Source: a virus
Virus record (IMG/VR): IMGVR_UViG_3300017751_000084
Coordinates: 1-34,678 of that record
Reading direction: 5' to 3' (one strand)
Length of the DNA: 34,678 bases
Shown: positions 1-34,678 of the stretch, one piece after another
Position numbering within the stretch: the first letter of the stretch is position 1
Layout: the number at the start of each line of letters is the position of its first letter
Position numbers and translations under genes: made by a program
Notes under the pieces: model-generated
Databases searched by the model: none
Told to the model about the DNA's origin: nothing
What the model saw: the letters and a program-made list of their open reading frames with translations, nothing else

Positions 1-1
1 A

Positions 2-919
2 ACTGATGGTAAGATTGAGTCAGTTAAAGTTACAGGTGGTTCTGGTTATACAAACGGAACATATTACGCACCAGTATTTGGTGACGGAACATCACAAGGT
101 ACATCAAGTGGTGGTATTATTAGAATTACAGTATCAGGTGGTGCGATTGCATCATTTGGTTTAACTGCTGGAACAGACACAACAATTCACGCAGGTGGTG
201 CTGCATACACATTTGGTAATGTAAGTTTAACAAATGTATTTTCAGATGCAGCTTTATCTTCATCAGCATCGATGGGTTCAGGTACAGGTGCCGCAGTAAG
301 AATTGTTATCTCACCAAAAGAAGGTCATGGTAATGATGCAGTAAAAGAATTAGGTGGTCACTTTGTAATTACAAATACAACACTTGCACAAGCAGAAGGC
401 GATGACTTAACAACTGCCAATGACTTTAGACAAGTTGGTATTGTTACAGACCCATATAACTTTGGAACAACAACAGTTGCAAGTTCAAGTACAGCAAGAA
501 TGACTTACGTTGTTAAAATGAGTTCAGCGTCAGGTACGTTTGATGTTGACGAAGAAATTACACAAGCAACAACAGGTGCAGTTGGTAGAGTAGTAGAATG
601 GGATGCTTCTAGAAGTCTATTATATTATTCTCAAGAAAGATTTAGTACATATGGAACAGCCGCAACAACACAATCTTATACAGCATTTAGTGGTACAAAT
701 ACCATTACTGGTTCAACTTCAAATGCAACAGGAACACCGTCATCAACTTCAAGTGAAACGGTAACACTAGCAGCTGGAAATACAGTAGCATTTACAAGTG
801 GATATGCAAACCCAGAATTACAACCAGACAGTGGTAATATAGTTTATATCGAGAATAGAAAACCTATTCAAAGGGTATCAGATCAAACGGAAGACATTAA
901 AATAATTATTGAATTTTAG
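2..919 (+). CDS. 8: Baseplate wedge subunit gp8, C-terminal part (cut by window edge)
   Basis: The frame is open from base 2, so this is the 3' part of a gene that begins before the window; the ATG at 272 is internal. The last residues (VYIENRKPIQRVSDQTED then KIIIEF) match the end of T4 gp8 (YMENRPPI...DQTEEI), and FRQVGIVTDPYNF matches its FRQISIITNP segment. In T4, gp8 is a dimeric subunit of the baseplate wedge that helps link the inner wedge to the peripheral proteins. The visible part is rich in Gly, Ser and Thr. Residues encoded at about 539-601 form a GE-I-T-SGA-G-V module also found in the next protein. The stop is 8 bases from the next start. Identity is firm; the N-terminus is unseen. 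Confidence 0.9.
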   Translation, partial: TDGKIESVKVTGGSGYTNGTYYAPVFGDGTSQGTSSGGIIRITVSGGAIASFGLTAGTDTTIHAGGAAYTFGNVSLTNVFSDAALSSSASMGSGTGAAVRIVISPKEGHGNDAVKELGGHFVITNTTLAQAEGDDLTTANDFRQVGIVTDPYNFGTTTVASSSTARMTYVVKMSSASGTFDVDEEITQATTGAVGRVVEWDASRSLLYYSQERFSTYGTAATTQSYTAFSGTNTITGSTSNATGTPSSTSSETVTLAAGNTVAFTSGYANPELQPDSGNIVYIENRKPIQRVSDQTEDIKIIIEF

Positions 920-927
920 GGAATAAT

Positions 928-3900
928 ATGGCACAAAAAACGGACTTAAATGTTGCACCATATTACGATGATTTTAAAGAAGATAAAAATTTTCATCGTG
1001 TATTGTTTAGACCTGGCTTTGCAGTTCAGGCTCGTGAATTAACGCAACTTCAATCTATACTACAAAATCAAATTGAAAGATTTGGTAATCATATATTTCA
1101 AGAAGGTACGTTAGTAATACCTGGTGGGATTAGTGTTAACAATCAATACGGAAGTGTACAATTATCAACAGCATTTGCTGGGGAAACAATTGACGTTACG
1201 CAATTTTATGATGCGTTAAATCCTGTAACAATTGTTGGTGCGACTTCAGGTGTTAGAGCAAAAGTAGTAGGATTTAAAGCTGCAACTGCAACAACACAAC
1301 CCCTACTATATGTTCAATATGTATCTTCTGGTACAGATTTAGAAACATCAACTTTTGCTAATAGTGAAAATCTTTTTGCAGATAAAATTATTACACACAC
1401 AACAGTTTATGAAGCAAATGCTCAATCTGTAACAACTCATACAAGTGCAAATCAAACAGGAACAGCTGTTACTGCTGGAAATGGTGTTTACTATGTAAGA
1501 GGTACTTTTGTTCAAATGTCTGAACAAACACTTGTACTTTCAGATACATCAAATACAGCATCAGCAAGAATTGGATTTACACTTAACGAAAGTTTAATAA
1601 CACCAGAGATTGATGAGTCTCTAACGGACAACGCAACAGGGTCATCAAACTTTGCAGCCAAAGGTGCTCATAGATTAAAAATAGAATTAGTATTAACATC
1701 ATTAGAATTAAGTTCAACAAATGACGATAACTTTGTTGAAATTGCAAGAGTTAAAAATGGTCGATTAGAATCACAAGCAAGACCAACAGAATATTCTGTT
1801 TTAGGTGATACACTTGCAAGAAGAACATTTGACGAGTCTGGTGATTATACAGTAAGACCTTTCCAATTAGACATGAGAGAGTCAATTACAAACAGACATA
1901 AAGATGTAGATTTTAGAGGAGTGTATTCAACAGGAGCAACTACAGATGATGGCAATACTGCAAGTTCAGATAAACTTGTATTATCTTTGTCACCAGGTAA
2001 AGCATATGTTAAAGGATATGAAATTGAAAAGTCTGGTGTTACATTTAAAGATATTAATAAAGCAAGAGATTTTGAAACTGTTAATGCAGGTTCAGTAAAT
2101 GCTGAATTAGGAAACTTTGTAAAAGTAACAAACATGTTTGGTCAACCAGATGTAACTTCTATTTCTGGTGAAACTACACCATATAAAACAATTGCATTAT
2201 TTGATGATGTAATTCAAACAAGAGGTTCAGCATCAGGTACACAAATTGGTGTTGCAAGATCAAGAACAATAGAATACGCTAGTGGTACTGCTGGAAATAC
2301 AGATGCAGTTTATAATCTATATCTTTTTGATATTAGACCATTTACATATTTAACTTTATCAGATAACCCAAGTGCAACTTTAACTGCCAATCATGCAAAT
2401 GGTGGTATACAAGTTAAAGGTGTTACATCGGGTGCAACAGGATTTGTATTTGGAGCTTTGACTTCTGGTACAACTGCTGTGTTAACAAACGTATCTGGTA
2501 CTTTTATAGTAGGTGAAAAAATTGAAGCGTCTGATAGTTCAGAAACAGATAGCATTGTAGAAAATTCAAGTAATGCAGATTTAACAATTTCAAATATTGT
2601 TACTCACAAATTTTCTGAAACAAGATCAGTGTTTATGGATGATGCTGATAGTGGTCAAGACTTTACTGCTGATATTGTATTAGAAAGAACATCAACAGGT
2701 GCTGATGGTCAATTAGTAATGGATGGTAGTGATGCTTCATCTACAGATGCAAATGATAATATTGTCCTTGAAGAAGATAACTCAACAACACTTGCTTTAG
2801 AATCTGAACAAATTGGTAAACTAGTTAGTGCAGAAAAAAACATTGCAATATATAGACTATCTAAAAGAATTATTAAAACACTATTAACTGCAACTAACAA
2901 TGGTGCGTCTGATACGCAACTTACAATTAGAAAACAATTTATAGGAACAACAAATAGTGCAGGTGCAGTATCATTTACTGCTGGTGCAAATGAAACATTT
3001 TTATCTTTTACAGATAAAGATTATACTGTATCAGTTTTAACTGCTGGAACAGGATCAGCCGCTCAAGGTGACATTATTGATATTGATGGTAAGATTAGTG
3101 GAACAGGTTCTTCAACAATTACAATTACAGATAATACAAAATTTGGAAATGCAGCTAAAGTTAAATTAACTGCAACAATATTAAAAACAAATATTACACA
3201 AAGAATTAAAACAACAAATTTATCAAAACAAGTAAAAGTTTCAGGTGGAACAACAGGTGCGTTTGGAACAAGACCAACAGATGAAGTAATTTCTTTAGGT
3301 CGTGCAGATGTATTCAGAGTTGGTGCAATTTTTGACTCAGAGGATACATCAACAGATGCTCAAATACCTACAATCAATTTAACAAGTATTCAAGGAACAT
3401 TTGTAAGAGGAGAAACTATTACAGGAGCATCATCTGGTTCAATTGGTAGAGTTGTTAATCCTACTACACCACTAACTTATTATTTACAAAACGGTGTAGG
3501 TTCTAGTAACTTTGTAGCAAACGAAATAGTAACAGGAAGTCACTCTGGTGCAACTGCAACAATTTCGTCTGTTACTGATGGTAGTAAAATTATTACAGGA
3601 AACTATACACTTGATACAGGTCAAAGAGATAACTTCTATGACATTTCTAGATTAAATTTAAAACCAGGGTTTTCAAAACCAAGAGGAAGACTATTAGTTG
3701 TATTTGATTTCTTTTCACACAGCACAGGTTCTTTCTTTTCAGTAGATTCATATTCAGATCAAGCAGGTCAAATGGAGTATGATAATATTCCAACATACTC
3801 TGCAACAAGAGTTGACCCAGACGAACCAGAACCAACTGGTGAGTTTAACTTAACAGATTGTTTAGACTTTAGACCAACTGCTGAAAATATTACAGGTGCT

Positions 3901-6900
3901 ACTAATACTAATTCAGCAATAGATACTGTTACAGGTTCTTCATTTGATTTCTTCCATAGACAATTTGACGGAACAGGTTCTTCGGTTGTTGATACACCAA
4001 AACCAGGTTCGTTAGGAACATTGGATTTCGAATATTATTTAAGTAAAATTGCTCTTGTCTTCTTAACTGAAAAAGGTGACTTTAGAGTAGTAGAAGGTAC
4101 TTCAGCAGAAATACCAGAAGAGCCAAAAGAAATAGATGGCGCTATGAAACTTGCGAAAATTAATATACCTGCATATACTTTTAGACCAACAGATGCAACA
4201 GTTAAAAGATTTAGAACACAAAGATTTACAATGAGAGATATTGGTAAACTACAACAACGTATTCAAAATTTAGAATACTATACTAATCTATCTCTATTAG
4301 AAAGAGACGCTGAATCTTTTGAAGTTACAGATGCAAACGGACTAAACAGATTTAAGTCTGGTTTTATTGTAGATAACTTTGCAGGTCATAGAGTTGGTGA
4401 TGTTAAAAACAAAGATTACAAAAATGCAATAGATCAACAACAAAAAGAATTACGTCCTAAATGTGTTATGAATGCAGCTTCTCTTGAGGAAACTGTATCA
4501 ACAGACGGACAAAGATCAGCATTAGGTTATCAAAAAACTGGTGACTTAATTACTCTTCCTTATACGGAAGTTACTAAAACAGAAAACCCATATGCAACAA
4601 GAACAGAAAAAGTTCAACCTGTTTATACTGCAAACTGGGTAGGTAATGTTATATTAACACCATCTGGTGACGAGTGGTTTGAAACAGAAACAGCACCTGA
4701 TTTAATTATCAATGTTGACGGAAACTATGATGCAGTATTAGCTGCAAATGAAAACAGATTAGGTACAATTTGGAATGCTTGGGAAACACAATGGTCTGGT
4801 GTTGTATCAACTAGTATTTCAAGAACAGAAACATCAAATAATGTTGTAATAACAAGAGCAATTCAAACTGTAAGATCAGATTTAAGAAGAACAGGTATTG
4901 AAACTGCATTAGTAGAACAAATTGATGAAGAGTCACAGGGAACAAGAGTTATCTCTAGAGCATTAATACCATGGTCTAGACCAAGAAATGTAGAGTTCAC
5001 AGGATCAGCATTTTTCCCTAATACTAAAGTCTATGTATATTTTGATGGTGTAGATATGAAACAATATGTTACACCACAAACTACAGAATTTACTGAAGAC
5101 GGTGCAACACCTGTTGAAGGTGGACAACTAGTAACTTCAGCAAATGGTTCTGTAAATGGAACAATGAGAATACCAGAATATTCAGCGCCAGGACAAGAAA
5201 CAAATCCAAAATTTAAAACTGGTGAATTAGAATTTAAGATAACATCTAGTGCTCAAAATTTAATTGAACCCCTACCTAGAACAGTTGGTACAGTAACTTA
5301 CTTATCAAAAGGTATTTTAGAAACTGAACAAGAAACAATTATTGCAACTAGAAATGCTACAATTGTACAAAATTCGGTTGATCAAACCACAACTAGATTA
5401 GATACATCTTCTAGAATTATTAGTCGTGAACGTAATAATGAAGAACGTGATCGTGGCGGCGGAAACAATGACCCACTTGCACAAACATTTATTGTAGATG
5501 AAGACGGTGGATGTTTCATTACTTCTATTGATTTATATGTAGAAACAAAAGATACAGTATTACCAATGTGGGTTGAAATTAGAAATGTTATTAACGGATA
5601 CCCTGGTGCTAAAATTTTACCATTTGGTAGAAAACTATTACAATCGTCTGAGGTTAATATTTCTGCTGATGCTTCTGTTGCAACAACATTTACATTTGAC
5701 TCACCAATTTATTTAAAAGAAGGTGTTGAGTATTGTGTAGTTGTTAGATCACATTCTTTAGATTACAAAGTTTGGATTTCAAGAATGGGTGAAACAGATG
5801 TTGATGGTTTAAGAGTTGTATCTCAACAACCTCATTTAGGTGTATTGTTTAAATCACAAAACAATAGAACATGGACAGCAGTACAATCAGAGGATTTAAA
5901 ATTTACTTTGAAAAGAGCAGAATTTAATACATCAGCTGCAGGTGATGTTACTTTACAAAATTTACCTATTGGAATAACAATTACAAATGAGTTAGGCGAA
6001 ACTGTATATGGTAAACTACTAAAACCAAATTCTTTAATAATGACAAATAGTTCAACTGTATTAAAAGTTAAACATATAGATCACGGTATGTATCAAACAT
6101 CTAATAATGTTAGAATTACAGGCGTGTCTTCGGATATTGCTACAACACTTAAAACTAGTATTGGTGCAGATGCAACTTCATTAGAGCTTACATCAGCAAG
6201 TAATTTCCCAACAGGAAGTATTACAATAAAAATTAATAATGAAATTATTACTGGTTCACTATCTGGTACAACATTATCATCTTTAACAAGAGGTGTAGGT
6301 GGTTCAACTGCAGCTAGTCACACTGCTTCTGATAAACTAGACTTATATCAAATTTTAGGAACACCATTAACAGAAATTAATAAAATTCATAATGCAATTG
6401 CAAACATTGGTATTGATAGTTACACAATCACATTATCAACTGCTCCAACAATTAGTGGTGGTTCAACAACTGCTGAAGTTGGTGGAATTGGTATATATGC
6501 TTCTGAAAATTATAGATACGAAGTTGGTAAAACATTAATTGGTAATATGGAATTACCAAACACATCTATTACTACAACACTTAGAAATACAACAGGTAGA
6601 TCACCAAGTGGTACTGAATCATCATTTGTAACTTCTACACTTGCAAATGCAGTTAAAATTCCTTTTAACGAAAATCATAAATTTGAAGTGTCAAACATAG
6701 TTGCCTCAGATGTAAATGAAACAAATGAATTAGCAGGTGCTAAATCATTATTCATTCCTATTAAATTAGGAAGTACTAATACAAACATATCACCTGTATT
6801 AGATTTAGATAGATCAACTTTTGTGGCAGTAGGAAATAGAATTAATAATATTGATAGTTCTTCAGATGTTTTCCCAACAACTGATTACAAAGATTCACTA

Positions 6901-7299
6901 CAACCAGAAGGTGATCAAAACGCATTTATTTACATAACTAAAAAAGTTGCATTAGAAAATTCTGCAACTGCATTGAAAGTTATTTTCTCAGGTCATAAAC
7001 CACAAAGTGCTGAAATTAAAGTTTTATTTAAAATTTTAAGATCAGATGACGCTTCAGATTTTGACGAATTAGGTTATGAATTTTTTAACACAACAGGTGA
7101 CCCCGATATTGCAACAGGTGCTTCTTTGGATGATCAAGATTTTCAAGAATATGTATTTACTGCTGGAGTTACCGATGATGGTATCGGAGTACCATTACCA
7201 GAATTTATTCAATTTGCAATTAAAATAGTAGGACAAGGAACAGACGCAACTCAAATACCTAGAATTAAAGACTTTAGAGCAATTGCGTTGGCAACATAA
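928..7299 (+). CDS. Giant DUF4815-type baseplate/fibre-associated structural protein
   Basis: A 2123-residue virion protein. The first ~60 residues (YYDDF, NFHRVLFRPGFAVQAREL, LQSILQNQIERFG) are the signature start of DUF4815 proteins of marine T4-like phages, which sit directly after gene 8 where T4 has genes 9-12. The body is almost all Thr/Ser/Gly-rich beta sequence. Repeated small modules of the type GE-I-G-x-SGA-x-G-V occur near 1240, 2440, 2500, 3400 and 3540. A likely beta-sandwich begins near residue 1514 (DPLAQTFIVDEDGGCF). A module ending LTRGVGGSTAASHTASDKL near residue 1790, typical of phage tail proteins, lies in the last fifth. It probably lies at the baseplate periphery and anchors fibres, from position and composition. 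No enzyme motif was seen. Family assignment is firm, exact role inferred. Confidence 0.8.
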   Translation: MAQKTDLNVAPYYDDFKEDKNFHRVLFRPGFAVQARELTQLQSILQNQIERFGNHIFQEGTLVIPGGISVNNQYGSVQLSTAFAGETIDVTQFYDALNPVTIVGATSGVRAKVVGFKAATATTQPLLYVQYVSSGTDLETSTFANSENLFADKIITHTTVYEANAQSVTTHTSANQTGTAVTAGNGVYYVRGTFVQMSEQTLVLSDTSNTASARIGFTLNESLITPEIDESLTDNATGSSNFAAKGAHRLKIELVLTSLELSSTNDDNFVEIARVKNGRLESQARPTEYSVLGDTLARRTFDESGDYTVRPFQLDMRESITNRHKDVDFRGVYSTGATTDDGNTASSDKLVLSLSPGKAYVKGYEIEKSGVTFKDINKARDFETVNAGSVNAELGNFVKVTNMFGQPDVTSISGETTPYKTIALFDDVIQTRGSASGTQIGVARSRTIEYASGTAGNTDAVYNLYLFDIRPFTYLTLSDNPSATLTANHANGGIQVKGVTSGATGFVFGALTSGTTAVLTNVSGTFIVGEKIEASDSSETDSIVENSSNADLTISNIVTHKFSETRSVFMDDADSGQDFTADIVLERTSTGADGQLVMDGSDASSTDANDNIVLEEDNSTTLALESEQIGKLVSAEKNIAIYRLSKRIIKTLLTATNNGASDTQLTIRKQFIGTTNSAGAVSFTAGANETFLSFTDKDYTVSVLTAGTGSAAQGDIIDIDGKISGTGSSTITITDNTKFGNAAKVKLTATILKTNITQRIKTTNLSKQVKVSGGTTGAFGTRPTDEVISLGRADVFRVGAIFDSEDTSTDAQIPTINLTSIQGTFVRGETITGASSGSIGRVVNPTTPLTYYLQNGVGSSNFVANEIVTGSHSGATATISSVTDGSKIITGNYTLDTGQRDNFYDISRLNLKPGFSKPRGRLLVVFDFFSHSTGSFFSVDSYSDQAGQMEYDNIPTYSATRVDPDEPEPTGEFNLTDCLDFRPTAENITGATNTNSAIDTVTGSSFDFFHRQFDGTGSSVVDTPKPGSLGTLDFEYYLSKIALVFLTEKGDFRVVEGTSAEIPEEPKEIDGAMKLAKINIPAYTFRPTDATVKRFRTQRFTMRDIGKLQQRIQNLEYYTNLSLLERDAESFEVTDANGLNRFKSGFIVDNFAGHRVGDVKNKDYKNAIDQQQKELRPKCVMNAASLEETVSTDGQRSALGYQKTGDLITLPYTEVTKTENPYATRTEKVQPVYTANWVGNVILTPSGDEWFETETAPDLIINVDGNYDAVLAANENRLGTIWNAWETQWSGVVSTSISRTETSNNVVITRAIQTVRSDLRRTGIETALVEQIDEESQGTRVISRALIPWSRPRNVEFTGSAFFPNTKVYVYFDGVDMKQYVTPQTTEFTEDGATPVEGGQLVTSANGSVNGTMRIPEYSAPGQETNPKFKTGELEFKITSSAQNLIEPLPRTVGTVTYLSKGILETEQETIIATRNATIVQNSVDQTTTRLDTSSRIISRERNNEERDRGGGNNDPLAQTFIVDEDGGCFITSIDLYVETKDTVLPMWVEIRNVINGYPGAKILPFGRKLLQSSEVNISADASVATTFTFDSPIYLKEGVEYCVVVRSHSLDYKVWISRMGETDVDGLRVVSQQPHLGVLFKSQNNRTWTAVQSEDLKFTLKRAEFNTSAAGDVTLQNLPIGITITNELGETVYGKLLKPNSLIMTNSSTVLKVKHIDHGMYQTSNNVRITGVSSDIATTLKTSIGADATSLELTSASNFPTGSITIKINNEIITGSLSGTTLSSLTRGVGGSTAASHTASDKLDLYQILGTPLTEINKIHNAIANIGIDSYTITLSTAPTISGGSTTAEVGGIGIYASENYRYEVGKTLIGNMELPNTSITTTLRNTTGRSPSGTESSFVTSTLANAVKIPFNENHKFEVSNIVASDVNETNELAGAKSLFIPIKLGSTNTNISPVLDLDRSTFVAVGNRINNIDSSSDVFPTTDYKDSLQPEGDQNAFIYITKKVALENSATALKVIFSGHKPQSAEIKVLFKILRSDDASDFDELGYEFFNTTGDPDIATGASLDDQDFQEYVFTAGVTDDGIGVPLPEFIQFAIKIVGQGTDATQIPRIKDFRAIALAT

Positions 7300-7301
7300 A
7301 C

Positions 7302-7535
7302 ATGAGTACATTTTTAAAAGTAGAGGGACATTCAGATTTAGTAAGAGATACTAATTCAGGTGCTGTTATTAATACTAACAGGTCTGCATATATAATGGCA
7401 AAAAAAAGAAGTCATGAAGCAACAAGACATAAAGATCAAATGAGATCAGTTGTAAGAGAAATAAATACTTTAAAATGTGAAATGCATGATATTAAAAACT
7501 TATTAAAAAGAATGGTAGAGAACAATGGCAATTAG
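7302..7535 (+). CDS. Small coiled-coil structural protein (unknown)
   Basis: A 77-residue protein beginning 2 bases after the stop of the giant protein and overlapping the next gene by 11 bases, so translation is probably coupled. The N-terminal third (FLKVEGHSDLVRD, then SGAVINTN) resembles small proteins found at this place in marine T4-like phages. The rest is charged and helical, with heptad-like hydrophobics from about residue 45 (VVREINTLKCEMHDIKNLL), consistent with a short coiled coil. Placement among baseplate and fibre genes suggests a minor virion component or a fibre chaperone. I cannot assign a T4 counterpart. Confidence 0.7.
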   Translation: MSTFLKVEGHSDLVRDTNSGAVINTNRSAYIMAKKRSHEATRHKDQMRSVVREINTLKCEMHDIKNLLKRMVENNGN

Positions 7536-8061
7536 ATCGTCACAGGTAACAAATGCTGGAACAATTGAACAACTAAGACAAGAGTTTAATAATCTTGTTA
7601 CAGATGTTAGCGGACTAGAGGCAGGTCAATTAAACTTTGATACCATTGCAGTAACATCATTGTCAGTAGGAGATATTTCAATCTCTGGTGATTTCAATGT
7701 TACTACACTAACACCATCATCACTAACAGTAAAAGGTGATAGAATAGAATTTGAGGGAACAGGAGCAGATGATGCTTTTGAGACAACTTTAATTATAACA
7801 AATCCAACTGCCGACAGATCAATTACATTTAAAGATCAGTCTGGTATAGTCGCATACACAGGTGACTTAGGATTTACAAACTCAACTGTAACAACACACC
7901 CTGCAGCTGCAGGTGATGTTGATCTTGCGGGTGGGGAAACACCATTTGACTTAGGGGCGACAGATGCATTCGGAATTGCGTTATCGTCTAATCTATATGA
8001 TATGAATGAACCAAAAGGCCTGACAACTACTGTAGAAATAGGGACAGGTACAGGTATATAA
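7525..8061 (+). CDS. Fibre-like structural protein, 178 aa
   Basis: A small Thr/Ser/Gly-rich protein without Cys. The first ~35 residues are helical and polar (TIEQLRQEFNNLVTDVSGLE), then short beta repeats follow (TSLSVGDISISGDFNVTTL), the pattern of trimeric phage fibre or fibre-tip proteins. ITFKDQSGIVAYTGDLG near residues 100-117 is a motif common in phage fibre proteins. It overlaps the preceding small gene by 11 bases and is followed by a late promoter at 8066. It is likely a fibre or baseplate accessory; receptor binding is possible but not shown. Confidence 0.65.
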   Translation: MAIRSSQVTNAGTIEQLRQEFNNLVTDVSGLEAGQLNFDTIAVTSLSVGDISISGDFNVTTLTPSSLTVKGDRIEFEGTGADDAFETTLIITNPTADRSITFKDQSGIVAYTGDLGFTNSTVTTHPAAAGDVDLAGGETPFDLGATDAFGIALSSNLYDMNEPKGLTTTVEIGTGTGI

Positions 8062-8065
8062 GGAT

Positions 8066-8073
8066 TATAAATA
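8066..8073 (+). promoter_or_regulatory. T4-type late promoter upstream of the fibre gene
   Basis: Exact TATAAATA octamer in the 44-base gap before the fibre gene at 8106. Expected transcription start is about 8080, leaving a leader of about 25 bases with an AGGAG ribosome site at 8092-8096. In T4 this octamer is recognised by the phage late sigma factor gp55 with gp33 and the sliding clamp. Confidence 0.75.
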
Positions 8074-8105
8074 AGAATATAACAATACAATAGGAGTATA
8101 AGAAA

Positions 8106-9173
8106 ATGCCAACAGTACTACAATTTAGAAGAGGTACTACATCGCAGAATAACTCATTCACAGGCGCGCTAGGTGAAATTACTTACGATACAGATAAAGA
8201 CGTATTGCGAGTACATGACGGTAGTACGGCTGGTGGATTTTCAATGGTCTCTGCATCAAGTACCGACACATTTACAAACAAAACTTTAACAAGTCCAAAT
8301 ATCACTACAGCGATTCTTCCAACTAGCGCAGACGGAGCAACGATAGGTAGTGCAACAAAAGAATTTTCAGACTTGTTTTTAGCTGATGCTGGAACAATCC
8401 AATTAGGTAACGATCAAGACGTTGTTATAACACACGTTGCAGATTCAGGTTTTACAATTAAAAATACAAATACTGCTGATAACAGTACAGCACTAATCAC
8501 TATTCAAACTGGTGAGACTGATATTCAAGCAGATGATATTATTGGACAAATAGATTTCCAAGCACCAGATGAATCTCAAGGAACAGACGCAGTTTTAGTT
8601 GCGGCAGGTTTACTTGCTAAATCAGAAGGTGAGTTCAGTACATCAAATAACGCAACATCATTGATTTTCAAAACAGGTGCTTCAGAAACAGCAACTGAAA
8701 AAGTTGCAGTAAGATCAAATGGTGATGTAAGAATATTAACAGATGCAGCGACACTTGCAATGGGTGCTGATCAAGATGTAACAATTAAACATGTTGCAGA
8801 CTCTGGTCTAACACTTAAAAATAGTGCAACTGCTGATGACAAACCATTTACACTTACTATTCAGACAGGTGAAACAGATATTGCGGCAGATGACGTTCTT
8901 GGTGCAATTCAATTCCAAGCACCAGATGAAGGTACAGGTACAGATGCGATTACAGTTGCAGCTGCTATTAAAGCAGTATCGGAAGGTGACTTCTCTGCTT
9001 CTAGTAACGCAACTAAGATTTCATTCTTATGTGGAAATTCAGAAGCTGCTACAGAAAAAGCAAAAATCGTAGGTTCAACTGGTAAGTTTCACGCAACACC
9101 AGATAGTATTTTATTGATTAAAAACTCTTCTGGTTCTACTTTGAAAACTGTAAACGGACACGCAGCCATTTAA
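8106..9173 (+). CDS. Tail fibre with Mtd_N-like N-terminus and duplicated body
   Basis: A 355-residue fibre protein. The start, VLQFRRGTTSQNNSFTGALG followed by a DTDKDVLRVHDG segment, is the short N-terminal domain seen in Mtd-type and many cyanophage fibre proteins. A TFTNKTLTSPNI linker (residues ~55-66), typical of phage fibres, follows. The rest is two copies of a ~110-residue unit: DQDV at 103 and 222, and TIQTGETDI at 132 and 251, a constant shift of 119 residues. The C-terminus is short and carries no recognisable peptidase or adhesin domain. A late promoter (8066) and AGGAG site precede it. It is probably a trimeric fibre near the baseplate; receptor and ligand are unknown. Confidence 0.75.
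   Translation: MPTVLQFRRGTTSQNNSFTGALGEITYDTDKDVLRVHDGSTAGGFSMVSASSTDTFTNKTLTSPNITTAILPTSADGATIGSATKEFSDLFLADAGTIQLGNDQDVVITHVADSGFTIKNTNTADNSTALITIQTGETDIQADDIIGQIDFQAPDESQGTDAVLVAAGLLAKSEGEFSTSNNATSLIFKTGASETATEKVAVRSNGDVRILTDAATLAMGADQDVTIKHVADSGLTLKNSATADDKPFTLTIQTGETDIAADDVLGAIQFQAPDEGTGTDAITVAAAIKAVSEGDFSASSNATKISFLCGNSEAATEKAKIVGSTGKFHATPDSILLIKNSSGSTLKTVNGHAAI
8394..9080 (+). repeat. Tandem internal duplication in the fibre gene
   Basis: Two diverged units of about 340 bases (about 8394-8735 and 8751-9080), offset by 357 bases (119 codons). They share DQDV-I-HVADSG, TIQTGETDI-ADD, FQAPDE, SEG-FS-S-NAT and ATEK blocks in the same order and spacing. The copies have diverged at both nucleotide and protein level, so the duplication is not recent. 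Confidence 0.85.
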
Positions 9174-9214
9174 TGGTTGACAATTGGTTAAAAATATAGT
9201 ATAAAGGAAAGATA

Positions 9215-10168
9215 ATGACAGCAAGAACACCGTTATATTACACTTCAGATAGTTTAGTTGAAATGACTTCAGCAGAACTTGTCGAATGGCAAAGACAAGC
9301 GATCTTCCAATATGCTTCAGATGAATCTGTAGTATTGACAGTAAATGCTGGTAATGGTAATATCGGTACAACGATGAATGACACTAGATTCAGATCATCG
9401 GCTGCAACACAACAAAACTCATCACACGCTACACCAGGTGCTCTTGATACAGTGACAACTGCTTTCAATCACATTGTACAAACAGTAACTAACCCAAGTG
9501 TAACAGGTGATACAGATAATGTGTTGTTTCCTGTTTATTGGGATAACTCTTCAGGTTCAATTTTGGCAATGTCTGAAACAGATTTTGCTGATACATTTAT
9601 TAAACCTGCTTTAGTTTTAATGCAAGCTTCTTCAGAAGCAACTGCTGGAGATTATGGTGGAACATACACAATTTCTACAGGAACATCTTTATCAAATCAC
9701 ACTAACGTTTCTACAACTGCTGTATTTGTAGATACAATTGCTGTACCTGGTTCTTATAGTTCAGGTCAGATTGGTTCATCAGGTAGTTACCAAGATCATA
9801 ACTCAACAGTAAATAGTTATTATTTACATGTTAGAGACGGAGTTGATAACACACCTGCAAGAACACCTTTACATGCTGATACTTCAGGTAACTTAAATGA
9901 ATATGCAGCTGCAACATTTAAAGGTTATCTTAAAGAATATATGAAAGACTTAGCGGCTTCAGATGATGTTGCCTCTGGTCATAATATTAGATTTAATATT
10001 AATGGTTCTGGTAACTCTAGAGGAACGGCAATGGTTGATTCTAAGTTAGATGGTTCAGGCACTGACACAAACAGATTTGTAGGTGGTGATGATTATAGAT
10101 CACAAAAATTCCCTAGTGGTTCTTCATCTACTGTTAGTACATACAATTTTAAAATGAATTTGGAATAA
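9215..10168 (+). CDS. Conserved-looking virion structural protein, 317 aa (unknown)
   Basis: Begins TARTPLYYTSDSLVEMTSAE; an AAGGAAA ribosome site lies just upstream. The protein is rich in Ser, Thr, Gly and Asn, with no transmembrane segment or catalytic motif. A helical patch sits at about residues 229-245 (AATFKGYLKEYMKDLA). It lies between the fibre gene and gene 10193, the zone that holds virion structural proteins in T4-like marine phages, and its composition fits that. It may be a fibre or baseplate component. No T4 homologue is recognised. Confidence 0.65.
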   Translation: MTARTPLYYTSDSLVEMTSAELVEWQRQAIFQYASDESVVLTVNAGNGNIGTTMNDTRFRSSAATQQNSSHATPGALDTVTTAFNHIVQTVTNPSVTGDTDNVLFPVYWDNSSGSILAMSETDFADTFIKPALVLMQASSEATAGDYGGTYTISTGTSLSNHTNVSTTAVFVDTIAVPGSYSSGQIGSSGSYQDHNSTVNSYYLHVRDGVDNTPARTPLHADTSGNLNEYAAATFKGYLKEYMKDLAASDDVASGHNIRFNINGSGNSRGTAMVDSKLDGSGTDTNRFVGGDDYRSQKFPSGSSSTVSTYNFKMNLE

Positions 10169-10192
10169 TAATTAAATTATTAGGAGTATATT

Positions 10193-10870
10193 ATGAAAAA
10201 TGTTAAGACCCAAGATGGCGTCAGCCATGAAGTTACTACACCCGTAGTCAAAACACCACAAAAAAATATTGCTAATTATGCTAATGAAGATTCAACTATT
10301 TCAAATCTTACAAAAGAAACATTTGTTAGAGCAGAGTTTGTTGACAATGATAGAACAGTAGTAAAAATTTATTGGAATAACCCAGAAGGTCATGGTAACC
10401 CAGACGCAGAGTTAGATCACTTCACAGTTAATTTAGAAGATAAAACCTCTGATGGTAAAGAGCATCCTTACATTACAAAACTTTTTGATTTAACCGATCT
10501 TGATGAAATGCATGAGAATACTTGGAAAAGAATTAAACAAGAGCAAAAGATGTGGAGAGAATTTGCTATTAAGATTGCAAAAGATGACGGTTTAATTATT
10601 GACCCTATTGCATATTACGATAGTGATACACAATCAGCAAAATTAGATACTAAGTTTTTTGGACAAACATTACAATTATTGTTTGAAGATTTTGATGTAG
10701 AAAAACAAAAGGAAGATTTGTTTATTATTAAATTAGCTGCATTTGAATTAGATATGGTTAAGTCATCTAACGATAGAGAAAGAAAAACAAAACTTAGAAA
10801 AGCAAAAACACCTCTTGAAGTATTAACTATTTTACTTGAAATGAAAGAGTTATCAGAAATACCTGTTTAA
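10193..10870 (+). CDS. Unknown acidic protein, 225 aa, end of the baseplate/fibre block
   Basis: Start is fixed by the ribosome site in TAGGAGTATATTATG (10181-10195). Unlike its neighbours it is not Thr/Ser-rich: it is charged and largely helical in the second half, with a Lys/Arg-rich stretch near the C-terminus (SSNDRERKTKLRKAK) and a Leu-rich tail. Residues 45-75 (FVRAEFVDNDRTVVKIYWNN) look like a short beta unit. It may be an assembly factor or chaperone rather than a fibre, from composition only. Its stop overlaps by 4 bases the stop of the convergent glycosyltransferase gene. Confidence 0.6.
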   Translation: MKNVKTQDGVSHEVTTPVVKTPQKNIANYANEDSTISNLTKETFVRAEFVDNDRTVVKIYWNNPEGHGNPDAELDHFTVNLEDKTSDGKEHPYITKLFDLTDLDEMHENTWKRIKQEQKMWREFAIKIAKDDGLIIDPIAYYDSDTQSAKLDTKFFGQTLQLLFEDFDVEKQKEDLFIIKLAAFELDMVKSSNDRERKTKLRKAKTPLEVLTILLEMKELSEIPV

Positions 10871-11688
10871 GAATCTAATATATCAAATACTTTATCAAAA
10901 TCTTTTGTAATAACATGTAAGAGATAAGAATATTTTATCTTTGATTTTACTGTATCTGTTAATATTAATTCATGCCAATGTGGGGGAAGATTAACAGTTG
11001 GTATGTTATATCTATCTAACATAAAAGAAATAATAATTTCATTATTATAAAAATATCTATCATCAATATGTTTAATACTGTCAATTAATTTTTTACAATG
11101 ATCTAATCTTTCAGAAAACTTTAATTGATCTCTTGATATTGCACTACCACCAAATGTACCTGTGTTTGCAATAACATCATTCCATTTAGTTACACCATCT
11201 GATTTCATCATGTCTTTTTTTTGTTGACCTTTTATTAACCAATGATATTGATCTAATTCTTCTTTTTGTTTTTCAAAATCTTTTGATTTAGTTCTAATAT
11301 GAAAATCAGTAATTGACTCAGTTTTAGTTTTAAGTCCTATGCGTTCATTAAAATCGTCAACAGGCAACAAATGGGTAACCACTTTATCAAAGTCAAACTT
11401 GGAAAATATATTAATGTTGGTGTTAGGAATAATATCAAAGTCAAGATATAATACTCTGTCATAGTCATCGCAAAACTTTTCCCATTGTTGAAGTTTATAC
11501 ACATTTAAATTATCATAGTCAGTAGAGTCTGGTGTTAGTAATTTAAAATCTGCATTACACAGATCAGCATAATTTTTTAAACCATTTCTTAATCTAGTAA
11601 AATGTTTTTTAAATTGTTCTTGATTGTGTGTTCTTTTTTTTGTAGTGTCAGTAACACTAGTGTAAATGCTAAATATTAGATCGTTCAT
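10867..11688 (-). CDS. GT-A glycosyltransferase-like protein A
   Basis: A 273-residue protein from the ATG at 11688, chosen because GGCGAG lies just upstream; the longer frame back to 11727 adds 13 residues lying inside the neighbour. VLYLDFDIIPNTN (about residues 79-91) carries a D-x-D metal/nucleotide-sugar motif (Asp83, Asp85) as in GT-A fold, GT8-like transferases. NTGTFGG and PPHWHEL further on resemble acceptor-side motifs. It probably transfers a sugar from a nucleotide donor to a host or phage glycan, but the substrate is unknown. It is paralogous to the gene upstream (11669-12556), overlapping it by 20 bases. The pair is on the - strand against the structural operon, with no clean late octamer, so it may be expressed at another time. 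Confidence 0.65.
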   Translation of the reverse strand: MNDLIFSIYTSVTDTTKKRTHNQEQFKKHFTRLRNGLKNYADLCNADFKLLTPDSTDYDNLNVYKLQQWEKFCDDYDRVLYLDFDIIPNTNINIFSKFDFDKVVTHLLPVDDFNERIGLKTKTESITDFHIRTKSKDFEKQKEELDQYHWLIKGQQKKDMMKSDGVTKWNDVIANTGTFGGSAISRDQLKFSERLDHCKKLIDSIKHIDDRYFYNNEIIISFMLDRYNIPTVNLPPHWHELILTDTVKSKIKYSYLLHVITKDFDKVFDILDS

Positions 11689-12556
11689 ATGCTCGCCAAC
11701 AATAATCAAATTCTTTATTAATTGCATGAATTATTTTTGTATCTTTAGGAATATGTAATTCCGTATCATAAAAGTAATGCCACTTTCTATCTAACCACTG
11801 AACAGGTACTTCATTCGATACAATTTTATATGAGAATATAGTTTCGTTATCAAATCCAAATGTATCTGTTATATTTTTAGGATACATACAATCTGATTTA
11901 TATTCGTCTGATCTTAGATAATGCATTATATCATAAGTTGTTTTAATGTCATGAAAAAAACCTAGTCTTTCTAAATGTTCTTTTGTTGCACCAATAATTC
12001 CTGTATTAACAACATTACATTGAGGGTCTTGATCTGTTTCTTCTAACATTGCCATTGCATTAAAATATTTTGCAGAGGGTGATCTGATTGTTCCTTTAAT
12101 ATCAAAAAGTGTTTGACCACTTTGTCGTATCTCTTTATTATTATGCATGATCGCTAGACCTGCTCTTAAATCCCATACATCAAAGAAAGATTCATTTGTC
12201 ATTGGAATAGTATCAAAATCTAAGTACAACACTTCATCGTATTTGTTTGCAAGTTCATAAAGTAAATGTATCTTATATTCATTAATCATATTGTAAGTTG
12301 TAATAAAAGGAAAGTTTTGTTTATACAAATTTTGCATATGTTCAAATTGTGAATCATATTCGAATAGTTTAAAATCTGCACCAATAGACTCTGCATATTT
12401 TCTTTTACATTCAACAAGTTTGTCATAATGTAATTTCAATTTATTTTTTGTATTGATATTTGTAGGGGTTTGACCCTCTTTGATTATATCTTTATCAAAG
12501 AAATCTAACTCTTTTTTAGGTATATCGACATATATGGTGTAAATAACTCTTGACAT
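11669..12556 (-). CDS. GT-A glycosyltransferase-like protein B
   Basis: A 295-residue paralog of its downstream neighbour. Shared landmarks: I-Y-TIY start, GADFKLFEYDS (residues ~59-69), and EVLYLDFDTIPMTNESFF (108-125) with the D-x-D pair Asp113/Asp115. NVVNTGIIGA and VQWLDRKWHYF follow, as in the paralog's NTGTFGG and PPHWHEL. The start ATG has GGAAC about 6 bases upstream. No signal peptide or membrane segment, so it would act in the cytoplasm. It is the first gene of the - strand pair and is divergent from the epimerase at 12618 across a 61-base gap. It may supply a sugar to a cell-surface or virion glycan; target unknown. Confidence 0.65.
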   Translation of the reverse strand: MSRVIYTIYVDIPKKELDFFDKDIIKEGQTPTNINTKNKLKLHYDKLVECKRKYAESIGADFKLFEYDSQFEHMQNLYKQNFPFITTYNMINEYKIHLLYELANKYDEVLYLDFDTIPMTNESFFDVWDLRAGLAIMHNNKEIRQSGQTLFDIKGTIRSPSAKYFNAMAMLEETDQDPQCNVVNTGIIGATKEHLERLGFFHDIKTTYDIMHYLRSDEYKSDCMYPKNITDTFGFDNETIFSYKIVSNEVPVQWLDRKWHYFYDTELHIPKDTKIIHAINKEFDYCWRAYERSNI

Positions 12557-12575
12557 CTAAGTTCCATTCTGGTAT

Positions 12576-12583
12576 TATAAATA
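12576..12583 (+). promoter_or_regulatory. T4-type late promoter for the epimerase / gene 13 unit
   Basis: Exact TATAAATA in the divergent gap between the glycosyltransferase pair and the epimerase. Predicted start near 12590, then AGGATGG (12604-12610) as ribosome site 7 bases from the ATG at 12618. It probably also serves genes 13-15. The opposite strand of this gap has no matching octamer. Confidence 0.7.
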
Positions 12584-12617
12584 TGTTATATAGTATAATA
12601 TTTAGGATGGTTTGTCA

Positions 12618-13439
12618 ATGGTTATTTTAATTACAGGTGATAAAGGATTTATTGGTTCATATTTAAAGCAATCACTAATTAGTGATGGTCATATTGTTTT
12701 AGGATATGATTTTAAAGATGATTACGATGTTGGTACTGTCGGTGAAGACGTTATTAAAAAGGTTAATAAAGTTGTTCACTTAGCTGCATACGCAGATGTT
12801 CGGGCAAGTATGAAAGACCCCAACTTATGGTATGAAAATAATGTAATGAAAACTAATCATCTTTTTAGATTATGTAAGAAGTTTAATACACAATGTATAT
12901 ATGCTTCATCGTCATGCGTTAAAGAATGGTGGAAGTCCCCATACGGTACTTCTAAAAAAGTAATGGAAGACATGGCAAATGTTTATGGAAGATTTGTTGG
13001 TTTAAGATTTTCTAATGTTTATGGTGATGGTGCAAGAGACTCAATGTTACTTCCATTATTACTAAAAGGAAAACTTAAATATTCTACTAATCATACTAGA
13101 GACTTTGTACATGTTAATGATGTTGTAGATGCAATTAAGTTATTTTTACACATGGACAATTTTGATAAACTTGATAATTTAATTTATAATGTAGGCACAG
13201 GAAAAGGAAGAAAAGTATCTGATCTTGTAAAACAATATGGATATGATGTGCCAATCAAGGATGGTGACCCATCTGAAATGGAAGATAACACGGCAGATAA
13301 CGCTAATCTCTTAAAATTAGGGTGGTCGCCAAATGAGGATTTAGATAAATACTTAAAAGGAAAATTAAATGGCAACACCAACTACAAAGAGTACATTCAA
13401 AGATTACTGCCTAAGAAACTTAGGATTTGGAGTAATTGA
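12618..13439 (+). CDS. NAD-dependent epimerase/dehydratase (extended SDR)
   Basis: A 273-residue sugar-nucleotide epimerase/dehydratase-like protein. The Rossmann nucleotide motif TGDKGFIG is at residues 6-13, the Ser triad at ~97-99 (YASSS) and the catalytic Tyr-x-x-x-Lys at Tyr109/Lys113 (YGTSK). RDFVHVNDVVDA is the usual extended-SDR motif. The ATG at 12618 is preferred to a TTG at 12612 because AGGATGG is correctly spaced. Members convert nucleotide sugars (for example UDP-Glc to UDP-Gal), so it may feed the adjacent glycosyltransferases; the exact sugar is not predictable. Oddity: it is short for the family and its last 23 codons overlap gene 13 by 71 bases in another frame. Confidence 0.8.
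   Translation: MVILITGDKGFIGSYLKQSLISDGHIVLGYDFKDDYDVGTVGEDVIKKVNKVVHLAAYADVRASMKDPNLWYENNVMKTNHLFRLCKKFNTQCIYASSSCVKEWWKSPYGTSKKVMEDMANVYGRFVGLRFSNVYGDGARDSMLLPLLLKGKLKYSTNHTRDFVHVNDVVDAIKLFLHMDNFDKLDNLIYNVGTGKGRKVSDLVKQYGYDVPIKDGDPSEMEDNTADNANLLKLGWSPNEDLDKYLKGKLNGNTNYKEYIQRLLPKKLRIWSN
13344..13351 (+). promoter_or_regulatory. Possible late promoter before gene 13 (one mismatch)
   Basis: GATAAATA followed by CTT, one base from the late octamer, 17 bases before the gene 13 ATG and inside the epimerase coding region. A transcript start at about 13358 would leave a very short leader. It is weaker than the exact octamers elsewhere and may be chance. Confidence 0.25.
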
Positions 13440-14178
13440 CATCAATGTATCAGACGATCAAGTAGATGATCGTATTGATGAAGCATTACAATACTTTTCA
13501 ACATATCATTTTGATCAAGTTGAAAAAATGTATTTAAAATACGAAATTACAGCAGACGATATAACTAGAGCAAGAGGTAACACAACAACTTCAGCAACAG
13601 ACATTGTTGATACTTCGGTTACTGCATCATTTAAAGAAGGTAATAATTTTATACCTATGCCAAGTACTATTCTTTCAGTAGTACAAGTTTTTCCAATGGA
13701 CAACGCAGCGTCTTCTAATATGTTTGATATTAAATATCAAATGAGACTAAACGATCTTTACGATTTTTCATCCACATCAATGATACATTATGAAATGACA
13801 ATGCAACATCTAGATTATATTTCACATATTCTAGTAGGACAAACACCTCTAAGATTTTCTGAACATCAATCAAGATTATATCTTGACATGGATTGGGAAG
13901 CAGTTTCAGCAGGTGAATTTTTAATTATTGAATGTTATAGAAAACTAGACCCAACATCTTATACTGATATTTACAACAATATACATTTAAAAAGATATGC
14001 GTCTGCATTAATCAAAAAACAATGGGGTTCCAACTTAAACAAATTTCAAAATGTTCAATTACTTGGTGGGGTCACAATGAATGGTGATCAGATTTACCAA
14101 CAAGCAACAGACGAAATTAGAGAGATAGAACAATTTATTGATAATCATCAATACCCAGACATGATAATTAAAGGATAA
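13369..14178 (+). CDS. 13: Neck protein gp13
   Basis: A 269-residue protein starting MATPTTKSTFKDYCLRNLG then INVSDDQVDDRIDEALQYF, the characteristic start of gp13 of marine T4-like phages. In T4, gp13 joins gp14 at the head-tail neck, completing the head after packaging so a tail can attach. AAAGGAAA lies about 5 bases before the ATG. The gene is shorter than T4 gp13 (309 aa), as usual in marine relatives. Its first 71 bases overlap the epimerase gene, so the start of gene 13 is coded in two frames. It is followed 2 bases later by gene 14. Confidence 0.88.
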   Translation: MATPTTKSTFKDYCLRNLGFGVIDINVSDDQVDDRIDEALQYFSTYHFDQVEKMYLKYEITADDITRARGNTTTSATDIVDTSVTASFKEGNNFIPMPSTILSVVQVFPMDNAASSNMFDIKYQMRLNDLYDFSSTSMIHYEMTMQHLDYISHILVGQTPLRFSEHQSRLYLDMDWEAVSAGEFLIIECYRKLDPTSYTDIYNNIHLKRYASALIKKQWGSNLNKFQNVQLLGGVTMNGDQIYQQATDEIREIEQFIDNHQYPDMIIKG

Positions 14179-14180
14179 CC

Positions 14181-15194
14181 ATGGCTGTTAACAGTGCGTT
14201 TAAATCATCAGGTCTTGCCGCATCGACAAGTGAACAGGATTTATACTCTAATTTAATTAGAGAGTCAATTCAAATTCACGGTCACGATGTTAATTATATG
14301 GATAGAACATTGCAAGCCAGAGACGATATTTTTGGCGAAGACTCTCTTTCAAAGTTTGAAAAACAACAAACTATTGAAATGTATGTAGAGGATGCAGAAG
14401 GTGGTTATCAAGGGGAAAAAGAATTAATACAACAATTCGGTTTAGAAAATAGAAACGAAATTACATTTGTTGTACATAGAAAAAGATTTGATGATGTTGC
14501 TCATCAACTAGATTTAGAAAGTGGAACAGACACTACTGAAGGTTCAATCTTATTAGAGTCAGGTACACTTGCACAACATCGTTTCGGAATACAATCAGCA
14601 ACTTTTGATTCAGCATATTTAAGAAACGAAGACGCAACTTTAGGAACATATAACAATAGACCTAAAGAAGGCGATTTAGTATTTCATCCTGTACTAAATA
14701 AACTATTCGAAGTTTCATTTGTAGATCATGATGAACCATTTCATCAATTAGATAATAACCCTGTTTACAAATTAAGATGTAAACAATTCGAATACAGTTC
14801 AGAGGAATTGAATACGGGTGTTACAAATATTGATGCGATAGAAGATGCGTTAACTCAAGATAGTTTAAATCATCAATTCACTCTTGAGGCAACAACAGCA
14901 TACAACGAGAGTATTGCTCTTGAGTTCTTTACAAATGGTACTCAAACAGATTCGTTATTAGACGAAGATGGTAATACAATCGTCCACGAAGATGATAGTT
15001 CTTCAATCGGAACAAACATACTTCTTGAAAATCCTGCTGACTCAGGTGACGATAGCTACTTATTAACGGAAGACTATATAGTAGGAGATATGTCAACAGA
15101 CAAGACAGCTCAGAATGAGTTGTTTGATGAACAAGATGATACAATATTAGACTTCACTGAAAGAAACCCATTTGGTGATGCTGGAGAATTATAA
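14181..15194 (+). CDS. 14: Neck protein gp14
   Basis: A 337-residue head-completion protein that works with gp13. The segment SEQDLYSNLIRESIQIHGHD then YMDRTLQARDDIFGED (residues ~16-53) and the EMYVEDAEGGYQGE block are gp14 hallmarks. It is longer than T4 gp14 (256 aa) because of Thr/Ser/Asp/Leu-rich insertions at about residues 115-125 (TEGSILLESGTL) and about 250-310 (LLDEDGNTIVHEDD, ILLENPADSGDDSYLL), which repeat an E/D-x-G-x-L/I pattern. Similar acidic inserts are known in cyanophage gp14. Its stop shares TAATG with the gene 15 start (1-base overlap). Confidence 0.88.
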   Translation: MAVNSAFKSSGLAASTSEQDLYSNLIRESIQIHGHDVNYMDRTLQARDDIFGEDSLSKFEKQQTIEMYVEDAEGGYQGEKELIQQFGLENRNEITFVVHRKRFDDVAHQLDLESGTDTTEGSILLESGTLAQHRFGIQSATFDSAYLRNEDATLGTYNNRPKEGDLVFHPVLNKLFEVSFVDHDEPFHQLDNNPVYKLRCKQFEYSSEELNTGVTNIDAIEDALTQDSLNHQFTLEATTAYNESIALEFFTNGTQTDSLLDEDGNTIVHEDDSSSIGTNILLENPADSGDDSYLLTEDYIVGDMSTDKTAQNELFDEQDDTILDFTERNPFGDAGEL

Positions 15195-16006
15195 TGCTAG
15201 GACAACAATTTTATCACGAAACAATAAGACGAATGGTCGTGACATTCGGTACGATATTTAATAATATTAATCTTGTTAGAAAAGATAACAACGGAAATAT
15301 TATACAAAAGATGAAGGTGCCATTAGCATATGGCCCAAGACAAAAATTTTTAACTCGTTTAGATCAAGATGCTAATTTAGATTCTAAAGTTGCAATTACA
15401 TTGCCACGATTAGGATTTGAAATACAAAATTTAGCATACGACCCTCAAAGAAAATTAAACAGAGTACAAAAGTTTAAGAAAAGTAAAAATTCTACAACTA
15501 AACAAGTTGACAGTCAATACATGCCTGTTCCATATAATTTGGATTTTGAATTATACGCAATGGCAAAACAATCAGATGATGCTTTGCAAATGATTGAACA
15601 AATTGTTCCATACTTCCAACCAGACTATACAGTAACAATTAATGATATGTCTGATATGGGTATTAAAAGGGATGTACCAATTATTCTAAACTCTATTAAT
15701 TACGAAGATAATTATAGAGGGGATTTTAACGAGAGAAGAGCAATTATCTATACACTAAACTTCACATGTAAGTTTTACTTGTATGGTCCTGTTACCTCAG
15801 ATAAAGTTATTAAACAAGTTCAAGTTGATCAATATTCAGACTTGCCAGTTAATACACCAGCAAGAGAACAAAGATATACAGTTACACCAACACCATCAAC
15901 AGCAACAATTTCAGATGTTGATAATGATGATTTTGGATTTAACGAACAGGTATCTTTCTTTGAAGATGCAAAAACATTTGACCCAAAGACAGGTGATGAT
16001 ACTTAA
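15194..16006 (+). CDS. 15: Tail sheath stabiliser / tail completion protein gp15
   Basis: A 270-residue protein close to the T4 length (272). MLGQQFYHETIRRMVVTFGT, VPLAYGPRQKFLTRL and ITLPRLGFEIQNLAYD (to about residue 85) are classic gp15 blocks. In T4, gp15 forms the hexameric ring that caps the sheath-tube assembly and contacts the neck. The tail end is Thr/Pro-rich and acidic, ending near DPKTGDD. It is translated directly after gene 14 and is followed after 25 bases by the first radical-SAM gene. Confidence 0.92.
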   Translation: MLGQQFYHETIRRMVVTFGTIFNNINLVRKDNNGNIIQKMKVPLAYGPRQKFLTRLDQDANLDSKVAITLPRLGFEIQNLAYDPQRKLNRVQKFKKSKNSTTKQVDSQYMPVPYNLDFELYAMAKQSDDALQMIEQIVPYFQPDYTVTINDMSDMGIKRDVPIILNSINYEDNYRGDFNERRAIIYTLNFTCKFYLYGPVTSDKVIKQVQVDQYSDLPVNTPAREQRYTVTPTPSTATISDVDNDDFGFNEQVSFFEDAKTFDPKTGDDT

Positions 16007-16031
16007 TTGATAATTTGATATTTGTTATATT

Positions 16032-16901
16032 ATGGAAAATTGCAGTAAAGAAATAAACTTAGATATTACATACAAATGTACATTACAATGTGCAGGTTGC
16101 AATAGACAAGATCATGATTATACAATTGTTAAAAATGAAATAACAGTTGAAGAGTTTCAAAAAGTTCTTGATAAGTTTGATAAGATTATGTTTTGTGGTG
16201 GACAATCAGACCCAATCTTTCATACAAATTTTATAACGTTTCTAAAGATGTGCTTTGACCAAAATAAAAAAGCAGTCGTACACACAGCCGCAAGTCATAA
16301 AAAGAAAGAATGGTATAATCAAGCGTTTGATGCAAATCCTAAAGCAGAATGGAAATTTGGTATTGACGGACTACCAGAAGATAGTCATAAGTATCGTAAA
16401 AATCAAGACGGCAAATATTTATTTGAAAGAATGTTAGATGCTCATAAAAAAGGATTAGATGTAGAGTGGCAATATATTATTTTTGATTACAACGAGGATA
16501 CTCAATTAGATGCTTACAAATTAGCAGTTGATAATGGAATACGATTACAATTATTAGAAAGTAATACAGATGTTGATGGTAATAATATTAAATTAGAATA
16601 TGATTATAGTAGTCAAGTAAAACCTAGATGTCTAAATGAAACAACACCAAAGTATTATGAAGCTGGAGGCAACATATTACCCTGTTGTTGGTTAGACTCA
16701 CACAAAGACGAAGTGAAAGAGTTATTTGACGATAGTTTGAAACTAAATAAAAATACAGTTGATGAAATAATCAACTCTGATATATGGAAAAAATTTAATG
16801 ATAAGATTAAATCTGACCCGTATGAAATATGCAGAAAAAGGTGTGGTATAAATCACAACCAACAAGATGCAAAAATGAAAAGGACTTTTTTAAATGTCTA
16901 A
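16032..16901 (+). CDS. Radical SAM protein A (SPASM-like)
   Basis: A 289-residue protein. Cys16, Cys20 and Cys23 (KCTLQCAGC) form the CxxxCxxC motif that binds the [4Fe-4S] cluster used to make the 5'-deoxyadenosyl radical. FCGGQSDPIFH (54-64) and FGIDGLP (109-115) resemble SAM-binding strands. A C-terminal cysteine set (C200, CC at 218-219, C267, C271) fits a SPASM/twitch-type auxiliary cluster. Such enzymes modify peptides, sugars or other substrates; the substrate here is unknown. It is a paralog of the gene at 17303-18244. Its end overlaps gene 16 by 8 bases, placing it within the packaging operon. No ribosome site is obvious before the ATG. Confidence 0.8.
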   Translation: MENCSKEINLDITYKCTLQCAGCNRQDHDYTIVKNEITVEEFQKVLDKFDKIMFCGGQSDPIFHTNFITFLKMCFDQNKKAVVHTAASHKKKEWYNQAFDANPKAEWKFGIDGLPEDSHKYRKNQDGKYLFERMLDAHKKGLDVEWQYIIFDYNEDTQLDAYKLAVDNGIRLQLLESNTDVDGNNIKLEYDYSSQVKPRCLNETTPKYYEAGGNILPCCWLDSHKDEVKELFDDSLKLNKNTVDEIINSDIWKKFNDKIKSDPYEICRKRCGINHNQQDAKMKRTFLNV

Positions 16902-17310
16902 AGAAGATGTAGATAAAATTATTGAAGATGCATTAGGTGTAATGCAAGAACCTAAAGAGGTTGTTGTAAAAGAAAAAGCTCCACCTGTTGTAATACCAAA
17001 AGGTGATGATGTTGATGTTGACTACGAATATCAAAGACAAAACTTTTACACATTAATTGATAAAGGTCAAGATGCAGTTGATGGTATACTTGAGCTTGCA
17101 AAAGAATCAGATCATCCTAGAGCATATGAAGTTGCTGGTAATATGATAAAAAATATTGCTGATGTAACTGAAAAGTTAGTACAACTACAAGAGAAGATGA
17201 AAAAATTAAAAGAGGTACCTGGTAAGGCACCTAAAAATGTTACTAACGCTTTGTTTGTAGGGTCAACTGCTGAGTTACAGAAAATGTTAAAAAAGAAAGA
17301 TAATGATTGA
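16894..17310 (+). CDS. 16: Terminase small subunit gp16
   Basis: A 138-residue protein (T4 gp16 is 164). The order matches T4: an acidic N-terminus, DYEYQRQNFYTLIDKGQDAV, a central helix pair ELAKESDHPRAYEVAG then NMIKNIADVTEKLVQLQEKM, and the C-terminal NVTNALFVGSTAELQKML (T4 NATVFMGSPTEL). gp16 forms a ring that regulates the large terminase and recognises DNA for packaging. It overlaps the radical-SAM gene before (8 bases) and the one after (8 bases), an unusual sandwich between genes 15 and 17. Identity is firm. Confidence 0.9.
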   Translation: MSKEDVDKIIEDALGVMQEPKEVVVKEKAPPVVIPKGDDVDVDYEYQRQNFYTLIDKGQDAVDGILELAKESDHPRAYEVAGNMIKNIADVTEKLVQLQEKMKKLKEVPGKAPKNVTNALFVGSTAELQKMLKKKDND

Positions 17311-18244
17311 TTATAAAAATAATGGATTTAAAAATAAAGATTGCGATATAGACCTTACAAATAAATGTACACTTAAATGTTCTATGTGTGCTAGACAAAA
17401 ATTTGAAAATCCTAAATTAATACCTGGTGGTGATATATCAATAGAAAGTTTTCAGAAAATGCTAGATTATTATGATAGCATTTATTTGTGTGGTACTTAT
17501 GGTGACCCAATATTCAATCCTCATTTACATACATTCTTAAAGATGTGTTATGAACAAAATAAATTTGTTCAGATACATACAGCCGCATCACAAAAACCTA
17601 TGCATTGGTATGAGAAAGCATTTGAGGCAAATCCTAATTGTGTATGGGTATTTGGAATAGATGGTCTTCCATATCAAAGTTTTGCGTATCGTGAAAATCA
17701 AGATGGTGAATATCTATTTGACGTTATGTTAAAAGCAAGAAACATGAATATCAATGTAATATGGCAGTATCTAGTATTTAAATATAACGAAGATAAAATT
17801 GATTTTGCAAAAAGATTAGCAGATAATCACGGAATAAAAATTGAAATACACCATACTGCAAGAGTTAATGAATTTCTTGCACCCACAGTTGAAATAGTAA
17901 AAGAAGTAGAAGAAGAAAAAGTATTTGTACCAAAGTGTTTAAAAGACCCACAACAAAGAGCACCCTACTTAGCAGCCACAGGACAAATGTATCCATGTTG
18001 TTGGTTAGATGAAGAACAGGTTCACGACCCCGAATATAAAGCGTTACAAAATGAACAACTAAATATTAGACATAACAAAGTAGAAGATATTATTAATAGT
18101 GAAACATGGCAAACATTTTACGATAACTTATATACTGATAAATGTCCTAGTTATTGTAAAAAGAAATGTACAACAACATTAAGAAACCCAACTAGAATAG
18201 TAAAGGGTAGAATTGATGGTAAGACAATGGAAGTAGAAAAATAA
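17303..18244 (+). CDS. Radical SAM protein B (SPASM-like)
   Basis: A 313-residue paralog of the radical-SAM gene at 16032. Cys22, Cys26, Cys29 (KCTLKCSMC) give the CxxxCxxC cluster motif. LCGTYGDPIFNPH and FGIDGLPYQS repeat the paralog's SAM-binding blocks, and the C-terminus has C212, CC at 232-233, C281, C285 and C289 for auxiliary clusters. Long stretches such as IHTAAS and DANPK/EANPN with WQY-I/V-F are shared. An extra acidic loop (IVKEVEEEKVF, about 198-208) is absent from protein A. It ends 1 base before gene 17. It may form a heteromer with A or act on a related substrate; neither is known. Confidence 0.8.
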   Translation: MIDYKNNGFKNKDCDIDLTNKCTLKCSMCARQKFENPKLIPGGDISIESFQKMLDYYDSIYLCGTYGDPIFNPHLHTFLKMCYEQNKFVQIHTAASQKPMHWYEKAFEANPNCVWVFGIDGLPYQSFAYRENQDGEYLFDVMLKARNMNINVIWQYLVFKYNEDKIDFAKRLADNHGIKIEIHHTARVNEFLAPTVEIVKEVEEEKVFVPKCLKDPQQRAPYLAATGQMYPCCWLDEEQVHDPEYKALQNEQLNIRHNKVEDIINSETWQTFYDNLYTDKCPSYCKKKCTTTLRNPTRIVKGRIDGKTMEVEK

Positions 18245-18245
18245 T

Positions 18246-19886
18246 ATGAGTGCAAGAGACGAACATTATCTAGGTAATCCATTACTTAAAAAAGCAAATC
18301 AAGAATTAGAATTTACCAAAGATCAAGTCTTAGAAATACAAAAATGTATGGAAGACCCACAATACTTTGTGGAAAATTATATTAAGATTGTATCTCTAGA
18401 TAAAGGACTTGTTCCTTTTAAAATGTACAACTTTCAAAAAGACATGTTAGGTACATTCCATAAAAACAGATTTACAATTTGTAAACTTCCTAGACAGTCT
18501 GGTAAGTCAACAATTATGGTGTCATATCTTTTACACTATGCATTGTTTAATGAAAATAAAAACATTGCAATTCTCGCCAACAAGGCTGCAACTGCAAGAG
18601 ACTTGTTAGGCAGATTACAACTTGCATATGAAAATCTTCCTAAGTGGTTACAACAAGGTGTTCTATCATGGAACAAAGGTTCTCTTGAATTAGAGAACGG
18701 AAGTAAGATACTTGCAGCATCAACCTCTGCATCAGCAGTTCGGGGTAGTTCATTTAATATTATATTCCTTGATGAGTTTGCATTCGTACCTGCCACTGTT
18801 GCAGAGCAATTTTTTAGTTCAGTGTATCCTACAATTTCTTCTGGTCAATCTACAAAAGTAATTATTGTATCTACACCTATGGGTATGAATATGTTTTACA
18901 AGTTATGGAATGATGCTACACACAAACGAAACAGTTATATTCCTATTGAGGTACATTGGACGGAAGTACCTGGTCGTGATGAAGCGTGGAAAAAAGAAAC
19001 AATCGCAAACACTAGTGAACAACAGTTTGCCTCAGAGTTTGAGTGTGAGTTTTTAGGTTCTGCAAATACTCTTATCAATGGTTCTAAATTAAGATTGTTA
19101 TCTTACAAAAATCCAATAGAACAAGCAGGTGGATTAAAAGTATATGAGAAACCAATAAAAGATCATACATATTTTATTACTGCCGATGTTGCAAGAGGAA
19201 CACAAAACGATAACTCAGCATTTATTTGTTTTGATGTTACAACAGTTCCATACAAAATTGTTGCAGTATTTAAAGACAATGAAATAAAACCATTGTTATT
19301 TCCAAATAAAATTAACGCAGTAGCAAGAGCATATAATCATGCATTTGTATTAACGGAAGTAAATGATATAGGACAACAAGTAGCAGACACACTACACTTT
19401 GAATTAGAATATGATAATATTGTAATGTGTTATATGCGTGGTCGTGCTGGACAAATCATGGGTGGTGGGTTTTCTGGTACTAAAGGACAGTTAGGAGTTA
19501 GAACAACAAAAGCAGTTAAGAAGATTGGTTGTTCTAATATGAAACAAGTAATTGAGAATGATAAAATTATAGTAGAAGACTTTGATATAATAAATGAATT
19601 ATCTACATTTATTGTAAAAGGAAATCAGTTTGAAGCAGATACAGGTTCTAACGATGATTTAGTTATGTGTATTGTTTTAATGTGTTGGGCAATGGACCAG
19701 AAATATTTTAAAGAATTAACAGATGTAAATATCAGAGCAAATATGTTACAAGAAAATCAAAATCAAATGGAAAACGAAATGGCACCATTTGGATTTATGG
19801 ATAATGGATTAGATGACCCAGAGTTTGATGAATATGGGTCGACATGGAAACCTGTGAAAGTGAGAGACTATGAGACAGATTGGTAA
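18246..19886 (+). CDS. 17: Terminase large subunit gp17 (packaging ATPase/nuclease)
   Basis: A 546-residue motor that pumps DNA into the prohead and cuts it to headful length. Walker A is RQSGKST (83-89), Walker B with catalytic Glu is IIFLDEFAF (172-180), and the ATPase coupling motif is VSTPMG (208-213). The RNase-H-like nuclease domain has Asp314 (ADVARGTQND), Glu371 (TEVNDIG) and Asp470/Asp471 (SNDDLVM), the positions corresponding to the T4 acidic triad. It is shorter than T4 gp17 (610 aa). It begins 1 base after the radical-SAM gene and overlaps the next gene by 17 bases. Confidence 0.96.
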   Translation: MSARDEHYLGNPLLKKANQELEFTKDQVLEIQKCMEDPQYFVENYIKIVSLDKGLVPFKMYNFQKDMLGTFHKNRFTICKLPRQSGKSTIMVSYLLHYALFNENKNIAILANKAATARDLLGRLQLAYENLPKWLQQGVLSWNKGSLELENGSKILAASTSASAVRGSSFNIIFLDEFAFVPATVAEQFFSSVYPTISSGQSTKVIIVSTPMGMNMFYKLWNDATHKRNSYIPIEVHWTEVPGRDEAWKKETIANTSEQQFASEFECEFLGSANTLINGSKLRLLSYKNPIEQAGGLKVYEKPIKDHTYFITADVARGTQNDNSAFICFDVTTVPYKIVAVFKDNEIKPLLFPNKINAVARAYNHAFVLTEVNDIGQQVADTLHFELEYDNIVMCYMRGRAGQIMGGGFSGTKGQLGVRTTKAVKKIGCSNMKQVIENDKIIVEDFDIINELSTFIVKGNQFEADTGSNDDLVMCIVLMCWAMDQKYFKELTDVNIRANMLQENQNQMENEMAPFGFMDNGLDDPEFDEYGSTWKPVKVRDYETDW

Positions 19887-20568
19887 ACATGTATATGTAG
19901 ATTATTCTGCAGGTGCATTTGGAGATTGGTTAAGATACTTTATAGCAGAGCATGATGGGTTTGAAAAGTTTGAAGAGTATGGTAGAGAAGGTGTGTATAT
20001 TAACTATGTTGGTCACATAAACTTTACTACACCACATTATCCTATAAGACCACTTAAACAAATACCATTTACACATATTAAAACTGGTGATGATCTTATA
20101 GAAGAGTTTAAAAAACAAGCACCAAATTACGATAAGTACAGACAAGTATGGAAGTCTGCCGATGCACCAAAACTAATTGGTCAAGGACACACACTTGTTG
20201 GTTCTGATTGGACTAAAATAGAAGATATAGACTTTCAGTATTACGATATTGTTAGAAAAAATTTAGATCATCTTATAATTTTTGTTTCATTAAGTCCATT
20301 CTCAAAATATGAGAAACCATATATGATGAGATATAGAGAAGATGCTAAAAAGAAAAAAACAGACTTAGAAAAAGAACATAAAAAAACATGGTTGTATAAT
20401 TATGTAAATAAAGAATATCCTAAACATGAATTAAATTTTGAATTGGAGATAAATGAATTGTTTGAATATGATGAAGAATTATATACAAAACTAACAGAGT
20501 TTTTAAATGTAAAACCACTTCCTAATTGGAAAGATTATATTGATGAATTTAATGATAGGATACTTTAA
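19870..20568 (+). CDS. Unknown protein, member A of a tandem paralog pair
   Basis: A 232-residue protein. The start VYVDYSAGAFGDWLRYFIAE is nearly shared with the next gene (VLVDYTAGTFGDWLRYFIAE), and both end in WKDYI-x-x-F-D/N-x-x-IL. A central LSPFSKYEKPYM matches LSPFSKYKDLYI. The Gly-x-Phe-Gly element after a strand resembles a nucleotide-binding loop but lacks a canonical P-loop Lys/Ser-Thr. The C-terminal half is charged and helical. It overlaps terL by 17 bases. It could be a transferase-like protein, by analogy with P-loop-like proteins common in marine phages; function unknown. Confidence 0.6.
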   Translation: MRQIGKHVYVDYSAGAFGDWLRYFIAEHDGFEKFEEYGREGVYINYVGHINFTTPHYPIRPLKQIPFTHIKTGDDLIEEFKKQAPNYDKYRQVWKSADAPKLIGQGHTLVGSDWTKIEDIDFQYYDIVRKNLDHLIIFVSLSPFSKYEKPYMMRYREDAKKKKTDLEKEHKKTWLYNYVNKEYPKHELNFELEINELFEYDEELYTKLTEFLNVKPLPNWKDYIDEFNDRIL

Positions 20569-21248
20569 TGAATCATGTTTTAGTTGATTACACTGCTGGG
20601 ACTTTTGGAGATTGGTTAAGGTATTTTATTGCCGAACATAATGGATTTCAAAAACTTCCATTTGAAACAGAAACATTATATGAAAAGTTTTTAAAATTAA
20701 AAATAGATAACAATAAAGTTTGTTTAAACAATGTAAAAACTACAAATGATTTTATTAAAGAGTTTGAAAAGATTTCAAATTCAGATTTAAGGCAATGTTA
20801 CAAATACGTTTCTGATTTAAACGTACCTGCAAGTCATAGTTGTGTTGGTGCAAATTGGTTAGAAGATGGTTCAATAATAGATGGCAAACCATTTAAGTGG
20901 GATTACACCAATTATAATTTAATAAGAGAAACAGATCATAAAATAGTTTTTGTAATATTAAGTCCATTTTCAAAATATAAAGATTTGTATATAAAAAGAC
21001 ATGAGCTTTGGAAAGAAAATTTAAAGTTTAAAGATAATTGGAAAGAGTATCACGAAACAATTTGGAAAAAAAATTACATGAAAGATAATTTGCCAAAACA
21101 TAAATTAAATTATCAGCTAGAGATCAATAATTTACTTGACAAAGACGATGAAACCTACTATAGTTTGATAAAGTTCCTTGATGTGAACCCTATAGATAAA
21201 TGGAAAGATTATATTAATGACTTCGATAGACTCATACTTTCGAAATAA
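20568..21248 (+). CDS. Unknown protein, member B of a tandem paralog pair
   Basis: A 226-residue paralog of the preceding gene, starting in the TAATG overlap of its stop. Conserved blocks: VLVDYTAGTFGDWLRYFIAE (4-23), HSCVGANWLEDGS, VILSPFSKY, then KHKLNYQLEINNLLDKDDE and WKDYINDFDRLIL. It has several Cys that its twin lacks, and a different middle region (55-100), so the pair has diverged after duplication. It overlaps the following methyltransferase gene by 32 bases. Function unknown; expression is presumably with terL. Confidence 0.6.
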   Translation: MNHVLVDYTAGTFGDWLRYFIAEHNGFQKLPFETETLYEKFLKLKIDNNKVCLNNVKTTNDFIKEFEKISNSDLRQCYKYVSDLNVPASHSCVGANWLEDGSIIDGKPFKWDYTNYNLIRETDHKIVFVILSPFSKYKDLYIKRHELWKENLKFKDNWKEYHETIWKKNYMKDNLPKHKLNYQLEINNLLDKDDETYYSLIKFLDVNPIDKWKDYINDFDRLILSK

Positions 21249-21729
21249 CTGGCGACCAAACTACGATAAGTTTAAATATTCTGGTTGGCAGTTATTAGAT
21301 AAGATAGACAAAGACGCACATATACTAGATATAGGATGTGGTTACAATTTACTTAAACCACACTTTCCTAATTTATATGGAATAGACCCACATAATAGTA
21401 ATTCAGATCAAGAGATTGCATTTGAAGATTACAAACCACATAAACAATTTGATGTATTTCTCGCATTAGGAAGTCTTAACTTTGGAACCAAAAAAGTTCT
21501 TGACAAACAGATAAAACATTTATATGATATTACAAAAAAGAACGATATAGTTTATTGGAGACAAAACCCTGGGTTGAGTGATCACCCATGGCAAGGTGTT
21601 GAGGATATAGTTTTCTTCCCATGGTCTTTAAAATGGAATACACATTATTGTGATAAGTATGATTTTGAATTAAAAGAATATGCACAGGATAATGGCAATA
21701 GATTATATGCAGAGTGGGTAAGACAATAA
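21217..21729 (+). CDS. Class I SAM-dependent methyltransferase-like protein
   Basis: A 170-residue protein with motif I ILDIGCG at residues 36-42, followed by NLYGIDPHNS (second strand with the acidic residue that holds the SAM ribose). FDVFLALGSLNFG fits motif IV. Later strands include IVYWRQNPGL and VFFPWSLKW. It is short, a minimal Rossmann core, resembling small-molecule or protein methyltransferases of marine phages. The substrate is unknown. The start lies 32 bases inside the previous gene, which argues for tight co-translation. TctA follows directly with its ATG next to this stop. Confidence 0.7.
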   Translation: MTSIDSYFRNNWRPNYDKFKYSGWQLLDKIDKDAHILDIGCGYNLLKPHFPNLYGIDPHNSNSDQEIAFEDYKPHKQFDVFLALGSLNFGTKKVLDKQIKHLYDITKKNDIVYWRQNPGLSDHPWQGVEDIVFFPWSLKWNTHYCDKYDFELKEYAQDNGNRLYAEWVRQ

Positions 21730-23169
21730 ATGGAATTACTATTTTTACTATTTGGAATTTTATACGGATTAATTATAGGTATCATTCCAGCTGCAGGTGC
21801 AACAACAGGATTAATTACATTGTTTGGATTTATGCCATACTTTGCAGGTGACCCTTATCTTGGTGTTATCTTTTGTGTTGCCGTAGTGGCATCATCAACA
21901 ACAGGTGACTCCTTTAGTGGAGTGTTGTTAGGAATACCAGGGGCAAACTCTGCGGCCGCAACAATGGTTGACGGATTTCCCATGGCACAAAACGGAGAGG
22001 CAACGAGAGCATTATCTGCTGCGATTACTTCATCAACATTAAACGGATTAATATTTGGGTCATTGACATTTTTATTTTTACCATATTATACAAACATTGT
22101 TATGTACATGGGTATACCAGAATTGTGGTCATTAGTAATACTTTCATTTGTTACAGTAGGATTTGTTTCAAACACTTATTACATTAGAAGTTTAATTGCA
22201 ATTGGTTTAGGAATTACATTAGGACTAGTTGGTATGGACGCAAACAATGTTGCTAGATTTACATTAGGATGGTCTTACTTAGAAGATAGTATTCAGATAC
22301 TTCCTTTTGTTGCAGGTCTATTCGCAGTACCAGAATTACTATCTAGTTGGAAAACTAGAAACGCAACTGATAGCGTAGAATATCAGTACACAGGTGGATG
22401 GCGACAAATTAAACAAGGAATGAAAGATACACTTAGATGTTGGAAAGATAGTATTCGAGGTGGACTTATAGGTTCAGGTATTGGATTACTGCCAGGATTA
22501 GGTGGAGCGATAGCAGATTGGTTATCATACGGGTCAACTGTAGCATCAAATCCAAAAGAAGATTTTGGTGGTGGAAATGTCAGAGGTGTTATTGGGGCAG
22601 AGGGTGCTAACAATTCACAAAAAGCATCTTCATTTATTCCTACTGTTTTATTTGGAATACCAGGAGTTCCATTTGCAGCTATCCTTATGGGATTATTTTT
22701 GTATCTAGGAATTGACTTAGGTTCACCAGATACGTTTTATGATGACAAATTATTTGATAGTATGGCATTTGCATTTTTATTAGGAACAGCGATTACTGCT
22801 GTGATCTGTTATGTCTTGGCGTATTACGCTGGATGGGTTGCAAAGATTCCATACGCATACTACTTCCCTATTATCGTTGCAGTTATTATTTGGGCAACTT
22901 TACAATATACAGGTGGTTGGGAAGACCTTGCAGTATTAACAATTTTTAGTATCTTAGGTATTGTTGCAAAACAATATAAATTTAGCAGACCTGCGTTACT
23001 AATTGGTTTTTTGTTAAGTGATAGAATATATAATCTCACTTATCAATTAACCTCTTTACACACGGTACAAGATTTAATTACAAGACCAATATTCTTGTTT
23101 ATCGTGTTATCAACAATCGTAATAACATATTGGTCGTTAACAACTAGGAGTAAATTAAACTATGCTTAG
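21730..23169 (+). CDS. tctA: Tripartite tricarboxylate transporter large membrane subunit TctA
   Basis: A 479-residue polytopic membrane protein, close to the family length (~500). Two TctA signature halves are visible: GIIPAAGATTG (17-27) with TTGDSFSGVLLGIPGANSAA (57-76), and GLLPGLGGAIADWLSYG (252-268) with GVIGAEGANNS and FIPTVLFGIPG (286-312). Many hydrophobic segments of ~20 residues lie between. TctA transports carboxylates or other solutes with a periplasmic TctC and a small TctB. It shares 8 bases with the tctC start. Nothing resembling TctB is present. Host-like function but phage-like codon use and packing suggest an established auxiliary metabolic gene, not a recent insertion. Confidence 0.9.
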   Translation: MELLFLLFGILYGLIIGIIPAAGATTGLITLFGFMPYFAGDPYLGVIFCVAVVASSTTGDSFSGVLLGIPGANSAAATMVDGFPMAQNGEATRALSAAITSSTLNGLIFGSLTFLFLPYYTNIVMYMGIPELWSLVILSFVTVGFVSNTYYIRSLIAIGLGITLGLVGMDANNVARFTLGWSYLEDSIQILPFVAGLFAVPELLSSWKTRNATDSVEYQYTGGWRQIKQGMKDTLRCWKDSIRGGLIGSGIGLLPGLGGAIADWLSYGSTVASNPKEDFGGGNVRGVIGAEGANNSQKASSFIPTVLFGIPGVPFAAILMGLFLYLGIDLGSPDTFYDDKLFDSMAFAFLLGTAITAVICYVLAYYAGWVAKIPYAYYFPIIVAVIIWATLQYTGGWEDLAVLTIFSILGIVAKQYKFSRPALLIGFLLSDRIYNLTYQLTSLHTVQDLITRPIFLFIVLSTIVITYWSLTTRSKLNYA

Positions 23170-24217
23170 ACTATTGACAACATTTGCAGTTGCTTTTATA
23201 ATGATGACTTCATCGGTGAGAGCTGACTACACTTTAATAGTTCCTCAAAAACCATCTGGTGGTACATCTGTATGGGCACAAATCGTTGTGGCTGAATGGG
23301 AAAAACATTTGGGGGAAAAAATCAACTTAAAATATATGCCAGGCTCGAGAGATCAAGCAGGCCCAAATAAATTTCATGAAGAATTAAGATTTGACGATAA
23401 GACAATTCTTGTTTCTCATGGTGGGAATGGTATATCATTTATTTTAGAACCCGTAACTTACAATTATTTTGAATGGGAGTCCGTAGGACACATGAACCTT
23501 AATATCATTGTAGGTGCAAACGAAAATGTAAATGCAAACTCAAAACAGATTGCATTCTCAGCTGGTTCAGGTATGACACCTGAAATTATGGCAATCGTTC
23601 AATTACTCGCAGGGCCAAATGAAGACCCTAACGAAGTATTTAAAAATCAAATCATTTGGGTAAAAGGAATGTCTGGTGGCGAAAGAAGACTTGCGTTCAT
23701 GCGTGGAGATTTAAACGCAACTAGAGAAAATCCAGCTGCATATAAAAAACATGTAATGCCTTTGATTGAAAAAGGACAAGCATACACATGGTTTCATCAT
23801 GGTATTCTAAACATGGAAACAGGTGATCATGATAATGACCCTAACTTTACAGAACCAACATTCGAACAATTGTATAAAGAAACTTGGGGTGTAGAACCAT
23901 CAGGTGATTTCTACGATGCATATAAACTTGTTAAGTCATGGAGAGACTCAATCCAAAAAGCATTTTGGGTAAATGCAGGCAATCCAAACAAACAAAAATT
24001 AGTAGATGCATTAGTCAAAATGGCTAACGACCCAGAGTCTGTAGCTGCTATTGAAAAGAAAGTTGGAAAGTATCAATGGCGTGTTGGTGCAGAAGGTGAT
24101 AAAACAGTAGAGATATTGAAGTCACTTATTACACCAGGTGCTTTGAAAACACTATCTGATTTTGGTAAAAATCAACTAGGGTATAACGCAATTTACAAAG
24201 AAGAGTTAACTAAGTAA
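23162..24217 (+). CDS. tctC: Tripartite tricarboxylate transporter periplasmic binding protein TctC
   Basis: A 351-residue solute-binding protein. Residues 1-21 are a Sec signal peptide (MLR, then a hydrophobic core, cleavage likely after VRA). The mature start YTLIVPQKPSGGTSVWAQI corresponds to the VP-x-x-x-GG-x-D/S-x-x-A motif of TctC proteins, which bind the ligand carboxylate. ENPAAYKKHVMPL and the C-terminal TPGALKTLSDFG fit the two-lobe fold. It would work in the periplasm and deliver solute to TctA. The ligand cannot be read from sequence. The next gene starts immediately after its stop. Confidence 0.8.
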   Translation: MLRLLTTFAVAFIMMTSSVRADYTLIVPQKPSGGTSVWAQIVVAEWEKHLGEKINLKYMPGSRDQAGPNKFHEELRFDDKTILVSHGGNGISFILEPVTYNYFEWESVGHMNLNIIVGANENVNANSKQIAFSAGSGMTPEIMAIVQLLAGPNEDPNEVFKNQIIWVKGMSGGERRLAFMRGDLNATRENPAAYKKHVMPLIEKGQAYTWFHHGILNMETGDHDNDPNFTEPTFEQLYKETWGVEPSGDFYDAYKLVKSWRDSIQKAFWVNAGNPNKQKLVDALVKMANDPESVAAIEKKVGKYQWRVGAEGDKTVEILKSLITPGALKTLSDFGKNQLGYNAIYKEELTK

Positions 24218-24799
24218 ATGTATATACTTGTAACAGGCGCCCCAGGCTCTAAATGGAGTAGTGTCGTTAAGAACATTTATTGGTCAGATGATATAGATCA
24301 TACTGATTATACAGACGAAAGAATGTATTATCATGATGCAGATACACCTGGCGAAAAACAATTAATGCACACAGGCGCCTATTACGACCCAGGCATGGAA
24401 TTTGGGAATCAACGTGATCAATGGGATTTACCTTTCTCTGGCAAAGGGAAAAGGATTATTAAATCTCATTGTTTTGCGTATGAGTTAGACGAATTAAAAA
24501 AACATAAACATCCTATTGTCATGGTATATAGAAATGATATAGAATGCTATGATTGGTGGAAACATTGTGGTGAGTTTAATATCACATATCCAAAATATAC
24601 TTACTATGAAAATTTATCAAGTATGTGGTTTCATATTCAAGAACAGAATAAAGAAATTATGGAGTTTTGTAAAAACAATTGGAACAGAATTAAAAAAGTT
24701 AAAGACAATGGAGAATTAGCAAAAGAATTAGAAATACAATATTCAGGTGAGAAACACGACTACAAGAAAAAGGATATTCAAGTATATGTCTATAAGTAA
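24218..24799 (+). CDS. Sulfotransferase-like P-loop protein
   Basis: A 193-residue protein. VTGAPGSKWSS (5-15) is a P-loop-like PAPS-binding element, and HPIVMVYRNDIECYDWW (98-114) fits the 3'-phosphate motif of sulfotransferases. HTGAYYDPGMEFG in the middle is a hallmark of a family frequent in cyanophages and pelagiphages, annotated hypothetical or sulfotransferase. It may sulfate a carbohydrate or other acceptor, but catalytic activity is unproven. The gene abuts tctC and overlaps the following oxygenase-like gene by 14 bases. Confidence 0.65.
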   Translation: MYILVTGAPGSKWSSVVKNIYWSDDIDHTDYTDERMYYHDADTPGEKQLMHTGAYYDPGMEFGNQRDQWDLPFSGKGKRIIKSHCFAYELDELKKHKHPIVMVYRNDIECYDWWKHCGEFNITYPKYTYYENLSSMWFHIQEQNKEIMEFCKNNWNRIKKVKDNGELAKELEIQYSGEKHDYKKKDIQVYVYK

Positions 24800-25448
24800 T
24801 TGGGAAGAAGCAAAGAAAAGAAGTAAATATCATTTTAGTACATCAATTATTGATACAACTAACATACAATCATTAGGTAAATTTCGTGGCGATTGGAAAA
24901 AAGATTTAGAGTTTGCTCTTGGTTGTGTTGAAAAAATTAATTGGGGTAATAGAAGAGCAGCTGCAGATAGACCAAATAATGATATTGAATCTGAGGAATA
25001 TGATTTAATTAAAGCAGGTGCAAACCCTAAGATGACAATATACAGAGGTCTAACAGATTTTAGTAAATGTCCTACTATTCAAAAGATGATAGACTTCTTT
25101 GAATTAAAGAAAGATGTAAAAGCAAAATTACATATTCAGTTTACAGGTGATGTATTGAATATGCATATAGATAAACTATATGATTTAAATCCATTTGGAA
25201 GTGCAAACGATGTAATAAGAATTATGGTTATGTTAGAAGATTGGCAACCAGGTCAATTCATAATATATGGAAATCAAACTTATACTAATTGGAAAGCAGG
25301 TGATATTCACAAATTTGATTGGATGAATATACCCCATGCGACAGCCAATGCAAGTTTATATCCTAGACCTATGTTAGTGATAACGGGTGTGATGACATTA
25401 AAGACTAAAGAGATTATATCAACTCAATTAGATCATTATCTAACTTAA
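24786..25448 (+). CDS. 2OG-Fe(II) oxygenase-like protein
   Basis: A 220-residue protein from ATG 24786; a GTG at 24747 would extend it into the previous gene, and AAAAGGA near 24767 favours the ATG. His127-x-Asp129 (NMHIDKL), distal His184 (NIPHATANA) and Arg194 (YPRPML), ten residues after the distal His, match the iron and 2-oxoglutarate ligands of the superfamily. RIMVMLEDWQPGQFIIYG and WKAGDIHKFDW form the expected jelly-roll strands. Such enzymes hydroxylate proteins, nucleotides or small molecules; the substrate is unknown. Similar proteins are common in marine myoviruses. Its last 35 bases overlap the end of the convergent HNH-like gene. Confidence 0.7.
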   Translation: MSISNWEEAKKRSKYHFSTSIIDTTNIQSLGKFRGDWKKDLEFALGCVEKINWGNRRAAADRPNNDIESEEYDLIKAGANPKMTIYRGLTDFSKCPTIQKMIDFFELKKDVKAKLHIQFTGDVLNMHIDKLYDLNPFGSANDVIRIMVMLEDWQPGQFIIYGNQTYTNWKAGDIHKFDWMNIPHATANASLYPRPMLVITGVMTLKTKEIISTQLDHYLT

Positions 25449-25713
25449 TCCAACAATTATGACAGATAACTTTAGAGTTTTCAATCAATTTAACGATTTC
25501 CTCTCTCGCTTCTGTATTAATTCCTGTCACTTTAGATTTTTTTCTTATTTCAGCGTCATGTGGATGAAACTTCAAACAGATAGTTTCAGACTCCCCACAA
25601 TTGCAACAAGACGATGTATCAAGATGTTTGTTTACCCAAGAAACTCTTTTAGAGTAATTTCTTCTAGCGACTTTTTTGATAGTTTCCTTATATTTTTCAT
25701 AATGAGTCTGCAT
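25414..25713 (-). CDS. HNH-like zinc-finger protein, - strand
   Basis: A 99-residue protein from ATG 25713. Residues 36-52 (CCNCG, then LKFHPH) and 84-87 (CHNC) make the Cys pair - hydrophobic-His - Cys pair layout of small HNH nuclease/zinc-ribbon proteins of phages. The last position, normally His after CxNC, is Trp88, so the nuclease His may be missing. The N-terminal 30 residues are Lys/Arg-rich and suit DNA binding. The longer frame to 25791 adds a hydrophobic leader running through two promoters and is less likely. The start lies 5 bases after a late octamer on the - strand, so the mRNA would be leaderless. It may be a degenerate free-standing endonuclease or a regulator. Confidence 0.6.
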   Translation of the reverse strand: MQTHYEKYKETIKKVARRNYSKRVSWVNKHLDTSSCCNCGESETICLKFHPHDAEIRKKSKVTGINTEAREEIVKLIENSKVICHNCWIKLDNDLIELI

Positions 25714-25715
25714 AT

Positions 25716-25733
25716 TAGTATTTATAAATACTA
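25716..25733. promoter_or_regulatory. Bidirectional late promoter palindrome
   Basis: A perfect 18-bp palindrome containing TATAAATA on the + strand (25723-25730) and on the - strand (25726-25719), sharing four bases. The + copy fires toward gene 18; the - copy toward the HNH-like gene, whose ATG is 5 bases beyond the octamer. Confidence 0.7.
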
Positions 25734-25769
25734 TGGCATATAAAAAACGATTGTAGAAATGTTTATTTC

Positions 25770-25777
25770 TATAAATA
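25770..25777 (+). promoter_or_regulatory. T4-type late promoter for gene 18
   Basis: Exact TATAAATA, 57 bases before the sheath ATG. Predicted start about 25784, leader about 50 bases ending in AAGGAGA (25822-25828). With the + copy of the upstream palindrome it forms a tandem pair before the high-copy sheath gene. Confidence 0.75.
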
Positions 25778-25834
25778 CATGTATAAAACAAGTATTATTC
25801 GAATAATATTACAATACTAACAAGGAGAACAACG

Positions 25835-27841
25835 ATGGCATTTTTAGTATCACCTGGTGTACAGGTAAATGAAGTCGATTTAACAAATGTAGTTCCAGCT
25901 GTTGCAACATCTATTGGTGCTATCGCAGGTGCATTTGAAAAAGGTCCTGTTGGTTCTATACAGACAGTCACTTCAGAAGGTGATCTAGTTTCTAAGTTTG
26001 GAAAACCAAATTCTAATAACTTTGAAAACTGGTTAGCAGCTGCTAGTTTCCTACAATATGGAAACACACTAAGAATGGTAAGAGCAGAATCAGCTATTGT
26101 TAACGCAGGAGCAAACAGCGGAATATTAATTAGGGATGATGATCATTACGAACAATCATTCAGAGCAGGCCAAGGTTCGCATGGCGAATGGGCTGCAAGA
26201 TCAGCAGGAACATGGGGTAACTCAATCGGAGTTGCTATCTGTGCTACTGCAACAGCATACGAACAAGTTTTATCTGCAAGCAACTTAACAGTTGGCGAAG
26301 ACGCAGTAGGCGCTACAACAATCGCAGTTGATGATGCAGATTTAGCTAACAACGTAATTAACGTTGGCGATATGATTTCTTTCTTTTCAGACTCAGCAGG
26401 TACAACACCTGTCACAGGCGAAACAGGAAACGAATACGAAGTAACTGCTATTTCAACAAACGATTTAACAATAAGATTAAAAGACGACCCTAACGGTGCA
26501 GGTGTACAAAACATTATACCTGATAACTCATACATCAAAAGAAAGTGGAGATTTCATGATCTTTTTGATAGAGCACCAGGTACATCACCTTACGCCACTG
26601 AAAATGGTAAAGGAACAGCAGACGAAATGCACATTGTAGTGTATGACACAACAGGAAACATCACAGGATTTGATGTTGATGTTGCAGGTCAAAGAACAAA
26701 AGGAGTTCTTGAAACTTACGCACAAGTTTCTAAACACCCAAGTGCAAAAACACCACAAGGTAATTCAAACTACTACCCAGATGTTATCTTTTCTCAATCA
26801 ACAAACGTATATTGGACTGATCACACATCATCAGGTTCAAATTGGGGAACAGATATATCTACAGGTACAGCATTTACAGCAGTAGATTCACCAGTAGTAG
26901 ATTCATTAACAGGTGGAACAGATGATTACTCATTAACAAATGGGGAAATCTCAATTGCATATAATAAATTTGCAGACGCAGAATCAGTAGATGTTAACTT
27001 AATCATCGGTGGTTCTTCATCAATCGCAGCTGACACACAAGCAAACTACGATACACACGGAACAATGTTGATCGATCTTGCGTCAGCTAGATTAGACTGT
27101 ATGGCATTTATATCGCCACACAGAGCGGCAACTGTTGGAGTAGCAGACCCTGCAACTCAAACAACTAATGTTAAAAATGCAGCTGCTACACTTCCAAGTT
27201 CATCTTACGCAGTACTAGATAGTGGATACAAATATATGTACGACAGATACAATGATGTTTACAGATATATACCACTTTCAGGTGATATTGCTGGATTATG
27301 TGCTAGAACAGATGATATTGCTGATGTATTTTTCTCACCTGCAGGTTTCAATAGAGGAACAATCAGAGGTGCAGTAAAACTTTCTTACAATCCAAATCAA
27401 TCACAAAGAGACGACTTATACGCAGCGAGAGTTAACCCAGTAGTTAATTTTCCAGGCCAAGGTGTTACCCTATTTGGTGACAAAACTGCCTTGACAACTC
27501 CAAGTGCATTTGATAGAATAAACGTTAGAAGACTGTTTATCGTTCTTGAAAAAGCGATTAGTACAGCATCTAAATTTCAATTGTTTGAATTTAACGATGC
27601 ATTTACTAGAGCGCAATTCAAAAACTTGGTAGAGCCGTTTTTAAGAGACATACAAGGAAGAAGAGGAATTGACTCTTTCCAAGTTGTATGTGACGGAACA
27701 AATAACACAGGCGAAGTTGTTGATAGAAATGAATTTGTTGCAGATGTTTATGTTAAACCTGCAAGAAGTATCAACTTTATAACACTAAACTTCATTGCGA
27801 CACGAACAGGTGTTGCCTTTAGTGAAGTAGGAGGAGCGTAA
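25835..27841 (+). CDS. 18: Contractile tail sheath protein gp18
   Basis: A 668-residue protein (T4 gp18 is 659). The start AFLVSPGVQVNEVDLTNVVP, followed by ATSIGAIAGAFEKGPVG and VSKFGKPNSNNFENW, is diagnostic of T4-like sheath subunits. The C-terminal part (VNFPGQGVTLFGDKT, INVRRLFIVLEKAIS, FVADVYVKPARSINFI) is the conserved domain shared by all contractile sheaths. The subunits polymerise around the gp19 tube and contract during injection. The gene has two late promoters and a strong AAGGAGA site, fitting high expression. Gene 19 follows 2 bases later. Confidence 0.95.
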   Translation: MAFLVSPGVQVNEVDLTNVVPAVATSIGAIAGAFEKGPVGSIQTVTSEGDLVSKFGKPNSNNFENWLAAASFLQYGNTLRMVRAESAIVNAGANSGILIRDDDHYEQSFRAGQGSHGEWAARSAGTWGNSIGVAICATATAYEQVLSASNLTVGEDAVGATTIAVDDADLANNVINVGDMISFFSDSAGTTPVTGETGNEYEVTAISTNDLTIRLKDDPNGAGVQNIIPDNSYIKRKWRFHDLFDRAPGTSPYATENGKGTADEMHIVVYDTTGNITGFDVDVAGQRTKGVLETYAQVSKHPSAKTPQGNSNYYPDVIFSQSTNVYWTDHTSSGSNWGTDISTGTAFTAVDSPVVDSLTGGTDDYSLTNGEISIAYNKFADAESVDVNLIIGGSSSIAADTQANYDTHGTMLIDLASARLDCMAFISPHRAATVGVADPATQTTNVKNAAATLPSSSYAVLDSGYKYMYDRYNDVYRYIPLSGDIAGLCARTDDIADVFFSPAGFNRGTIRGAVKLSYNPNQSQRDDLYAARVNPVVNFPGQGVTLFGDKTALTTPSAFDRINVRRLFIVLEKAISTASKFQLFEFNDAFTRAQFKNLVEPFLRDIQGRRGIDSFQVVCDGTNNTGEVVDRNEFVADVYVKPARSINFITLNFIATRTGVAFSEVGGA

Positions 27842-27843
27842 TC

Positions 27844-28374
27844 ATGGCAAACATAGATGACTTTAAAGCAAATCTAGCTGGTGGTGGTGCAAGACCCAAT
27901 CAGTTCAGAGTTACTATTACACCACCTTCTGGTATCGCTACAGGATTGAATGTTAGAAACGCATCATTCTTATGTAAATCTTCAAACTTGCCAGGTCAAA
28001 CACTTGGCGAAATCCCTGTACCTTTTAGAGGTAGAAATATCTACATCGCTGGGGACAGAGAGTTTGAAACTTGGACTTCAACGTTCATTAATGATACAGA
28101 CTTTAATATCAGAAACGCAATGGAATTGTGGATGAACGGTATTAATGATCTAGCGAATAACACTGGTGTTATCGCTTCTGCTGAATATCAATCAGACTTA
28201 ACGATTGAACAATTAGACAGAGACGATACAACTTTGAAAACTTACATCTTCAGAAATGCATACCCTTTGACACTAGGTCAAATTGATGTTGCTTACGAAA
28301 CAACAAATGCAATTGAAGAGTTTGAGGTAACTTGGAGATACCAACACTTTGAAGCAAGTGGTGTTAACTTCTAA
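27844..28374 (+). CDS. 19: Tail tube protein gp19
   Basis: A 176-residue protein (T4 163). ANIDDFKANLAGGGARPNQF, FLCKSSNLPGQTLGEI, FRGRNIYIAGDREFETW and FEVTWRYQHF are the standard tube-subunit blocks of T4-like phages. It stacks as hexamers to form the inner channel for DNA. Start is 2 bases after the sheath stop (GGAGCGTAATC-ATG), so gene 18 and 19 are translated from one message. Nothing unusual seen. Confidence 0.94.
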   Translation: MANIDDFKANLAGGGARPNQFRVTITPPSGIATGLNVRNASFLCKSSNLPGQTLGEIPVPFRGRNIYIAGDREFETWTSTFINDTDFNIRNAMELWMNGINDLANNTGVIASAEYQSDLTIEQLDRDDTTLKTYIFRNAYPLTLGQIDVAYETTNAIEEFEVTWRYQHFEASGVNF

Positions 28375-28418
28375 GCGATCTACTAAATAGTTAAAAAAAA
28401 TACTAGTAGGAGTATATT

Positions 28419-30023
28419 ATGGCAGAGCTATTCGGATTTAAATTCGAAAGAATAAAAGATACAGCACCAGAAGACAGATTTGTCCAAAAATCACCCGATG
28501 ACGGCACAGTCGAAATATCGGGTGGTGGACATTTTGCTCAGGTACTTGATATTGACGGAAGAGATCGAAACGATCTTGATTTAATCAGACGATATAGAGA
28601 CATTGGACAACAACCAGAGTGTGATAGTGCAATTGAAGATATTGTAAACGAGGCAATCGTTTCAGATGAAAGAGATAAATCTGTTGATATAGTATTAGAC
28701 AATCTAGAATATTCAGAAAAAATTAAAAAAAGTATGAGAGAAGCATTTGACGATGTTCTCTCATTACTTGAATTTGATACTAAAGGTCACGACATCTTTA
28801 GAAGATGGTATGTTGACGGAAGATTATTTTATCATAAAGTTATTGATTCAAAAAACCCTAAACTAGGTATTCAAGAAGTAAGATACATTGACCCTAGAAA
28901 AATCAGAAAAGTAAAAGCAGTACAGAAAGTACCAGGGCCTCAAGGTTCAGTCTTAGTTAAACAAGAACAAGATTATTATCTTTACAATGAGAAGATGTTG
29001 AAAGGTATGATGAACCAAGGTCTAAAGATTGCAGATGACTCTATCACATATTGTCCGTCTGGTTTGATTGACGCAAACAAAAATCAAGTACTATCTTATT
29101 TACATAAAGCAATTAAACCTGTCAATCAATTAAGAATGATTGAAGACAGTTTAGTTATTTACAGAATTTCAAGAGCACCAGAAAGAAGAATTTTCTATAT
29201 TGATGTAGGTAATTTACCTAAGATCAAAGCAGAGCAGTATCTAAAAGATGTAATGAATAGATACAGAAACAAACTTGTTTACGATGCAAAGACAGGTGAG
29301 ATCAGAGACGATAGAAATCATATGTCAATGCTTGAAGATTTTTGGTTACCTAGAAGAGAAGGTGGCAGAGGAACAGAGATCACAACTTTACCTGGTGGTT
29401 CTAACTTAGGTGAGATAGATGATATTACTTACTTCCAAAGAAAACTTTACAGATCGTTGAATGTTCCTATTTCAAGATTAGAAGCAGAGCAATCATTCTC
29501 ACTAGGAAGATCAACAGAGATTACAAGAGACGAATTAAAATTTACTAAGTTTATCCAAAGACTTAGAAAGAAATTTGTACCACTATTCTTAGATATGTTA
29601 AGAACACAATTAGTTTTAAAAGGTGTTATTAATGTTGAAGAGTGGCCAAAGATTAAAGAACACATTCAATTTGACTTCTTAAAAGATGGTCACTTTGCAG
29701 AATTAAAAGCGCAAGAATTATTGAATGATAGAATTAATATGTTAGGTTCAGTTGAAAACTACATAGGTACTTTCTTTAGTAAAGAGTTTGTTTACAAACA
29801 AGTATTAAGAATGACAGACTTTGAAGTTAAAGAAATGCAAGCACAAATGAAACGTGAGTCAGGTGCAGATGTAGATGACGGTGGAATAGATGTTCCTCAA
29901 ACAGATGGTATTACAAGAGTACCTTCATTTGGTGGAGCACCATTAGTTGCACCAGAACCTGCACAAACACCAGATCAAGCAACAGGCGATGGGCCTGATG
30001 CTGACGATATAAATAATACATAA
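28419..30023 (+). CDS. 20: Portal protein gp20
   Basis: A 534-residue portal vertex protein (T4 524). FQRKLYRSLNVPISRLEAE (339-357) and SFSLGRSTEITRDELKF (359-375) are the conserved segments used to classify marine T4-like phages by g20. YIDPRKIRKVK and PRREGGRGTEITTLPGGSNL also match. A dodecamer of gp20 nucleates prohead assembly, is the gate for DNA entry and joins the neck. TAGGAG lies before the ATG. A late promoter octamer lies within its last codons (30008). The C-terminal tail (about 490-534) is Pro/Asp/Gly-rich and probably disordered. Confidence 0.96.
   Translation: MAELFGFKFERIKDTAPEDRFVQKSPDDGTVEISGGGHFAQVLDIDGRDRNDLDLIRRYRDIGQQPECDSAIEDIVNEAIVSDERDKSVDIVLDNLEYSEKIKKSMREAFDDVLSLLEFDTKGHDIFRRWYVDGRLFYHKVIDSKNPKLGIQEVRYIDPRKIRKVKAVQKVPGPQGSVLVKQEQDYYLYNEKMLKGMMNQGLKIADDSITYCPSGLIDANKNQVLSYLHKAIKPVNQLRMIEDSLVIYRISRAPERRIFYIDVGNLPKIKAEQYLKDVMNRYRNKLVYDAKTGEIRDDRNHMSMLEDFWLPRREGGRGTEITTLPGGSNLGEIDDITYFQRKLYRSLNVPISRLEAEQSFSLGRSTEITRDELKFTKFIQRLRKKFVPLFLDMLRTQLVLKGVINVEEWPKIKEHIQFDFLKDGHFAELKAQELLNDRINMLGSVENYIGTFFSKEFVYKQVLRMTDFEVKEMQAQMKRESGADVDDGGIDVPQTDGITRVPSFGGAPLVAPEPAQTPDQATGDGPDADDINNT
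30008..30015 (+). promoter_or_regulatory. Late promoter inside the 3' end of gene 20
   Basis: Exact TATAAATA spanning the codons for the final residues of gp20. A start at about 30022 gives a short leader carrying AAGGAG (30027-30032), then the gene 67 ATG at 30038. This would serve the prohead core genes. Confidence 0.55.
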
Positions 30024-30037
30024 TTAAGGAGATTATT

Positions 30038-30220
30038 ATGAGTTCAGAAAAAATAGTAGATGCATTGGCAAAAGGTTCATCGTTAGATGCTGAAGATGCG
30101 TTTAAAGAAACAATGAAAACTAAAATTGCAGATGCAATCGAAGATAAAAAGATTGAAGTTGCAAGAGGTTTAGTAAACAATCACATTGATGCGACTCCAG
30201 CTGAAACAAGCGAGGAGTAG
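30038..30220 (+). CDS. 67: Prohead core protein gp67
   Basis: A 60-residue protein, T4 gp67 being 80. FKETMKTKIADAIEDKKIEV then ARGLV aligns with the T4 segment FAEAMAARTIDLIKEEKIAIARN. In T4, gp67 is a small core component needed to set head shape and is cut by gp21. The C-terminus here is short and moderately acidic, lacking the long Asp/Glu tail of T4. AAGGAG precedes the ATG. The position directly after the portal gene matches T4. Confidence 0.75.
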   Translation: MSSEKIVDALAKGSSLDAEDAFKETMKTKIADAIEDKKIEVARGLVNNHIDATPAETSEE

Positions 30221-30224
30221 TAAA

Positions 30225-30473
30225 TTGAGATTTGAAGACTTACATTCATCGATATTCGAAGGTGATGAGTACAAGAAATCTAGAGAATATAGAAAACAAT
30301 CGCCTAAAATGAAGAAAGCGATTGATGATTTATTCAAAAAAATGGATTCTAAGGGTTCAAATTTCCTAAATAATTTTGAGAAAACAATAACAGATGTTGC
30401 AAAACGACATAGAGTACCAGAAAGCAAACTCTATGATTATTTTGAAAAAGAAGCGTCTGATTTTATGAGTTAA
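30225..30473 (+). CDS. Small protein at the gene 68 position, TTG start
   Basis: An 82-residue basic, helical protein. The TTG at 30225 is chosen because GAGGAG (30212-30217) sits 7 bases upstream and the longer frame from 30186 runs inside gene 67. It begins RFEDLHSSIFEGDEYKKSRE; KMKKAIDDLF and PESKLYDYFEKEASDF follow. The slot between genes 67 and 21 holds prohead core gene 68 in T4, so it may be its positional counterpart, but no clear sequence match is seen and it is shorter (T4 gp68 141 aa). Use of TTG is the notable feature. Confidence 0.6.
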   Translation: MRFEDLHSSIFEGDEYKKSREYRKQSPKMKKAIDDLFKKMDSKGSNFLNNFEKTITDVAKRHRVPESKLYDYFEKEASDFMS

Positions 30474-30483
30474 GGAATAGAAA

Positions 30484-30867
30484 ATGGCAGTAGTAAAACA
30501 AACATTAAAAGATTCAGATTTTGAACATGTAGTCAAAGTCACTACAACAGGTACAAATTCAACTGCAAGTATTGTTGACGCCTCTGCATTAGCAGGAGCT
30601 TCTACTGACCCAAGGTTATCAATAGTATCATGTACATGGACAACAGGTTCACAAACAGACATTTTATTTGATGCAACATCAAACGTAGTTGCATTATCAT
30701 TAAACGGAAATGGCGCAATCAACGGAGGTGCTCAACATCTTCCGTCTATATCAAACAACGCAGGTTCGGGTGTTACAGGTGACATCCTTTTAACAAATTC
30801 GTCTGCTTCAGTTGGTACAGTCATTTTACATTGTAGAAAGGTATCGGGTTTCGATAATATAACGTAA
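30484..30867 (+). CDS. Unknown head-cluster protein, 127 aa (decoration-like)
   Basis: A small Ser/Thr/Ala/Gly-rich, beta-type protein starting AVVKQTLKDSDFEHVVKVTT. The body (NSTASIVDASALAGA, ILFDATSNVVALSLNGNG, GVTGDILLTNSSASVGTVIL) looks like a single compact beta domain. It resembles small head decoration or accessory proteins by size and composition, and sits between the core genes and the protease. ATG at 30484 follows AAGGAA. T4 has no equivalent here. Assignment is from context only. Confidence 0.5.
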   Translation: MAVVKQTLKDSDFEHVVKVTTTGTNSTASIVDASALAGASTDPRLSIVSCTWTTGSQTDILFDATSNVVALSLNGNGAINGGAQHLPSISNNAGSGVTGDILLTNSSASVGTVILHCRKVSGFDNIT

Positions 30868-30868
30868 G

Positions 30869-31528
30869 ATGCAAACAGTTAAACTAATTACAGAAGCGCA
30901 AGACTTTACAACAAATAACTTTTTAATTGAAGAAAAAAATGGCAAAAAAGATTATAAGATTAAAGGTATCTTTATGCAATCTAATATTAAAAACAGAAAT
31001 GGTAGAGTATATCCAAAAGAAGTTTTAGTAAAAGAAGTTAAAGCTTACAACAAAGAATTTATTCAAAAGAATAGAGCATTTGGTGAGTTAGGACACCCAG
31101 AAGGTCCAACAGTAAACTTAGATAGAGTTTCACATATGATTACATCACTTAAAGAAGAAGGTGATAATATTATTGGTGAGGCAAAAATCATGGACACACC
31201 AATGGGTAAGATTGTTAAAAGTTTAATGGACGAAGGTGCAACACTAGGAGTTTCATCTAGAGGAATGGGTTCTTTAGAAAACAAAGGTGGTGCAAACTAT
31301 GTCAGATCAGATTTCAAACTAGCAACAGCAGGTGATATTGTTGCAGACCCATCAGCACCAAGTGCTTTCGTAGAGGGCATCATGGAAGGTAAAGAATGGG
31401 TTTGGGATCACGGGTCACTAGTTGAGTCACATGTTGCAGAAGCAAAAGCAAGAATTGAAGAAAGAGCAAAGTATAAACAAGATTTAGAATCTAGTTTAGA
31501 ATTTGCAAAATTTTTGAAACAGTTATAA
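30869..31528 (+). CDS. 21: Prohead core protease gp21
   Basis: A 219-residue protein (T4 212). NRNGRVYPKEVL, FGELGHPEGPTVNLDRVSHM (with catalytic His76) and LGVSSRGMGS (nucleophile Ser129 or Ser130) are the signature blocks of the T4 prohead protease. It cleaves the scaffold and the N-terminus of gp23 during head maturation, so gp23 in this window should be a precursor. The start is 1 base after the previous stop. An octamer promoter for the next gene follows the stop. Confidence 0.93.
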   Translation: MQTVKLITEAQDFTTNNFLIEEKNGKKDYKIKGIFMQSNIKNRNGRVYPKEVLVKEVKAYNKEFIQKNRAFGELGHPEGPTVNLDRVSHMITSLKEEGDNIIGEAKIMDTPMGKIVKSLMDEGATLGVSSRGMGSLENKGGANYVRSDFKLATAGDIVADPSAPSAFVEGIMEGKEWVWDHGSLVESHVAEAKARIEERAKYKQDLESSLEFAKFLKQL

Positions 31529-31551
31529 TATAGTTTTATAAATAAACTATA
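31529..31551 (+). promoter_or_regulatory. Late promoter within an inverted repeat
   Basis: Exact TATAAATA (31537-31544) lies between the arms TATAGTTT (31529-31536) and AAACTATA (31544-31551). Transcription would start near 31551 and lead to the ATG at 31572. The arms are AT-rich and could be chance, but they put the octamer in a symmetric setting. Confidence 0.6.
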
Positions 31552-31571
31552 GAGCTACAGGTAAGTATATT

Positions 31572-32192
31572 ATGTATAAATGGTTTGACGATTTAACTCG
31601 TATACCGAAACCATATCGTGAGAAAGAAGATTACCATCATTATGGGATTTACGAAGTTGAAATATTAAATACTATATTTCGTAATCATAATGTAAAAAAA
31701 GTTTTGAGTTTGGGGGGAATGTCTAATTTAGATTTCTTCCTAGCACAATATGATAATGACGTTAAGTATGCCAAAAATATTGATGAGGCAAAAACTTGGC
31801 GTGGATTTGATCTTGAAAAGAAACATCAAGAGTATATCCAAAGATTTAATTATAATGGGGAATACATCTTTACGAGGCGAAGTTTAGATCGGTATGATGT
31901 TGTTGACGAAAAGTACGATGTTGTCTTCTCTAATATAGACACACTAAAAGGAAAGATGAAGGTTTTACCTACAATCTTTATAAAAATGTGGTCTTATATT
32001 GGATTACCTGAGAAGGTTAGAGAAAAGATGACAACGGACTATGAAAAGTTTTTTAGTAATGTGTTGGTCACAACAAACATGACAGTATTCTCTAATCAAG
32101 AAATTGAATACGAAAATAACCTTGTTGACACCTCCACAAAACTAGAGAAAAAAAGGACAGTTGTTTATCAGCGGATGAATTTACCCGTGTAA
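31572..32192 (+). CDS. Accessory Rossmann-like protein between genes 21 and 22
   Basis: A 206-residue protein. VKKVLSLGGMSNLDFFL (41-57) followed by an acidic segment, and later KYDVVFSNIDTL (about 114-125), resemble motif I and motif IV of a class I methyltransferase. However, the Gly pattern is S-L-G-G rather than D-x-G-x-G, so this is tentative. The rest is charged, with many aromatic residues. It has its own late promoter before it and two more after it, making it a self-contained insertion in the head gene cluster, where T4 has genes 21 and 22 adjacent. Function unknown. Confidence 0.55.
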   Translation: MYKWFDDLTRIPKPYREKEDYHHYGIYEVEILNTIFRNHNVKKVLSLGGMSNLDFFLAQYDNDVKYAKNIDEAKTWRGFDLEKKHQEYIQRFNYNGEYIFTRRSLDRYDVVDEKYDVVFSNIDTLKGKMKVLPTIFIKMWSYIGLPEKVREKMTTDYEKFFSNVLVTTNMTVFSNQEIEYENNLVDTSTKLEKKRTVVYQRMNLPV

Positions 32193-32203
32193 ATTCTATG
32201 TTT

Positions 32204-32211
32204 TATAAATA
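32204..32211 (+). promoter_or_regulatory. T4-type late promoter 1 for gene 22
   Basis: Exact TATAAATA, first of two copies spaced 14 bases apart in the 67-base gap before gene 22. Both face the scaffold gene. Confidence 0.75.
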
Positions 32212-32217
32212 AATGTA

Positions 32218-32225
32218 TATAAATA
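32218..32225 (+). promoter_or_regulatory. T4-type late promoter 2 for gene 22
   Basis: Exact TATAAATA, 34 bases before the ATG at 32260. Predicted start about 32232 falls inside the palindrome at 32228-32241; AAAAGGAGA (32245-32253) is the ribosome site. Confidence 0.75.
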
Positions 32226-32227
32226 AT

Positions 32228-32241
32228 TGTTAATATTAACA
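32228..32241. repeat. 14-bp perfect palindrome in the gene 22 leader
   Basis: TGTTAATATTAACA is identical to its reverse complement and coincides with the predicted start region of the second late promoter. It could be a protein-binding site or a short RNA hairpin; no known operator is recognised. Confidence 0.5.
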
Positions 32242-32259
32242 GAAAAAGGAGAAATCCCC

Positions 32260-33621
32260 ATGGCTAATGAATTAGACAAAACCATTGAGGAATTAGAAGC
32301 GGAAGTTTTGGCTGAATTAGAAGAAGCCAATGGTGCTGATGCTCCTAAAAAAGGTGCGATGGCACCTGAACCAATGGACAAGAAGCCAGAGGGCGAAGTT
32401 CAAGATACGGGCGATGCAGTAGTCAAAGGTGACCAAGCAGATGCTCCTGTCAAGAAAGTCGTTGCAAAGGCTAAAGAAGTTTCAGGTCAAGCACCTCAAA
32501 AAGGTGAAGGTAAACCTGAGGCAACACCTAAACTTAAAGAAGAAGAAGAAAAAGAGGACGAGAAAAAAGAGTCCTTAGATTCTAAAGATTCTAAAGAAGA
32601 AGACAAAGAAGAACAAAAAGAAGAAGTAGTTGACATTGAAGAAATGCAAGGTCAAATGATGAAGGCAATGAAGTCTATGAAAAAAGATGAAATGTCTGAG
32701 TTGTATGCTTCTTACATGAAGGCTTCTATGAATAAGACTAAAGACGAAATGTTCAGAGAAATGTCTGATGGCATGAAAAAAATGAATGCTATGAAGATGA
32801 AAGAAATGATGGGCAAAATGTCTAAAAAGTCTGAAGAACAAAATATAGAAAAAGATGCTAAGACGGAAGAAAGACTAAAATCAGTAGATGTTAAAGAACA
32901 TGTAGATGCTCTTTTAAATTCTGACTCAAATCTATCGGAAGACTTTAAATCTAAAGCAGCTACAATTTTTGAAACTGCCGTTAAATCTAAAATCAGATCA
33001 GAGATCAAAAGACTTGAAGATGAATATGCTTCTGAGTTGATTGAAGCTCAAACTGAAAACAGAAATTCTTTAACAGAAAAAGTCGATAACTATTTAAACT
33101 ATGTTGTAGAAGAGTGGATGAAAGAAAACGAACTTGCCCTTGAAAGAGGACTTAAAGGCGAGATCGCTGAAGATTTTATCTCTGGTCTAAAAACATTGTT
33201 TGAAGATCATTATATCGATGTGCCTAACGAAAAGTACGATGTACTTGAAGATCAGGCAGATAAAATTTCTAAGTTAGAGAAAAAATTAGAAGAAACAATT
33301 CAACAAGTAGTTGAAGCGAAAGAATCTAATTCATCTTTGATTAAAGAAAAAGTTATGAACGATGTTTCATCGGACTTAACTGAAACCGAAATTGAAAAGT
33401 TTCAAACTTTGGCTCAAGATGTAGAGTACTCAAATGAAGAAGGTTATTCTGAAAAGCTTAACACAATCAAAGAGTCTTACTTCCCAAGACAAAAAACTGA
33501 AACACAAAGCATTGATCATGAAGTAGAAACTGGCACCGCTGTACAGGACGTTACAGAGGGTTCCCCAATGGACAGATACATATCTGCAATTGGTAAAACT
33601 GCTGTAATTAACGGCAATTAA
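32260..33621 (+). CDS. 22: Prohead scaffold (core) protein gp22
   Basis: A 453-residue scaffold, longer than T4 gp22 (269). ATG 32260 is chosen for the AAAAGGAGA site; a frame from 32227 begins upstream of it. Order: acidic helix (ELDKTIEELEAEVLAELEE), a Lys/Pro/Glu low-complexity region to about residue 125, a Met/Lys-rich helix (about 129-187), then a long coiled coil (QADKISKLEKKLEETI, about 330-345). The last residues, SPMDRYISAIGKTA, match the conserved end of marine gp22. It fills the prohead during assembly and is degraded by gp21. Assignment rests on position and C-terminus. Confidence 0.85.
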   Translation: MANELDKTIEELEAEVLAELEEANGADAPKKGAMAPEPMDKKPEGEVQDTGDAVVKGDQADAPVKKVVAKAKEVSGQAPQKGEGKPEATPKLKEEEEKEDEKKESLDSKDSKEEDKEEQKEEVVDIEEMQGQMMKAMKSMKKDEMSELYASYMKASMNKTKDEMFREMSDGMKKMNAMKMKEMMGKMSKKSEEQNIEKDAKTEERLKSVDVKEHVDALLNSDSNLSEDFKSKAATIFETAVKSKIRSEIKRLEDEYASELIEAQTENRNSLTEKVDNYLNYVVEEWMKENELALERGLKGEIAEDFISGLKTLFEDHYIDVPNEKYDVLEDQADKISKLEKKLEETIQQVVEAKESNSSLIKEKVMNDVSSDLTETEIEKFQTLAQDVEYSNEEGYSEKLNTIKESYFPRQKTETQSIDHEVETGTAVQDVTEGSPMDRYISAIGKTAVINGN

Positions 33622-33627
33622 TAAATA
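33620..33627 (+). promoter_or_regulatory. Probable late promoter for gene 23 (one mismatch)
   Basis: AATAAATA, differing only in the first base from the octamer, 20 bases before the gene 23 ATG and overlapping the gene 22 stop. In T4 gene 23 has its own strong late promoter, so a site here is expected. Confidence 0.4.
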
Positions 33628-33647
33628 TAGATAAAGGAGAAACCAAA

Positions 33648-34678
33648 ATGTTTCAAACACAACATCTACAAGAAAAGTGGCAGCCAGTCCTAGAACACTC
33701 AGATTTACCTAAAATCGAGGATTCTTACAGACGAGCTGTTACTACTTTGATCTTGGAAAACCAAGAAAAAGCAATGAGAGAAGACAGAGCATTTTTAGGT
33801 GAAGCTGCACCTACTAACGCAACTGGCGCTAACGTTGACAATTGGGACCCAATCCTAATTTCACTAGTAAGAAGAAGTATGCCGAACTTAATCGCATACG
33901 ACATCTGTGGCGTACAACCAATGACTGGCCCAACAGGTCTGATTTTTGCAATGAGAGCAAGAGCAGCATCTGGCGACGGTGCAGAAGCATTAGTTGACGA
34001 ACAGATTCCATTCTTATCTAACCAAGACGCAGCTGGAAACACAGGTGGTGGTGACCAATCTGGTACTAACCCTGCTGTTCTTAACGACTCACCTTCTGCT
34101 GGTACGTACTCAACTGTAACAGGTATGACTACTACTGAGGCGGAAACTCTAGGTGATGGTACAGACGAATTTGCAGAAATGGCATTCTCAATCGAGAAGC
34201 ACACTGTAACTGCTGTATCAAGAGCGTTAAAAGCTGAATACACAATGGAACTTGCTCAAGACTTGAAAGCAATCCATGGTTTAGACGCTGAAACTGAACT
34301 TGCAAACATTCTATCTGCTGAAATCTTAACAGAGATCAACAGAGAAGTAGTAAGAAATATTTACAACTCTGCTGTAAAAGGCGCGGCTGTAAACACAACT
34401 ACTGCAGGTATCTTTGATTTAGACACAGACTCAAACGGAAGATGGTCTGTTGAGAAATTCAAAGGACTATTGTTCGCAATCGAAAGAGACGCAAATGCTA
34501 TCGGACAACAAATCAGAAGAGGAAAAGGTAACATGATTATCACTTCAGCTGATGTTGCCTCTGCACTTCAAATGGCTGGTGTATTAGATTACACACCTGC
34601 TCTTAACAACAACCTAAACGTTGATGACACAAGCACAACTTTCGCTGGTGTACTTAACGGTAGATACAAAGTATATGT
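33648..34678 (+). CDS. 23: Major capsid protein gp23 (partial, runs off the window)
   Basis: The ATG at 33648 follows AAAGGAGA and the frame stays open to the edge for 343 codons. FQTQHLQEKWQPVLEHSDLP is the standard N-terminus of marine gp23; RRAVTTLILENQEKAMREDR, MPNLIAYDICGVQPMTGPTG and SIEKHTVTAVSRALKAEYTM are conserved HK97-fold blocks used in g23 surveys. T4 gp23 is a 521-residue precursor, so roughly a third of the gene is missing. It forms the capsid hexamers after gp21 removes the N-terminal ~65 residues. Confidence 0.96.
   Translation, partial: MFQTQHLQEKWQPVLEHSDLPKIEDSYRRAVTTLILENQEKAMREDRAFLGEAAPTNATGANVDNWDPILISLVRRSMPNLIAYDICGVQPMTGPTGLIFAMRARAASGDGAEALVDEQIPFLSNQDAAGNTGGGDQSGTNPAVLNDSPSAGTYSTVTGMTTTEAETLGDGTDEFAEMAFSIEKHTVTAVSRALKAEYTMELAQDLKAIHGLDAETELANILSAEILTEINREVVRNIYNSAVKGAAVNTTTAGIFDLDTDSNGRWSVEKFKGLLFAIERDANAIGQQIRRGKGNMIITSADVASALQMAGVLDYTPALNNNLNVDDTSTTFAGVLNGRYKVY

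Follow-up and report, generated by a model that had tools for sequence, protein, structure and literature searches.

What do three sugar enzymes lodged between the fibre and neck genes of a marine phage modify? We addressed this question in a window of 34,678 nucleotides (the whole stretch of DNA analysed; positions 1 to 34,678 of IMG/VR record IMGVR_UViG_3300017751_000084), whose source is a T4-like marine myovirus related to the pelagimyophages. No relative of positions 8000-16100 at the DNA level was retrieved among phage records by megablast. Downstream of a VrlC-like gene (928-7299), the plus strand carries a fibre protein with an Mtd N-terminal domain (Mtd_N fibre, 8106..9173; PF18454, E 4.9e-13; phrog_9648 tail protein), the Ser/Thr-rich (25%) fibre-module protein f317 (9215..10168), which is kept between Mtd_N fibre and p225 and is by composition a candidate acceptor, and p225 itself (10193..10870), a conserved partner of f317 in the gene order of relatives. 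These are followed on the minus strand by the glycosyltransferases (GTs) GTb (10867..11688) and GTa (11669..12556), and on the plus strand by an extended-SDR sugar-nucleotide enzyme (SDR, 12618..13439), a gp13-type neck or head-tail adaptor protein (13369..14178; phrog_211, E 1.5e-43) and then gp14 (14181-15194), with radical SAM/SPASM genes nearby (16032-16901 and 17303-18244). The SDR gene overlaps gp13 by 71 nt at its 3' end; overlaps of 32-71 nt recur among relatives, the 71-nt value occurring in 54 of 103 locus views, a count that includes duplicates. The initial annotation had placed a glycosylation cassette at 10867-13439, between fibre and neck genes, and the open reading frames lie there; it had also put the pair on the strand opposite to the structural operon, which is correct for the two GTs, the SDR being encoded on the structural strand.

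This setting recalls the host recognition cluster (HRC) of pelagimyophages, described in the accessible part of PMC7029224 as a hypervariable region from VrlC to gp14, of mean length 44.6 kb, in which fibre genes are mixed with radical SAM cassettes and glycosyltransferases, GT8 being the commonest GT family. GT8-type enzymes in the HRC are thus a kind already known, and our cassette occupies the same VrlC-gp14 place with the same combination of fibre genes and sugar enzymes. Unlike the HRC, its VrlC-to-gp14 interval, which holds Mtd_N fibre, the GTs and the SDR, spans only ~6.9 kb, and its order is fixed within the clade. The accessible part of PMC7029224 contains no occurrence of the word epimerase and no mention of a GT pair with an SDR or of a two-way promoter. 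Likewise, an open-access literature search found no paper on a cassette of a GT pair plus SDR, nor one pairing pelagimyophage with epimerase. What the present locus adds to the known HRC is a small cluster of fixed order, a two-way promoter element, matches of GTa, f317 and p225 to a single cultured phage, and fused GT domains.

The two GTs had been annotated as GT-A-like paralogs with D-x-D motifs at Asp83/85 (GTb) and Asp113/115 (GTa), a description that held throughout. The longest open reading frame of GTb opens at 11727, which is probably too early; the alternative ATG at 11688 was adopted because the N-terminus then agrees with those of GTa and of relatives and the Asp83/85 numbering fits. 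On profile-profile comparison, GTa and GTb are paralogs (probability 99.9, E 7.8e-33), and the DxD is invariant in 63/63 GTa and 32/32 GTb proteins. Against Pfam GT8 (PF01501, curated cut-off 24.3 bits), GTa scored barely above the cut-off (24.8) and GTb below it (19.3); at E 0.01 or better, seven of 13 GTa members matched, as did five of the 11 for GTb. Searches of solved structures by sequence, with each GT singly and with both profiles, yielded no convincing relative, and only fold comparison helped. The AlphaFold2 model of GTb (pLDDT 82) has a GT-A fold, the recognisable names among the matches listed all being GT-A enzymes (Z <=12.5), and the weaker GTa model (pLDDT 62) is concordant. The best fold match of both models was the PBCV-1 capsid glycosyltransferase (2p6w, 2p72, 2p73; Z 12.5 for GTb and 9.8 for GTa), an enzyme of ~200 residues from an algal virus that shares only 13-16% identity; the match does not imply a common acceptor. 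GT8 enzymes such as LgtC (1g9r, 1ss9), by its PDB name an LPS galactosyltransferase, share with our proteins the predicted GT-A fold, the DxD and a conserved C-terminal His; fold similarity to LgtC reached Z 10.3, and many other GT-A enzymes were at least as close. The C-terminal motif of GT8 is HxxGxxKPW. Both GTs lack it, carrying HAINKEF and HVITKDF with the His alone retained (His277 in GTa) and no KPW-type ending, and GTb falls under the Pfam cut-off; on the motif test, we filed the pair as GT8-like GT-A enzymes and not as GT8 proper. Two GT domains also occur fused into one protein. We dropped a reading of this fusion as GTb plus GTa, since the GTa profile scored best with both halves, which leaves two domains of the GTa family only. 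When bacterial and archaeal genomes were searched with the GTa profile, three loci in two metagenome bins matched. They were not taken as host genes, for two reasons: T4-type tail-sheath-stabiliser genes occur in both bins (nine places, all on contigs other than those with GTa), and at two of the three loci GTa is accompanied by an f317-like or weak p225-like gene.

The annotation of the third enzyme as an SDR acting on nucleotide sugars was borne out by PF01370 (E 3.9e-28; 98.9 bits against a cut-off of 20.9) and by phrog_540, 'nucleotide-sugar epimerase' (E 6.5e-44). Its GxxGxxG, SSS and YxxxK residues (G7, G10, G13, S97-S99, Y109, K113) are kept in 39/39 sequences, and by this alignment it is an extended SDR whose nucleotide-binding site and catalytic residues are intact; TTG 12612 is an alternative start. 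Among the matches listed, no NCBIfam equivalog model was reached (72.5 bits against 262 for GalE, 65 against 275 for heptose epimerase), and with scores so far under the cut-offs a substrate is unassignable. Cyanophage phrog_540 epimerases, for example that of P-TIM68, are ~40% identical and similarly short, but the P-TIM68 gene lies in a heptose-type cluster (phosphoheptose isomerase, heptose kinase/adenylyltransferase and a GT) and not by neck genes.

Gene order and orientation were kept among relatives, the order being fixed in the clade down to ~50% SDR identity. Between clades the cassette is variable, other enzyme sets taking its place in related lineages, which answers the initial suggestion to examine its presence in close relatives; a hypervariable, non-syntenic island was not found within the clade. 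This conserved arrangement, together with pN/pS of 0.23-0.52 across GTa, GTb and the SDR, makes the cassette more than a product of chance. A second GT adjoins GTa in 53 of 59 loci (GTb in 27, another DxD family in 26). The gene after GTa in large clusters had been considered as GTb, a candidate dropped when its profile proved to be that of another family with conserved DxD. The clusters of larger relatives add carbamoyltransferase, DegT sugar aminotransferase and SDR genes. Some radical SAM gene accompanies GTa in 49 of the 59 loci; a radical SAM-SPASM gene lies between GTa and GTb in L030, and another near the fused GTs. The proposal that the three enzymes jointly build and transfer a sugar remains plausible from their conserved co-localisation, the GT-GT fusions and the carbamoyltransferase and DegT genes of larger relatives, but is weakened by L067, where no SDR adjoins the GT pair.

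The GTs also travel with one fibre module. Searches of 50,697 phage records with GTa, with f317 and with p225 all led to a single record, that of Pelagibacter phage Mosig (EXVC030M, MT647606). Mosig carries homologs of GTa (49%), the SDR (40%), f317 (36.7%) and p225 (30.8%), with GTa antisense and the SDR on the structural strand as in our phage. Its f317-like protein is encoded at 72535-73446 of MT647606, and the phage grows on Pelagibacter HTCC1062. The Mosig GTa, however, lies in a 13-gene antisense cluster with gp13 ~30 kb away, and the GTb match is weak (26%) and falls on the GTa homolog. Unlike GTa, f317 and p225, core genes are nearer to Melnitz or HTVC008M than to Mosig: TerL (69/68% for Melnitz/HTVC008M versus 64%), portal (Melnitz 71% versus 61%) and gp13 (HTVC008M 62% versus 55%). 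In eight gp13-seeded loci with VrlC/vsp77 in view, a set that includes the near relatives L054/L055 and L060/L061, GTa and f317-p225 were jointly present (four) or jointly absent (four). Furthermore, p225 was in view at 43 of 59 unfused GTa loci, and a fused GT has among its neighbours an f317-like gene (L127, 229 bits) and a weakly matching p225-like one (L129, 28 bits). The f317 family averages 24% Ser+Thr, versus 14-18% in gp13, gp14 and sheath. We dropped the idea that p225 is confined to GT-bearing loci, which is contradicted by L099 and L102, where f317 and a p225-like gene occur with no GTa in view. The linkage may reflect shared ancestry of the region.

GTa and the SDR diverge from one element of 63-71 bp with, judging by sequence geometry, TTGACA/TATAAT-type promoters on both strands. 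In the window this putative two-way element (TTGACA ... TGTCAA) spans 12550..12618. The predicted plus-strand promoter towards SDR-gp13 (12550..12578) reads TTGACA-17-TATTAT, with a T4-late-like TATAAATA from 12576, and the predicted minus-strand promoter towards GTa-GTb (12590..12618) reads TTGACA-17-TACTAT. Each -35 box overlaps the start of the opposite gene (GTa codons 1-3 and the first base of the SDR ATG, respectively). The -10 boxes are separate and ~11 bp apart (12573-12578 and 12595-12590), with predicted starts ~2 bp apart. Promoter-like sites in the window did not exceed shuffles (89 versus 92 expected; 75 versus 74.5 in a second count), and chance alone would give TTGACA...TGTCAA with this kind of spacing ~0.5 times per window; the promoter claim therefore rests on conservation among relatives. 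Specifically, the element was conserved in 19/19 distinct GTa/SDR junctions among those listed, and was present in 23/31 GTa junction rows, some of the 23 being one junction read in both orientations, versus 0/15 other divergent junctions; all these junctions were unselected. A further set of 16 elements was chosen by its end hexamers, which are consequently invariant by construction. In the L012/L054 group GTa starts with TTG, which weakens a pure start-codon explanation of the conserved ends. By their geometry the overlapping promoters could not be bound by two polymerases together, so that a polymerase towards GTa-GTb would exclude one towards SDR-gp13. E. coli bidirectional promoters likewise comprise overlapping, mutually exclusive sigma70-type promoters on both strands, but according to the accessible part of PMC12825309 they share a -10 element, with starts commonly 10, 18 or 23 bp apart. 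With its own predicted host-type promoter, the GT operon could be expressed ahead of the late genes or independently of them. A GT promoter apart from the structural genes also suits early modification of the host surface, a point against fibre decoration.

We tentatively read the locus as a compact glycosylation cassette within the HRC, whose GTs and SDR would glycosylate a Ser/Thr-rich protein of the fibre module. Working one after the other, GTa and GTb would each add one sugar from a nucleotide-sugar donor, at least one donor being supplied or remodelled by the SDR. The likeliest acceptor would be f317 or Mtd_N fibre, which would receive its sugar in the cytoplasm, ahead of assembly; adsorption may thereby be tuned or masked. 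The loci L099 and L102 and the lone GT pair of L067 were counted against this explanation. It is slightly favoured over modification of host-surface glycans, in which SDR-fed GTs would attach sugars to the LPS/O-chain or some other envelope glycan of the host and thereby block superinfection or keep progeny off debris. That alternative is possible, if on balance doubtful: it is what the accessible part of PMC7029224 proposes for pelagimyophage GT8 enzymes, and it fits the GT8-like sequences, the separate predicted host-type promoter, and the DegT, carbamoyltransferase and SDR genes of larger relatives, which would be typical of pathways to decorated surface sugars. On its own, however, it leaves unexplained why the GTs should be tied to one particular fibre module and not simply to phages at large, and the likeness to LgtC on which it draws is no closer than that to many other GT-A enzymes.

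The frequent radical SAM/SPASM neighbours of the GTs could mean that both act on a peptide or small metabolite made by the phage, but these phages are rich in radical SAM genes overall and a 377-aa gene is absent from most of the clade, so we regard this as very unlikely. T4-like phages are known for glycosylated modified DNA bases, and our GTs might act on such bases; this is still less probable, given that T4-type DNA glucosyltransferases have a GT-B fold whereas GTb is modelled as GT-A, and that the genes adjoin fibres. Least credible of all is a functionless, decaying remnant of the much larger clusters of relatives, small as the present one is, since catalytic residues are invariant, pN/pS is well below 1, and order and promoter are conserved.

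The related phages infect SAR11 and OM43, which are very abundant marine bacteria. The cassette has only three enzymes, a candidate fibre protein is genetically linked to it, and Mosig, a relative in culture, has the same module; what the GTs modify is thereby directly testable, and the conserved two-way promoter offers a concrete regulatory element for testing. It is conceivable, albeit unlikely, that this element is a switch setting whether or when the GTs or the SDR-neck operon are made and that, with the f317-p225 linkage, it forms part of a phage-encoded system; if so, fibre glycosylation would be self-regulated in abundant ocean phages.

The window (34.7 kb) carries structural genes of T4 type (VrlC-like, gp13-gp15, terminase, sheath, portal, protease and scaffold), and its TerL is 69% identical to that of the OM43 phage Melnitz, 68% to that of the Pelagibacter phage HTVC008M and 64% to that of the Pelagibacter phage Mosig. 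From these identities, a SAR11- or OM43-like host is probable. The small terminase gene is flanked by two radical SAM/SPASM-like genes (16032-16901 and 17303-18244), a pair that is missing, doubled or swapped out in relatives. Five tested proteins between terL and sheath (19870-25448; 232, 226, 479, 351 and 193 aa) had no PHROG match at E 0.001, and a perfect TTGACA-17-TATAAT lies inside this stretch (23174-23202). Fibre genes lead into p225 (10193-10870, plus strand), followed by the glycosyltransferases GTb (10867-11688) and GTa (11669-12556), both on the minus strand, and by the sugar-nucleotide enzyme SDR (12618-13439, plus strand) and gp13.

The initial annotation had proposed two GT-A-like paralogs with a DxD motif, and this was borne out. 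GTa and GTb are paralogs of each other, and the structure-based comparison it had suggested gave a GT-A fold for the GTb model, with the PBCV-1 capsid-glycosylation enzyme 2p6w as top match (Z 12.5, rmsd 3.7, 183 residues) and LgtC at Z 10.3. The GTa model was of low confidence (pLDDT 62) but concordant (Z 9.8). The acceptor cannot be read from the ranking of these matches. DxD was kept in 63/63 GTa and 32/32 GTb distinct proteins, retrieved with search patterns that did not include it, and a C-terminal His in 63/63 and 31/32, respectively. GTa barely exceeds the Pfam GT8 cut-off and GTb falls short of it. GT8 proteins end in HxxGxxKPW, an ending retained in neither. As for SDR, the listed catalytic residues were complete in 39/39 sequences, no equivalog model claimed its substrate in the model search, and a 40% identical relative in cyanophage P-TIM68 is located in a heptose-type cluster. 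The SDR ORF overlaps gp13 by 71 nt (13369-13439); in relatives the overlap is 32, 47, 59 or 71 nt.

GTa and SDR diverge across ~55 nt. The element between them (12550-12618) has TTGACA where GTa starts and TGTCAA at its opposite end in 19/19 distinct junctions, 18 with SDR as partner and one (L067, with no SDR at this position) with gp13. Sixteen distinct elements span 63-71 bp, and each strand has a -10-like hexamer 15-18 nt in from the end; these hexamers match on average 4.9 and 5.2 of 6 positions, versus 3.8 in shuffled interiors; L067 has a perfect TTGACA-17-TATAAT on both strands. At a threshold of 10/12 or better on both strands, the predicted promoter pair was found in 23/31 GTa junction rows (some being a single junction counted in two orientations), all partnered by SDR or gp13, and in 0/15 other divergent junctions. 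TTGACA is retained in the L012/L054 group though the GTa start codon is now TTG, and TTGTCA is also retained, probably as non-coding sequence given its place just upstream of the SDR ATG. The HTVC008M junction lacks the element. Transcription starts reckoned from the hexamers nearly coincide (~12585 on the plus and ~12583 on the minus strand), so polymerases on the two promoters would exclude each other. The element resembles the bidirectional promoters described in PMC12825309, except that its -10 boxes are separate. Judged from sequence, a single predicted node would serve both the GT pair and the SDR-neck genes, which would explain the opposite strand of the pair. A T4-late-like TATAAATA, which shares bases with the plus-strand -10 in the window, is found on the minus strand in some relatives; late expression is therefore also possible.

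Whether the cassette is fixed or variable among close relatives had been left to be checked: the order Mtd_N fibre (8106-9173, plus strand), f317 (9215-10168, plus strand), p225, GTb, GTa, SDR, gp13, gp14, gp15 is retained in IMG/VR relatives to ~50% SDR identity, with a radical SAM/SPASM gene inserted between GTa and GTb in some (L030). The pN/pS of GTa, GTb and SDR (0.23-0.52) overlaps that of fibre-module genes (0.27-0.36) and lies above that of gp13/gp14 (0.10-0.23). GTb of L047 is 93% identical to that of the window (10867-11727), versus 82-83% for GTa and SDR; cassette parts, here GTb alone and recently, thus appear to be exchanged.

A profile scan of viral contigs found 272 GTa-encoding places, the best 80 of which, together with earlier loci, yielded 62 GTa genes differing in the last 400 nt; these samples are not independent. 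Three of the 62 were two-domain fusions. The next same-strand gene after the 59 unfused GTa was GTb (27), a second DxD-bearing family (26), radical SAM (5) or the contig edge (1). As the initial annotation had noted for the window pair, GTa was antisense to the visible structural genes, in 46/46 judgeable unfused loci (13 of 59 were not judgeable); this orientation is not universal, since fused GTs share a strand with an f317-like (L127) or p225-like gene (L129). The fetched flanks of the 59 contained SDR (36), carbamoyltransferase-like (29; Pfam 2.3e-70 on a representative), methyltransferase-like (29) and DegT-like genes (15; 2.9e-77), and any radical SAM (49), p225 (43) and f317 (30); in all 16 loci without p225 in view, the flank ends <=6 kb from GTa. 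Large antisense clusters surround GTa in L239 (817-12809) and L228 (1-12855), with carbamoyltransferase, DegT aminotransferase (L228), QueC-like PP-loop, radical SAM, methyltransferase-like and second DxD GT-like genes, a set suggestive of a pathway to a sugar with many decorations. Tail sheath stabiliser genes of T4 type occur at 8 places in bin G001 (Rhodobacteraceae; L127, L129) and 1 in G002 (Lewinella; L128), which suggests that phage contigs were placed in these bacterial bins.

On the acceptor, we tentatively favour the fibre as the target decorated by the GTs. Mosig was the sole match for each of GTa, f317 and p225 among 50,697 phage records, and core genes of the window are nearer other phages. 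Among eight gp13-seeded loci with VrlC/vsp77 in view, near relatives included, GTa and f317-p225 were both present in four and both absent in four, and f317 is rich in Ser/Thr. Loci L099 and L102, where f317 and a p225-like gene occur with no GTa in view, count against fibre decoration. Action on host glycan is a serious though lesser possibility, in line with the proposal in PMC7029224, with GT8 precedent and with a predicted GT promoter separate from the structural genes. That the GTs act on a peptide or metabolite or on DNA bases, or are a decaying remnant, is jointly unlikely.

Pelagimyophages have already been described as carrying glycosyltransferases in this region (PMC7029224), so the cassette is not a wholly new kind; for its compact fixed form, predicted two-way promoter, fused GTs and f317-p225 linkage, no prior report was found in a limited literature search. 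In HTVC008M, four 2OG-Fe(II) oxygenase genes and a ferrochelatase gene form an antisense cluster directly before gp13 (36403-39682). From this gene arrangement, we infer that the slot before gp13 accepts antisense cassettes of enzyme genes, the GT set being one example.
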